Of a stretch of 64,000 bases of DNA, positions 1 through 64,000 are shown piece after piece. The stretch is taken from assembly GCF_040869045.1 (NCBI RefSeq), contig NC_090324.1, positions 54,713,346-54,777,345 of the forward strand, given 5' to 3'. Origin of the DNA: Eurosta solidaginis. Its lineage: Eukaryota; Arthropoda; Insecta; Diptera; Tephritidae. Numbering within the stretch: position 1 is the stretch's first letter; each line of letters starts with the position of its first letter. Below the pieces are notes generated by a model. The model had not been told where the DNA came from and did no database searches. It saw only the letters and a program-made list of their open reading frames with translations. A program made the position numbers and the translations under genes.

Positions 1-1
1 T

Positions 2-1501
2 GCTAATTTGTTCGGTCGTCAATGGGACAAAAACATGCATAAATCTTATGTCCGTGTGCCAAGTTTGTATGGTTTATACAAGGCTCACAAACCTGGTAAC
101 AAATTTCGTCCCATTATTGCTGGCTACACCTCACCCATCGCAAATATCGCATCATGGTTGAGTAATTACTTTAAGAATTTAAAAAGTTTCGATAATTTTT
201 CTATAACGAATTCTCTTGAATTAACTGATAAGATCAAAAATATGCAGTTGAATATGAATGAATGCTTCGCATCGTTCGATATAACATCGTACTTTTCGAA
301 TGTACCAAGAAATGGTGCGTTGGACTCTTTAAAAATTTGGTTAGATATACAAAATATTAATCCATCGGTCGCCAGCGCATTATTTGACTTAACCTCTACA
401 TGTATTAAACAATCATTTTTCCAGTTCAGAGGCGATTTTTATGAACAAACCGAGGGCTTACCAATGGGTTTAAGTATAAGTCCCTTTCTATGCAATTTGT
501 TCACGAACACAGTTGAAGAACAACTAATTCATAGCTTTCTATTCCCACGTTTTTATTGCCGATATGTTGACGATTGTTTTGTTATTATTGAGAGAGACAA
601 AATCGAGCAAACTCTCAATCTATTTAATTCAAAAAATAACGCTATCCAGTTTACGTGTGAATACGAATCAAATAACGAGCTCCCATTTATGGACCTAAAA
701 ATCAAACACAATGTCGATGGAGCTATCGAATTCGTTATATATCGGAAGCCGACTTCAAATGATCGATTTATTCCAATTGAGTCCAATCATCATTACTCCC
801 ACAAACTAGCTGCCTTCAATTCCATGGCTCATCGGCTAGTAAACGTTCCACTCAGTTATGCGGCATACAAAAAAGAAAGAGATAAAATTGTGAGCATTGC
901 AGAAACAAATGGATATAGCTCTAACAGTATAGAGCAGATAATTAAAAAGCACCACAACAAAAAAGAGCGAAGGGAGAGTAGCTCATTTTTTAATACGTTG
1001 GACGTTGAAAACAAAAAGACTTGGTGTAGCATGACCTACGACTCTAATTATTTTAACGATTTACAAAAATGCTACAGACAAATAAATGTGAATTTGGCTC
1101 CTAAAACAACAACAAAATTAAAATCATTACTTACATCCACAAAAGACAAATGCGAAAATTTGGACAAACCTGGCGTTTATTCAATCACTTGCTCCCAGAA
1201 AAACGACAACGGGAATGTATGCGGCGCAAAGTACATCGGCCAATCGACCCGCACTGTACGAATCAGATTACTTGAGCACCTAAAATATATTCAGAATATT
1301 GATCCGCGAAGTGGAATCGCTGAACATGCTTTAGCGAATGAGCATTCAATAAGTGAGGACGATTGCCAGTTAATTAAGTCGGAATGTAATATTAAAAAAT
1401 TAAACATTTTAGAATCTCTACATATATATGTAAACAAAAATGATTCTGTAAATCGTGATACAGGCCCACTGTACTCGAGTCTCTTCACGGCATTCCAGTA
1501 A
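2..1501 (+). CDS. PLE1 reverse transcriptase with C-terminal GIY-YIG endonuclease (partial, no stops)
   Basis: The frame is open from the window edge to a TAA at 1499-1501, so the true start is upstream. RT motifs occur in order: LYGLYKAHKP (PLE-type entry motif), ASFDITSYFSNVP (motif A), GLPMGLSISP (motif B), YCRYVDDCFVII (motif C) and a downstream YRKPTSNDRF block. The last ~120 residues form the GIY-YIG domain: GVYSITC, then KYIGQSTR, then RIRLLEHL. Two Cys (ITC and NVC) and two His (AEHA and NEHS) could form the CCHH zinc site known in PLE endonucleases. In this family the RT primes from nicked DNA and the endonuclease nicks the target. No frameshift or stop is visible over 499 codons, so this copy may be young. 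Confidence 0.93.
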   Translation, partial: ANLFGRQWDKNMHKSYVRVPSLYGLYKAHKPGNKFRPIIAGYTSPIANIASWLSNYFKNLKSFDNFSITNSLELTDKIKNMQLNMNECFASFDITSYFSNVPRNGALDSLKIWLDIQNINPSVASALFDLTSTCIKQSFFQFRGDFYEQTEGLPMGLSISPFLCNLFTNTVEEQLIHSFLFPRFYCRYVDDCFVIIERDKIEQTLNLFNSKNNAIQFTCEYESNNELPFMDLKIKHNVDGAIEFVIYRKPTSNDRFIPIESNHHYSHKLAAFNSMAHRLVNVPLSYAAYKKERDKIVSIAETNGYSSNSIEQIIKKHHNKKERRESSSFFNTLDVENKKTWCSMTYDSNYFNDLQKCYRQINVNLAPKTTTKLKSLLTSTKDKCENLDKPGVYSITCSQKNDNGNVCGAKYIGQSTRTVRIRLLEHLKYIQNIDPRSGIAEHALANEHSISEDDCQLIKSECNIKKLNILESLHIYVNKNDSVNRDTGPLYSSLFTAFQ

Positions 1502-1694
1502 ACTTAGATTGTTCCATATATTGTTATTACATATTACATACATATGTACATAATTACTTTTGTATTTTGTTGTTGTTGTTTAAACTCTCTTTTTATTATT
1601 TTCGCATTGCATTAGCTTTTACAAAAATTTTGAATGTTTGATTTGCATAGGCATACTTTGTTTATATGTGTAGACAATGGTTAGTTGATAACTA

Positions 1695-1736
1695 GCAACT
1701 GATGACACGTCGCGAGTGTCGAAACAATTGTTTTGC
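1695..1736 (+). ncRNA. Hammerhead-ribozyme-like motif in PLE1 3' region
   Basis: The core CTGATGA (1699-1705) and GAAA (1721-1724) are present. Stem I could form between gcaa (1695-1698) and ttgc (1733-1736). The stem III segment acaattgt (1724-1731) is a perfect 8-base palindrome followed by T1732 at the expected cleavage position, so stem III would best form between two RNA molecules. Stem II (1706-1720) is weak: the first pair would be C-C and only a few pairs follow. Hammerheads are known in PLE terminal repeats; activity of this one is inferred only. Confidence 0.5.
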
Positions 1737-1790
1737 CAAATAAAATAAACATATATATATATATATAAACGACTATAAGGAGTTTCAATT

Positions 1791-2555
1791 TTAATTCTTT
1801 ATCATAAATACGTTGTCTTCTAGGAATTCGCATATAGTACCGGTAGAAAATTTCTTCAGGGTCTTTAATAAAGGAAATTTCGATAAGTGATCTAACACAA
1901 TGTATAACCCTATATTTCCTCCTTTTGACCGAGGATAAGGACCTAAGAAATCAAGGTAAATTCTTTGATACGGTCTAGCAGATTTTGGTTGATCACCCAT
2001 CGGGGGTCTCAAGATTGAGTTAGGGGCTTTCGACTGTAAGCAAACATCACATTTAGAAACAATATTTCGTACATCTGCTACCATTTTTGGCCAATAAAAT
2101 GTTCTCTTTAACCTCTCCAGAGTTTTTGCAATGCCTCCATGCGCGGCCGTACTAGGGCAATGTGCACGAATTATAACATCTGTTCTCAATTCCTCGGGAT
2201 TCCACAATTTCCAGCTTGAAGCTTCCACTACAGCATTGCCATTTGCAAACTCGGTACGTTTATAGATAAATTGGTCTATTACTCGTATATCCGGAAGTTT
2301 ATTCTGATTTTCTAGAATACTGTTCCCGAGCTTTTCATAACTGTCTGTCAGAAAATAAGGAGAATTCAAGTCAACTAATGGAATGGGATGTGTTTCATCA
2401 TCTGTAGCTTCTCTCGAAATCTTTTCTAATCGCGACAGTGCATACGGTATGACATTAAGACTACCATTTCGATGTTTTATTTCAAAATCAAATCCCTGTA
2501 GTTCAATGACCATCGCGCTAATCGCCCATTCAAGTCGGGTTGTCGCATTAACCAC
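1791..2555 (-). pseudogene. gypsy-1 RNase H end and integrase, truncated
   Basis: The first ~45 residues are the RNase H tail and connection (FEIKHRNGSLNVIPYALSR, where the family normally has PDALSR). They are followed by the integrase zinc finger (His pair in AHCPSTAAHGG, Cys pair in KCDVCLQSK) and the start of the catalytic core (IYLDFLGPYP with the first Asp). The ORF ends at LEDNVFMIKN before the second Asp and the Glu, so no active integrase can be made. It overlaps the preceding ORF at 2477-3028 in another frame, which marks a frameshift inside RNase H. Confidence 0.88.
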
Positions 2556-3028
2556 TGTAAACTGGCGTGGATGGTTATAACTTTAAAAGGATGTCCTTGA
2601 ACATATTCCCGAAATATGTAGATACTTAGTACTGCTGCCAAGCACTCTAATTCTGTGATGGAATAATTCCGTTGCGCGCGATTTAACTTGTGAGAGAAAT
2701 ATGCTATGGGCCGTTCAACTCCTTCAACTTCCTGAGCCTTCACTCCTCCAACACCAGTCACGGAAGCGTCGCACTGTATAATGAAAGGAAGTGAAAAATC
2801 AGGAGTTATCAGGAGAGGCGCTGGTGAAGGCTTTTCCTTAAGGATTTGGAAGGCGACTTGGGCCTCGTCTATCCACTTGAAAGAATGGGTTTTCGATGTC
2901 AAATCCGTTAAAGGCGCTGTTAGACAAGCGGAGTTGTCGATTAAACGACGGCACCAGCCGACTAGGCCTAGAAATCGTCGCATCTCTCGAACACTTTTCG
3001 GAGGTTTGATATCCTTTATGGCAGACAC
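2477..3028 (-). pseudogene. gypsy-1 RT thumb and RNase H
   Basis: It begins with the RT thumb/connection (KSVREMRRFLGLVGWCRRLI) and continues through LTDLTSK into RNase H: QCDAS (first Asp), ITELECLAAV (Glu) and the block that is normally TDHASL. Here that block reads TIHASL, so the third catalytic Asp is replaced by Ile. It is separated from the RT palm ORF by a stop or frameshift near 3028-3077. Confidence 0.88.
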
Positions 3029-3076
3029 CTTTTTTGGATCAGTTTTAATGACACCATCTCCAACTATAAAGCCAAG

Positions 3077-3871
3077 TTATCGTACCTCACTCACACAAAA
3101 TTTACATTTTTTGATATTCACTGTTAAATTGGCTTTCCTTAACAGTTGCGTTATTTCAGCTAATAGTAAAAGATGAGAATCAAAATCTTCCGAGAACAAA
3201 AGAAGGTCGTCCAAATAAACGAATGCACAATGTTTTAAATGAGGCGGTATCATCATGTCCATTAAGCGACTCATGGTCATAGGTGCATTACAAAGCCCTA
3301 ATGGCATTGCACAAAATCTGTATAAGGGCCTATTTGGTACGGTGAATGCTGTGTAGTCACGGGAACAAGGGCTTAATTCTATTTGCCAGAATGCATGCTT
3401 TGGATCAAGAGAAGACATATACCTGGCTTTCGGCATACGGCTGAATATACCATTGATTTTTGGCATTGGAAAAGCATCTTTGACCGTGACGCTGTTCAAC
3501 TTGCGTGCATCAAAGCATAGTCTGGTCTTGTTTTCCTTCTGCACAATAGCCACGGGACTACTCCAAGAGCAATTTGGGGGAGCTAACTCGATAACACCCA
3601 ATTCTAACTTTCTGTCAACTTCCGCATGTAGCTTCTTTTCCACAGCTGGTGACACTGAAAAATGCCGTTTCTTTATCGGCTTAACATCTTTAATAATCTC
3701 AATTGTATGTTTCAACAAAGGGGTTTTAACCAATCCTTCCTTTTCGAAGGATGGAAAAAGAGAGACAACCTTTGACAACTGACAGCGTTTAGTAATACTC
3801 AAGGTATGCATTTCAGGACTTTCCAGAATCTCATTTTCTTCCTTTGAAAATGTCTCTAAGATTTTATTCAT
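3077..3871 (-). pseudogene. gypsy-1 reverse transcriptase palm and fingers
   Basis: RT motifs are in order: RKLELGVIELAPPNCSWSSP, then VIVQKE-type lysine block (AIVQKENKTRLCFDARKLN), SSLDPKHAFWQIEL (motif A Asp; Pro in place of the usual Leu), FCAMPLGLCNAP (motif B) and VYLDDLLLFS (motif C, YLDD). It continues to the thumb start (ANLTVNIKKCKFC). This 264-codon stretch is the longest undamaged part of the element. It is cut from the upstream protease frame at ~3876 and from the thumb at ~3077. Confidence 0.9.
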
Positions 3872-3875
3872 TAAA

Positions 3876-4142
3876 TTAAACTTGTGAAAGAATTCTGCTC
3901 CTAAAAATTTCTAATTCCTTACTCGCTCCGTTGAAGGTTATTTTAGATAGAACACTACGGATTATCCTATATTTCTTTCCTCCAGCTATTTCTATGTGTT
4001 CATGCAAAACTTTGAATGAATAATTTTTATCTACAAAATCTTTTTGCGGCTTTTCCACTTATACAGGAAATGTTTGCCCCTGAATCCAAAAGTGCGTAAA
4101 TGTCCATATTAAAGAACGAAATCTTGACATAGGGACGGTTAT
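3876..4142 (-). pseudogene. gypsy-1 retropepsin (aspartic protease), frameshifted
   Basis: Reading down from ~4140 on the minus strand gives IYALLDSGANISCI, the retropepsin active-site loop (DSGA, at about 4075-4115). A one-base frameshift near 4060 then moves the rest of the protease into the frame of a 60-codon ORF (3876-4058) with KYRIIRSVLSKITFNG. The protease lies between the zinc knuckles and RT, as expected for gag-pro-pol. Confidence 0.75.
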
Positions 4143-4479
4143 CGTTTTGACTCAACGTAATGGAAGACAAAAAGTTCACGTAATTTTTCTTTTAACTCTA
4201 GCCCAAAATGATCTTAATCGCATTGTTGACCGTTTTATTGGTACTCTTGCGGTTTTGTTAGGTGGTTTGATAAGAACTTCAGTAAACAATCGTGCACGTA
4301 TGGTTTCATAGTTTGAAAGTCTTCTATTATACGGCAAGATGTGATGAAATTGTGGAGTCGTCGAACCAATATTGGTACGTGTAGAATTTATTAACAGATG
4401 AAGTGGTTGGTCTTTTGTTTTAGTAACTGTAGCTTTCGAGGTTTGAACTGAGGCGAGCGTAGACGTGAGTTCTTCACGC

Positions 4480-4700
4480 TCCTTTTCCCGTTTCCCGAAC
4501 CCTTACATTTTACACATCTTGGTTTCAGGACATTGGCTTCTCCACATCCGTAACAAAATATAGTACGCTCCTCTAAACAGTCTACGTGCCGATGGCCATC
4601 CTTTCTGCAATTCCAACAACGTAGCTGGGTATTCCCTATCTCCGCGATATATAGTACATCTTTCTCTATTTGGTCGTTAGTATTCGATTGGACTTCATTT
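4480..4700 (-). pseudogene. gypsy-1 Gag C-terminal zinc knuckle region
   Basis: A minus-strand frame encodes CWNCRKDGHRHVDC (about 4575-4620), a perfect CX2CX4HX4C nucleocapsid knuckle. It is followed by a second Cys-rich stretch, CYGCGEANVLKPRCVKC, with no His in the usual place. The second block resembles the Cys-rich block at about 62.39 kb in the plus-strand gypsy-2, which supports one lineage. No long ORF survives here. Confidence 0.75.
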
Positions 4701-4814
4701 ACTTGTCGTCTTACAGGTCGACTTGGTACATTTTCACCATTTTCTAGAAGATATTCTCTACGAAGGAGTAGGTAACGTAAATGAGCTACTGAAGTTATAG
4801 TTTTATAGAAAAGT

Positions 4815-5742
4815 TCATTTCTTATTTTTGGGGCGCAAATTCCTTCTCAACACTTCTAAGGGTTCTTGATCTGGCATGGGATAGCGAAGTCTGTCACACA
4901 AATTTAAAATTGAAGAATAAAATTCATCTAAACTTTCATGTTCTTTTTGCTTGTGTTCTCGCACTAGCTCACGAACATCAATGTCGGAGAGATGATCACG
5001 GAAATGTGAACGAAGCGCGTCACACAATGCTACCCAATCCACGTGAGAAACAGATCGCCGATACCTCCAGTACCAATCCCGTCCTTTTCCTACGAACAGA
5101 ATATGTGAATGTTCACACAGGATCCTAAAATCTCCGTTTAAACTATCGTTTGTCAGTGACGTAATAATGTAAATGAAATAATCAACCGGCATTTTTTCTG
5201 CACTACCATTAAATGTAACATTCCAACTTTGAATAAGCTGGGCGATTCTACCACTATTGTTCACACTATGCGGAGCAGTAGAAATTCTTTCTCGATTGTT
5301 AATAAGGTTGTTTTGTCCATCCATTCGTGATTGGTTATTAATATTCGCTTCGCGGCAAAAGCGATATCATTATCGGTTCATTTTGAGACTATTCAGGTTC
5401 TGGTACATTTATCTGACTAACCTGTCGGGCCAAGTTTTGAATTGTCTGCGTTAGCATTTCAAACCTATTTTGTAAATCTACTTCAATGTTGGATATACGC
5501 TTCTCGAGGATACTACCATGTGGCAATTGTCCTTGCACAGGGTTAACGGCGGTATCGTGCGACATCATCGGAAAAGATAAGTTAAGATTTGGGGATTTCG
5601 TATGTGGAACTAACTGAGGGAGTCCTAAATGTGGTTGATCTCTGCTGAGATTGCCTCTTCCTCGTCAGGAAGGAATAATTCTTGGAACAGTTCCCTTTGA
5701 GGACTGTTGTGATGTCTGGGTCGGTAAGCTTTTGTCTGACAT
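4815..5742 (-). pseudogene. gypsy-1 Gag, broken by two stops and a frameshift
   Basis: An ATG at 5742 starts MSDKSLPTQTSQQ. The same frame hits TGA at codon 26 (5665-5667) and TAG at 5389-5391. The capsid part then lies in a shifted frame, 4815-5324: WNVTFNGSAEKMPVDYFIY, GKGRDWYWRYRRSV, REHKQKEHESLDEFYSSI and LEVLRRNLRPK. These match the usual gypsy capsid pattern (F.G, W, the LDEFY block, LR.NL). The initiator ATG lies only five bases after the stop of the RING ORF. Confidence 0.8.
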
Positions 5743-5747
5743 ATGCG

Positions 5748-5963
5748 TTATATCAAGCTGTTCTTTGTACATGCTTTTCTGCACTGAGGACACGTTTTAG
5801 AGTTAGATAACCATTGGACTAAACAATCCCTATGAAAATCGTGCTGGCATCGTGTTCGGACTATGGCTGATTGTCGATCCATCCCTTGAACACATACAGC
5901 GCAAGTTTCACCACCCATACTAGCTGTATCTAACAAATTCTCATTGCTATGCACTACAGACAT
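5748..5963 (-). CDS. Small RING-H2 finger protein, immediately upstream of gypsy-1 gag
   Basis: An intact 71-codon ORF from ATG 5963 to TAA 5748-5750. Cys21, Cys24, Cys39, His41, His44, Cys47, Cys58 and Cys61 give the full C3H2C3 RING-H2 spacing (CX2C-X14-CXH-X2-HX2C-X10-CX2C), with Trp51 in the usual E2-contact area. RING-H2 domains usually act as E3 ubiquitin ligases. No signal peptide or membrane segment is visible. The stop lies five bases before the gag ATG on the same strand, so it may be an accessory first ORF of the retrotransposon. It could instead be a captured host fragment. The domain call is firm; the link to the element is inference. Confidence 0.75.
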   Translation of the reverse strand: MSVVHSNENLLDTASMGGETCAVCVQGMDRQSAIVRTRCQHDFHRDCLVQWLSNSKTCPQCRKACTKNSLI

Positions 5964-7110
5964 GGTATGACCTTTCTATGAAAAATGGTAAAAATAAGAA
6001 AACAATAATGAAGTCTACTAAATAGATAGATATATGTATAAAGCGGGATAATCTGAGTATCAATACCGAACCTAAAAACTCTAATTAAGAAAATCATAGC
6101 ATACATATGTTGTAAAAAGTGGGTTGGATAGATGCTAATATTTTAAATTTTGATACGAAAGGTGTATTGCCGGTGATTGAACTTTTCCCTGGTCGAAAAT
6201 CAAAACAACTTCCAATCTTCGCAATTCCAAAAGATAAAACTCAATTCCTCAACCTTCTGCTAGCAACCATCTAAGGGGACATTAACTAAAACCGGTAAGA
6301 AGTTGTAGGCCTTCAATTACGAATTAAGCTAGCTATCGGTCTATGCAATATGGTTGATCAATTGCAATAGGAATTCCAATATAGTTCACCTAAAAGCAAT
6401 AAAAGTTCTACGAATTTATCGAGGGCTTAAACAATTCGAATATTTTTTTTTCTCACAGACTGCTGAAGTAATGAGTACCTTCTTTACCTTTAACAGCTGC
6501 GGTAGTCACACGTTGTTTTGGGCACCACACACTTGGACGCCATTTATTGTTGCATTATGAAATTATGGTATGCTATCCAAAGTGAGAGGCGACTACAGCA
6601 CGTACTGGTTCGGATCTAGCTCGTCGGAATGGGATGGACTCCTTGTCACTTCACTTCGATTAATATCGCCAACAACAAAAATTTTCGTGCTTTTGTAGAC
6701 ATTCTAACTAAAATTCGAAACCACTATTACATCACTAATGTATGATATCGGATACTATGAATACTCGCGAACGTATGATTTTCCTCCGGACGAGATGGTA
6801 AACTCCTGGTATGCCCCCCTACCTTGTGTTTCCGACACCAAAAACTATGTATTGAAAACACCCTAATGCTAGGTTCGGTTACTCAAACCCTACTTTACTA
6901 ATTTAGCACTTCATAATAATAACCCGTGATTAAGTTCACACTACCATCAAATATGAATTTATTTACTTCAAATTATATATGTATACCTATAATTACAATT
7001 AATATCTACCCGAAGAGTTTGTAACAATGTGTTTGCATAATAAACATAATGGTTGGTTGGGCTGCGCTTGCATATATATATTTTTTTATGTATATAATTA
7101 TGTCTTTTTA
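5964..7110. other. No gene seen; possible 5' leader/LTR of gypsy-1
   Basis: Ordinary AT-rich sequence with no convincing ORF. By position it should hold the leader and perhaps the 5' LTR of gypsy-1, but I found no matching LTR partner in the window and no clear TG...CA ends or primer-binding site. Confidence 0.4.
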
Positions 7111-7248
7111 TACCTTTCATGAAAATGAAATGGTATATTAATTTCGTCACGAAACCGAAAATTGTAAGTCCTTAAAGAAAATAGATAGACCCACCATTAA
7201 GTATACCGAAATAATCAGGTTGAAGAGCTGAGTTGTTTTAGCCATGTG

Positions 7249-7289
7249 CGTCTGTCCGTCTGTCCGTCTGTCCGTCTGTCCGTCTGTCT
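7249..7289 (+). repeat. GTCY (GTCT/GTCC) microsatellite
   Basis: About ten tetranucleotide units alternating GTCT and GTCC. This tract is characteristic of mini-me/HINE elements of Diptera. Shorter GTCC tracts occur at ~53711 and, inverted, at ~20573 and ~32585 in the type II elements. Confidence 0.9.
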
Positions 7290-7758
7290 GTTTGTATGCA
7301 AACTAGTCCCTCAATTTTTGAGATATCTTGATAAAATTTGGTGAGCAGGTGTATTTGGGTGTCCGATTAGACATTTGTCGGAACCGACCGGATCGGACCA
7401 CTATAGCATATATCCTCCATACAACCGATTTTTCAGAAAAAGAGGATTTTTGTAATATCTTACCCAATTTAACAGATTGAAGCTTCAAACTTCACCATAT
7501 ACTTTCGTATATTGAACATATTGTTGCCTGAAAAAAATTATGAGATCGGTCGTATATATAGTATATATCCCCCACAACCGATTGTTCAGATAAGGAACTT
7601 TTCGTAATTACTGCCCTATTTTAAGAGCTAGAGGCTTCAAATTTCAGCGAATGCTTACTTATATAGCATATATTGTTGTCTCAAAAAATCATAAAGATCG
7701 GTGGTATATATAGTATATATATGGTGGTATATATAGTATATATATATAGTATATATAT

Positions 7759-8352
7759 TGTAACGAATTTTCTGCAAATCCTCTTATTTGCCCCTTTTGC
7801 TAGGTTCGTATCGCTAAACTGTTGAATAAATAACTCCAATATTGAATAATGGAAAAATGGCCTTTATTAAAATGCTTCACAATAACACTCAAACTGTGCA
7901 ACGAATAGCTTAATAACCAAACTGATAGCTCAAATGAAACTCCACTAATCAAAATAATACCGGTATTGCTCGCTAGATATCTTCTTAGTCGTAACTGCTG
8001 ATCAACTCAAATCAAACTGAATTACTTCTTGCTCGCTGGCGCCGCTTTTATAGTTTACGCTGCATACTTCTAGGCTCTTCGATTTCCAGAAGTTACTAGT
8101 TGTTTCGGCTACAAAATCGCCAGCCACAACTACGTGCACAAATTATTGCTCTCTCTTGTGACAACTCAGATAAGATATATGCATGTATTTGTGCATTGCC
8201 GCTCAGATGTTCGTATACGTACATATGTGTAGACGCAATTATTTATTCGTTTATGTAGATACATAATGATGAATTATTGATGTGCATTCACGTCACTGGT
8301 TAGCATCGCTTAGAGACGATAGCATCGCTCAGTGCTGCTAACATTCGTTACA
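7759..8352 (-). repeat. 3' LTR of LTR-I
   Basis: 594 bp, bounded by TG and CA. On the element's strand it carries TATAAAAG and, downstream, AATAAA. It differs from the 5' LTR at about three positions. Confidence 0.93.
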
Positions 8353-8366
8353 CTGCCCTCCACCTA
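8353..8366 (-). promoter_or_regulatory. Polypurine tract of LTR-I
   Basis: On the minus strand TAGGTGGAGGGCAG directly precedes the 3' LTR, the place where plus-strand DNA synthesis is primed. The ORF's TAG stop overlaps its first bases. Confidence 0.75.
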
Positions 8367-10697
8367 AGTCTGATCGTCCCGATCAGACAAATCTCTCGAT
8401 CTAAACGCCGCTAGCATCTCCAAATGAACCACCTTTCTATTTCGTGGTTTCCCAATGGTTTGTATGCGGTAGATGGAATTACTGATCTTCTTCACAACCT
8501 TGTACGGGCCTTCCCAAATGCACCGAATTTTGGCTGGAACACCTTTCCGCCGGAGAGGGTTGTTTAACAGTACCAAATCTCCCTCCAAGAACCCTTCCGA
8601 ATTATTGTTCTCATTGTACCTGCGTTTGATCTTACTACTCATTATCCTTAGTCGTTTCCTCACACTCTGTTGTTTGACCAATGAACTACTTCGCAGAGCT
8701 TGCGCTTGACGGATTGGCTTGACAGTATCGTTCCGCCGTTTCCCAACAGAAGTGCGCGATGGCTTGAAACCACCCTTGCATGCTTCCTGCAAAATTCTTG
8801 CAGTCGTTTTAGTGCGTCCATTAGGGTTTGTCAATGCCGGTGTTTTTGTCGCAGGTACTTTTGATTTCGCTTTGTTTGGCCCATTCGTTTCATCAACCTT
8901 TACCTTTGACTTTCGTGGCCTTTGTCGACTTTTCTCCACCAGTACTCGATTACTGCTGAAACCTTTTTCCAAACTGAAGTTAATTGGCACATCCTGGTTC
9001 TTATAAAGCATCACCCTTTTCTGCATATCGATCTTGATGTCATGGTCAACCAAGAAGTCCACTCCCAATATGACTTCATCAACGATCTCCGCCACAACGA
9101 ATTTGTGTAAAACCATGACCTTCCCAATCAGTACTTCACATATCACTTCTCCCTGGACTTGGTTATACTCGCCTGTGACCGTACGCAACCTTGCTCCAGG
9201 TAACGGTTTAACTCTCCTGTTGACTAATTCAGATCGAATCAAGGAATGAGATGCGCCCGTATCTACAGTCAGTACACGCTCCTCGCCATCGACATTGCCT
9301 CTGACGGTAAGACTGCTCGATTTTCTACCAATTTGCAACACAGATATCATAGGACATTCAATAGCCGGGGCAAGTTTTCGTTCTTTACATTCGACACGCT
9401 CTTGCTCATCTCCTCCAGCTTTGCGTTTACGCCCACCCACATTGTTGGAACTATTAAGGCCAAGATCGCAATGACGTGCAATGTGACCGGACTTCCCGCA
9501 TTTGAAGCATTTGATAACTTTTTCACTCCGCTTTTGCGATCCTTTCAGCGCCTCCAATATTGCGTCTACCCACTCTGGCCTTTCTACTTCCACACGATGA
9601 GCTTTGTATGCTGGTTTACTCAATAATGACGCCGTTTCCTGAGTCAATGCATGGGATACCGTTTCAGAAAATGTTTGCTTTGGGTTCGCGTATGTGGCTC
9701 GCTTCGTTTCGACGTCCCGTATGCCATTTATAAAGCTTTGAATCTTCACTCTTTCCGTGTATTCCACGGGTGCGTCCGCATTTGCAAGATGAGCCAATCT
9801 TTCAATATCTGAAGCAAACTCCTGCAATGTTTCATTTGCTTTTTGGTAGCGGTTTTGCAACTCAATTTGGAATATCTGTTTCCTATGCTCGCTTCCATAA
9901 CGTCGTTCTACAGCAGCCATCAATGCTTCATAATTGTTCCGCTCTCCTTCGGGAATCGTCTGTAGAATTTCCGCTGCTGGTCCCTTCAATGCCACGAATA
10001 GTGCAGCAACTTTATCTTCCGCATTCCAGTTGTTCACTGCTGCGGTCTTCTCAAACTGTAACTTAAAGACCTGGAAAGGAACAGAACCGTCAAAGGATGG
10101 TGTTTTTACCTTTGAATTACTTGCTGAAACTGCTGGACGATTTAATTGTAACTGCTCCATACGACCCTTCAAATCATCGACTTCTGCCTGAAATTGAGCG
10201 ATTTTTGCATCCTGCGCTTCCAGCTTTGATGTTACCCTTGCTTCCTGTGCTTCTAACTGTGAAGACATTTGTGCCACCTGCAATGATAAGCGCTCCTCTT
10301 GTTCTTCCATCTTTGATGTTATGCGTGTCTCCTGCGATTCCAGTTGGGATGCCATATATGTCTTCTGTTCTTCTAGTTGAGATGCCAGTTGAGATTTTAT
10401 ATCTGTCTTTTGCGATTCCAGTTGAGAAGCCACTGTCGATGTTTGAGCAGATATTGCAGCCAAAATCATGTTCAAATCTGTGCTGGTAACCGTCTGCGAT
10501 GTTTCGTTTTTCTCTTCAATTTTTGTTGTCTCCTCCCCATCAAGGTGAAAGATATACTCTTCCACATCAATTCCTTCTGCTTCCATTGCCTCTCGTAGCC
10601 GTGCCTGAAGTTCAAGTTTAACGCCGCTTGTATTCAATCCACGGGTCTCCAACTCCTTCTTTAGTTGCTGGATCTTTAATTCACCGAACTTTGCCAT
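8364..10697 (-). CDS. SAP-Gag-protease-integrase-tail polyprotein, intact 777 aa
   Basis: One uninterrupted frame. Residues ~5-36 form a SAP motif (KIQQLKKELETRGL...KLELQARL), a helix-extended-helix fold known for DNA/chromatin binding. Residues ~85-190 are a coiled coil built from repeats around SQLE.Q.T. Residues ~197-355 are capsid-like Gag (FDGSVPFQVFKLQFE, LKGPAAEIL, LQEFASDIERL). Residues 397-410 are a CCHC knuckle, CFKCGKSGHIARHC. Residues ~465-550 are retropepsin (VDTGASHSLI at D479; VILGVDFL). Residues ~575-690 are a basic, Lys/Arg/Ser-rich linker. Residues ~703-770 are the integrase C-terminal GPY/F-like module (EGDLVLL, WEGPYKVVKK). RT, RNase H and the integrase zinc finger and core are absent. 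The intact frame in a young copy suggests the product is used for particle formation while enzymes come from elsewhere. Confidence 0.93.
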   Translation of the reverse strand: MAKFGELKIQQLKKELETRGLNTSGVKLELQARLREAMEAEGIDVEEYIFHLDGEETTKIEEKNETSQTVTSTDLNMILAAISAQTSTVASQLESQKTDIKSQLASQLEEQKTYMASQLESQETRITSKMEEQEERLSLQVAQMSSQLEAQEARVTSKLEAQDAKIAQFQAEVDDLKGRMEQLQLNRPAVSASNSKVKTPSFDGSVPFQVFKLQFEKTAAVNNWNAEDKVAALFVALKGPAAEILQTIPEGERNNYEALMAAVERRYGSEHRKQIFQIELQNRYQKANETLQEFASDIERLAHLANADAPVEYTERVKIQSFINGIRDVETKRATYANPKQTFSETVSHALTQETASLLSKPAYKAHRVEVERPEWVDAILEALKGSQKRSEKVIKCFKCGKSGHIARHCDLGLNSSNNVGGRKRKAGGDEQERVECKERKLAPAIECPMISVLQIGRKSSSLTVRGNVDGEERVLTVDTGASHSLIRSELVNRRVKPLPGARLRTVTGEYNQVQGEVICEVLIGKVMVLHKFVVAEIVDEVILGVDFLVDHDIKIDMQKRVMLYKNQDVPINFSLEKGFSSNRVLVEKSRQRPRKSKVKVDETNGPNKAKSKVPATKTPALTNPNGRTKTTARILQEACKGGFKPSRTSVGKRRNDTVKPIRQAQALRSSSLVKQQSVRKRLRIMSSKIKRRYNENNNSEGFLEGDLVLLNNPLRRKGVPAKIRCIWEGPYKVVKKISNSIYRIQTIGKPRNRKVVHLEMLAAFRSRDLSDRDDQT

Positions 10698-10729
10698 GTC
10701 CTTGTTGTCCTTTGTAATTTATTCAACAA

Positions 10730-10746
10730 TCCCACTTCTGACACCA
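10730..10746 (-). promoter_or_regulatory. Primer-binding site of LTR-I (tRNA-Leu-like)
   Basis: On the minus strand TGGTGTCAGAAGTGGGA starts two bases after the 5' LTR. From memory it matches the 3' end of an insect tRNA-Leu, the primer of the mdg3/micropia group. The same site follows the 5' LTRs at 26888 and 36327. Confidence 0.7.
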
Positions 10747-10748
10747 AT

Positions 10749-11342
10749 TGTAACGAATTTTCTGCAAATCCTCTTATTTGCCCCTTTTGCTAGGTTCGTA
10801 TCGCTAAACTGTTGAATAAATAACTCCAATATTGAATAATGGAAAAATGGCCTTTATTAAAATGCTTCACAATAACACTCAAACTGTGCAACGAATAGCT
10901 TAATAACCAAACTGATAGCTCAAATGAAACTCCACTAATCAAAATAATACTGGTATTGCTCGCTAGATATCTTCTTAGTCGTAACTGCTGATCAACTCAA
11001 ATCAAACTTAATTACTTCTTACTCGCTGGCGCCGCTTTTATAGTTTACGCTGCATACTTCTAGGCTCTTCGATTTCCAGAAGTTACTAGTTGTTTCGGCT
11101 ACAAAATCGCCAGCCACAACTACGTGCACAAATTATTGCTCTCTCTTGTGACAACTCAGATAAGATATATGCATGTATTTGTGCATTGCCGCTCAGATGT
11201 TCGTATACGTACATATGTGTAGACGCAATTATTTATTCGTTTATGTAGATACATAATGATGAATTATTGATGTGCATTCACGTCACTGGTTAGCATCGCT
11301 TAGAGACGATAGCATCGCTCAGTGCTGCTAACATTCGTTACA
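10749..11342 (-). repeat. 5' LTR of LTR-I
   Basis: 594 bp. Read on the minus strand it has TATAAAAG (11035-11042) and then AATAAA (10853-10858), in the order expected for promoter and polyadenylation signal. Confidence 0.93.
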
Positions 11343-12698
11343 ATATATATATTTTCGCAAATTTTAGCCCCATTTTAACAGCTAGAAGCTTCAAATTTCA
11401 CCGAGTATTTACTTATATAGCATATATTGTTGTCTGAAAAAATCATAGAGATCGGTTGTATATATAGTATATATCTCATACAACCGATTTTTCAGATAAG
11501 AAACTTTTCGCAATTTCTACCCCATTTTAACAGCTAGAAGCTTCAAATTTCACCAACTGCTTACGTGTATAGCGTACATTGATGTCTGAAAAAATCATTG
11601 AGATCGGTGATATACATAGTATATATCTCATACAACCGATTGTTCAGATAAGAAACTTTGCGCAATTTCTGCCCCGTTTTAACAGTCAGAAGCTTCAAAT
11701 TTCACAAAATGCTTTCGTATATAGCATATATTGTTGTCTGAAAAAATCATAGAGATCGGTGGTATATATATTATATACTTCATATAAACTGTCATATTGA
11801 CCCCTTTTTTACGGCTAGAAGCTTCACGATTCATCAAATAATTACGTTTACGTCATATATTTTTGAAATACGTGATTCGTAGCCATAGTTTTTACATGCA
11901 GACCACAAAAAACGTGAAGCTTTGCACCCTCACACAGATTACCTACCTATTTTTTATTTTATATTTATCTTAAAAATCGTTTAGATATGTTCAAATTTCA
12001 CCAAATGCTTACGTGTATAGCATATATTGTTGTCTGAGAAAATCATAGATACCGGTGGTATATATAGTATATATGCCATACAACCGATTGTTCAGATAAG
12101 AAACTTTGCGCAATTTCTTCCCCATTTTAACAGTTATAAGCTTCAAATTTCACCGATTGCTTACGTATATAGTATGTATTGTTGTGTCAAAAAATCATAG
12201 AGATCGGTGATATATATAATATATATATGATGGTATATATAGTATATATATAGTATATATATATTTTTTTTACGATTTCGGCCCCATTTTAACAGCTAGA
12301 AGCTTCAAATTTCACAAAATGCTTACGTATATAGCATATATTGTTGTCTGAAAAAATCATAGAGATCGGTCGTATATATATTATATACTTCATATAAACT
12401 GTCATTTTCACCCCTTTTTTACGGCTAGAATCTTCAAAATTCATCAAATTTCATCAAATAGTTACGTTTTCGTCATATATTTTTGAAATACGTGATTCGT
12501 AGTCATAGTTTTTACACGCAGACCACAAAAAACCTGAAACTTTGCATCCTCACACAAAGTACCTACCCGTTTTTTATTTTATATTTATCTTAAAAATCGT
12601 TAAGGTATGTAGATCTGTTCACTATATATTTCTTATCTTATACATCCGATTATTCGGAGATTACGAACGGGATAAGATTATTGTTCAGCCCCATTCAT
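11343..12698 (+). repeat. ~153 bp degenerate tandem repeats in Helentron-type element I
   Basis: The phrase agcttcaaatttcac recurs at about 11388, 11540, 11694, 12143 and 12302, with catatattgttgtctgaaaaaatcat and cataaccg-type blocks between. The same units occur left of the LTR insertion (~7480-7750), showing the two flanks belong together. Units include short (TA)n runs and one internal divergent segment (11780-11990) repeated at 12385-12600. Confidence 0.8.
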
Positions 12699-12760
12699 GA
12701 AAGGTATGGAGTCTTCGGCACAGCCGAAGACAGTCCCGTTCTTACTTGTTTTCTTTATCA

Positions 12761-13953
12761 ATGAGTGGTGCTCATTCTTATGTAAGTATATAAATATGTC
12801 GCTTGATTTTTTTTCAATGAGAAGTTGTATGTAGAGGCTCTATTACTAAATGAGCACGGTAGGCAAAGCTACGGTAAACTCTTAGGATATGCAAGTGTGG
12901 TGCGAGTTATTTTTTTCGTGAGCACTGTACAGTATTTGCTTATATACATGGGTACAGTGGGCACTTATCTCACCATAGGTATCAAAATTTACGTTCTAAC
13001 TTCTTTTTGGAATTTACGTCTTTGAACGGATATAAGTATGTGACATGAAAATTATGTAATTATGAAAATGATATATTTAGGTATTAACGCTTAATATGTA
13101 TATTTCCTGAGTATTTATGTATTCTAATTTTAACTCAGTTTAAATGAAAATTCTAAAAATAATTTTTCGTCTTCTTATAACGAATTCAAACTGATATTTT
13201 TATATATAGGTTAAGTTAAATTTGCAAATTCTTTCCAGCATATACACACTATAATACTTAGTTTTGGTGTAGAAAATGAAAATATGAAATTTGCACTTAC
13301 ATGATTTTGACGTGGTATCACTCGGCTGGCCAGGCGATAAGATGCACGAAGTACGCTGCATGAATTTATGAAACGCTATATATGTATGTATATGGCAACA
13401 GAACTTCAAAATTTATACTTTTACAAAATATAATTATTTATGTAGGTATATACTTTTCTTCACCTATATATTTAAGTATTTAATAAACTTCTTTTTTTAT
13501 TTTATCTTATTTTTTGTTTTATATAACTTTAATATTCGCAAAATTCTCAGTTTCGTTTACTGACATTCATAGTAGTACAATTTCTTCGTTCAAAAGCAGC
13601 CTTTAAATTTAAATATTACGTTTAAATATTTAGCCACTTTCCTTTAATGACTATATGTATGTATATCAGAGATATGGGTTTTTTTTTTCCTAAATTTCAA
13701 AAATAAATATGTATACAATGCCTATATACCATAGATATGGTTCTATTATTTTTTCTTTCTTTATAATTATGAACACGTTTCCATAAATGATCACCGCTTA
13801 ACACTTCTAGAGGGGATGGCTCGGATCGGGAACATTACGGATGTTTCTGGCTTCCTTCTGATAGCCGGAAAGAATTTTGCTTGGGGAAACCCAAAACTAG
13901 AACCGTTTGAAAGTTTACACTAATGGTACATGTGCACCTGATGTCCTCCACGT
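12761..13953. other. No gene seen
   Basis: AT-rich sequence. The open frames at 12825-13025 and 13200-13409 have no recognisable motif or codon pattern. Confidence 0.5.
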
Positions 13954-15034
13954 GTAACAATTATTTTCATGCACAATAATTAAACTTTTTTTTTTATGAC
14001 GAGAACAACTTTACACCAGCAGCATCCAAATCGGAAAAAACCAGAAAATTTTCTGATGCTTCACCTCAACCATCCCAACTCTCCGTTTTTTTCCTCTCTT
14101 ATGAAAATGTAATTGTCATTGTACATTAATTACTAGTATTAGTATTGGATCTCACAACTTTTCACAGTGTCTTGTACGGTGTCTAAGTGAGCAGGTATAT
14201 AAAAGTGGACCCGGGGTTATTCTATAATGTGTTTCTACGATATGGGTATCAAATTAAAGGTGTTAATGAGGGTTTTAAAAGGGAGTGGCCCTTAGACGCC
14301 TTTTCGAGATATAGCCATAAAGGTGGACTAGGGGTGACTAGAATGCGTTTGTACGATATGGGTATCAAATGAAAGGTGTTAATGATTATTTAAAACGTAG
14401 TGGGCCTTAGTTCTATAGGTGGACGCCTTTTCGAGATATAGCCATAAGGGTTGTCCAGGGGTGACTCTAGAATGGGTTTGTACGATATGGGTATCAAATG
14501 AAAGGTGTTATTGAGTATTTTAAAAGTAAGTGGGCCTTAGTTCTATAGGGGGACGCCTTTTCGAGATATCGTCATAAAGGTGGACCAGGGGTGACACTAG
14601 AAATCGTTTGTACGATATGGGTATCAAGTGAAAGGTGTTAATGATTATTTAAAAGGGGGTGGGCCTTAGTTCTATAGGTGGACGCCTTTTCGAGGTAACA
14701 ATTATTTTCATGCACAATAATTAAACTTTTTTTTTATGACGAGAACAACTTTACACCAGCAGCATCCAAATCGGAAAAAACCAGAAAATTTTCTGATGCT
14801 TCACCTCAACCATCCCAACTCTCCGTTTTTTTCCTCTCTTATGAAAATGTAATTGTCATTGTACATTAATTACTAGTATTAGTATTGGATCTCACAACTT
14901 TTCACAGTGTCTTGTACGGTGTCTAAGTGAGCAGGTATATAAAAGTGGACCCGGGGTTATTCTATAATGTGTTTCTACGATATGGGTATCAAATTAAAGG
15001 TGCTAATGAGGGTTTAAAAGGGAGTGGCCCTTAG
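13954..15034 (+). repeat. Direct duplication with a period of ~741 bp
   Basis: The block at 13954-14295 (starting gtaacaattattttcatgca) recurs nearly unchanged at 14695-15034. It includes the last bases before the tandem array and its first unit. The second copy starts in the middle of an array unit, so the duplication is local and probably arose by unequal exchange or slippage. Confidence 0.85.
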
Positions 15035-15115
15035 TTGTATATGCGAAAGCGTTTTCGAGATATCGACCAAAATGTGGACCAGGGTGACCCAGAACATCAT
15101 CTGTCGGGTACCGCT
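14200..15115 (-). repeat. ~127 bp tandem repeat units (element II array)
   Basis: Units share tacgatatgggtatcaaatg, ggtgttaatga, gtgggccttag, ggacgccttttcgagatat and gtggaccaggggtgac. They are the reverse-strand version of the long array at 57290-59165. The array is interrupted by the 741 bp duplication. Confidence 0.88.
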
Positions 15116-15902
15116 AATTTATTTATATATGTAGTACCACGAACAGTATTCCTGCCAAGATTCCAAGGGCTTTTGATTGCGTCCTGCATAACTTTTTCAT
15201 TTTCTTCTACTTAATATGGTAGGTGTCGCACCCATTTTACAAAGTTTTTTCTAAAGTTATATTTTGCGTCAATAAACCAATCCAATTACCATGTTCATCT
15301 CTTTTTTCATATTTGGTATAGATTTATCGCATTTTTTCATTTTTCGTGATTTTCGATATCGAAAAAGTGGGCGTGTCATAGTCGGATTTCGGGCATTTTT
15401 TATACCAAGATAAAGTGAGTTCGGATAAATACGTGAACTAAGTTTAGTAAAGATATGTCGATTTTTGCTCAAGTTATCGTGTTATCGGCCGAGCGGAAGG
15501 ACAGACGGTCGACTGTGTATAAAAACTGGGCGTAGCTTAATCCGATTACGCCCATTTTCACAGAAAACAGCTATCGTCATAGAATCTATGCCCCTACCAA
15601 ATTTCACAAGGATTGGTAAATTTTTGTTTGACTTATGGCATTATAAACATAAAGTATTCTAGACAAATTAAATGAAAAAGGGCGGAGCCACGCCCATTTT
15701 AAAAATTTCTTTTATTCTTGTATTTTGTTGCACCATATCATTACTGGAGTTGAATGTTGACATAATTTACTTATATACTGTAAAGATATTAATTTTTTTG
15801 TTGTTTTTTTTTTTTAAGGTGGGCGTGTTTGTCATCCGATTTTGCTAATTTAGGACACATACATATAGTAATAGGAGTAACTTTCCTGCCAAATTTCATC
15901 AT

Positions 15903-16519
15903 TTGAAAATCCGCATTACTGCAGTCGAGAAGAGAGTTGGTGCCGTCGAGAACGCGTGCTCTGATGTTCTCTTGGTGCGAAATGAGTTGATTGCAGCTCA
16001 GGGCCACATTAATGCACTCGAAGCCAGCGCAGTCGCCACTGACTTAATAATTACTGGCGTCCCACATGCAGCAAGTGAGTGCTTACCTGAGCTATTTTCG
16101 AAGATCTGCTGAGTAACTGATAGCAAAGCACCACCATGGGCGATGCGTTCCTATTGCGAAACAGTGGGAATAATAATAAACAAAACAAGCCCAACACTTC
16201 CCCTCCCATTGTTATAAACTTGTTCTCTGCACCTGACCGCAATCAGTTGCTAAAATCGGTTGCTGTATTTGGTAAGTCTAAAAAGAAATCACTGACGCCC
16301 TCTGACATTGATTTGCCTGGCTATGGGACGGTAAATATTCATGAAAGTTTGCCTAGGAGATTGCGGGAGGTGATGAATCGAGCATCTGAGCTTAGGCGGC
16401 AAAAAAAGTTAGCGTCGGCGTTTTCCAATCGAGGCAGAGTATTTGTTCGGCTTAAGAGTGACGAAGAGCCCGAATTGGTTGGCAGCATCGCCGAGGTAGA
16501 TGCTGTTGTTGGTACTTGA
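15903..16519 (+). pseudogene. LINE-1w ORF1 remnant (FP25K-like)
   Basis: The first part (15903-16112) reads ITAVEKRVGAVEN, a coiled-coil-like stretch, then LIITGVPHAASE, a block seen in ORF1 proteins of CR1/Jockey-type elements. After a frame change, 16136-16519 has IVINLFSAPDRNQLL, then GYGTVNIHESLPRRLRE and ASAFSNRGRVFVRLKSDEEP, similar to the C-terminal domain shared with baculoviral FP25K. Such proteins bind the element RNA. The N-terminus is lost with the 5' truncation. Confidence 0.7.
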
Positions 16520-17075
16520 GCGCACTTACAATATGAAACATATACTTTTAGGAATGTTTATGTATATGTATATGTTAAACTTAAGTTCTGCCTTTAAATT
16601 TAATCTATGCTGTGAACTTTTCTCTTTATGCTCAATTCTTTTAACTCGTCTATTTTTTCGTTCTTATTTTGTTTCTAGCTTTAATTTCAGTCATACTCAT
16701 TTTTTTTCTCTGCTCTTTTTCTCTTTGTGCTTTTTATTTTTTGCAGTCACATATATTTGCATCACTACTGCGGTTTTTATGTGTATACTACTTTTTGTAG
16801 TCGTTCCTTCACCTTTTAATGGACTTAGACCCCTGTATGAAATCTTCCTTCAGCATTAGTGATAGCAACAAGGCTTTAATGGATATCTTGTGTAAGCAAT
16901 CTCATGGACTTAATGTAGTACACTTCAACGCCCGCAGTTTAAATAATGATAAGCTGGACTATGTTAGGGATGTATTTTTTGATTCTAATGTTGATCTTAT
17001 TTGTGTCACGGAAACCTGACGTTTGTTACAGCATCCCTTACTATAGTCTGACATGTGTCGACAGAATAGGAATGA

Positions 17076-17098
17076 GGGGGGGGGGGGGGGGGGGGGGG
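17076..17098 (+). repeat. Poly-G run of 23
   Basis: A pure G run lies in the endonuclease coding part, where the protein would normally have a short Gly stretch (GGGVAIY). It changes the frame unless its length is a multiple that restores it. Length in the assembly may be unreliable. Confidence 0.9.
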
Positions 17099-18152
17099 AG
17101 GAGTTGCTATCTACTGTAAGTCCTACTTGAAAATTAGTGTCTTGGCAGAATCAAAAATAATGACACGGAGTTTATCATTGCCGAAATATCGGACAACGTG
17201 AAAAAAGTTTTGGTATCTTGCGTGTACAACCCCCATAGGTGTAATTTGTTAGATTCATATTTTGAGGAGTTATCCCAGTTTTTAATTTATTTTGAGCGTT
17301 TTGTAATTTGTGGGGACTTTAACGTAAATCTTTTGTGTAATGGTGCTTACACTATGAAACTACTTGATCATGTCGCGGCGCTGGTCTTACCGTTACTAAC
17401 AATATTGTACCAACAAGATATTCACATAACTCAACTCAGAGCCTGCTGGACATCATTATAACGGCAAGCCCTGACCACATTTTAAAATTTCAACAAATTA
17501 GCTTCATCTTCGATCATGATCTTATTTTTTGCACACTAGATGTTACGTTTAATTGTTCAGCTGACACCGTTACTTCTGTTTATCGTGATTTTAATTCTCT
17601 AAATGTGGATGAGTTGTTTGTTGCTCCTTCATATGTCGATTGGGCCTCATGTTGGTTTCTTGCTACCGTGGATGAGAAGCTTGATTTTTTAAATAACACC
17701 CCCTGCAATCTATTTGATGTCCACGTACCGTTACGTGAAGTCCGATTTATAAAAAATTTTAGACCTTGGTACAATAACAAAGTCAGATCTGCTATTAAAC
17801 TACGCAATAAGCTGCACACGAAGTGGAAAAAGATCAACACTGAAACTGCTTGGTCGCAGTATAAAATCGCTCGCAACCAGGCCACTTACATCACTAGGCA
17901 ATCAAAGCAAATATACTGCCACCGAAAGTTAAATCCGGCACTACCATCTAAAGATTTATGGCGAAATTTAAACATCCATGGTAAACAGACGATTGAGTGT
18001 CAGATTAATCCTAATACTCTTAACGATTATTTTAGTAGTTCGGGTATTGTTCAGGACAGAGCTGAGTACCTAGAACACACATATTCCCCGGAGAGAGAAT
18101 TTCAATTTAGCGCAGTAAGTGAAAAAGATGTTTTTGAATCCCTTATGAGAAT

Positions 18153-18520
18153 GGCGGCCACCGTGGTGTGATGGTAGCGTGCTCCGCCTATCACACCGTA
18201 TGCCCTGGGTTCAACTCCCGGGCAAAGCAACATCAAAATTTTAGAAATAAGATTTTTCAATTAGAAGAAATTTTTCTAAGCGGGGTCGCCCCTCGGCAGT
18301 GTCTGGCAAGCGCTCCGATTGTATTTCTGCCATGAAAAGCTCTCAGTGAAAACTCATCTGCATTGCAGATGCCGTTCGGAGTCGGCATAAAACATGTAGG
18401 TCCCGTCCGGCCAATTTGTAGGGAAAAATCAAGAGGAGCACGACGCAAATTGGAAGAGAAGCTCGGCCTTAGATCTCTTCGGAGGTTATCGCGCCTTACA
18501 TTTATTTTTTTTTTTTTTTT
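18153..18520 (+). mobile_element. tRNA-derived SINE with poly-T end, inserted in LINE-1w ORF2
   Basis: The 368 bp insert is flanked by ATGAGAAT on both sides (18145-18152 and 18521-18528). Its 5' part is tRNA-like: A-box-like TGGTGTGATGGTAGCGTG (from ~18163) and a perfect B box GGTTCAACTCC (18208-18218) within a possible T-arm. The body (18240-18500) has no coding frame. It ends in TTTA followed by a T run. The B box fits internal RNA polymerase III transcription. The tail type suggests mobilisation by a LINE that does not need poly-A; which one is not known. Confidence 0.9.
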
Positions 18521-19204
18521 ATGAGAATCAAGTTCGATGCCATTGGGGAGGACGGAATATACTTGAAGTTTGTGAAGATTGTACTGCCTTTCGTGCTAGG
18601 AACCCTTACACACATAATCAATTATTGCTTTACAACTTCGGGTTTCCCATTGGAATGGAAAAAGGCTGTGATTGTTCCTGTCGCCAAAAAAAATGCAGCC
18701 ACAACACCTTCTGATTACAGGCCAATCAGCGTTATCCCAGCATTCGCTAAAGTGTGTGAGTCCTTGATGGCAGCTCAAATTTCATCACACGTTCAAGAAC
18801 ATAATCTGCTCAATCCACTGCAATCTGGTTTTCGTCCTAAGCACAGTTGTTCTACAGCTATGTTGAAAATACTGGACGACATAAGAATTAATTTTGATAA
18901 AGATGACCTAACTCTTTTTTGCCTCCTGGATTTTTCAAAGGCATTTAACTTAGTTGGTCATAGACTTCTTTGTGAAAAGCTCAAATGTTTTATTGGGTTT
19001 TCAGTTACATCAGTTAGCCTTATGGCCAGCTACCTTTCCGAAAGGACTTAGAAAGTTGTATGCAAAGGCTCTGCATCTAGATCATGTATTGTCTCTTCTG
19101 GTGTGCCGCAAGGCTCTGTCCCTGGTACTCATTTGTTTACTCTTTTTATCAATGATGTGTTCGCTAGGTGTCAGTATGTTAATGCACATGCTTATGCTGA
19201 TGAC

Positions 19205-19285
19205 TATTTATCTAGTCGTGTTGGTCTTGTTGATGATTTGTGTTTATTTATCTAGTCGTTTTGGTCTTGTTGATGATTTGAGTTA
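19205..19285 (+). repeat. ~45 bp tandem duplication in LINE-1w RT
   Basis: The block tatttatctagtcg(t/g)tttggtcttgttgatgatttg occurs twice in a row just after the YADD codons. The segmental duplication break (19234) lies inside it. Confidence 0.85.
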
Positions 19286-20690
19286 CAAAATAAATAGCGA
19301 CTTGTCTGCTATTGCGAAATGGGCTTGTGAAAACCGTCTGTGCTTGAATGCCAAAAAGTCATATGTTCTGCCTATAAGCCATAGTGTTGTGCATACTGAA
19401 GATTTTACAAAACTGTTCGTTGGTGAAAACGTGCTTGTATTTACTAGCAAAATAAAAAATCTGGGCTTTGTGATTAACTCAAAATTAAAGTGTCGACCAT
19501 GTAAATAAAGTTGTGAGTAATGTTTATTCTGTTTTACGTAGATTGAGAATTTCTGATTCGTTTACTCCCCTAGAGACTAGGAAAAAACTAGCTATGCCTT
19601 CCACACATAACGTACTCAGAGCTCGTTTACAGTCAACTTGACTCTTCTTCGTCCTATAAAATTGATGTTACTTTTAACAACGTCACACGTTATGTTTACG
19701 GCGTACAAAAATATGATCATATATCTCCATGGAAGCGCAAAGTTCTCGGGTGCAGTATTTTTGAGTATATAGCAGCGCGAAATTGTATATACATTTACAA
19801 ACTCATTGAATTTCAAACACCAAAGTATCTTTTTGAGAAACTTAAATTTTCCAAGTTTGATAGACATCGCAAATTGATCATTCCCAGATATTTCTACTTG
19901 TGCTCTTCGAGGCTATTCTTTATCCATGCTGTAAGGCTCTGGAATTCTATCCCAAATTCTCTTAAGGGCGTGTTTTGTAGGAACAACTACAGAAAGGTGA
20001 TTCATGACTACTTCAGTTCAGTGAGCTTAATGTGATTGTGATAAAACTTAATACTCTTCCTTGTATTTCCACCTTTCTTTCTTTCTTTTACCAACAAAAC
20101 TTTCTATTCGTTAAATTTATAATTATTGTTAGTATTTGTCTTATAAGAATTTAGGCTTAATTGTTAATTATTTTGCAATGTATAATCGTTGATGTGCTAT
20201 AAAAGAATCTGTCTTACATTCACAACCACTTTTTTTAAATAAATTGAAATTGAATATCTTCAACGACTGCCAAATTACAGCTTGCAAAGTTTTTAAATTA
20301 CCTTTTTTTTAAATTGGGCGGTGCCACGCCCATTGTCCAAAATTATACTAATTTTCTATTCTCATTTTCGTCCTAAGTTCCATCGCTTTATCCGTTCTTG
20401 CTAATGAATTATCGCAGTTTTCGGTTTTTCGAAATTTTCGATATCGAAAAAGTGGGCGTGTTTATTGTTCGATTTCGTTCATTTTAAATAGCGATCTGAG
20501 GTTAGAGCCCAGGAACGTACATACCAAATTTCATCAAGATACCTCAAAATTTGCTCAAGTTATCATGTTTACGGACGGACGGATCATTTTGATATATAGA
20601 AGTCTATCTCGATTAGTTTATGCCATTACAGTGTACCGTTATGCGAAAAAAATTAATATACTCTGTGAGCTCTGCTCAGCTGAGTACAAA

Positions 20691-21092
20691 AATGTCAGCT
20701 ATGTTCCTTTTTCCATATTTCCGTGTTGAGAAGGCGCTCCCGCGCTGAGTCCAGGACCACTTTAAATTATGTTTCTGCTTGCTCTTCTTTGTATTATAAC
20801 ATGGCCCTTTGGATGTCACCTTCTTGACCAAAAAGGTGCGCTCGAACCGTTAACTAATGGTGGTAATAAAATGAGGCCGTCGTTCCTGGCTTAGACCTGA
20901 AATAAAATATAACATTTTGATTAAATCCATTAGTCATTTTGTAAATATATGGCAAATCATTGTTGTTTTGTGATTTCAAAGTAACTTTATGTTGGGTTAT
21001 TCGAATTTGTTATATCGTTTTTTGTTTTTACATCGGGATATGTATGCAGGTTTTCAGTCTAGATAATTTGAGTAAATTTATTTCATCTTAAA
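20691..21092. other. No gene seen (spacer in copy A)
   Basis: AT-rich sequence between the end of element II and the Helitron. No ORF or repeat structure recognised. Confidence 0.5.
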
Positions 21093-22251
21093 TCAATATA
21101 CATATGTATATAAAAGAAAGTGGTGTTAGTTACACTATTTATAACTCAAGAACGGGTGAAACGATTTGGCTGAAAATTGGTGGAGAAATAGCATAGAACT
21201 AGGAGACGGACATAGGGAACTTTTTATCCCGTTCTGGCTAGGGTCTTGAGATCAAAACGTGGACTTGGGTAATCCTGTGAAGTGTTTGTACAATATGGGT
21301 ATCAAATGGAAGCTGTTTATGAGTACTTTAATACGGGGTATTTTTCGTACCCCTGAGTGACTATGGTCACTATATATAGGCCAAAACGTGGGCCTGGGTA
21401 CCCCTAGAATGTGTTTATACAATATGTATAACAAATGAAAGCTATTGACGAGTGCTTTAATACAGGGTAATTTGCATACCTATTTGTGATTAGGGTCTCG
21501 AGATATAGCCCAAAACGATGCTCAGGGTAATACTAGGATGTGTTTTTACATTATGGGTACCAAATTGAAGCTGTTGATGAATGCTTTAGTACAGGGTAGT
21601 TTTTATACTTATTGGTGACTAGGGTCTAGAGATATATGCCGGGATCAGGGTAACACTAGGATGTATTTTTACATTATGAGTATCAAATTGGAACTGTTGA
21701 TGTGTGCATTAGTACAGAGTAAGTTTTATACCGCTGGGTGACTAGGGTCTCGACATATAGGCCAAAGTTTGCACCCGGATACCCATAGAATGTGTGTGTA
21801 TTATGAATATCAAATGCAAGCTGTTGCTGAGAGCTTTAAAGTAATTTTCTTTGTGATATTCGATTTTATCGCATCAACCTGGCAAAACTGATAAATATGC
21901 ATGCGAAACCGAAATAAATACATGAATTAATAATACCCACATACATATTTACATACGTCCTATTCGATTTGCCTGAAATTTGGTATATACATTTGCCTAT
22001 ATTAGTATTTACGATCCTTTTTTCCGGGAAGTAGACCAGAGACGGACTGGGACTGGAATTAGGACTCGGAGTGGCACTGCGCCTGGAAAAGTGGGAAGGG
22101 GAAGGAGACTGAGAAATAGATAGAGTGAGACAAAGATAGAAATAGATGGAGCAAAAAATACAGAGGGAGGAGTGAATAAAAGGATTAAAAAAAGTGAATG
22201 TATGCAGATAGACCAAATTTAGGGCAGAACAATGTCTGACGGTTCTGCTAG
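21093..22251 (+). mobile_element. Non-autonomous Helitron, copy A
   Basis: The proposed 5' end is A|TC at 21093, leading into tatataaaagaaagtggtgttagttac. The 3' end has a GCAGAAC...GTTCTGC hairpin and ends CTAG (22248-22251) followed by T. This fits Helitron rules (TC start, hairpin, CTRR end, insertion between A and T, no target duplication). Inside are degenerate ~120 bp repeats containing gggtatcaaatg and actagggtct, loosely similar to the element II array. There is no Rep/helicase coding sequence, so it depends on an autonomous Helitron. Confidence 0.75.
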
Positions 22252-22396
22252 TATATAATATATAATACTACGCAGTCCCCGCAAAAAAAAAAAAGTTTTC
22301 CCAAACATACCAAACATAAATTACTAAACCACTTAGTTTAAAAAATAAATGCGTTTATTTGTACTTACTTCGACCGGGACAACATCCGATAACCGC

Positions 22397-22441
<45 letters not shown>

Positions 22442-23433
22442 TACATATATGGTAAAGAATAATTCACCTTTTATTTTTTTTTGAGACTTTTTGCCTTGTA
22501 GCCACTCCAACTATTTATCACTAATGGCGATCGAAGTAGCTGAAACGTATTACCCGACAAGTCCTTGTTCGTCACATTTTCAATCAAAAGACGAAGAAAG
22601 TACACCATACATAGGTTTTAATTAAAAAGGTTATGGGTGATTCATTCGAATTATATAAGAAAAATGCTTAGCCTTATACCAAATCTAAATGACTTGGACC
22701 GTACGATCCATTATTATCGTCGGCTCATATACCTCGGAATGAGTTGGCGACTTAATAGTTTTTTTAAATAAGTGTATATAACAATTTTTTGCAAGTTTCA
22801 CCATTGTGTTTAAAATGTACACAACCTCGTACCATACGAAAACTAACACTTTTTGATGAGAAAATATATTAGACAAATGGAATTTTTTTTATATGAGTAC
22901 AATTAGGCTCTTCATGGGACATGCTCAAACAAAAGGGAACAATTCAACGCATAAAAAGGGGTCAAATCTGGCATTAGTCGCATACCGCTTTGTGCCTTAT
23001 CCTAGATTAATCGAATTTTTTCCAGGGTATTCTTTGGGTCGAGCTGGATACATTATAAGCAAGTGGCCAGCGCCGGAGTTGAGTACTTTTGGAATTTCCA
23101 TTTCTCTCTTATCTTGTACTCCAAAAAAATATCGTACATGACGATGAGGGGTCAATTTTGCACAATATATAAAAGGAAACCTATTATAATTCAAATTTAA
23201 AATCAGTGTTTTATTTAATAAACATAAAATTAATTTGTGAAATCTATATCTATAAATCTTATAACATAAAGTCGCTAAATGTCGTTGTACGTACATCACT
23301 TCACACAGAATGCTCCGATTTTAAAACGATTTTTTGCATTTGAAGGCTTTGCTACGTGAGATGGATATTTTCAATATAATTTGAAGGTATATATATAGAG
23401 TCGTGGCAAATTGCCTGAAATTTGTACAAAATC
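22252..23433. other. No gene seen; contains a (TA)n microsatellite at 22400-22436
   Basis: Unassigned single-copy-like sequence, also present at 34296-35445 in copy B. The TA run is 37 bases here and 23 in B. Short frames at 22893-23141 and its reverse are present in both copies but show no motif. Confidence 0.5.
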
Positions 23434-23445
23434 ATAACATTTTTG

Positions 23446-23784
23446 TCATGCAGATTTTTTAATTTTTATAAGCTTTTCTGATCTAATTGTTGATAGTGCG
23501 AATAAAAGAGACTTATTCCACCTTATAACTCAACGTTTCGCCAAATTTCCTTGGCATCATCAGGAGTTGAGATATCTATATTTATTTAATATAAGAAAGC
23601 GAACATTACAATAAGTTTTTATTTTTTTACATCCATATATATAGAGATATGTAAGGAGACGGTGAACATGATTACACATCAAACAAAAATTACACTTGAC
23701 AATAATGTTAATTTTGCACTTACTTACATAAAAATGTGTTGCTTTAAATATTCAAATATGTTAAAACCATTAAACTATTAAAAC
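23446..23784 (-). repeat. PLE2 left terminal repeat (inverted)
   Basis: Reverse complement of ~25629-25985. It reads in from the junction as ttataagcttttctgatctaa and ends at ccattaaactattaaaac, seven bases before the ORF start. Confidence 0.9.
23527..23568 (-). ncRNA. Hammerhead-like motif, PLE2 left repeat
   Basis: Inverted copy of the motif at 25845-25886. Core and stem I bases appear unchanged. Transcripts of the element's plus strand would carry its complement, not the ribozyme. Confidence 0.55.
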
Positions 23785-23790
23785 AGAATT

Positions 23791-25575
23791 ATGAATTTTA
23801 AGCGCAACATCACGCACAATTCTGTGGAAAAATTCATATTAGAAACATATAGGAAAACAAAAGCGTTCCTTAAGACACACAAAGACGACATAGTCATCAC
23901 AGACAGCGACAAAGGAAACAAAACAATAGCACTCTACAAAATGGACTACAACACTAAAATGTAAAATCTACTAGGAGACAAGAATACTTACAAAGTAGTT
24001 AGAGGCGATCCAACAAACACACTACAAAGGAAAAACAACAACATAGTTTACGAACTATATAAAGGCAAACACATTAGCTTAAGAGAAAAACAACAATTGA
24101 CGAGCACGGCAGCAACTGCCCCTCGTTTATATGGGCTACCAAAAATCCACAAACCTGAATGTCCCCTACGTCCAATTGTTTCGTGCACCAATGTCCCATG
24201 TTATCAGCTCTCCAAATTTATAGGAAAAATACTGATATCGTTGATTTCGCCTGAACTCAACATTAAAAACTCATATGAATTAAAAGAAAGACTAAACAAT
24301 ATAAATGTTTGTGAAAAAGATGTGTTAGTGTCGTTCGATGTTGTCTCCTTGTTCACCAACATACCAACAAATTTAGCGTCAAAAATCATAATGCGGAAAT
24401 GGGAAGAAATAGCAAAAAACACGACTATATCAAAGAGTAAGTTCCAAAGCATATTAAATTTCTGCCTCAAAGATAACAATTACTTCACACACAACGACAA
24501 AATGTATATACAAACTTATGGCATGCCCATGGGCAACCCCCTCTCCCCCACTATTGCCGACATAGTCATGGACGATGTACTCAACTTCACATTCACGGAA
24601 CTCCAAAAACAACACGGCATACAAATAAAATTTCTAGTCAAATACGTAGACGACATCTTCGCGATTATTGAAAAGGACGACGCAAATATAATTTTAGATA
24701 CACTCAACAAATACCACAACAAGTTAAAATTTACTATAGAGAAAGAAGTAAATGGCAGTATCCCTTTCTTGGACACCCGCATTCACAACAACAACAATAA
24801 TTTGATTTTAGATTGGTACTCTAAACCAACGGCTTCTGGGCGCCTAATGAACTATTTTTCTTCTCAGCCCTTTAAATATAAAATTAATACAGCAAATAAT
24901 TTTATACATAAAGTATTATCAATAAGCCATCAACAGTTTCATGAGACGAATGTAAGAAATATTAAAAACACGCTTAAAAAGAATAACTACCCTGACTACT
25001 TAATAACCAATCTAATCGACAAAAAACTAATGGACATAAAAAACACAACAAAACAAACCCCAAATATAGATAACCAAACAAAGCGATACTTCAGTGTCAC
25101 ATACATTCCCAGGCTGACAGAAAGTCTTGCACATGATCATAATAATAAGAGAACATCCCACACAACATTGGCATTCAAATCGAATTGCACTCTAGCGACG
25201 TGTTTCACTAAAACAAAAAGCCCTATAGATATCCAACAACAAAGTAATGTAGTATATGAAATACAGTGCAAAGGTAACGACAGCGAAAAATGCAACAAAG
25301 TGTACATTGGCACAACAAAAAGAACACTAGGTACGCGATTAGCTGAACACGAAGCCGACATACGCAAACAAAAACAAAGCACAGATTTATCTCAACATGC
25401 GGTAACAAACAACCACACAGCTGACTTTGCAAATACAAGAATATTGGACAAAGAGAAAAGAGAAAAAACGAGATACACCATAGAGAGCCTTCGAATACTT
25501 CAAAAAAGAGAACATACGATTAACAGAAGAGAAGACACTGACAATATTGCCGCTTCATATTTATTATGTTTATAG
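23791..25575 (+). pseudogene. PLE2 reverse transcriptase/GIY-YIG protein with one internal stop
   Basis: From ATG 23791 the frame is continuous to TAG near 25575 except for TAA at 23962-23964. N-terminal part: FLKTHKDDIVITDSDKGNK. RT: LYGLPKIHKPECPLRPIV, VSFDVVSLFTNIP, YGMPMGNPLSPTIAD, KYVDDIFAIIEK, GSIPFLDTRIH and ILDWYSKPTASGRLMNY. Endonuclease: VVYEIQCKGN, KVYIGTTKRTLGTRLAEHEA, with Cys pair (QC, KC) and His pair (QHA, NNH) for zinc. The ORF ends with LLCL-type residues close to the terminal repeat. About 595 codons is somewhat short for a full Penelope protein, so the N-terminus may be incomplete. Confidence 0.9.
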
Positions 25576-25628
25576 CATTTATAGTGACAAGTTTACCACA
25601 AAAAACGATGGTATCGATTTTTGATTTA

Positions 25629-25998
25629 GTTTTAATAGTTTAATGGTTTTAACATATTTGAATATTTAAAGCAACACATTTTTATGTAAGTAAGTGCAAA
25701 ATTAACATTATTGTCAAGTGTAATTTTTGTTTGATGTGTAATCATGTTCACCGTCTCCTTACATATCTCTATATATATGGATGTAAAAAAATAAAAACTT
25801 ATTGTAATGTTCGCTTTCTTATATTAAATAAATATAGATATCTCAACTCCTGATGATGCCAAGGAAATTTGGCGAAACGTTGAGTTATAAGGTGGAATAA
25901 GTCTCTTTTATTCGCACTATCAACAATTAGATCAGAAAAGCTTATAAAAATTAAAAAATCTGCATGCCAAACAAACTGATCGGTAACAAAAATCTTGT
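25629..25998 (+). repeat. PLE2 right terminal repeat
   Basis: Holds the 3' untranslated end with the hammerhead-like fold and ends in aatctgcatgccaaacaaactgatcgg-type sequence before the target duplication. Its first ~355 bp is repeated inverted at the left end. Confidence 0.88.
25845..25886 (+). ncRNA. Hammerhead-like motif, PLE2 right repeat
   Basis: CTGATGA (25850-25856), one extra T, stem II gcc/ggc (25858-25860 with 25871-25873), GAAA (25874-25877), self-complementary ACGT (25877-25880) as minimal stem III, T25881 at the cleavage position, and stem I gagtt (25882-25886) pairing with aactc (25845-25849). The extra T after CTGATGA departs from the textbook core. Confidence 0.6.
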
Positions 25999-26010
25999 AT
26001 AACATTTTTG

Positions 26011-26366
26011 TTTACACAAATACAACACATAAACGGGTGGATGGATTTGAAAAATTCTACTTTGCAGTAAAACTTTGAAATATTTACCTTCGTTCTGCAT
26101 CAAAAAAAAAAAAATACTTGATTCCTTTCTTATGTCAGAAAAATTGTTTAAACAAAAGTAAAATTTTTAACAAAAAATGCGTGCGTGTGATTTTTCGCTG
26201 TCAACTGTGCGCGAAAATTGGTTTGAGTGGAACATGACGCATCACATACATACATACATATATAGCATTCGCTGCGTTATTTAACTTTGGGAGTACATTC
26301 ATATGCATGGATGTATGTATGTATTTTCATATCAATTCAGCTTGACATATGTATGTACATACATAT
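26011..26366. other. No gene seen; CATA/TATG-rich spacer
   Basis: Ends in several catacatacata runs next to the LTR insertion. The same spacer lies at 35450-35805 in copy B. Confidence 0.5.
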
Positions 26367-26888
26367 TGTGACGAATATTAGCATCACTAAGTGATACTAA
26401 CATCACTAAGCGATTGTTAAATGAAGGCACAACAACAATAAAGCAAGCTGTCACTCTTGTGTAATTAAACAAATCAATCATCATTTACGCACATACATAC
26501 AAGGCGACGGAGAGATACTCACAAGCGCATGTACTCATCGGCCGAAGTGGTGCTCACATATACACACGCATATGGCGACAAACTAAAAATAGACATATTT
26601 ATGGCTGGTAACCAAGCATGAGGTTCGCGAAATTACTAGACTTTAAGAGAAATGGGTGAACGAGGAAACCGAGGGTATAAAAGCCGCGCAAGCTGAGGCA
26701 TGTCTATTCAGTTTGATTTAAGCACGATATTGGTTGTGAAGTATAAGGGTTATTTTGATGTACTCTCAAAGTATGCTAATAAAGGCCATTTTGCATTAGT
26801 GAATATTGGAGTTATTTATGCAACAGTTTAGCGATTCGAACATTAACAGAAGGTTTGGAATAACCGGAATTTCCCAAAATTCGTTACA
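26367..26888 (+). repeat. 5' LTR of LTR-II, copy A
   Basis: Carries TATAAAAG (26676-26683) and AATAAA (26778-26783). It matches the 5' LTR of copy B better than its own 3' LTR. Confidence 0.92.
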
Positions 26889-26947
26889 ATTGGTGTCAGA
26901 AGAGGAATTGTTGAATAAATTCCGAAGATTTCGAATACAACTTGGAT

Positions 26948-28534
26948 ATGACAACGTTAAGTGAATTAAGGATTCAGCAACTCAAAAAACAGTTGGAGAA
27001 CCGTGGATTGAATACAAACGGCAATAAGATCGAACTTCAAGCACGGCTACGATAGTTTATGGAGTCGGAATGAATCAATGTGGAAGAGTATGTCTTTCAA
27101 CCTGATGGTGAAGAGGCAAGAACAAAAATGGAAGAGAAAAATGAAGCATCGCAGACAGTTACGGGCACAGACTTGAACATAATATTGGCGGCAATATCGG
27201 CACAAATGTCCGAAATGTTATCACAAATATCCAAAAACGTGTCATCTCAACTGGAAAACGTGTCATCTCAACTGGAAGAACAAAAGACAAATATAAAACC
27301 TCCACTGTCAGAACAGAAGACATGTATGGCATCCCAACTGGAATCGCAGGAGACACGCATAACATCGAAGATTGAAGCACAAGAAACGAGTATTTCAGAA
27401 ACGTCGACACAGATTACATCAAAGATGGAAAAACATCTGAAAGAACAAGAGACACGCATAACAAGCGCAAGAGGTGCGTATATAATCAAAACTCGAAGTG
27501 CATATGGACGAGAAAATAACGCAGTTTGAGGAAAAAAACGAGGCCGAGGTGGATGCTTTGAGAGGTCGTATACAGGAGCTGCAACTAAATCGCCCAGCTA
27601 TTTCAGCAAGCAATATGAAGGTAAAAACTAAATCTTCTGACGGTTCTGTTCCTTTCCAGGTATTTAAGCTTCAATTCGAGAAGACGTCAGCAGTTAGCAA
27701 CTGGAATACTGAAGATAAATTTGCTGCGCTTTTCGTCGTATTGAAAGGACCTGCAGCTGAAATCTTACAGACCATTCCAGAGGGAGGACGAAACATTGAT
27801 GGGCGCTCTAGAAAGGCGATACCGAAGCGAACACAGGAAGCAAATACACCAAATAGATTTGCAAAGCCGTTACGAAAAAGCTAATGAGGCTTTGCAGGAG
27901 TTTGCTTCGGATGTTGAAAGGTTGGCCCATTTGGCAAATGCGGACGCACCCGTGGAATACACCGAAATGGTAAAAATTCAGAGCTTTATTAATGGAATAC
28001 AGGATATCGGAACGAAGCGAGCGACATACGCAAACCCAAAACCTACATTCAAAGACATGGTATCACATGTTCTGATTCAGGAAACAACATCGCTTCTTTG
28101 TAAGGCAGCGTTCAAAGCACGCCGTGTGGAGGTAGAAATGCCAGAATGGGTGAACACAATATTGGAGGCACTGAAAGGATCGCAAAAGCGGAGTGAAAGA
28201 GTTACCAAATGCTTCAAATGCGGGAAGCCAGGTCACATTGCACGTCATTGCGATCTTGATCCTGGTGGTTTCAATAGCATGGGTGGTCTTAAGAACAGAG
28301 CTGGAGGAGATGAGCAAGAGCGAGTCAGGTGTAAAGATCGAGAGCTAGCTCGAGCTATTGAATGTCCTTTGATATCTGTATCGCAAATTGGAAGGAAATC
28401 AAGCAGTCCTACCAACAGAGGAAATGTGGATGGCAAAGAACTTGTACTGACTGTAGATACGGGCGCATCTCATTCCTTAATCCGATCTGACTTGGTCAGT
28501 AGGAGAGTAAAGCCAATACCTGGAGCAAGGTAGC
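26948..28534 (+). pseudogene. LTR-II Gag-protease, copy A
   Basis: From ATG 26948: SAP motif (LRIQQLKKQLENRGL), then a TAG after QARLR. Next come acidic and coiled-coil repeats (SQLE..., 27080-27529), a frameshift, and Gag (27498-27884 then 27796-28533) with FEKTSAVSNWNTEDK, FASDVERLAHLANAD, CFKCGKPGHIARHC and VDTGASHSLIRSDLV. A TAG follows PGAR at ~28531. Most stops are shared with copy B, so decay began before the duplication. Confidence 0.88.
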
Positions 28535-29372
28535 GTACGGTCACTGGCGAGTATAACTGAATCCAGGGAGAAGTGATATGTGAATTTCTAATTGGAAAGG
28601 TCATGGTTCCACACAAATTCGTTGTGGCAGAGATTGTTGATGAAGTCATATTGGGAGTGGACTTCTTAGTTGGCCATGGCATCATGATCGACATGCAAAG
28701 AAGGAATATTCGCTATAAGAACCAGGCTGTTCCACTCAACTTCAGTTTGGAGAAAAGGTTCAGCAGTAAGCGAGTGCTGGTGGAGCCGATTCGACAAAGA
28801 CCACCAAAGTCAAAGGCAGTGGATCGGGCAAATGTTGATGGAACGAAGGGGCCAAACAAAGCAAAATCAAAGATACCTGCGAGAGAAACACTGGCATTGA
28901 CAAACCCAAATGGACGCACTAAGCCGAAGGAAAGAATTTCCCAGAAAGAATGCAAGGCCGGTTTCAAGCCTGGGCGCACTACTATTGTGAACCATCAAGA
29001 CGATACTGATGATGCAAAGTCAATCCGTCAAGATCAAGCTCTGGGAAGTAGTTCATTGGCTAAAGAACAGAGTGTGGGGGAACGGTCCAGATAGAATAGT
29101 AGGATGAAACACAAGTACGACAAGAACAATAATTCGGAAAGTTTCCTCGAGGGAGATTTGGTACTGCTATACAACCCTCACCGGTGGAAAGGCGTTCCAC
29201 CCAAATTTTGGTGCAGTTGGGAAGGCCCGTACAAAGTTGTGAAGACGATAAATGATACCATCTGCCGCATTCAAACCAATGGGAAACTACGAAGTAGAAT
29301 GGTGATCTGTTTAGAGAGGCTAGCAGCGGTTAGATCGATAAATTTGTCTGATCGGGACGATCAGACTAAGGT
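28535..29372 (+). pseudogene. LTR-II protease end, linker and integrase tail, copy A
   Basis: 28573-29094 encodes the protease end (EVILGVDFLVGHGI) and the basic linker (KAKSKIPARETLALTNPNG), ending at TAG. 29104-29409 encodes the integrase C-terminal module (SFLEGDLVLLYNPHR, WEGPYKVVKTIND). The stop after DDQT seen in LTR-I is changed to AAG here, so this frame runs on into the LTR. No RT or integrase core sequence lies between. Confidence 0.88.
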
Positions 29373-29381
29373 GGAGGGCAT

Positions 29382-29903
29382 TGTGACGAATATTAGCATC
29401 ACTAGGTGATACTAACATCACTAAGCGGTTGTTAAATGAAGGCACAGCAACAATAAAGAAAGCTGCCAATTTTGTGTACGTAAACAAATCAATCATCATT
29501 TATGCACATACATACATACAAGACGACGGAGAGATACTCATAAGCGCATGTAGTCATCGGCCGAAGTGGTGGTCACATATATACACGCATAAGGCTAACT
29601 ACAAATATACATGTAATTAGCTGGTAACCAAGCATGAAGTTTGCGAAATCACTAGACCTTAGGAGAATTGGGTGAACGAGGAACAGAGAGCATAAAAGCA
29701 GCGCAAGCTGAGGCTTGCCTATTCAGTTTGATTAAAGCACGCTATTGGTTGTGAAGTATAAGTGTTATTGTGAAGTACTCTCAAAGTAGGCTTATAAAGA
29801 CCATTTTTCATTATTGAATATTGGAGTTATTTATTCAACAGTTTAGTGATTCGAACATTAGCAGAAGGTTTGGAATAAGTGAAATTTCCCTAAACTCGTT
29901 ACA
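29382..29903 (+). repeat. 3' LTR of LTR-II, copy A
   Basis: 522 bp. It differs from the 5' LTR in, for example, the region around the TATA box (gagcataaaag instead of gggtataaaag). Confidence 0.92.
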
Positions 29904-30064
29904 ATATTTATGCGTGTTGCCAAGTTAATGCAATATAAATGGTTAAGAATGCGCACATCTTTTGAAAAATAGTATTTCGTTAAAAATGTTGAACATTTTC
30001 TTAAAATTCTTAAACAAAGTTTTTATTTTTTGGTATTTTTGCATGTATGTATATACTAATATTT

Positions 30065-31218
30065 GTGCACCAGGTTAGGTTAGATTAGAATAAGAGGGCG
30101 TGCATGAGTGTTACCCACACTTCCACTCGGAGACATTTTTGTCCATTGTGAGTGCCCTCAGTAAGTACAGGGTGGAGGAAAATTCGTTTAGCCCCATTAC
30201 ATTTACTGGTCCTCGACGAACCACTTGCTTTCTCTGATGAACCGAAGAAGAAGCGAGACGAGAAATCTGAGCCTTCTTCTTTGAAGCGCCGGACATCGGC
30301 AGAGAAAGTGGTAGATCGAATCCTCTTCCTCCTCATCCTGACAGCTTCTGCAGAGGGAGATTGTTGGTATTCGCCACCGTCGGAGCATTGGTGCGATAGC
30401 ACAATGACCTGTGATTGCACACGTAAGTACCCTCACCGCAGATTTGTTCAGTTTGAGAAGGAAGCTGGTGCCTTTCCTATCCAAGCATGGCCATAAGAGC
30501 CTTGAGACTTCGCAGTCAACCCTATTGGTCCATAGCTAGTCCGTTGCCCTATTCTCATATTCGTCGATACTCCCTAGGAGATAACTCAGCGGCGGTCGGA
30601 CGGAGCTGTCCACCCCACTTATGTCTAAGTCGGAACCTTTCCTAGCCATCTAATCCGCGAGTTCATTCGCTTCAAAGCCGCTGTGCCCAGGGACCCAGCA
30701 AAGGGAGATATTGAGATGACTTTTATAAGCCGGAGAGGCTCTACACCTCCGCACGATGTCCGATTTTATCATGTTGAACTCTAATGCCCTTAAGGTGGCT
30801 TGGCTGTCAACAAAGATTGTTACGTCGGTGTTGGAGACCGCACTATCTTGGAGCAGTTTTGCCGCTCTGTCTATAGCATAGACCTCGGCTTGGAATACAC
30901 TGCATGCGTCAGGAAGTCGGAATGATTGGCTTAACTGTAGATGTGTTGAGTACACCCCAGCTCCAGTTCCCTTTTCCATTTTCGAGCCGTCGGGGTATAT
31001 TGTGATGCTCCTGCCGTGGTCTAGGCCTACTTCCCATTCCTCCTTTGAGGGATATCGTATGTTCGTCACCTGGAAGTCCAAAACCCCTGTGATGTGGTCC
31101 GTTTTGGATGTTAGGTCGGTTATTATTCCGTTTAATTGTCCCTTCGTCATATCCTCCAGAATCGTCGCGTGTCCGTGCTTAGCTGTTTTTCAGATGTTGG
31201 ATTCTCTTAGTCGTAGAA
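30065..31218 (-). mobile_element. LINE-2 (RNase H-bearing non-LTR element), copy A, cut at the duplication junction
   Basis: Contains the 3' part of ORF2 and the 3' end near aatctaacctaacctggtgcac (30065-30085). The upstream part is cut off at 31218 by the duplication junction and survives only in copy B (39505-42100). RNase H after the RT places it in the I/LOA/R1-like group; the exact clade is not determined. Confidence 0.82.
30085..31150 (-). pseudogene. LINE-2 RNase H and C-terminal domain, copy A
   Basis: 31150-30650 holds RNase H with all catalytic positions visible: TIYPDGSK (Asp), FQAEVYAI (Glu), IFVDSQATL (Asp), WVPGHSGFEANELAD (His, Asp). A TAG follows ELAD where the family continues, and it is shared with copy B. 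Downstream 30484-30203 has MLRRWRIP and a Cys/His cluster (CRSCQDEEEE, YHFLCRCPAL). A one-base difference from copy B near 30195 shifts the frame. Confidence 0.85.
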
Positions 31219-31223
31219 GCGCT
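31219..31223. other. Junction of the tandem segmental duplication
   Basis: LINE-2 sequence ends at cttagtcgtaga and LINE-1w sequence begins at tgatttgtgttt, separated by agcgc. Two unrelated coding sequences on opposite strands meet here, which only a rearrangement explains. Confidence 0.85.
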
Positions 31224-32256
31224 GATTTGTGTTTATTTATCTAGTCGTTTTGGTCTTGTTGATGATTTGAGTTACAAAATAAATAGCGACTTGTCTGCTA
31301 TTGCGAAATGGGCTTGTGAAAACCGTCTGTGCTTGAATGCCAAAAAGTCATATGTTCTGCCTATAAGCCATAGTGTTGTGCATACTGAAGATTTTACAAA
31401 ACTGTTCGTTGGTGAAAACGTGCTTTCGTTTACTAGCAAAATAAAAAATCTGGGCTTTGTGATTAACTCAAAATTAAAGTGTCGTCCATGTAAATAAAGT
31501 TGTGAGTAATGTTTATTCTGTTTTACGTAGAGTGAGAATTTCTGATTCGTTTACTCCCCTAGAGACTAGGAAAAAACTAGCTATGCCTTCCACACATAAC
31601 GTACTCAGAGCTCGTTTACAGTCAACTTGACTCTGCTTCGTCCTATAAAATTGATGCTACTTTTAACAACGTCACACGTTATGTTTACGGCCTACAAAAA
31701 TATGATCATATATCTCCATGGAAGCGCAAAGTTCTCGGGTGCAGTATTTTTGAGTATATAGCAGCGCGAAATTGTATATACATTTACAAACTCATTGAAT
31801 TTCAAACACCAAAGTATCTTTTTGAGAAACTTAAATTTTCCAAGTTTGATAGACATCGCAAATTGATCATTCCCAGATATTTCTACTTGTGCTCTTCGAG
31901 GCTATTCTTTATCCATGCTGTAAGGCTCTGGAATTCTATCCCAAATTCTCTTAAGGGTGTGTTTTGTAGGAACAACTACAGAAAGGTGATTCATGACTAC
32001 TTCAGTTCAGTGAGCTTAATGTGATTGTGATAAAACTTAATACTCTTCCTTGTATTTCCACCTTTCTTTCTTTCTTTTACCAACAAAACTTTCTATTCGT
32101 TAAATTTATAATTATTGTTAGTATTTGTCTTATAAGAATTTAGGCTTAATTGTTAATTATTTTGCAATGTATAATCGTTGATGTGCTATAAAAGAATCTG
32201 TCTTACAGTCACAACCACTTTTTTTAAATAAATTGAAATTGAAATTGAATATCTTC
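31224..32256 (+). pseudogene. LINE-1w 3' fragment, copy B
   Basis: Starts after the YADD codons with LSYKINSDLSAIAKWACEN and runs through LGFVINSKLK to the 3' end with one more attgaa unit than copy A. There is no endonuclease or catalytic RT part. Confidence 0.88.
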
Positions 32257-32720
32257 AACGACTGCCAAATTACAGCTTGCAAAGCTTTTAAATTACCTTT
32301 TTTTTAAATTGGGCGGTGCCACGCCCAGTGTCCAAAATTATACTAATTTTCTATTCTCCTTTTTGTTATAAGGTCAACCCACCTACCAAGTTCCATCGCT
32401 TTATCCGTCCTTGGTAATGAATTATCGCAGTTTTCGGTTTTTCGAAATTTTCGATATCGAAAAAGTGGGCGTGTTTATTGTTCGATTTCGTTCATTTTAA
32501 ATAGCGATCTGAGGTTAGAGCCCAGGAACGTACATACCAAATTTCATCAAGATACCTCAAAATTTGCTCAAGTTATCATGTTTACGGACGGACGGACATG
32601 ACTAAATGAATTTTTTTTCCTCCCAGATCATTTTGATATATAGAAGTCTATCTCGATTAGTTTATGCCATTACAGTGTACCGTTATGCGAAAAAAATTAA
32701 TATACTCTGTGAGCTCTGCT
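32257..32720 (-). mobile_element. Helentron-type element II end fragment, copy B
   Basis: Equivalent of 20258-20690, with the extra 30 bp block after the GTCC tract that A has lost. It ends with gagctctgctcagctgag. Confidence 0.75.
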
Positions 32721-33136
32721 CAGCTGAGTACAAAAATGTCAGCTATGTTCCTTTTTCCATATTTCCGTGTTGAGAAGGCGCTCCCGCGCTGAGTCCAGGA
32801 CCACTTTAAATTATGTTTCTGCTTGCTCTTCTTTGTATTATAACATGGCCCTTTGGATGTCACCTTCTTGACCAAAAAGGTGCGCTCGAACCGTTAACTA
32901 ATGGTGGTAATAAAATGAAGCCGTCGTTCCTGGCTTAGACCTGAAATAAAATATAACATTTTGATTAAATCCATTAGTCATTTTGTAAATATATGGCAAA
33001 TCATTGTTGTTTTGTGATTTCAAAGTAACTTTATGTTGGGTTATTCGAATTTGTTATATCGTTTTTTGTTTTTACATCGGGATATGTATGCAGGTTTTCA
33101 GTCTAGATAATTTGAGTAAATTTATTTCATCTTAAA
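32721..33136. other. No gene seen (spacer in copy B)
   Basis: Duplicate of 20691-21092. Confidence 0.5.
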
Positions 33137-34295
33137 TCAATATACATATGTATATAAAAGAAAGTGGTGTTAGTTACACTATTTATAACTCAAGAACGGG
33201 TGAAACGATTTGGCTGAAAATTGGTGGAGAAATAGCATAGAACTAGGAGACGGACATAGGGAACTTTTTATCCCGTTCTGGCTAGGGTCTTGAGATCAAA
33301 ACGTGGACTTGGGTAATCCTGTGAAGTGTTTGTACAATATGGGTATCAAATGGAAGCTGTTTATGAGTACTTTAATACGGGGTATTTTTCGTACCCCTGA
33401 GTGACTAGGGTCACTATATATAGGCCAAAACGTGGGCCTGGGTACCCCTAGAATGTGTTTATACAATATGTATAACAAATGAAAGCTATTGACGAGTGCT
33501 TTAATACAGGGTAATTTGCATACCTATTTGTGATTAGGGTCTCGAGATATAGCCCAAAACGGGGCTCAGGGTAATACTAGGATGTGTTTTTACATTATGG
33601 GTACCAAATTGAAGCTGTTGATGAATGCTTTAGTACAGGGTAGTTTTTATACTTATTGGTGACTAGGGTCTAGAGATATATGCCGGGATCAGGGTAACAC
33701 TAGGATGTATTTTTACATTATGAGTATCAAATTGGAACTGTTGATGTGTGCATTAGTACAGAGTAAGTTTTATACCGCTGGGTGACTAGGGTCTCGACAT
33801 ATAGGCCAAAGTTTGCACCCGGATACCCATAGAATGTGTGTGTATTATGAATATCAAATGCAAGCTGTTGCTGAGAGCTTTAAAGTAATTTTCTTTGTGA
33901 TATTCGATTTTGTCGCATCAACCTGGCAAAACTGATAAATATGCATGCGAAACCGAAATAAATACATGAATTAATAATACCCACATACATATTTACATAC
34001 GTCCTATTCGATTTGCCTGAAATTTGGTATATACATTTGCCTATATTAGTATTTACGATCCTTTTTTCCGGGAAGTAGACCAGAGACGGACTGGGACTGG
34101 AATTAGGACTCGGAGTGGCACTGCGCCTGGAAAAGTGGGAAGGGGAAGGAGACTGAGAAATAGATAGAGTGAGACAAAGATAGAAATAGATGGAGCAAAA
34201 AATACAGAGGGAGGAGTGAATAAAAGGATTAAAAAAAGTGAATGTATGCAGATAGACCAAATTTAGGGCAGAACAATGTCTGCCGGTTCTGCTAG
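33137..34295 (+). mobile_element. Non-autonomous Helitron, copy B
   Basis: Same length (1,159 bp) and ends as copy A. One change in the terminal loop (tgccgg instead of tgacgg) leaves the hairpin intact. Confidence 0.75.
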
Positions 34296-35805
34296 TTTAT
34301 AATATATAATACTACGCAGTCCCCGCAAAAAAAAAAGTTTTCCCAAACATACCAAACATAAATTACTAAACCACTTAGTTTAAAAAATAAATGCGTTTAT
34401 TTGTACTTACTTCGACCGGGACAACATCCGATAACCGCCTGTATATATATATATATATATATATGTACATACATATATGGTAAAGAATAATTCACCTTTT
34501 ATTTTTTTTTTTGAGACTTTTTGCCTTGTAGCCACTCCAACTATTTATCACTAATGGCGATCGAAGTAGCTGAAACGTATTACCCGACAAGTCCTTGTTC
34601 GTCACATTTTCAATCAAAAGACGAAGAAAGTACACCATACATAGGTTTTAATTAAAAAGGTTATGGGTGATTCATTCGAATTATATAAGAAAAATGCTTA
34701 GCCTTATACCAAATCTAAATGACTTGGACCGTACGATCCATTATTATCGTCGGCTCATATATCTCGGAATGAGTTGGCGACTTAATAGTTTTTTTAAATA
34801 AGTGTATATAACAATTTTTTGCAAGTTTTACCATTGTGTTTAAAATGTACACAACCTCGTACCATACGAAAACTAACACTTTTTGATGAGAAAATATATT
34901 AGACAAATGAAATTTTTTTTATATGAGTACAATTAATTAGTCTCTTCATGGGACATGCTCAAACAAAAGGGAACAATTCAACGCATAAAAAGGGGTCAAA
35001 TCTGGCATTAGTCGCATACCGCTTTGTGCCTTATCCTAGATTAATCGAATTTTTTCCAGGGTATTCTTTGGCTCGAGCTGGATACATTATAAGCAAGTGG
35101 CCAGCGCCGGAGTTGAGTACTTTTGGAATTTCCATTTCTCCCTTATCTTGTACTCCAAAAAAATATCGTACATGACGATGATGGGTCAATTTTGCACAAT
35201 ATATAAAAGGAAACCTATTATAATTCAAATTTAAAATCAGTGTTTTTATTTAATAAACATAAAATTAATTTGTGAAATCTATATCTATAAATCTTATAAC
35301 ATAAAGTCGCTATATGTCGTTGTACGTACATCACTTCACACAGAATGCTCCGATTTTAAAACGCTTTTTTGCATTTGAAGGCTTTGCTACGTGAGATGGA
35401 TATTTTCAATATAATTTGAAGGTATATATATAGAGTCGTGGCAAATTGCCAAAATGTAGTAAAAAATCATAAAATTTTTGTTTACACAAATACAACTCAT
35501 AAAGGAAAATTCTACTTTGCAGTAAAACTTTGAAATATTTACCTTCGTTCTGCATCAAAAAAAAATACTTGATTCCTTTCTTATATCAGAAAAATTGTAA
35601 GATTTTTAACAAAAAATGCGTGCGTGTGATTTTTCGCTGTCAACTGTGCGCGAAAATTGATTTGAGTGGAACATGACGCATCACATACATACATACATAC
35701 ATAGCATTCGCTGCGTTATTTAACTTTGGGAGTACATTCATATGCATGGATGTATGTATGTATTTTCATATCAATTCAGCTTGACATATGTATGTACATA
35801 CATAT
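34296..35805. other. No gene seen; spacer with (TA)n at 34442-34464 and the empty PLE2 site
   Basis: Duplicate of 22252-26366 without PLE2. The pre-insertion site reads ataaaatttttg at about 35467-35478. Confidence 0.6.
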
Positions 35806-36327
35806 TGTGACGAATATTAGCATCACTAAGTGATACTAACATCACTAAGCGGTTGTTAAATGAAGGCACAACAACAATAAAGCAAGCTGTCACTCTTGTG
35901 TAATTAAACAAATAAATCATCATTTACGCACATACATACAAGGCGACGGAGAGATACTCACAAGCGCATGTAGTCCCCGGCCGAAGTGGTGCTCACATAT
36001 ACACACGCATATGGCTACAAACTAAAAATAGACATGTTTATGGCTGGTAACCAAGCATGAAGTTCGCGAAATTACTAGACTTTAAGAGAAATGGGTGAAC
36101 GAGGAAACCGAGGGTATAAAAGCCGCGCAAGCTGAGGCATGTCTATTCAGTTTGATTTAAGCACGATATTGGTTGTGAAGTATAAGTGTTATTTTGATGT
36201 ACTCTCAAAGTATGCTAATAAAGGCCATTTTGCATTAGTGAATATTGGAGTTACTTATACAACAGTTTAGCGATTCGAACATTAACAGAAGGTTTGGAAT
36301 AACCGGAATTTCGCAAAATTTGTTACA
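35806..36327 (+). repeat. 5' LTR of LTR-II, copy B
   Basis: TATAAAAG is kept at ~36115. The primer site follows at 36330. Confidence 0.92.
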
Positions 36328-36386
36328 ATTGGTGTCAGAAGAGGAATTGTTGAATAAATTCCGAAGATTTCGAATACAACTTGGAC

Positions 36387-37978
36387 ATGACAACGTTAAG
36401 TGAGTTAAGGATTCAGCAACTCAAAAAACAGTTGGAGAACCGTGGTTTGAATACAAACGGCAATAAGATCAAACTTCAAGCACGGCTACGATAGTTTATG
36501 GAGTCGGAATGAATCAATGTGGAAGAGTATGTCTTTCAACCTGATGGTGAAGAGGCAAGAATAAAAATGGAAGAGAAAAATGAAGCATCGCAGACAGTTA
36601 CGGGCACAGACTTGAACATAATATTGGCTGCATATCGGCACAAATGTCCGAAATGTTATCACAAATATCCACAAACGTGTCATCTCAACTGGAAAACGTG
36701 TCATCTCAACTGGAAGAACAAAAGACAAATATAAAACCTCCACTGGCAGAACAGAAGACATGTATGGCATCCCAACTGGAATCGCAGGAGACACGCATAA
36801 CATCGAAGATTGAAGCACAAGAAACGCGTATTTCAGAAACGTCGACACAGATTACATCAAAGATGGAAAAACATCTGAAAGAATAAGAGACACGCATAAC
36901 AGTACAACCCGAAGCGCAAGACTTGCGTATATAATCAAAACTCGAAGTGCATATGGACGAGAAAATAACGCAGTTTGAGGAAAAAATCGAGGCCGAGGTG
37001 GATGCTTTGAGAGGTCGTATACAGGAGCTGCAACTAAATCGCCCAGCTATTTCAGCAAGCAATACGAAGGTAAAAACTAAATCTTCTGACGGTTCTGTTC
37101 CTTTCCAGGTATTTAAGATTCAATTCGAGAAGACGTCAGCAGCAACTGGAATACTGAAGATAAATTTGCTGCGCTGTTCGTCGCATTGAAAGTACCTGCA
37201 GCTGAAATCTTACAGACCATTCCAGAGGGAGGACGAAACATTGATGGGCGCTCTAGAAAGGCGATACCGAAGCGAACACAGGAAGCAAATACACCAAATA
37301 GATTTGCAAAGCCGTTACGAAAAAGCTAATGAGGCTTTGCAGGAGTTTGCTTCGGATGTTGAAAGGTTGACCCATTTGGCAAATGCGGACGCACCCGTGG
37401 AATACACCGAAATGGTAAAAATTCAGAGCTTTATTAATGGAATACAGGATATCGGAACGAAGCGAGCGACATACGCAAACCCAAAACCTACATTCACAGA
37501 CATGGTATCACATGTTCTGATTCAGGAAACAACATCGCTTCTTTGTAAGGCAGCGTTCAAAGCACGCCGTGTGGAGGTAGAAATGCCAGAATGGGTGAAC
37601 ACAATATTGGAGGCACTGAAAGGATCGCAAAAGCGGAGTGAAAGAGTTACAAAATGCTTCAAATGCTGGAAGCCAGGTCACATTGCACGTCATTGCGATC
37701 TTCATCCTGGTGGTTTCAATAGCATGGGTGGTCTAAGAACAGAGCTGGAGGAGATGAGCAAGAGCGAGTCAGGTGTAAAGATCGAGAGCTAGCTCGAGCT
37801 ATTGAATGTCCTATGATATCTGTATCGCAAATTGGAAGGAAATCAAGCAGTCCTACCATCAGAGGAAATGTGGATGGCAAAGAACTTGTACTGACTTTAG
37901 ATACGGGCGCATCTCATTCCTTAATCCGATCTGACTTGGTCAGTAGGAGAGTAAAGCCAATACCTGGAGCAAGGTAGC
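36387..37978 (+). pseudogene. LTR-II Gag-protease, copy B
   Basis: Same domains and shared stops as copy A. Its own damage: a one-base loss near 36628 shifts the coiled-coil frame; a stop replaces Gln after KHLKE (~36885); a small deletion near 37140 shifts the capsid; and the knuckle reads CFKCWKPGHIARHC (Trp for Gly). VDTGASH is now LDTGASH at ~37900. Confidence 0.88.
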
Positions 37979-38816
37979 GTACGGTCACTGGCGAGTATAA
38001 CTGAATCCAGGGAGAAGTGATATGTGAATTCCTAATTGGAAAGGTCATGGTTCCACACAAATTCGTTGTGGCAGAGATTGTTGATGAAGTCATATTGGGA
38101 GTGGACTTCTTAGTTGGCCATGGCATCATGATCGACATGCAAAGAAGGAATATTCGTTATAAGAACCAGGCTGTACCACTAAACTTCAGTTTGGAGAAAA
38201 GGTTCAGCAGTAAGCGATTGCTGGTGGAGGAGATTCGACAAAGACACCCAAAGTCAAAGGCAGTGGATCGGGCAAATGTTGATGGAACGAAGGGGCCAAA
38301 CAAAGCAAAATCAAAGATACCTGCGAGAGAAACACTGGCATTGACAAACCCAAATGGACGCACTAAGCCGAAGGAAAGAATTTCCCAGAAAGAATGCAAG
38401 GCCGGTTTCAAGCCAGGGCGCACTACGATTGTGAACCATCAAGACGATACTGATGATGCAAAGTCAATCCGTCAAGATCAAGCTCTGCGAAGTAGTTCAT
38501 TGGCTAAAGAACAGAGTGTGGGGGAACGGTCCAGATAGAATAGTAGGATGAAACACAAGTACGACAAGAACAATAATTCGGAAAGTTTCCTCGAGGGAGA
38601 TTTGGTACTGCTATACAACCCTCACCGGCGGAAAGGCGTTCCACCCAAATTTTGGTGCAGTTGGGAAGACCCGTACAAAGTTGTGAAGACGATAAATGAT
38701 ACCATCTACCGCATTAAAACCAATGGGAAACTACGAAGTAGAAGGGTGGTCTGTTTAGAGAGGTTAGCAGCGGTTAGATCGATAGATTTGTCTGATCGGG
38801 ACGATCAGACTCAGGT
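37979..38816 (+). pseudogene. LTR-II protease end, linker and integrase tail, copy B
   Basis: 38017-38538 (EVILGVDFLVGHGI plus basic linker) and 38548-38853 (SFLEGDLVLLYNPHRRKG, WEDPYKVVKTIND, with Asp for Gly in the GPY motif). The terminal stop is changed to CAG here and to AAG in A, two independent losses. Confidence 0.88.
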
Positions 38817-38825
38817 GGAGGGCAC

Positions 38826-39347
38826 TGTGACGAATATTAGCATCACTAGGTGATACTAACATCACTAAGCGGTTGTTAAATGAAGGCACAGCAACAATAA
38901 AGAAAGCTGCCAATTTTGTGTACGTAAACAAATCAATCATCATTTATGCACATACATACATACAAGACGACGGAGAGATACTCATAAGCGCATGTAGTCA
39001 TCGGCCGAAGTGGTGGTCACATATATACACGCATATGGCTAACTACAAATATACATGTAATTGGCTGGTAACCAAGCATGAAGTTTGCGAAATCACTAGA
39101 CCTTAGGAGAATTGGGTGAACGAGGAACAGAGAGCATAAAAGCAGCGCAAGCTGAGGCTTGCCTATTCAGTTTGATTAAAGCACGCTATTGGTTGTGAAG
39201 TATAAGTGTTATTGTGAAGTACTCTCAAAGTAGGCTAATAAAGACCATTTTTCATTATTGAATATTGGAGTTATTTATTCAACAGTTTAGTGATTCGAAC
39301 ATTAGCAGAAGGTTTGGAATAAGTGAAATTTCCCTAAACTCGTTACA
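38826..39347 (+). repeat. 3' LTR of LTR-II, copy B
   Basis: Nearly identical to the 3' LTR of copy A, as expected if both descend from one insertion. Confidence 0.92.
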
Positions 39348-39504
39348 ATATTTATGCGTGTTGCCAAGTTAATGCAACATAAATGGTTAAGAATGCGCAC
39401 ATCTTTTGAAAAATAGTATTTCGTTAAAAATGTTGAACATTTTCTTAAAATTCTTAAACAAAGTTTTTATTTTTTGGTATTTTTGCATGTATGTATATAC
39501 TAAT

Positions 39505-42100
39505 ATTTGTGCACCAGGTTAGGTTAGATTAGATTAAGAGGGCGTGCATGAGTGTTACCCACACTTCCACTCGGAGACATTTTTGTCCATTGTGAGTGCC
39601 CTCAGTAAGTACAGGGTGGAGGAAAATTCGTTTAGCCCCATTACGTTTTACTGGTCCTCGACGAACCACTTGCTTTCTCTGATGGACCGAAGAAGGAGCG
39701 AGACGAGAAATCTGAGCCTTCTTCTTTGAAGCGCCGGACATCGGCAGAGAAAGTGGTAGATCGAATCCTCTTCCTCCTCATTCTGACAGCTTCTGCAGAG
39801 GGAGATTGTTGGTATTCGCCACCGTCGGAGCATTGGTGCGATAGCACAATGACCTGTGATTGCACACGTAAGTACCCTCACCGCAGATTTGTTCAGTTTG
39901 AGAAGGAAGCTGGTGCCTTTCCTATCCAAGCATGGCCATAAGAGCCTTGAGACTTCGCAGTCAACCCTATTGGTCCATAGCTAGTCCGTTGCCCTATTCT
40001 CATATTCGTCGATACTCCCTAGGAGATAACTCAGCGGCGGTCGGACGGAGCTGTCCACCCCACTTATGTCTAAGTCGGAACCTTTCCTAGCCATCTAATC
40101 CGCGAGTTCATTCGCTTCAAAGCCGCTGTGCCCAGGGACCCAGCAAAGGGAGATATTGAGATGACTTTTATAAGCCGGAGAGGCTCTACACCTCCGCACG
40201 ATGTCCGATTTTATCATGTTGAACTCTAATGCCCTTAAGGTGGCTTGGCTGTCAACAAAGATTGTTACGTCGGTGTTGGAGACCGCACTATCTTGGAGCA
40301 GTTTTGCCGCTCTGTCTATAGCATAGACCTCGGCTTGGAATACACTGCATGCGTCAGGAAGTCGGAATGATTGGCTTAACTGTAGATGTGTTGAGTACAC
40401 CCCAGCTCCAGTTCCCTTTTCCATTTTCGAGCCGTCGGGGTATATTGTGATGCTCCTGCCCTGGTCTAGGCCTACTTCCCATTCCTCCTTTGAGGGATAT
40501 CGTATGTTCTTCACCTGGAAGTCCAAACCCCTGTGATGTGGTCTGTTTTGGATTTTAGGTCGGTTATTATTCCGTTTAATTGTCCCTTCGTCATATCGTC
40601 CAGAATCGTCGCGTGTCCGTGCTTAGCTGTTTTTCAGATGTTGGATTCTCTTAGTCGTAGAGCCGTTCTAGCGGTTAATCCCTGCACGAGGACTTTTAGA
40701 GGCATCAAATCAAATATTACATTAATCGCTTACTGAGGTGTGCTACTCACGGCGCCTGATATTCCCAGACATGCCAGCCTTTGTATCTTCCCGATCTTCT
40801 GTTGATTACTCTCTAGCGCTTTCCACGAGACCAAAGCTCCATATGTTAGTATCGGTGGAATGACTGTGCTGTACATGCCATGAATGACATTTGGTGCCAG
40901 TCCCCAATTCCGCCCAAAGGCACTTATGCAGCTAGAGCTTTCCTTGATCTCATCTCAACGTTCCTTCTCCAGATTAATTTGGAATTGGGTATAATTCCAA
41001 GATATTTCGCTTCCGAAAATAGGTTTAACGTTGTGCCGTTTAACCTCAGTAAGTTAAATGACGGTATCTTTTTCTTTGTTGTGAACAGGACAGATTCGGT
41101 TTTTGTTGGATTTACCCCCAGCCAATTTTTCCTTGCCCAACGCGAAATGTCGCAAAGTGCCGATTCCATGAGTTCGCTGATAGTTGGCAAGAATTTACCT
41201 TTGATCAGAATCACTAAGTCATCGGCGTACCCATCTACTTTTCTTCCTTTTCTCCTACAGATTTCAAGAATTTCGTTGGTCACCAGTATCCAGAGAAGAG
41301 GCAATATCATACTGCCTTGGGGGTGCCTCTGGTGGTCATTTTGCCAATAGAACCAGTCCCTAAAGTCGCGTTACAACTCTACACCTGAGCATAGGATCGA
41401 TCCATGCAACTATAGAGCTTTGGGTTCCATATCGTGTAAGAGACTTGCAGATGGCATCCGTCTACACGTTTTCAAAGCTCCCTCAATGTCGAGGAAAGTT
41501 GCTAGCGCGTACTCTTTGCAGTTCAGTGAGTTCTCGATGGCACTAACTGTTTTATGGAGGCACTTTCAACTGATTTGCCTTTTTGGTATGCGTTCTGAGC
41601 TGCATCCATCTGCCAGAGATTGGCACTGCTTCCAATATGTCGATCGATAAGTTTCTCCAGTGTTTAATGATAAAAGAGGAGAGACTTATTGGTCTAAAGT
41701 CTTTGGCTTTCGAGTGGTTAAGTTCTCCTGCTTTAGCAATGAAAACCACCCGTATATTTCCTCAGGCTTCGGGTCCATATCCATCTTATAGGCATCTTGA
41801 GAAGATGTCGTTTAGATGTGGTATCAATTTGTCACAAGCGGCTTGTAACATAGCCGGTATCATGCCATCCGGTCCCGCCGATTTGTAGTGTTCGAATGAT
41901 TTTATAGCATATGATATTTTATCCCGGTCAACGATGTCCGTGACGGAGGTTTCCGGAGGGTATGCGCGGTTTTCTGGCATCGTCGTGCCGGTCGTATCCG
42001 TGTTTGTCGTCGCCAAGTTCTCACAGTATTGTTCCCATGATACCTTTTTGCCTTCCTGATGCAGTTTTGTATTTTTTAAAGCTACATCTGTAGGCATCCC
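39505..42100 (-). mobile_element. LINE-2, copy B with upstream RT part, 5' truncated
   Basis: Continuous minus-strand element from ~42100 to the 3' end near 39510. Only this copy has the RT. The 5' side stops near 42100 where PLE3-associated sequence begins. No endonuclease is present. Confidence 0.85.
39529..42097 (-). pseudogene. LINE-2 ORF2: RT, RNase H, C-terminal Cys/His domain
   Basis: In order: 42097-41786 pre-RT and finger region (ISYAIKSFEHYKSAGPDGMI); 41749-41552 (VFIAKAGELNHSKAKDFRPIS); 41310-40924 palm (ILPLLWILVTNEIL, VDGYADDLVIL); then after a break RNase H 40526-40095 (IYPDGSK, FQAEVYAI, FVDSQATL, WVPGHSGFEAN); then 39929-39648 (CRSCQNEEEE, FLCRCPAL). Each part is in a different frame from its neighbour. 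RT motif C is intact as YADD. Confidence 0.87.
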
Positions 42101-42204
42101 AGTTGTAACGACAGCCTTAGAAATTTAGAAAGAATATTGTTGTTATCGCGCAACGGGCTATATGCAGAGATGTGTATACAACGGCATTTGCATTACATGC
42201 ATTA

Positions 42205-42933
42205 CACCAATTTCTTTTCATCACAACCTTTAAGTATAAATTAAATACCGCCAAAAATTGTATACATAAAGTACTGACCATCAGCAATCAATGTTTTCAT
42301 AACGCTAATATAGAACAAATCAAAATGACGCTAAGAAGTAACAATTATCCCATTAAATTAATATGTAATCTAATTGACCGTAAACAACAAGAATTAATAA
42401 ATATTTCCACACAAACCACAACTAAAGAGTCGCCGAATGAGCCAAAACAATATTTTAGTACGACCTATATTCCCAGGCTCTCAGCAAATCTAGCACAACA
42501 CATAACAAGAAACCCTAAAGTAACACTGGCTTACAAATCTAACCACACTCTATCAACATTCTTTACAAAAACAAAAAGCCCGATCGACATACAACAACAA
42601 AGTAACGTGGTATACCAAATAGAGTGCAAAGGAAATGAAACTGAACATTGCAAGAAAATATATATTGGCACTACGAAGAGGGCGCTAAACGCACGACTTG
42701 CAGAGCACCAAGCCGATATCAACAAAGAAAAACACAGCACGGCGTTATCACAGCACGCGGTAACCAAAAAACACACAGTAGATTTCACAACAACAAAAAT
42801 AATAGACAAAGAGACGAGAGAAAGAACAAGGTACACACTCGAGAGCCTAAGAATAATGCAAAACAGAGAAAAGGCAATGAACAAGAAAGAAGATACACAA
42901 GACATAGCCGCGACTTACTTGTTATGCCTATGA
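42205..42933 (+). pseudogene. PLE3 RT C-terminus and GIY-YIG endonuclease
   Basis: Open frame without stops, but 5' truncated: no RT catalytic motifs remain. It begins in FKYKLNTAKNCIHKVL, matching the post-RT region of PLE2. The endonuclease has VVYQIECKGN, KIYIGTTKRALNARLAEHQA and Cys/His pairs (EC, HC; SQHA, KKHT). The ORF ends IAATYLLCL, as in PLE2 and PLE4. Confidence 0.88.
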
Positions 42934-43186
42934 CACAGGTAATTAGTTTTAGTTTGACAAGTTTACCATATAGTGATGGTAGCATTTAATTTTTTTGTAA
43001 AGTAATAATAAAATCGTTTTTTAAATACCAATGTGAGTGAATATAAATAATTGTTTGTGAAGTAATATTTCATGTAAAATTCAAATTTATAATTGTGCAA
43101 AACTTTGTTTGAAACTATGTAATTTAGATCGTGTAATTTTATTTCTAATGTTGTTTTTGTATTTTGTTATAAACAAATATAGACCA

Positions 43187-43224
43187 CCCCTGAAGAAGAT
43201 AAGGATAATTATCGAAACGTTGGG
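43187..43224 (+). ncRNA. Hammerhead-like motif, PLE3
   Basis: CTGAAGA (43190-43196), one extra A, stem II gata/tatc (43198-43201 with 43210-43213), GAAA (43214-43217), ACGT (43217-43220), T43221 at the cleavage position, and stem I ggg (43222-43224) with ccc (43187-43189). All stem sequences differ from PLE2 but still pair. Confidence 0.6.
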
Positions 43225-43427
43225 CTAAATGGTGGAATAAATCACATTTTATTTGCACTTGACCCTAATAGATCAGTAAAGCTGAAAAACTACATATAAA
43301 TTAATAAAACTGATCGGAAATTACCATTAGATAATTATTGTTATTTTTTAATTTTTCTAAATTTGTAAAATTGTATTTTGTTTTTGAAATAGTAAGTAGA
43401 AAAATTTTCAGACAACCTGCCATAGCT

Positions 43428-43477
43428 GCGCAGATAGATCCATTTCGAAGGGTGCTAAGCCTTCATCATCAGTATGC
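43428..43477 (-). ncRNA. Hammerhead-like motif, satellite unit 1
   Basis: Core intact, but stem I carries a change (tatgc for tacgc on the plus strand) that breaks one pair. Confidence 0.5.
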
Positions 43478-43856
43478 TTTAGGCATGCTGCGCTAACCAT
43501 TTAGCTATACAGCGGTGGTTTGTTTGACTGGCAAATTTGCTACTTCTATTCCTTTTTACCAACTATATTTATTCAGTGTTGCGCCATCTGGTTCAAATCA
43601 CTGATAATGCAGGATTTTTGTTTATTGTCAATTACTTTGTTTGATATTCCCAAGTGCTCATGGTTTATTAACAATTGTTTTTTGTTTTTATCGGCCTATT
43701 GATAAATCATTCAAGGTTCGAATCGAGCTCAAGGCCAGAACAATAATTTTTTTCTAATGATAATTATTGTTATTTTTTAATTTTTCTTAATTTGTAAAAT
43801 TGTATTTTGTTTTTGAAATAGTAAGTAGAAACATTTTCAGACAACCTGCCATAGCT

Positions 43857-43906
43857 GCGCAGATAGATCCATTTCGAAGGGTGCTAAGCCTTCATCATCA
43901 GTACGC
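43857..43906 (-). ncRNA. Hammerhead-like motif, satellite unit 2
   Basis: Consensus form: GCGTA, CTGATGA, extra T, stem II GAAGG/CCTTC with an 8-base loop, GAAA, short stem III ATGG/CTAT, C at the cleavage position (AUC triplet), then TGCGC, which pairs with GCGTA to make stem I (one G-U pair). Confidence 0.6.
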
Positions 43907-44285
43907 TTTAGGCATGCTGCGCTAACCATTTAGCCTATACATCGGTGGTTTGTTTGACTGGCAAATTTGCTACTTCTATTCCTTTTTACCAACTATATTT
44001 ATTCAGGGTTGCGCCATCTGGTGCAAATCACTGTTAATGCTGGATTTTTGTTTATTGTCAATTACTTTGTTTGACGTTCCCAAGTGCTCATGGTTTATTA
44101 ACAATTGTTTTTGTTTTTATCGGCCTATTGATAAATCATTCAAGGTTCGAATCGAGCTCAAGGCCAGAACAATACTTTTTTTCTAATGATAATTATTGTT
44201 ATTTTTTAATTTTTCTAAATTTGAAAAATTTTATTTTGTTTTTGAAATAGTAAGTAGAAAAATTTTCAGACAACCTGCCATAGCT

Positions 44286-44332
44286 GCGCAGATAGATCCA
44301 TTTCGAAGGGTGCTAAGCCATCATCAGTACGC
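44286..44332 (-). ncRNA. Hammerhead-like motif, satellite unit 3 (damaged)
   Basis: A 3-base deletion removes half of stem II, so this unit should not fold correctly. Confidence 0.45.
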
Positions 44333-44710
44333 TTTAGGCATGCTGCGCTTACCATTAACTATACAGCGGTGGTTTGTTTGACAGACAAATTTGCTACTTC
44401 TATTCCTTTTTACCAACTATGTTTATTCAGGGTTGCGCCATCTGGTGCAAATCACTGATAATGCTGGATTTTTGTTTATTGTCAATTACTTTGTTTGACA
44501 TTCCCAAGTGCTCATGGTTTATTAACAATTGTTTTTGTTTTTATCGGCCTATTGATAAATCATTCAAGGTTCGAATCGAGCTCAAGGCCAGAACAATAAT
44601 TTTTTTCTAATGATAATTATTGTTATTTTTTAAATTTTTCTCAATTTGAAAAATTGTATTTTGTTTTTGAAATAGTAAGTAGAAAAATTTTCATACAACC
44701 TGCCATAGCT

Positions 44711-44760
44711 GCGCAGATAGATCCATTTCGAAGGGTGCTAAGCCTTCATCATCAGTACGC
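44711..44760 (-). ncRNA. Hammerhead-like motif, satellite unit 4
   Basis: Same as the consensus described for unit 2. Confidence 0.6.
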
Positions 44761-45138
44761 TTTAGGCATGCTGCGCTAACCATTTAGCTATACAGCGGTG
44801 GTTTGTTTGACTGGCAAATTTGCTACTTCTATTCCTTTTTACCAACTATATTTATTCAGTGTTGCGCCATCTGGTGCAAATCACTGATAATGCTGGATTT
44901 TTGTTTATTGTCAATTACTTGGTTTGACATTCCCAAGTGCTCATGGTTTATTAACGATTGTTTTTGTTTTTATCGGCCTATTGATAAATCATTCAAGGTT
45001 CAAATCGAGCTCAAAGCCAGAACAATAATTTTTTTCTAATGATAATTATTGTTATTTTTTAATTTTTCTAAATTTGAAAAATTGTATTTTGTTTTTGAAA
45101 TAGTAAGTAGAAAAATTTTCAGACAACCTGCCATAGCT

Positions 45139-45188
45139 GCGCAGATAGATCCTTTTCGAAGGGTGCTAACCCTTCATCATCAGTACGC
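45139..45188 (-). ncRNA. Hammerhead-like motif, satellite unit 5
   Basis: Stem II is lengthened to six pairs (GAAGGG/CCCTTC) by one base change. Stem III loses its second pair. Confidence 0.55.
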
Positions 45189-45826
45189 TTTAGGCATGCT
45201 GTGCTAACCATTTAGCTATACACGGTGGTTTGTTTGACTGGCAAATTTGCTACTTCTATTCTTTTTACCAACTATATTTATTCAGTGTTGCGCCATCTGG
45301 TGCAAATCATTGATAATGCTGGATTTTTGTTTATTGTCAATTACTTTGTTTGACATTCCCAAGTGCTAATGGTTTATTAACAATTGTTTTTGTTTTTATC
45401 GGCCTATTGATAAATCATTCATAATTATCATTAGAAAAAAATTATTGTTCTGGCCTTGAGCTCGATTCGAACCTTTCTACTTACTATTTCAAAAACAAAA
45501 TACAATTTTTTAAATATAGAAAAATTAAAAAATAACAATAATTATCATTAGAAAAAAATTATTGTTCTGGCCTTGAGCTCGATTCGAACCTTGAATGATT
45601 TATCAATAGGCCGATAAAAACAAAAACAATTGTTAATAAACCATGAGCACTTGGGAATGTCAAACAAAGTAATTGACAATAAACAAAAATTCAGCATTAT
45701 CAGTGATTTGTACCAGATGGCGCAACACTGAATAAATATAGTTGGTAAAAAGAAATAGAAGTAGCAAATTTGCCAGTCAAACAAACCACCACTGTATAGA
45801 TAAATGGTTAGCGCAGCATGCCTATA

Positions 45827-45876
45827 GCGTACTGATGATGAAGGCTTAGCACCCTTCGAAATGGATCTATCTGCGC
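45827..45876 (+). ncRNA. Hammerhead-like motif, satellite unit 6 (inverted block)
   Basis: Consensus core and stems; now on the plus strand. Confidence 0.6.
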
Positions 45877-46254
45877 AACTATGGCAGGTTTTCTGAAAAT
45901 TTGTCTACTTACTATTTCAAAAACAAAATACAATTTTTCAAATTTAGAAAAATTAAAAAATAACAATAATTATCATTAGAAAAAAATTATTGTTCTGGCC
46001 TTGAGCTCGATTCGAACCTTGAATGATTTATCAATAGGCCGATAAAAACAAAAACAATTATTAATAAACCATGAGCACTTGGGAATGTCAAACAAAGTAA
46101 TTGACAATAAACAAAAATTCAGTATTATCAGTGATTTGTACCAGATGGCGCAACACTGAATAAATATAGTTGGTAAAAAGAAATAGAAGTAGCAAATTTG
46201 CCAGTCAAACAAACCACCGCTGTATAGCTAAATGGTTAGCGCAGCATGCCTAAA

Positions 46255-46304
46255 GCGTACTGATGATGAAGGCTTAGCACCCTTCGAAATGGATCTATCT
46301 GCGC
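46255..46304 (+). ncRNA. Hammerhead-like motif, satellite unit 7 (inverted block)
   Basis: Consensus core and stems. Confidence 0.6.
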
Positions 46305-46652
46305 AACTATGGCAGGTTGTCTGAAAATTTTTCTACTTACTATTTCAAAAACAAAATACAATTTTTCAAATTTAGAAAAATTAAAAAATAACAATAATTA
46401 TCATTAGAAAAAAATTATTGTTCTGGCATTGAGCTCGATTCGAACCTTGAATGATTTATCAATAGGCCGATAAAAACAAAAACAATTGTTAATAAACCAT
46501 GAGCACTTGGGAATGTCAAACAAAGTAATTGACAATAAACAAAAATCCAGCATTATCAGTGATTTGCACCAGATGGCGCAACACTGAATAAATATAGTTG
46601 GTAAAAAGGAATAGAAGTAGCAAATTTGCCAGCCAAACAAACCACCGCTGTA

Positions 46653-46663
46653 TAGCTAAATGG
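46653..46663 (+). promoter_or_regulatory. Pol III A-box-like sequence in satellite unit 8
   Basis: TAGCTAAATGG matches the A-box pattern TRGYNNARNGG and is followed by TTAGCGC as in tRNA genes. A weak B-box-like TTCGAAAT lies 58 bases downstream, inside the hammerhead core. Equivalent sequences sit in the other units. Confidence 0.45.
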
Positions 46664-46682
46664 TTAGCGCAGCATGCCTAAA

Positions 46683-46732
46683 GCGTACTGATGATGAAGG
46701 CTTAGCACCCTTCGAAATGGATCTATCTGCGC
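46683..46732 (+). ncRNA. Hammerhead-like motif, satellite unit 8 (inverted block)
   Basis: Consensus core and stems, 20 bases after the A-box-like sequence. Confidence 0.6.
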
Positions 46733-46918
46733 AGCTATCGCAGGTTGTCTGAAAATTTTTCTACTTACTATTTCAAAAACAAAATACAATTTTTGAAATT
46801 TAGAAAAATTAAAAAATAACAATAATTATCATTAGAAAAAAATTATTGTTCTGGCCTTGAGCTCGATTCGAACCTTGAATGATTTATCAATAGGCCGATA
46901 AAAACAAAAACAATTGAT

Positions 46919-48480
46919 AGGATATTTGTTTTTATATTTGCAAAATTTATTGCCTTTGGATTTTTTTCTTTTCAAGCTTCCAAATTTTGATCGCGATTCC
47001 TTTAGAATTGGTTTACATAAGCAGTCACTTGTGTGCTAAAGGTCGTAAGTGGGTTTCAGTTATATATTCTCCTCTTCGGGATTTTTTTCTGAGTTTTTTT
47101 TTGCTTTGTCTACAATAAATTTTTTTTAGACCTTTGTAGTAACACTTATTTACTTAACTTTAATTTATTAAATTGATTGAGTTAGTTACTTCTAATGAAA
47201 CTTACTCATTCCACTTTTAAACACAAATTTCTTTTTTCTGGTAATTTTTTTTTTAATTTGCCAAATTTGTGAATTTTTATTTTTTCTTTTGGTCATCAAC
47301 GTTTAAAAATATATTATTAATATTTCCTTTTTACACTTTTGCGATTGCGCATAACCTTTTTATTTTTAACTTACTATAATTTCTAGATTTTTTTTTCATT
47401 TTGTTCATTTCACACAATTTTTTTTTCATGTCCGCGCAATTTTTATTTTTTCTTTTGATCATCAACGTTTAACAATATATTATTAATATTTCCTTTTTAC
47501 ACTTTTTGCGATTGCGCATAATCTTTTTATTTCTAACTTACTATAATTGCTGGATTTTTTTCATTTTGTTTATTTCACGCCCGTGCAACCGAAGTAAATA
47601 TCGAAAACTAAAACAAAACCTAATTATCAAAGAGATCAAGAACTAAAGCTGTCCTTAATTTTTGCTATTCGGTCAATGCCCTAGTAACTGAGTACCCTAC
47701 ATGATTGTTGTTGTATATTTTTCTCCACCTTCAGCTTAATAGCGGTCGTTGGTACCAAAACCGGTTGACAAAAGCGAGGTGAGTTCACGCTAATATAATA
47801 ACATATACACACCACAGGTACATATATTTATTTTTCTTGATGACTAATCGTACACACGTATGTACACATTTAAAAGAATTTAAATTCGTATGCATAGGCT
47901 TTGTTCAAGGAATATTAAGCAGGATCAGAATTTTTGAAAGTTGGTTTATAGAATCAAGTATAATAATTATAAATTACTTCCTTTACTTTTGAAATAAAGT
48001 AATTGGGAATAACTTTTGTTGGGGTAAACTGTCAATTGATGATCATTGGAAGAATTGAATTTTGTTGTTTGGATTAAACCCTTAAGTTAGTAAGATCTTT
48101 TTCGATATTTAAAATTTTACGTGAATTATAATTAATAAAGAATTTTGTATACTTTTATGAAACTATCCTGATACGATATTATTAATGGGTTGAAGTTTCT
48201 TTTAGTCGGAACATAATAAATATGTCAGGCTAAACTCATTTCTTTGGTGGTGCAGGTGTTGCCCTTGAGGCAAGTTGCAAGGTGGGTTGGGACAGTTGAA
48301 GGAGTGAGGGACATGGACTGAAAACTTAGTGACGGACGGTTGTCAGGAAATAGGGAACTCCACTAGATTAACGGAGCCATAGTGGAGTTCAAGGCTGTTC
48401 ACTTCTTGTGAACAGAAGGGGTGGGAAAGTTCCAACCTGACACGGACAGTTTTTTTCACCCGCTTTTAGCCTATCATCTT
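46919..48480. other. AT-rich, no gene seen; direct repeat of ~141 bp
   Basis: A block at 47272-47413 (aatttttattttttctttt, gtcatcaacgttta, gcgattgcgcata) recurs at 47439-47580 with a few changes, a period of ~168. The rest, including the G-rich stretch at 48240-48470, is unassigned. Confidence 0.55.
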
Positions 48481-48484
48481 TGTT

Positions 48485-48712
48485 TTGTTGTCTAACTATC
48501 TATGCATGAAATTTCTATGCTATATAACTGTGGGAAGGAGACGTGGCAAGAACAGCGCCCCAAAGCCGACGAGCCTCAGCCGGGCTACAACCATGCCAAG
48601 CCGCCTCTCCCAGAACAAGCAGTTATATAACAATAGCGCCCAACGCAATAGCCCGATTTCTTCAAATTTCCAACTAAATAGTCCACTAGCTTTTATTTCA
48701 TTTTCCTCATAA
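48485..48712 (+). CDS. Unrecognised small ORF, basic
   Basis: 75 codons. The middle part is Arg/Ser/Asn-rich (GRRRGKNSAPKPTSLSR) and less AT-rich than its surroundings. No family recognised and no upstream signal. It may be an exon or transposon remnant, or chance. Confidence 0.15.
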   Translation: MLSNYLCMKFLCYITVGRRRGKNSAPKPTSLSRATTMPSRLSQNKQLYNNSAQRNSPISSNFQLNSPLAFISFSS

Positions 48713-48768
48713 CTCTTTCACTAACACTTCTTTTTCTCATTTTTTTAGCTGACTTCCTTTCTAACCTT

Positions 48769-49254
48769 CTAACTACCTATTGTCCTTACTTCTTTCATTT
48801 CCGTCGTTTCGGACAGGGTTAGGGTCATGAACACAACATCGCCTAGTGTTAGCATTGAGCGATATGTGGCTGACTGACAAAACTTGGGGGGAGTACTGGC
48901 TACGGCTTCGGAGTTCCTTTCAAGAATTTCAACGTTTGTGAAAGTGGTATCCGAAATCATTGCCAGCACTTTAAATAATGTGTTTTTTTTTGTCTTGATG
49001 CAACATAAGTTGCTATGTGTATGGCCCAGCATGGTGCAAATCTGAGGCTTCTGTTTTTTACATCGGGGGAAAGGGAAAGTTGTATCAGCCACTTCTTGAG
49101 CTAGTACTTGAGATGCTGTAGTGCTACAATTAGTAAACGAGAGGATTAGTTGACTTTGACTTCGGACAGAAAAAACTTCAACAATACTCAACTCACCAAC
49201 AGAGCCATTCTGACGAGGACAACACCTAGCAAGCACCAACAAGCAGTTGAACAT
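48769..49254 (-). CDS. Unrecognised ORF of 161 aa
   Basis: The longest frame in the unassigned 46.9-50.9 kb region, with ordinary amino-acid use and nine Cys (for example RCCPRQNG, CKKQKPQIC, NLCCIKTK). No known domain seen. The local GC content is higher than in the flanks, so it may be a real remnant of an element or gene, or an antisense frame of one. Confidence 0.2.
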   Translation of the reverse strand: MFNCLLVLARCCPRQNGSVGELSIVEVFSVRSQSQLILSFTNCSTTASQVLAQEVADTTFPFPRCKKQKPQICTMLGHTHSNLCCIKTKKNTLFKVLAMISDTTFTNVEILERNSEAVASTPPKFCQSATYRSMLTLGDVVFMTLTLSETTEMKEVRTIGS

Positions 49255-50936
49255 TTGCGATTACAAAAATTACAGTTTTTATTTTGAAATTTCATTTCAG
49301 TTTTATTTTAAATAAATCTAAAATTTTATAGTTGAAATTTCTTTGGGAAACATCCTTTCAGTGATTATTTTTTTCTCCAAGATTTTTTTTTATAGTTAGC
49401 GTAGGCTGGACACTCATTGAGTTTCATACCTTTTTATTTTGAACTTGTATATACCTTTTTTGTATGTATTTTCGTTTGGAATTTCGTTTTAAATTTTAAT
49501 ATACGCATAAAAACTGAATTTATTTATTGCTATTATTTTTATTTTTATCAATATATTATTTTTAGTAAAATATTTAATACACACACTGATACGTTGAATT
49601 CACACCATTTTTACTTTTGAAATTATATATTTCTTTTATTTCCTTTTTCCAATATACCTTTATGTATTTTTTTTATTATTTTTAACATACTCATTGATTT
49701 ATACCTTTTTTACTGAATTTTTTTCTTACCAAAAAAATATTTTTTCGGAATTTTTATTTGATTTTTTCTATTTTCATACACGTTTTTGCATAGACACATT
49801 TAGTCCAATTAATTTTTTTTAATTTTTTTTTAATTTCTTTTACGTATTTCCTTGTTTTTATTCAAAGAATTCTCACATATTTCGTTTCATATTTTTATAT
49901 ATACACGCGAATTTCGTGAGTTTTCCACTGCTCAGAGATATATCTGTATTCAGTTATCTGAATTATATTTAGATAGATTACGTCACACCAGGCGCGGATC
50001 AAAAATTAAATATCCAAAGAAAGATATTCAATTGTTCAATACTTGAAGTATTTAAAAAATAAAATTTTGTATGGAAAATCTTCAAGTCCAAGATGTGCAA
50101 ATGAAAATATCTAGCATCAATACTGCGGGCCATTTTTTTCTCAACGGAATATCATAGGGAGTAAAATGTTGCGTATGTGGTCATCCTTGCGTGCAGAAAT
50201 GTGCTCCAGAAAACTTTTGTTACACGGTTTATTGCAACAATTTTAAAAATAGAAATTTATTTCACAGAAACTAAAAATGTGTTCTTAAAGAGTTTTTAAT
50301 TACAAGCACATTGATGTTTGAATTGTCAAAATCGATGGAGCCTATCGGCTGCTATTCAAATTTAAAAGAAAAAGGACAAAGAAAATTCAAATGGCAATAA
50401 TTAAGGATACAGTTTTTTTTTGGAAAAATCGAAGGCGAGCATTTGTTGGTATTATCGAAACTGTCAAATAATACCTTTGTTTATCAAAAATAAATTATGA
50501 CGTTTTTCGGTGATCACTTTCAGAAATTTTCACTCTGTGTCTTTAAACATAACATTTATTTACATTGTTATTATTTCATTGTTTTATCAAAATTATATAA
50601 GTATGAAGTGTGCACACCCAGTGATGGTAAAATTACCAAATCAAAAATACAAAAAGTATTTAAAAACAGAATACATACAAACTTTCGAAAATACTTTGAA
50701 ATCGAAAGCTTACATTTTGGTATTATTAAGCGCTGTACGCAGATCAAAAGCAAACATCCAAGAAAAATTTTACATTTTTCTTGAGCATGAAAATAGCAGT
50801 AGGCACAAAATTTTGGCATTTCACGATGCACTGCAATTTATACATGAATACCGCTTTTATAAAAATAAAACAAAATTTATGAAACTTTTTTTTGTAAATT
50901 TTTATTTTTTCCCCTTTTCCTCATTTTTTAATATAT
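49255..50936. other. AT-rich, no gene seen
   Basis: Mostly T-rich on the plus strand, with low-complexity stretches at 49430-49900. The open frames here (for example 50510-50941) are products of low complexity. Confidence 0.5.
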
Positions 50937-51542
50937 TGTAACGAATTTACTTGTAAATCCTCGTATTTTCCCTTCTGCTAGGTTCGAATCACTAAACTGT
51001 TTAATAAATAACTCCAATATTGAATAATGGAAAAATGGCCTTTATTAAAGTACTTCACAATAACACTTATACTTTACAACTAGCTTGCTTAACAACCAAA
51101 CTGATTGATAGCTCAAATGAAACTCTACTATTGCCCGACAGATTGCGTGCTTAATCAATAACTGCTTGATAGCTCAACTCAAACTGAATTCCAGCGCCTC
51201 TACATTTGCTGCCTTTTATACTCTCTGATTTCAACGTTCGCATCTTCTAGGCGCTTCCAGAATCTAATAGTTGCCATCAGCTCTTAAACTTCTCAGCTGT
51301 AACTACAATTGCACGATTTTATAGCTTCTCTCATTGCATACTTTCAGGAGTCTCTCAGATATATGCATGTGTTTGTGCATTGATTCTCCGCTGCTCGTAT
51401 ACGTACATGGTACATATGTGTAGACGCAATTATTGTTTCGTTTATGTAGATACATAATGATTGATCTATGGATGTGCATGATATCACTGTTTAGCATTGG
51501 CTTGAGATAGCAGCACCCCTTAGTTTGCTAATATTCGTAAAA
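50937..51542 (-). repeat. 3' LTR of LTR-III
   Basis: About 606 bp, homologous to LTR-I. The inner terminus reads ttcgtaaaa, a damaged form of ttcgttaca. A purine tract (on the minus strand, taggtgtagggcag) adjoins at 51543. Confidence 0.88.
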
Positions 51543-51553
51543 CTGCCCTACAC

Positions 51554-52246
51554 CTAAGTCTGATCGTCCCGATCAGACAAATCTCTCGATCTAAACGCTG
51601 CTAGCCTTTCCAAATGGACCACTTTCATTTTCGTTCGTGGTTTACCGATGGTTTGTATGCGGTACACTACATCGTTGGTCCGTTTTACAACTTTATATGG
51701 GCCTTCCCATTTACACTGCAATTTCGGGGACAAACCATTTTTACGTTGTGGGTTGTATAACAGCACCAAATCTCCTTCCTGAAAACCTTCCGAATTAATT
51801 GCTTTATCGAATCTGGCTTTCATCTCGTCACTCATAATCTTTGTTCGTTGCCTTATCAGATCATGTATTTCTCTTAGCTCTTCTTCCAAATCACTAGTGG
51901 ATTTCTTGACATTTCTCTCCGCATTGGCATCTATCCCAAACTTCAAATCAGCTGGCAGTCTAAGGTAATTGCCAAAAATTACTTTTGCAGGAGTTTGGCC
52001 CGTTGTCTTATGCGCTGCTGATCGGTAAGCCATCAAGAATAATGGTTTGCGGGTATCCCGCTCTTTACGGTACTTGTCTACTACTTTCTTTAAGTGCTCC
52101 TCCAATGTTCTATTGAATCGTTCTACCATACCATCGGATTGAGGATGTAATGCAGTTGTCCGTGTGTTTCGAATGCCCAATGATTTACACATTTTCTGGA
52201 ACACAGCTGATCCGAAATTCCTGCCTTGGTCAAAATGTAACTCCAT
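51554..52246 (-). pseudogene. LTR-III integrase catalytic core end and C-terminal module
   Basis: Frame open over 230 codons: HFDQGRNFGSAVFQKMC (second catalytic Asp), HPQSDGMVERFNRTL (Glu), a helical region (LEEELREIHDLIRQRTK), then EGDLVLLYNPQRKNG and WEGPYKVVKR. The ending RDLSDRDDQT equals that of the LTR-I ORF. Comparison shows that homology of LTR-I to integrase resumes only at the KIMSDEMKARF-equivalent segment. Confidence 0.9.
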
Positions 52247-52290
52247 TGGTACACCATACCTTGCAACCCAATTGTTTATAAATACTTCTG

Positions 52291-52878
52291 CTACTGTTTC
52301 TGCTTCTTAGTTTGGGATTGGGTATACCTCTGGCCATTTACTGAAATAATCCATAACCACCAGTACGCATTTGTTTCCGTGGTTGCTAGTAGGAAATGGA
52401 CCTGCGACATCCATGGCGATCCTTTAAATGGTGCACCTGAAATATATTGCTTCATCTGGCCATGACTTCGTGTTTTGGGCCCTTTCGCTCTGTTGCAAAC
52501 CTCGCAGTTGGCAATCCACTCGGTGACCGACTGACGGCAACCAACCCAATAGAATCTCTGCTTAATTTTCTCGAGCGGCTTCGTGATTCCAAGATGACCT
52601 CCACTTGAACCATTATGCAGCTTGTTGTGCACGTCAGGAATCCTCTTTCTGGGAACAAATATCAGTTTCTTCTTGCATTTACCATCCTCACTTTCCCATA
52701 CTCGATGAAGGCAACCGGATATCAATTCTAAACTGTTCCACTGTGCCCAATATGACTTCGCAATGGGACTCTCTGCCGACATCTCTTCTCTGTTTGGTCT
52801 TTCGTTTCGTTCGAGCCCTTGCATAACACGTGACAGGTCTGTATCTTCTGACACTTTCTTAGCTGTTCCTTGTCCCAT
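52291..52878 (-). pseudogene. LTR-III integrase N-terminal zinc finger region
   Basis: HNKLHNGSSGGHLG supplies the His pair and NCEVCNRAKG the Cys pair of the HHCC finger, with KQRFYWVG between. Near 52430 a frameshift sends the core start out of frame, so the ORF ends in unrelated residues. The first catalytic Asp lies in the other frame at ~52395. Confidence 0.85.
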
Positions 52879-52912
52879 TCATCTGTACCTGTCATAGTCA
52901 TTAGCCGGACAT

Positions 52913-53280
52913 CTATAATCTATCTTTAGCCTCGGCCTTTGAACAGTGCTTGCATTGCAAACTACATGGTCTTCGTGACATTGCATCAGCATTTCCATGG
53001 GTACTACCTTTTCTATGCTCAATGGAAAAGTCATAGCTTTGTAGTCGCTCGATCCACCGTGCCAATTGTCCTTCCGGATTACGGAACTGCAGAAGCCATT
53101 TCAACGCTGCGTGATTTGTCCTGGCACGGAATCGTTGGCCGTAGAGGTATTTGTGAAAATGTTTAATGCACTGTACCAATGCCAACAGCTCTCTCCGCGT
53201 AACACAGTAGTTCCTCTCTGGTTTTCCAATTGAACGGCTGTAATATGCAACTACCTTCTCCTGTCCATCGACCAGTTGTG
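52913..53280 (-). pseudogene. LTR-III RNase H (N-terminally deleted)
   Basis: GGVLSQLVDGQEKVVAYYS, RRELLALVQCIKHF (Glu), RTNHAALKWLLQF (Asn where the family has Asp) and HGNADAMSRRP (Asp). The frame runs upstream without a stop into the retained LTR fragment (to 53431). Confidence 0.88.
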
Positions 53281-53285
53281 ATAAA

Positions 53286-53477
53286 ACGCCTCCTATATGC
53301 ATGTGTTTGTACATTGATTCTCCGCTGCTCGAATACGTACATGGTACATATGTGTAGACGCAATTATTGTTTCGTTTATGTAGATACGTAATGATTGATC
53401 TATGGATGTGCATGATATCACTGTTTAGCATAGGCTTAGAGATAGCAGCAGCCCTTAGTTTGCTAATATTCGTAACA
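53286..53477 (-). repeat. 5' LTR fragment of LTR-III
   Basis: Matches 51350-51542 closely (tatgcatgtgtttgt.cattgattctccgctg). It ends abruptly at ~53286 where RNase H coding begins. Confidence 0.88.
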
Positions 53478-54425
53478 ATATTGTAAACCCTCTAAACTGA
53501 ATTTTGTGGTTCGGTGAATTATTGAATTGAATTCTTGAGTTTTTATATTTGAATATGTTTTGTTGTTTTTATACTCAGATGAGCAGAGCTCACAGAGTAT
53601 ATTAACTTTGTTCGCACAACGGTAATCCGTAACGGCATAAACTTATGGAGATAGATATAGACTTCTATATATCAATATGATCTGGGCGAAAAAAGAAATA
53701 AATTCAGCCATGTCCGTCCGTCCGTAAATACGATAACTTGAGTAAATTTTGAGGTATCTTGATGAAATTTGGTATGTAGGTTCGCTCATCTCACATCGCT
53801 ATTTTAGATATCGAAAATTTCGAAAAACCGAAAAAGTGCGATAATTCATTACCAAAGACGGATAAAGCGATGCCGTGCGTTAACCTTATGACGCAAAATA
53901 GAAAATTAGTAAAATTTTGGAAAATGGGCGTGACACCACCTACTTTTAAAAGAAGGTAATTTAAAAGCTTTGCAAGCAGTAATTTGGCAGTCGTTGAAGA
54001 TATCGTGATGAAATTTGGCAGGAATGTTACTCCTATTACTATATGGCTCCGCCCTTTTTCATTTAATTCGTCTAGAATACTTTTAATGCCATAAGTCGAA
54101 CAAAAATTTACCAATTCTTGTGAAATTTGGTAGGGGCATAGACTCTATGACGATAACTGTTTTCCGTGAAAATGGGCGAAATCGCTTGAAGCCACGACCA
54201 GTTTTTATACACAGCCGACCGTCTGTCTTTCCGCTCGGCCGTTAACACGATAACTTGAGCAAAAATCGATATATTTTTACCAAACTTAGTTCAAGTACTT
54301 ATCTGAACTCACTTATATAATTTTCTTCCGATCTGTTTGGATAATATTTATGTATATTTTAAGCTACGCAGATCTATTGTGTTGGGTGCAAATAAAAATA
54401 AGAATAAAGATTATTCCACCTTTCA

Positions 54426-54465
54426 GCTCGACGTTTCGCCAAATTTCCTTGGCATCTTCAGGAGC
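54426..54465 (-). ncRNA. Hammerhead-like motif, PLE4 left arm
   Basis: Reverse-strand twin of the motif at 56846-56885, with the same stems. Confidence 0.58.
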
Positions 54466-54744
54466 GTGACACTGTATTTATTTAATAAAACAACAAAGAA
54501 CACAATCAGATACATATAGATTTGAAATTTAAAATATTGCAAATAAATATTGATTGCACAAAATTTTTCTTACTTACAATGATTAACGAAAAACGCAATT
54601 TGTACTAAAACATTTAAAACATTTGAATATTAAAAAATTACGGAAAGTTAATAAAGTACAAAAAATCGATACCACCTACATGCGGTAAACTTGTCATACT
54701 AAAAATTAAATTACAAACATAATAAGTACGCGGCGGCGATATTG

Positions 54745-55849
54745 TCTGTATCTTCTTTTTTGTTTATTATGTTTCCTCTTTTCTGCAAAATTCGAGGCTT
54801 TCTAAGGTGTAACGCGCTTTTTCTCTCCTTCCGGTGTCTATTATTTTTATGTTTTCAAAATCAGCTGTGTGTTTGTTTTCTATTGCATGCTGTGCCAAAG
54901 CTGTGCTTTGTTTTTGTTTACGTATATCTGCTTCGTGCTCAGCTACCCGCGTGCCGAGCGCCCGCTTTGTGGTCCCAATGTAGACCTTATTGCAGCTATC
55001 TTCTTTATTCCCTTTACAATGAATTTCGTAAACTACATTGCTACTTTGTTGGAGATCTATGGGTGTTTTTGTTTTTGTAAAGCACGTTGCCAAAGTGCAG
55101 TTTCACCTGTATGCTAGTGTAGTGTTTTGGTTTGATGTTTTTGTCAAGTCATGTGTGAAATTTTCTGTGAGCCTAGGAATGTAAGTGACACTGAAGTATC
55201 GCTTTGTCTGGTTATTTGTATCTGAAGACTGTGTTTTTTGGGCTATATTTTCTATTTCCATTTGTTTCTGATTTATTAAATTTGATATGATATGGTCTGG
55301 ATAATTATTCTTTTTAAGCGTCAATTTAATTTTCCTAATATTTGCGTCATGAAAACTTTAATGGCTGATAGATAATATTTTGTCTATAAAGTTCTTCGCA
55401 GTATTTATTTTGTATTTGAAAGGCTTTGAGGATATAAAGTTTATGAGGCGCCCAGAAGAGGTTGGTTTCGAATACCAATCCAATATTAGTTTGTTATTGA
55501 GCCTGTGTATCCGTGTGTCTAGATAGGGGATGTTGTTGTTTTCTTCTTTTTCGATCGTAAACTTTAGTCGATTATGATATCTATTTAACACATCTAATAT
55601 AGTATTTGTGTCTTTTCTTGGGATGATGGCGAAAATATCATCTACATATTTGACTAGGAACTTTATTTGTATGTTGTGTTGTTTCTGTAATTCAATAAAA
55701 ATGTGTGAAAGCGCGTCATCCATTATTATATTGGCAATGGTTGGGGAAAGGGGGTTCCCCATAGGCATTCCATATGTTTGTGTATATATGTTGTTGTTTT
55801 GCACGAAATAATTGTTGTCTTTTAATATTGGATTGGTATTCGAAACCAA
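54745..55849 (-). pseudogene. PLE4 left arm: RT part and GIY-YIG endonuclease
   Basis: 55849-55358: ILKDNNYFVQNN, YGMPMGNPLSPTIAN (motif B), KYVDDIFAIIPR (motif C), NIPYLDTRIHR and ILDWYSKPTSSGRL. A stop or frame change follows near 55355, then 55324-55103, then 55093-54767 with VVYEIHCKGN, KVYIGTTKRALGTRVAEHEA and the Cys/His pairs. A frameshift after TLESL scrambles the end. RT motif A is missing because the arm is truncated at the palindrome centre. Confidence 0.88.
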
Positions 55850-56600
55850 CCTCTTCTGGGCGCCTCATAAACTTTATATCCTCACAGCCTTTCAAATACA
55901 AAATAAATATGGCGAAGAACTTTATAGACAAAATATTATCTATCAGCCATCAAAGTTTTCATGATGCAAATATTAGGAAAATTAAATTGACGCTTAAAAA
56001 GAATAATTATCCAGACCATATCATATCAAATTTAATAAATCAGAAACAAATGGAAATAGAAAATATAGCCCAAAAACACAGTCTTCAGATACAAATAACC
56101 AGACAAAGCGATACTTCAGTGTCACTTACATTCCTAGGCTCACAGAAAATTTCACACATGACTTGACAAAAACATCAAACACAAAAACTACACTAGCATA
56201 CAGGTCAAACTGGACTTTGGCAACGTGCTTTACAAAAACAAAAACACCCATAGATCTCCAACAACGTAGCAATGTAGTTTACGAAATTCATTGTAAAGGG
56301 AATAAAGAAGATAGCTGCAATAAGGTCTACATTGGGACCACAAAGCGGGCGCTCGGCACGCGGGTAGCTGAGCACGAAGCAGATATACGTAAAAAAAAAC
56401 AAAGCACAGCTTTGGCACAGCATGCAATAGATAACAAACACACAGCTGATTTTGAAAACATAAAAATAATAGACACCGAAAGGAGAGAAAAAGCGCGTTA
56501 CACCTTAGAAAGCCTAAGAATTTTGCAGAAAAGAGGAAACACAATAAACAAAAACGAAGATACAGTCAATAGCGCCGCCGCGTACCTATTATGTTTGTAA
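55824..56600 (+). pseudogene. PLE4 right arm: RT tail and GIY-YIG endonuclease
   Basis: Starts at ILDWYSKPTSSGRL. A one-base loss in an A run near 56073 shifts the frame after NIAQK, and the protein resumes in the frame of 56163-56600 (ATCFTKTKTPIDLQQ, VYIGTTKRALGTRVAEHEA, AAAYLLCL). No RT catalytic motif is present. Confidence 0.88.
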
Positions 56601-56845
56601 TTTAATTTTTAGTATGACAAGTTTACCGCATGTAGGTGGTATCGATTTTTTGTACTTTATTAACTTTCCGCAATTTTTTAATATTCAAATGTTTTAAATG
56701 TTTTAGTAAAAATTGTGTTTTTCGTTAATCATTGTAAGTAAGAAAAATTTTGTGCAATCAATATTTATTTGCAATATTTTAAATTTCAAATCTATATGTA
56801 TCTGATTGTGTTCTTTGTTGTTTTATTAAATAAATACAGTGTCAC

Positions 56846-56885
56846 GCTCCTGAAGATGCCAAGGAAATTTGGCGAAACGTCGAGC
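56846..56885 (+). ncRNA. Hammerhead-like motif, PLE4 right arm
   Basis: CTGAAGA (56850-56856), one extra T, gcc/ggc stem II (56858-56860, 56871-56873), GAAA (56874-56877), ACGT (56877-56880), C56881 at the cleavage position (GUC triplet), and stem I gagc (56882-56885) with gctc (56846-56849). Confidence 0.62.
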
Positions 56886-57289
56886 TGAAAGGTGGAATAA
56901 TCTTTATTCTTATTTTTATTTGCACCCAACACAATAGATCTGCGTAGCTTAAAATATACATAAATATAACTCACTTTATTTTGGTATTAAAATGGCCGAA
57001 AATCGACTATGACACGGACACTTTTCGATATCGAAAATTACGAAAAATTAAAAAAATGCGATAATTCTATACCAAATATGAAAAAAGGGATGAAACATGG
57101 TAATTGGTTTGGTTTATTGACGCAAAATATAAGTTTAGAAAAAAATCTGTAAAATGGGTGTGACACCTACCATATTAAGTAGAAGAAAATGAAAAAGTTA
57201 TGCAGGGCGCAATCAAAAGCCCTTGGAATCTTGGCAGGAATACTGTTCGTGGTATTACATATATAAATGAATTAGCGGTACCCGACAGA

Positions 57290-59165
57290 TGATGTTCTGG
57301 GTCACCCTGGTATACATTTTGATCGATATCTCGAAAATGCTTTCGCATATACAACTAAGGGCCACTCCCTTTCAAAACCCCGTTAGAACCTTTTATTTGG
57401 TACCCATATCGTACGAACACATTATAGATTCACCCCGATTCCACCTTTATGGCGTGACCTCGAAAAGGCGTCCACCTATAGAACTAAGGCCCACTCCCTT
57501 TTATATAATCATTAACACCTTTCATTTGACTCCCATATCGTACAAACAAATTCTGGAGTCACCCCTGGTCCACATTTTGGTCGATATCTCGAAAACGCTT
57601 TCGTATATACAACTAAGGGCCACTCCCTTTTAAAACCCCCCTTAGCACCTTTAATTTGATACCAATATCGTAGGAACACATTATAGATTCACCCCGATTC
57701 CACCTTTATAGCGTTACCTCGAAAAGGCGTCCACCTATAGAACTAAGGCATACTCCCTTTTAAAAAACTCATTAACACCTTTCATTTGATACCCATATCG
57801 TACAAACACATCCTAGAGTCACCCCTGACCCACCCTTATGGCCTTATCTCGAAAAGGCGTCCGCCTATAGAACTAAGGCCCACTCCATTTTAAAATACTC
57901 ATTAACACCTTTCTTTTGATACCCATATCGTACAAACGCATTCTAGTCACCCCTGGTCCACCTTTTTGGCGATATCTCGAAAAGGCGTCCACCTATAGAA
58001 CTAAGGCATACTCCCTTTTAAAAAACTCATTAACACCTTTCATTTGATACCCATATCGTACAAACACATCCTAGAGTCACCCCTGGCCCACCGTTATGGC
58101 GATATCTCGAAAAGGCGTCCACCTATATAACTAAGGCTTATTACGTTTTAAATAATCATTAACACCATTTATTTGAGAACCATATCGTACAAATGCATTC
58201 TAGTCACCCCTGGTCCTCCTTTATTGCGATGTCTCGAAAAGGCGTCCACCTATAGAACTAAGGCCCACCCCCTTTTAAAATATTCATTAACACCTTTCAT
58301 TTGATACTCATATCGTACAAACACATTCTAGAGTCACCTCTGGTCCACCTTTATGGCGATATCTCGAAAAGGCGTCCACCTATAGAACTAAGGCTTACTG
58401 CGTTTTAAATAATCATTAACACCTTTCGTTTGACAACCATATCGTACAAACGCATTCTAGTCACCCCTGGTCCACCTTTATGGCGATATCTCGAAAAGGC
58501 TTATTACGTTTTAAATAATCATTAACACCTTTCATTTGAGAACCATATCGTACAAATGCATTCTAGTCACCCCTGGTCCACCTTTATTGCGATGTCTCGA
58601 AAAGGCGTCCACCTATAGAACTAAGGCCCACCCCCTTTTAAAATATTCATTAACACCTTTCATTTGATACCCATATCGTACAAACATATTCTAGAGTCAC
58701 CTCTGGTCCACATTTATGGCGATATCTCGAAAAGGCGTCCACCTATAGAACTACGGCTTATTACGTTTTAAATAATCATTAACACCTTTCATTTGACAAC
58801 CATATCATACAAACGCATTCTAGTCACCCCTGGTCCACCTTTATGGCGATATCTCGAAAAGGCGTCCATCTATAGAACTAAGGCTTATTACGTTTTAAAT
58901 AATCATTCACACCTTTCGTTTGAGAAACATATCTTACAAACGCATTCTATTCACCCCTGGTCCACCTTTATGGCGATATCTCGAAAAGGCGTCCACCTAT
59001 AGAACTAAGGCCCACTCCCTTTTAAAATACTCTTTAACACCTTTCATTTGATACCCATATCGTACAAACACATTCTAGAGTCACCTCTGGTCCACCTATA
59101 GAACTATGGCCCCCTCCCTTTTAAAATACTCTTTAATACCTTTGAAACCCATGTCATACAAACAC
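57290..59165 (+). repeat. ~128 bp tandem array (about 15 units) in element II
   Basis: Each unit has cacccctggtccacctttatggcgatatctcgaa-type text in pieces: ggtccacctttatgg, cgaaaaggcgtccacctat, aactaaggcccactccc, cattaacacctttcatttga and ccatatcgtacaaac. Unit spacing is mostly 125-131. One unit near 58500 is shortened by ~20 bp. Confidence 0.92.
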
Positions 59166-59369
59166 ATTCCAGGATTACGCTAAATGGTAATTTTCCCTTG
59201 TTTTGTCTCCAAAGCTCTCAGCTGAGTACGTAATGTTCGGTTACACCCGAACTTAGCCTTCCTTACTTGTTTTTACATAATTCCATTTTTTTTATATATA
59301 TACATATGTATATATAGCATTCATCCATCTACTCGGATTGAGATCATATAATTTTCTTTTTTTAATATT

Positions 59370-60780
59370 TGTGTTTTTTTGCGCTAATGGATTGCCTGCG
59401 GAGTTATTCAAGTACGGCGGCGAGGAGTTGGTAAGGAGCATGCAGCAGCTTCTTAGCAAAATATGGGCGGAAGAGTGCATGCCCGACGGTTGGAATCTAA
59501 GTGTTGTTTTCCCAGTCCACAAGAAGGGGGATACTGCAAAATGCACCAACTATCGTGGAATCAGCCTTCTTAATATCGCACATAACGTCCCCTCAAGTGT
59601 ATTGTGCGAAAGATTGAAGCCCACCGTGAACCGGCTGATTAGACCTTATCAGTGCGGCTTCAGACCTGGTAAATCTACCATCGACCAGATTTTCACAATG
59701 CGCCAAATCTTGGAAAAAAAACCGTAAAAAAACAATCGACACACATCAACTCTTCGTCGACTTTAAAGCCGCCTTCGACAGCACGAAAAGGAGCTGCCTA
59801 TATGCCGCTATGTCTGAATTGGTTTCTTCGCAAATCTTATACGGCTGTGCAAAATGACGTTGAGTAACACTATCAGCTCTGTCAGAATTGGAAGGACCTC
59901 TCTGAGCCGTTCTAAACTAAACGGGGTTTCAGACAGGGTGACTCCCTATTGTGCGATTTCTTTAATTTGATGCTGGAGAAAATTATACTAGCTGCAGAAC
60001 TTAACCGCACTGGAGCAATATACTATAAAAGCGTGCAATTACTGGCATATGCTGATGACATTGATATCATCGGCCTAAACACCCGTGCTGCTAGTTCTGC
60101 TTACTCCAAACTGGAAAAAGAAGGGGTAAAGTTGGGTTTGATGGTGAATGAGGACAAAACGAAGTAACTGCTATCATCAAGCAAATAGACAGCGCATATG
60201 CTCCTTGGCAACCACGCTACTGTTGGCAGCCATAATTTCGAAATAGTAAAAGACTTCATTTATTTGGGAACCAGCTTCAGCACTAGCAACAACATCAGCA
60301 CTGAAATCCAGCGAAGAATCAATCTTGCCAATAAATATTACTTTGGACTAGGTAAGCAATTGAAAAGTAAAGTCCTCTCTCGGCGAACGAAAATCATACT
60401 CTACAAGTCACTTATCGTACCCGTCCTGCTATATGGGGCAGAAGCATGGACCATGACAGCAGCAGGGAGCAGCTTTGGGAGTGTTCGAGAGAAAAGTTCT
60501 TCGAAAGATTTATGGACCTCTACGCGTTGGCGATGGCGAGTACCGAAGAAGATTTAATGATGAGCTGTACGAGCTATACGCATAAATCAACATAGTCCAG
60601 CGAATTAAAACGCAGCGGCTGCGCTGGCTAGGCCATTTATGCGAATGAGAGATGATGCTCCGGCCAAGAAAGTGTTTCTATCGAAACCCGCCTATGGAAG
60701 CAGAGGTAGAGGGCGGCCCCCACTCCGTTGGAAGGACAAGGTGGAAAACGATTTATACTCCCTTGGTGTGACCAATTAAG
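59370..60780 (+). mobile_element. LINE-3 (non-LTR retrotransposon), 5' truncated
   Basis: Begins abruptly inside the RT fingers and runs to the usual C-terminal end. Clade not decided; it resembles the RTE/Jockey-like elements very common in insects. Confidence 0.8.
59370..60780 (+). pseudogene. LINE-3 reverse transcriptase fragment
   Basis: In order: ELFKYGGEELVRSM, VVFPVHKKGD, NYRGISLLNIA, YQCGFRPGKSTIDQIFTM (59338-59727). Then, in another frame, VDFKAAFDSTK (motif A, ~59757-59790). Then LMLEKIILAAELNR and VQLLAYADDIDIIGL (motif C, 59949-60167). Then FIYLGTSFSTSNN and LYKSLIVPVLLYGAEAWTM (60198-60557), and a C-terminal RLRWLGH stretch (~60610). At least four frame breaks and one stop (KTK then TAA at 60165) are visible. 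Confidence 0.85.
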
Positions 60781-61299
60781 TAAGTACGTTTTTTTGCGGG
60801 TCGTAACTAAGCGGGTCCCCGTACAAGCCAGTCCCGTATAGTATATGGAGAATTCCAAAAAACGGGAAGCAATACCGAAACGTGGTCTGGGACTCTTTAC
60901 TCGTGAAAGACCGATAACGCGGGATTATTCTAGACAACTACAAAATCAGTTTGCAGGATCCTTGTTCACCCAAATAGATACAGGTATTGGGCACCCAGTC
61001 GATTTCCTTCCGATAGATCTCCTGAACGAGTGCACAGCTAGGGTTTATGGGCAGCGTGATGGGGGGGAAACCAAAGGCAGGAGGTTACGGTGACCGAGAG
61101 GATCGCTTTAGACACATCTGACAGCTCCTTGAATTTTTCGCGTAGGCTTGAGAGGATATTAGAAATGATCAAGAGAGGAGGCAGTTGGAGGTGCGCCACC
61201 GGGGAGATCTTCATGGTATGATGCTAATGCGGCGGAAAATAGGGGCAGTGGAGCACCACTAGCAGATAGGATCGTGAAATTGGGACTAATGATGGAAGT

Positions 61300-62300
61300 T
61301 ATGAAGAAAACAAAATGCGGAGTTGGTAAAGCATATGGAGGAGATGCGAAAGGTACGAGCAGATGTGTCCAAGCCAAGCTGTACCACGCCCTCACGCTAC
61401 GACGTCGACGCCAGGCCATACAAGGGAAAGCACCGAAAATCATCGAAATACTAGCAATGATCACCAGAAGCAAGTAGGATCGTATAGCTACACGGCAAAT
61501 AAGAAGGTGGATTTGGACAAATGGCACCTGAAATTTGATGGTTCGGCTAAAGGTATGACGGTGGAGAGTTTTGTCTTCCGACTAGAAAGAATGAGAGTCC
61601 AGTATCAGCTTTCCTATGAGCAACTTTTTTTTGATTTTCATTGTTTAGTGACAGGGCCTTCTCTTAAGTGGTATTGGCAAATACGGGAAGGCCACGCTGA
61701 GGATGAGTTCTTTGATTAGTCGGGTTAAGGAGGGAGATATTAGCTCAGTTTAAGTCGGCAGAATCAGACTACAAGGTAATACGTGAGATTATGGAAAGAA
61801 GGCAGCAACCCCAGGAGAGCTTCGACCAGTACTACGCGGACGTTCACGATCTCACGTTCCGCCTTAGACAGAGAATCCCAGAAAACGAATTGGTTAAAAT
61901 AATTAAAGGAAACCTTAAGCCATATTACGCAAACTTGACTTTTGCAGCGAAGGCGGACACATTAGCTGAATTGAAATTAGAATGCAAACGAGAAGAGAAG
62001 CTTATGAAGGACAATAGATCTAGGGCAAAACCAATAAGCGAGTTAGGGACTAATAGAAGTTTGTGGCCAGATAATCAGGAAGATGAGTTAGTAGTGGAAG
62101 CGTTTAGCAAGGACAATAGGCATCAAGCATGGAGGAATATGAACAGGAATATGCCAGTCGCCTCTGTTCCACGAGAAACGCCTAAATCCACAATTCCAAC
62201 CCATTCCCCTAACCCCGCTGTAAGTTCGTCGTATAATGTCCACAGTAAAGGTGTTAGTCCAATCCAAAGCCAATGTTTTGTCCTTCCCCATTCCAATTGA
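61300..62300 (+). pseudogene. gypsy-2 Gag
   Basis: 61480-61719: VDLDKWHLKFDGSAKGMT, FVFRLERMRVQY, GPSLKWYWQIREG. After a frameshift, 61791-62300: MERRQQPQESFDQYYADV, LRQRIPENELVKIIKGNL, then a polar tail (KREEKLMKDNRSRAK). This matches gypsy-1 Gag block by block (F.GSA, DWYWRYR, LDEFYSSI, LRRNL). Function: capsid formation. Confidence 0.85.
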
Positions 62301-62460
62301 TGTTGTGTTTTTCCTGTGGAATGCCGGTGGATTTCTACATAAAAGGATCCGCTAGAAGCAGCGGAAGACACTAAGGGTAATTTCTCCTGCCATTTAATGA
62401 AATGTTTTGCATGTGGGGGAGATTCCTCTTTTTGTGTCTTTAAACCAGAGGCGGAAAACA
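62300..62460 (+). pseudogene. gypsy-2 Cys-rich (nucleocapsid) region
   Basis: CFSCGMPVDFY, where the usual His is lost, then after a frame change KCFACGGDSSFCV. Position and pattern parallel the double Cys-rich region of gypsy-1 at 4.48-4.7 kb. Confidence 0.6.
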
Positions 62461-62769
62461 GGGCACTTGCAGAGATGTCCGGGCACTCTGTCCAGACTCG
62501 AGGTCGCCCGGAGGATTAATTAGTATACTAAGGAGAAACAGCGATACAGAAACGTGAGATATATTTGAAAAGAAACGTGAGTCAGGTGGTGAAAATTTGC
62601 ATGAGAGGAAATTAAGGTATGAAGAGGCGCGTAGGCGAATATTCTGCGAAGAGCTGAACGCCAAGAAGAAGGAGAAAAATTTCAAGAAAACAAAAAAAAA
62701 TTGGGAAAAACAAAAGAAGGAGAATTAAAAGAAAATAATTTCAAAGATTGTGTTGGTTAAAGGTGATAA

Positions 62770-63099
62770 TAGATTTTTCGCGAAAACGGATATCGGAGGA
62801 CGCGAGGTGCTCGCGCTATTAGATTCCGGGGCCGGGGCTATCTGCTAGGGGAAAATGCCAATAAGTTACTAGAAGGAAAAGAAAGTGTGATTGTGCCGAT
62901 CCAAGGACAAAACGTTAAGACAGCCAATGGCGGTGAAACTGCAGTGATAGGAGTAGTGACTCTTCCAGTATTATGGGACAATACTACTAGAGAGCTAGAG
63001 TTCCTTATAGTGACTGGTTTACTACAGGAGGCCTACCTAGGGATCGATTTATGGCAAGCCTTTCAGCTGATTGTCGTTAGTAGGGGACCAATAGTGTAA
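62770..63099 (+). pseudogene. gypsy-2 retropepsin with a stop
   Basis: EVLALLDSGAGAIC then TAG (~62848). The rest of the protease is in 62887-63099: VIGVVTLPVLWDN, LEFLIVTG, AYLGIDLWQAFQL (the LG.D block near the protease end). Confidence 0.82.
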
Positions 63100-64000
63100 T
63101 GAAAGGGTTCTGTTGTGTCAGAGATCGCACCCGTTGAAGGTGGCCTGACATTTGATGCAGTGCAGCATGTGTTGAGCGATGAGGAAACAGTAACTTTGGA
63201 ATGCGTAAAAGCACAATTTCCTTCATTCGCAGTACTTGGGTTAGGAAAAACTGATGCAGAGGAGCATATCAAAAATTAGTTTATGGCGAGTTAGATAGGA
63301 TGTTAGCGATGGGGGTTATTGAAGAAAGTAATAGCTGCTGGAATTCTCCAGTATCCCTCTTGAGAAGGGTACAAAGAATCGTCTGGATGCACGCAAGGTA
63401 AATGAGTGCACCATTAAGGATACCTACCCTCTCCCAAACATAGATGGAAACTTACGCCACCTGCAAAATACCAGGTACATATCTGCTAATTAATTTGAAA
63501 GACGCGTTTTGGCAGATACCTTTAGAGCGAAAGTCCAGGGAGAAAACTGCTTTCACTGTGCTTGGTAGACCTTTATATCATTTTACAGTTATACCATTCG
63601 GACTGTGCAACGCGGCTCAACGAACGTGCCGACTGATTGATAATGTGATACCCGCTGCCCTCCGAGAGTCTGTATTTGTTTACCTAGATGATTTATATTT
63701 ATTATCCGTAGTAGCTAAATGTCTCCGGGATGCCAAATTGACTATAAACGTTAAAAAGAGCAAGTTTTGTTTTAAGGAAGTACGTTATCTTGGATATGTG
63801 GTTGGAGATGGGTGCATTCGCACGGATGAGATCAAGGTAGAAGCAATGCGGGACTTTCCCGAGCCGCGTACCCCGAAGGAGCTCAGAAGATTCCTTGGAA
63901 TCACAGGCTGGTATAGACGTTTTATAAAAACTAAGCCACTATTGCAGCGCCTTTGTATGACCGACTGACAAAAGAAAACATAAAAAAATTCACGATGACA
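63100..64000 (+). pseudogene. gypsy-2 reverse transcriptase, truncated by the window
   Basis: 63100-63440 has the linker and RT start in broken frames (LDRMLAMGVIEESNSCWNSP, then VNECTIKDTYPLPNIDG). 63444-63968 is open: LLINLKDAFWQIPLE (motif A; Asn for the usual Asp-neighbour Ser/Asp pattern, with Asp in KDAF kept), TVIPFGLCNAAQ (motif B), VFVYLDDLYLL (motif C), LTINVKKSKFCF and LRRFLGITGWYRRFI (thumb). A stop in the last lines ends the frame (~63966). Confidence 0.87.

Follow-up and report, generated by a model that had tools for sequence, protein, structure and literature searches.

The stretch between positions 43331 and 46918 of a genomic window from the tephritid fly Eurosta solidaginis (the window being the whole 64,000 nucleotides analysed) is filled with 428-bp repeats that contain a hammerhead-like motif and adjoin a Penelope-like element (PLE). 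A preliminary description of this DNA had called the repeat a satellite and a candidate insect retrozyme. The present analysis deals with whether it is a mobile element and which machinery may have copied it.

Organization of the Repeat Array

The array consists of eight 428-bp units: in the first five the motif lies on the minus strand, and in the following three, which are inverted, on the plus strand. Tandem Repeats Finder gave a period of 429, 4.9 copies and a 96% match for the left block (43330-45421), and a period of 428, 3.4 copies and a 97% match for the right block (45474-46916), in agreement with the tandem 428-bp units initially described. The right block, together with the preceding piece of about 53 bp (45421-45475), is inverted with respect to the left block. 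The inverted order of the second block is absent from the preliminary description. The locus can be divided into a left arm (43331-45421, hammerhead strand minus) of about 4.9 tandem copies, and a right arm (45422-46918, hammerhead strand plus), which opens with the 53-bp piece (unit positions 95-149), continues with about 3.4 tandem copies, and is placed head-to-head with the left arm. The array had been said to start at the end of PLE3, and the boundary, placed from the sequence at about 43330/43331, bears this out. PLE3 (42121-43330, plus strand) is a 5'-truncated copy with a C-terminal frame at 42121-42933, a hammerhead-like motif with one extra A at 43190, and a tail that ends at about 43330, adjoining the array.

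The unit has a GC content of 33.2% and no coding capacity, the longest stop-to-stop frame being 83 aa when the unit is read as a circle. No frame for an RT and GIY-YIG protein was found in the 428-bp unit, in which no frame exceeds 83 aa. No LTR structure was seen in the unit.

Hammerhead Motif and Its Predicted Fold

The motif CTGATGA...GAAA, reported earlier for eight units, was found in each of them, at 45183, 44755, 44327, 43901 and 43472 on the minus strand and at 45832, 46260 and 46688 on the plus strand. The predicted hammerhead regions of units 1 to 5 span 43418-43487, 43847-43916, 44276-44342, 44701-44770 and 45129-45198 on the minus strand, and those of units 6 to 8 span 45817-45886, 46245-46314 and 46673-46742 on the plus strand. 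In unit 7, cleavage is predicted before 46300 (AUC^UGCGC). Stem I of unit 1 (motif at 43472) contains an A.C mismatch. The loss of stem II in unit 3 and its greater length in unit 5, both pointed out previously, are visible at 44327, where 3 nt are deleted, and at 45183, where stem III is also weaker. The extra T after CTGATGA and the short stem III, likewise noticed before, are real: stem III has 3 bp and a 4-nt loop, and the PLE hammerheads of the window also have one extra nucleotide after CTGATGA. Such an extra core nucleotide after A9, a U in the unit, is shared with the (+) hammerhead of a plant viroid, Chrysanthemum chlorotic mottle viroid, which reportedly has an additional residue, the base A, between A9 and stem II.

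We searched with a descriptor, written after the motif had been seen, that demanded CTGANGA, 0 or 1 extra nucleotide, stems II and I of at least 4 bp each, A15.1/U16.1 and H17. It was passed by six of the eight units, and its ten matches in the whole window were these six units and both ends of two PLEs, all ten having one nucleotide inserted after A9. Random sequence that copied the dinucleotide make-up of the window gave three descriptor matches in 20 Mb, corresponding to 1.3e-4 per unit on both strands. The motif is well above chance, at which about 1e-4 matches are expected per unit.

The MFE fold of the unit recovered stem I, stem II and the outer stem I helix. A second element family, about 69% identical to the first, differs from it in five of five stem I pairs, all of which still pair (four changed on both sides, one on one side); in stem II, under a fixed alignment, two pairs were compensated, one was unchanged, one was broken and one contained a gap. 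Across the two families, 96.5% of the cells in the hammerhead pairing were paired, as compared with 83.4% after shuffling and 26-49% with slid partners, and the covariation score was 0.415 versus 0.182 for shuffles. For two of the five covariation measures the value was not above that of shuffled data (6 versus 5.4 for pairs changed on both sides, 8 versus 10.4 for further pair types), and the covariation amounts to few events because the sequences behind it form two blocks, each of them nearly uniform. RNAalifold favoured an alternative pairing of the core letters, which is invariant and uninformative, and the letters of loops 1 and 2 are invariant or nearly so between both families. The predicted hammerhead fold is thus supported by compensated pairs between two element families. 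Taken together, the descriptor, the fold and the covariation point to the core and three helices of a putative type I hammerhead, with one extra nucleotide in the core.

The exact first-family consensus over positions 384-420 was present in 87 of 117 collected full units, 99 of the 117 coming from similarity-selected loci. Per-position conservation over these 117 units was too uniform (mean deviation 1.5%) to reveal any selection on the hammerhead. Of 37 second-family units, 36 have the core CCGATGA (U4 to C), the remaining unit has CAGATGA, and CTGATGA does not occur, suggesting that this family may be slow or inactive and that its fold has perhaps been kept for another reason.

The preliminary description had proposed a covariance-model check, which did not turn out positive: no Rfam hammerhead was found in the window at gathering scores or for the unit at E<=10. 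The PLE hammerheads escape Rfam too: the window yielded none at gathering scores, and the right end of PLE A gave nothing at E<=10. This test is therefore non-discriminating, and its negative result does not count against the motif. A model (R1) found all eight window units and no PLE hammerhead; having been built from the 428-bp family itself, it offers no independent check.

Genomic Copies and Insertion Footprint

The 30-nt core has 7,614 genomic copies with up to three mismatches, as compared with 0 for the backward control. Arm order was examined in 51 loci, which represent 65 of 100 listed places; these are perfect-core copies on contig C1 only, taken by position, so that the sample is biased to intact cores. 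The 51 do not include duplicate views of one locus (L032, L033, L036, L037, L043, L057 and L060), any of the loci L001-L030, which had been selected by similarity, or the other 35 places on the list, corresponding to about 15 loci. The head-to-head order, minus then plus, was found in 31 of the 51 loci and the tail-to-tail order in none; 18 loci had a single orientation (nine minus, nine plus), and two were read as plus-minus-plus. A pair of places at 74.285/74.289 Mb, which reads plus then minus, was examined with two other distant pairs, all outside the 51. Each of the three consists of two separate single-orientation inserts 1.7-3.4 kb apart, and hence none is a tail-to-tail insert.

The outer ends of the inserts were called with larger gaps allowed. 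One short end (at about unit position 159) and one long end (at about 192) were found in all 24 minus-plus loci with both ends resolved, the second end being unresolved in 7 of the 31. Both plus-minus-plus loci (L035 and L085) were so called through a short neighbouring match. Read by itself, L085 has two long ends and breaks the two-end rule, which holds in 25 of 26 loci when both are read in this manner. Edge repeats of at least 10 bp were present at 24 of 50 loci, as compared with 35 of 2,450 mismatched pairings (1.4%). In the right arm of the window array, the putative reverse-transcription start region at the 3' end (46853-46918, plus strand) contains GGCCT (46853-46857), a 34-nt loop, AGGCC (46892-46896) and an A/C-rich stretch, with the short start site near 46885 and the long end near 46918, where the window copy stops.

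The cDNA ends showed no clear pile-up at the predicted cleavage site: three arm ends lie within 2 nt of it and six plus arms start at 30-39, a pattern that fits circular templates and also uncut multimers. A-runs adjoin a few insert ends (e.g., L026 and L042), and most of the ends inspected have no poly(A) tail. Among second-family loci from the best 40 of 354 candidates, the order was minus-plus in 9 of 12 and plus-minus in 0 of 12, the three resolved cases all had one short and one long end, and edge repeats of at least 10 bp occurred in 3 of 7, as compared with 0 of 42 controls; one second-family candidate, L093, is without the hammerhead anchor. Some loci seem to have expanded later, such as a long 428-bp block of about 130 kb on contig C5 (96.89-97.02 Mb). 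The arm orders, ends and edge repeats suggest that the unit inserts like a PLE without being one, with inverted head-to-head arms, a tail at one end and a short duplication. This insertion anatomy is the main new result of our analysis.

PLEs of the Same Genome

The window contains at least three copies of PLEs. PLE A (23446-25998, plus strand) has inverted arms that are 99.7% identical, hammerheads at 23563 (minus) and 25850 (plus), a tail at the right end only, and a 12-bp target-site duplication (23434-23445 / 25999-26010). PLE B (54315-56967, plus strand) has arms 97.8% identical, hammerheads at 54461 (minus) and 56850 (plus), a tail at the left end only, and a 9-bp duplication (54306-54314 / 56968-56976). 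When 41 genomic matches to the terminal repeat (pLTR) of PLE A were scored, 26 reached into the tail and 15 stopped near position 326; seven inverted pairs were readable among them, six with one of each end and one with two tails. The loop of the start-site hairpin is 33-40 nt long in the PLEs and 34-36 nt in the 428-bp element. The PLEs of this genome thus show the insertion footprint of the unit and a similar start-site hairpin.

The unit and PLEs A and B have this architecture in common and no clear sequence similarity. A blastn search with the unit covered the window except for 43200-46950, with PLEs A and B included and the 3' end of PLE3 masked. It gave only weak A/T-rich matches, and descent of the unit from a PLE terminal repeat is therefore not supported. 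The connection with PLEs drawn in the preliminary description is strengthened by the insertion footprint.

Discussion

We consider that the 428-bp unit is probably a retrozyme like those of other metazoans, a retroelement that is non-coding and non-autonomous and is copied by PLE machinery. Candidate insect retrozyme, as the preliminary description had it, is the best reading, based on the compensated pairs, the dispersed copies and the target-site duplications. The accompanying term satellite holds for the tandem array and falls short for the element, which is more than local, being dispersed, non-coding and apparently retrotransposed with target-site duplications. Ordinary satellite DNA, shaped by unequal crossing-over and inversion and resembling a hammerhead by chance, would account for the tandem 428-bp units and the long block on contig C5. 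We find this hardly credible in view of the thousands of dispersed copies, the sampled inserts with two fixed ends, duplications and a single arm order, a motif far above chance and a covarying stem I; a plain satellite was rejected as already contradicted by the arm-order and end counts. It is very improbable, too, that the unit is a tRNA-derived SINE-like repeat whose hammerhead-like letters are a degenerate tRNA. TAGCTAAATGGTTAG on the hammerhead strand (46653-46667) is A-box-like and GGTTCGAATC on the opposite strand (46865-46874) B-box-like, and similar box-like strings occur in the second family. However, the two boxes lie on opposite strands, ARAGORN reported no tRNA in the window and Rfam none, whether at gathering scores or at E<=10, and the helix that covaries is that of the hammerhead.

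A LINE acting through twin priming, or some other non-PLE reverse transcriptase, would explain inversions flanked by target-site duplications, since LINE-1 twin priming also yields these, and would suit the A-runs at L026 and L042. Twin priming leaves the second outer end at an arbitrary internal position, whereas both outer ends of the unit inserts are fixed sites about 33 nt apart; the scarcity of poly(A) tails and the same footprint on the PLEs of the window further make this reading improbable. A more serious alternative, although we regard it as rather unlikely, is that the element is mobilised by PLEs and the hammerhead does not work in its cycle, the templates being uncut multimers and the fold either a relic or the site to which the PLE protein binds. 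On mobilisation, this alternative agrees with the preferred explanation; at the ribozyme step the two differ. It is favoured by the second family, which has the stems and yet U4 changed to C in 36 of 37 units, by cDNA arms that run through the cleavage site without a clear stop, and by the PLE hammerhead described in PMC11167929, which is dispensable for insertion in vitro and does not self-cleave without the PLE protein. On the other hand, the first family retains the canonical CTGATGA/GAAA core, with the exact consensus in most of the collected units (largely from similarity-selected loci), and circular templates too would let cDNA pass the ligated site.

For the preferred reading, a PLE-copied retrozyme, we envisage the following cycle. 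Tandem copies would be transcribed from the hammerhead strand, and the type I hammerhead would cut the transcript into 428-nt monomers, which a host ligase would circularise. The PLE protein may bind the hairpin that lies about 125-195 nt downstream of the cleavage site and consists of a 5-bp stem, a 34-36 nt loop and a following A/C-rich stretch. It would then nick both strands of an A/T-rich target about 9-14 bp apart, and cDNA synthesis would start near unit position 159 on one strand and 192 on the other, in line with the end positions seen. Each cDNA would run round the template, for less than one turn or for up to several, and both would join head-to-head in mid-insert, as in the products seen. 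The resulting insert would consist of a minus arm followed by a plus arm, with a target-site duplication and, at just one of its ends, a tail of about 33 nt. The window array may be one such insert beside the PLE3 tail. We also lean slightly towards the stronger proposal that animal retrozymes are strict PLE satellites, having copied the RT start hairpin of PLEs, and that the PLE protein works on circular RNA cut by the hammerhead, using one of its two start sites for each DNA strand.

In PLEs, both DNA strands are cut and extended, with an internal start in an AC-rich stem loop, and the tail is the stretch between two RT start sites, as outlined in PMC11167929; that account also has hammerhead mutants inserting in vitro and no read ending at the cleavage site. 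PMC3846280 depicts head-to-head inverted pLTRs, an optional 31-bp tail at one of them and 8-10 bp duplications. The unit resembles PLEs, as presented in these two sources, in its head-to-head inserts, one-end tail, short duplications and hammerhead upstream of the ends, as well as in the start-site hairpin with a comparably sized loop and, within the window, the extra nucleotide after A9. It differs from them in the missing RT or GIY-YIG frame and in a 3-bp stem III as against a minimal one. Like the metazoan non-LTR retrozymes portrayed in PMC7229834, it is a tandem repeat within 150-450 bp, forms short to long multimers, carries a type I hammerhead motif, is low in GC (33% here) and non-coding, has duplications of more than 4 bp, and shares its genome with PLEs; it differs from them in the extra nucleotide after A9. 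Head-to-head arms, two fixed 3' ends about 33 nt apart and a start-site hairpin are not mentioned in the corresponding sections of that article. The pDo500 satellite of Dolichopoda cave crickets, transcribed to some extent, is likewise an insect tandem repeat with a hammerhead-like structure; unlike our unit, it is described as satellite DNA, and the word "inverted" is absent from the main text of PMC2808323.

Cervera and de la Pena (2020, PMC7229834) left the mobiliser of animal retrozymes open and named PLEs as a strong candidate, given the type I hammerheads and tandem occurrence common to both and their co-existence. The open-licence literature, to which our search was directed (most subscription papers being outside its scope), yielded no report of such a footprint for any retrozyme, or of any retrozyme in Eurosta. 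The inserts of the unit bear three PLE hallmarks at once, namely head-to-head arms, a one-end tail and short duplications, as do the PLEs of the same genome. This footprint gives an indication of the machinery by which such repeats may be spread in animals, and may account both for the array form of retrozymes and for the inversion of some arrays. Other genomes and the published in vitro PLE assay offer an immediate test of the claim of copying by PLEs. If true, a strict PLE-satellite cycle would give rise to head-to-head rolling-circle concatemers, and the footprint would make the mobilising machinery readable from genome sequence alone.

Hammerhead Motif and Genomic Spread of the 428-bp Element

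In the goldenrod gall fly, Eurosta solidaginis (Tephritidae; genome 1.91 Gb, 569 contigs), the array of the window consists of a left block of 4.9 units with the hammerhead strand on minus (43330-45421) and a right block of 3.4 units with it on plus (45474-46916), the latter preceded by a plus piece of ~53 bp. CTGATGA...GAAA, described earlier for eight units, is present in 8/8. From 5' to 3', the unit reads UGCC, UAAA, GCGUA, CUGAUGA plus U, GAAGG CUUAGCAC CCUUC, GAA, AUG GAUC UAU, C, the cleavage site, UGCGC, AGCUAU and GGCA. This gives a stem I of 5 bp with an internal loop and 3-4 more pairs, a stem II of 5 bp, a stem III as short as first described (3 bp, 4-nt loop) and, with the expected C at the cleavage position, a predicted AUC triplet. 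The minimum free energy (MFE) fold of the hammerhead contained stem I, its outer extension and stem II, with some core letters paired too; the same helices were visible by eye in the MFE fold of the 428-nt circle.

The extra T after CTGATGA, regarded in the preliminary description as a weak point, is real, yet it is common to the hammerheads of PLE A and PLE B, two Penelope-like elements of the window. A descriptor drawn up post hoc, with the motif already known, and allowing 0 or 1 nucleotide after A9, matched 10 sites in the 64-kb window (6/8 units and both ends of PLE A and of PLE B); all 10 carry the inserted nucleotide. On 20 Mb of first-order random sequence it gave 3 matches, corresponding to 1.3e-4 per unit on both strands. 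The hammerhead-like motif of a third copy, PLE3, at 43190, has an extra A, and a viroid hammerhead carrying a comparable extra residue is reportedly active. Among units, the nucleotide at this place (unit position 396) was found as T, C and G (loci L008, L004 and L028), which would be expected were the choice of base of little consequence. The Rfam hammerhead covariance model proposed as a check returned no match to the unit at gathering scores or E<=10; the PLE hammerheads were likewise missed, those of PLE A and PLE B at gathering scores and the right end of PLE A also at E<=10.

A search with a 30-nt core found 3,862 + 3,752 genomic copies with at most 3 mismatches, as compared with 0 and 0 for the backward control. 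The exact consensus over positions 384-420 occurred in 87/117 full units, mostly drawn from loci selected by similarity. On contig C5, many matches at unit-length spacing cover ~130 kb (96.89-97.02 Mb), which looks like a long satellite block formed by expansion of the dispersed element. The window also holds tandem repeats of ~127-130 bp (57324-59097, 14295-14694, 21253-21839 and 33297-33810), with consensus units that resemble one another by eye in the two orientations and may form another dispersed tandem family, and a 152-bp tandem repeat at 7402-7720 and 11352-11784.

Insertion Footprint of the Element

We examined 51 distinct loci, taken in order from a position-ordered list of perfect-core copies on contig C1 and covering 65/100 listed places. 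Units were numbered from the first base past the predicted cleavage site (reference unit 46300-46727). The arms were minus then plus, that is head-to-head, in 31 loci, minus only in 9, plus only in 9, plus-minus-plus in 2 and plus then minus in 0. Both outer ends of a head-to-head insert are 3' ends of the unit, and they fall into two classes, short (BLAST ends 153-165, mean 159) and long (182-201, mean 192). All 24 head-to-head loci with both ends resolved had one short and one long end, the other 7/31 lacking a resolved end. Read on their own, the two plus-minus-plus loci were short/long for L035 and long/long for L085; counting them, 25/26 loci follow the rule. Direct repeats of at least 10 bp flanked 24/50 loci (for example L052 and L067, and, by eye, L008 and L061), as compared with 35/2,450 mismatched left-right pairings. 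One listed plus-then-minus pair of places was ruled out as a tail-to-tail insert, being two separate inserts 3.4 kb apart.

Plus arms often start at unit positions 30-39, immediately 3' of the hammerhead fold (L039, L056, L061, L067, L069, L071, L006 and 45474 of the window); this could reflect pausing of the reverse transcriptase, the 5' end of a transcript or a microhomology hotspot.

PLEs Insert in the Same Manner

The inverted arms of PLE A (23446-25998) are 343 bp long and 99.7% identical; its tail of ~31 nt is confined to the right end, and the duplication measures 12 bp. PLE B (54315-56967) also carries inverted arms, together with a 9-bp duplication and a tail of ~29 nt confined to the left end. 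The PLE A protein frame (23965-25575) is 99% identical to an annotated E. solidaginis protein, and at 536 aa is shorter than an 823-aa relative, P0003. Terminal repeats near-identical to those of PLE A occur elsewhere in the genome, which, together with its near-identical arms, suggests recent activity. Among 41 terminal-repeat matches (40 of 1,328 candidates scored), 26 extend to the end of the query, which lies within the tail, and the other 15 end at 319-334. The seven inverted pairs readable among them are all minus then plus, and 6/7 have one end of each class, the exception (C3:192.68 Mb) being tailed at both ends. At C1:184.96 Mb, the outer ends of a cluster of three copies are also one of each class. 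The PLEs of this genome insert like the 428-bp element. Excerpts of an earlier report give head-to-head as the commonest inverted PLE arrangement seen, a 31-bp tail as optional at one inverted terminal repeat, and duplications of 8-10 bp (PMC3846280). According to parts of a study of purified PLE protein, both strands are cut and extended, initiation occurs within an AC-rich stem loop, and two start sites delimit the tail (PMC11167929).

With end positions entered by hand from observed copies, PLE A, PLE B and PLE3 showed a 6-bp stem, GATCAG/CTGATC (GATCTG/CAGATC in PLE B), with loops of 40, 33 and 33 nt, respectively. In PLE A and PLE B the short end precedes the 3' strand of the stem by 8-9 nt and the long end follows it by 15-17 nt; for PLE3 there is a long end only, at 14 nt after. 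In the window's units and in a related second family, a GGCCT/AGGCC stem encloses 34 and 36 nt, respectively; here the short end precedes the 3' strand by 6-7 nt and the long end follows it by 20-22 nt. GGCCT stands in the window's last unit and GGCAT in the coordinate-standard copy. The hairpins are unlike in sequence but alike in geometry, and the order, hammerhead then start sites, is common to both. This likeness is suggestive but falls short of proof that the element and PLEs share a common descent.

An A-box-like string lies at 46653-46667 on the plus (hammerhead) strand and a B-box-like string, GGTTCGAATC, at 46865-46874 on the minus strand; similar strings occur in second-family units of L035. 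Possible readings are a promoter for Pol III and, within the reverse-transcription start loop, a stretch complementary to tRNA. Rfam tRNA gave no match at the thresholds used, and no tRNA fold was found by Rfam or by ARAGORN on the window.

A Second Family and Covariation

L035 holds units ~69% identical to those of the window. A genome search with one of them found a ~436-bp family on contigs C1-C6, with full-length matches of 92-97% identity, the query's own place aside (best 40 of 354 candidates). The hammerhead anchor was present in 19/20 fetched loci (37 units). The footprint recurs: 9 of 12 loci were minus then plus and 0 plus then minus, resolved loci had short and long ends in 3/3, and edge repeats of at least 12 bp occurred in 3/7 loci, as compared with 0/42 controls. 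At L035, an insert of the first family is nested within, or adjacent to, one of the second; the right end of the first-family insert runs on into second-family-like letters, suggesting nested insertion or recombination.

Stem I changes from GCGUA/UGCGC to CGUUG/CAACG, with four two-sided changes and one one-sided, and 5/5 pairs kept. Of the stem II pairs in a fixed alignment, two are compensated, one is unchanged, one is broken and one contains a gap. On visual inspection, second-family units could form GGAAU/GUUCC, with either A.C or a bulge at the base of the stem. The loop letters UAAA, UUAGCA, GAAAUGGAUCUAU and AGCU are invariant or nearly so. Among 13 sequences (11 distinct), 96.5% of cells were paired, as compared with 83.4% in shuffles and 26-49% with slid partners, and the covariation score was 0.415 against 0.182 in shuffles, support that in effect amounts to a single comparison of two blocks of near-identical sequences. 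Two of five measures did not exceed shuffles (two-sided pair changes, 6 versus 5.4; further pair types, 8 versus 10.4). The second-family core counts against the hammerhead reading, being CCGATGA in 36/37 units, CAGATGA in 1/37 and CTGATGA in 0/37. Since U4 is one of the hammerhead's conserved core letters, this family may cleave poorly.

Discussion

The insertion footprint suggests that a PLE protein would copy the element's RNA, and retrozyme biology, as covered in excerpts of PMC7229834, points to a ribozyme-made circle as the probable template. Multi-unit arms and the lack of a clear cDNA stop at the cleavage site fit such a circle; uncut multimers as template are compatible with both features too. 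A PLE hammerhead was not needed for insertion in vitro, according to parts of PMC11167929.

The preliminary observation is correct, and its reading of the 428-bp element as a candidate insect retrozyme is supported. The value of the finding exceeds what that reading could show, because the footprint speaks to the question of what machinery mobilises animal retrozymes; if other retrozymes share it, this would be a newly read mechanism.
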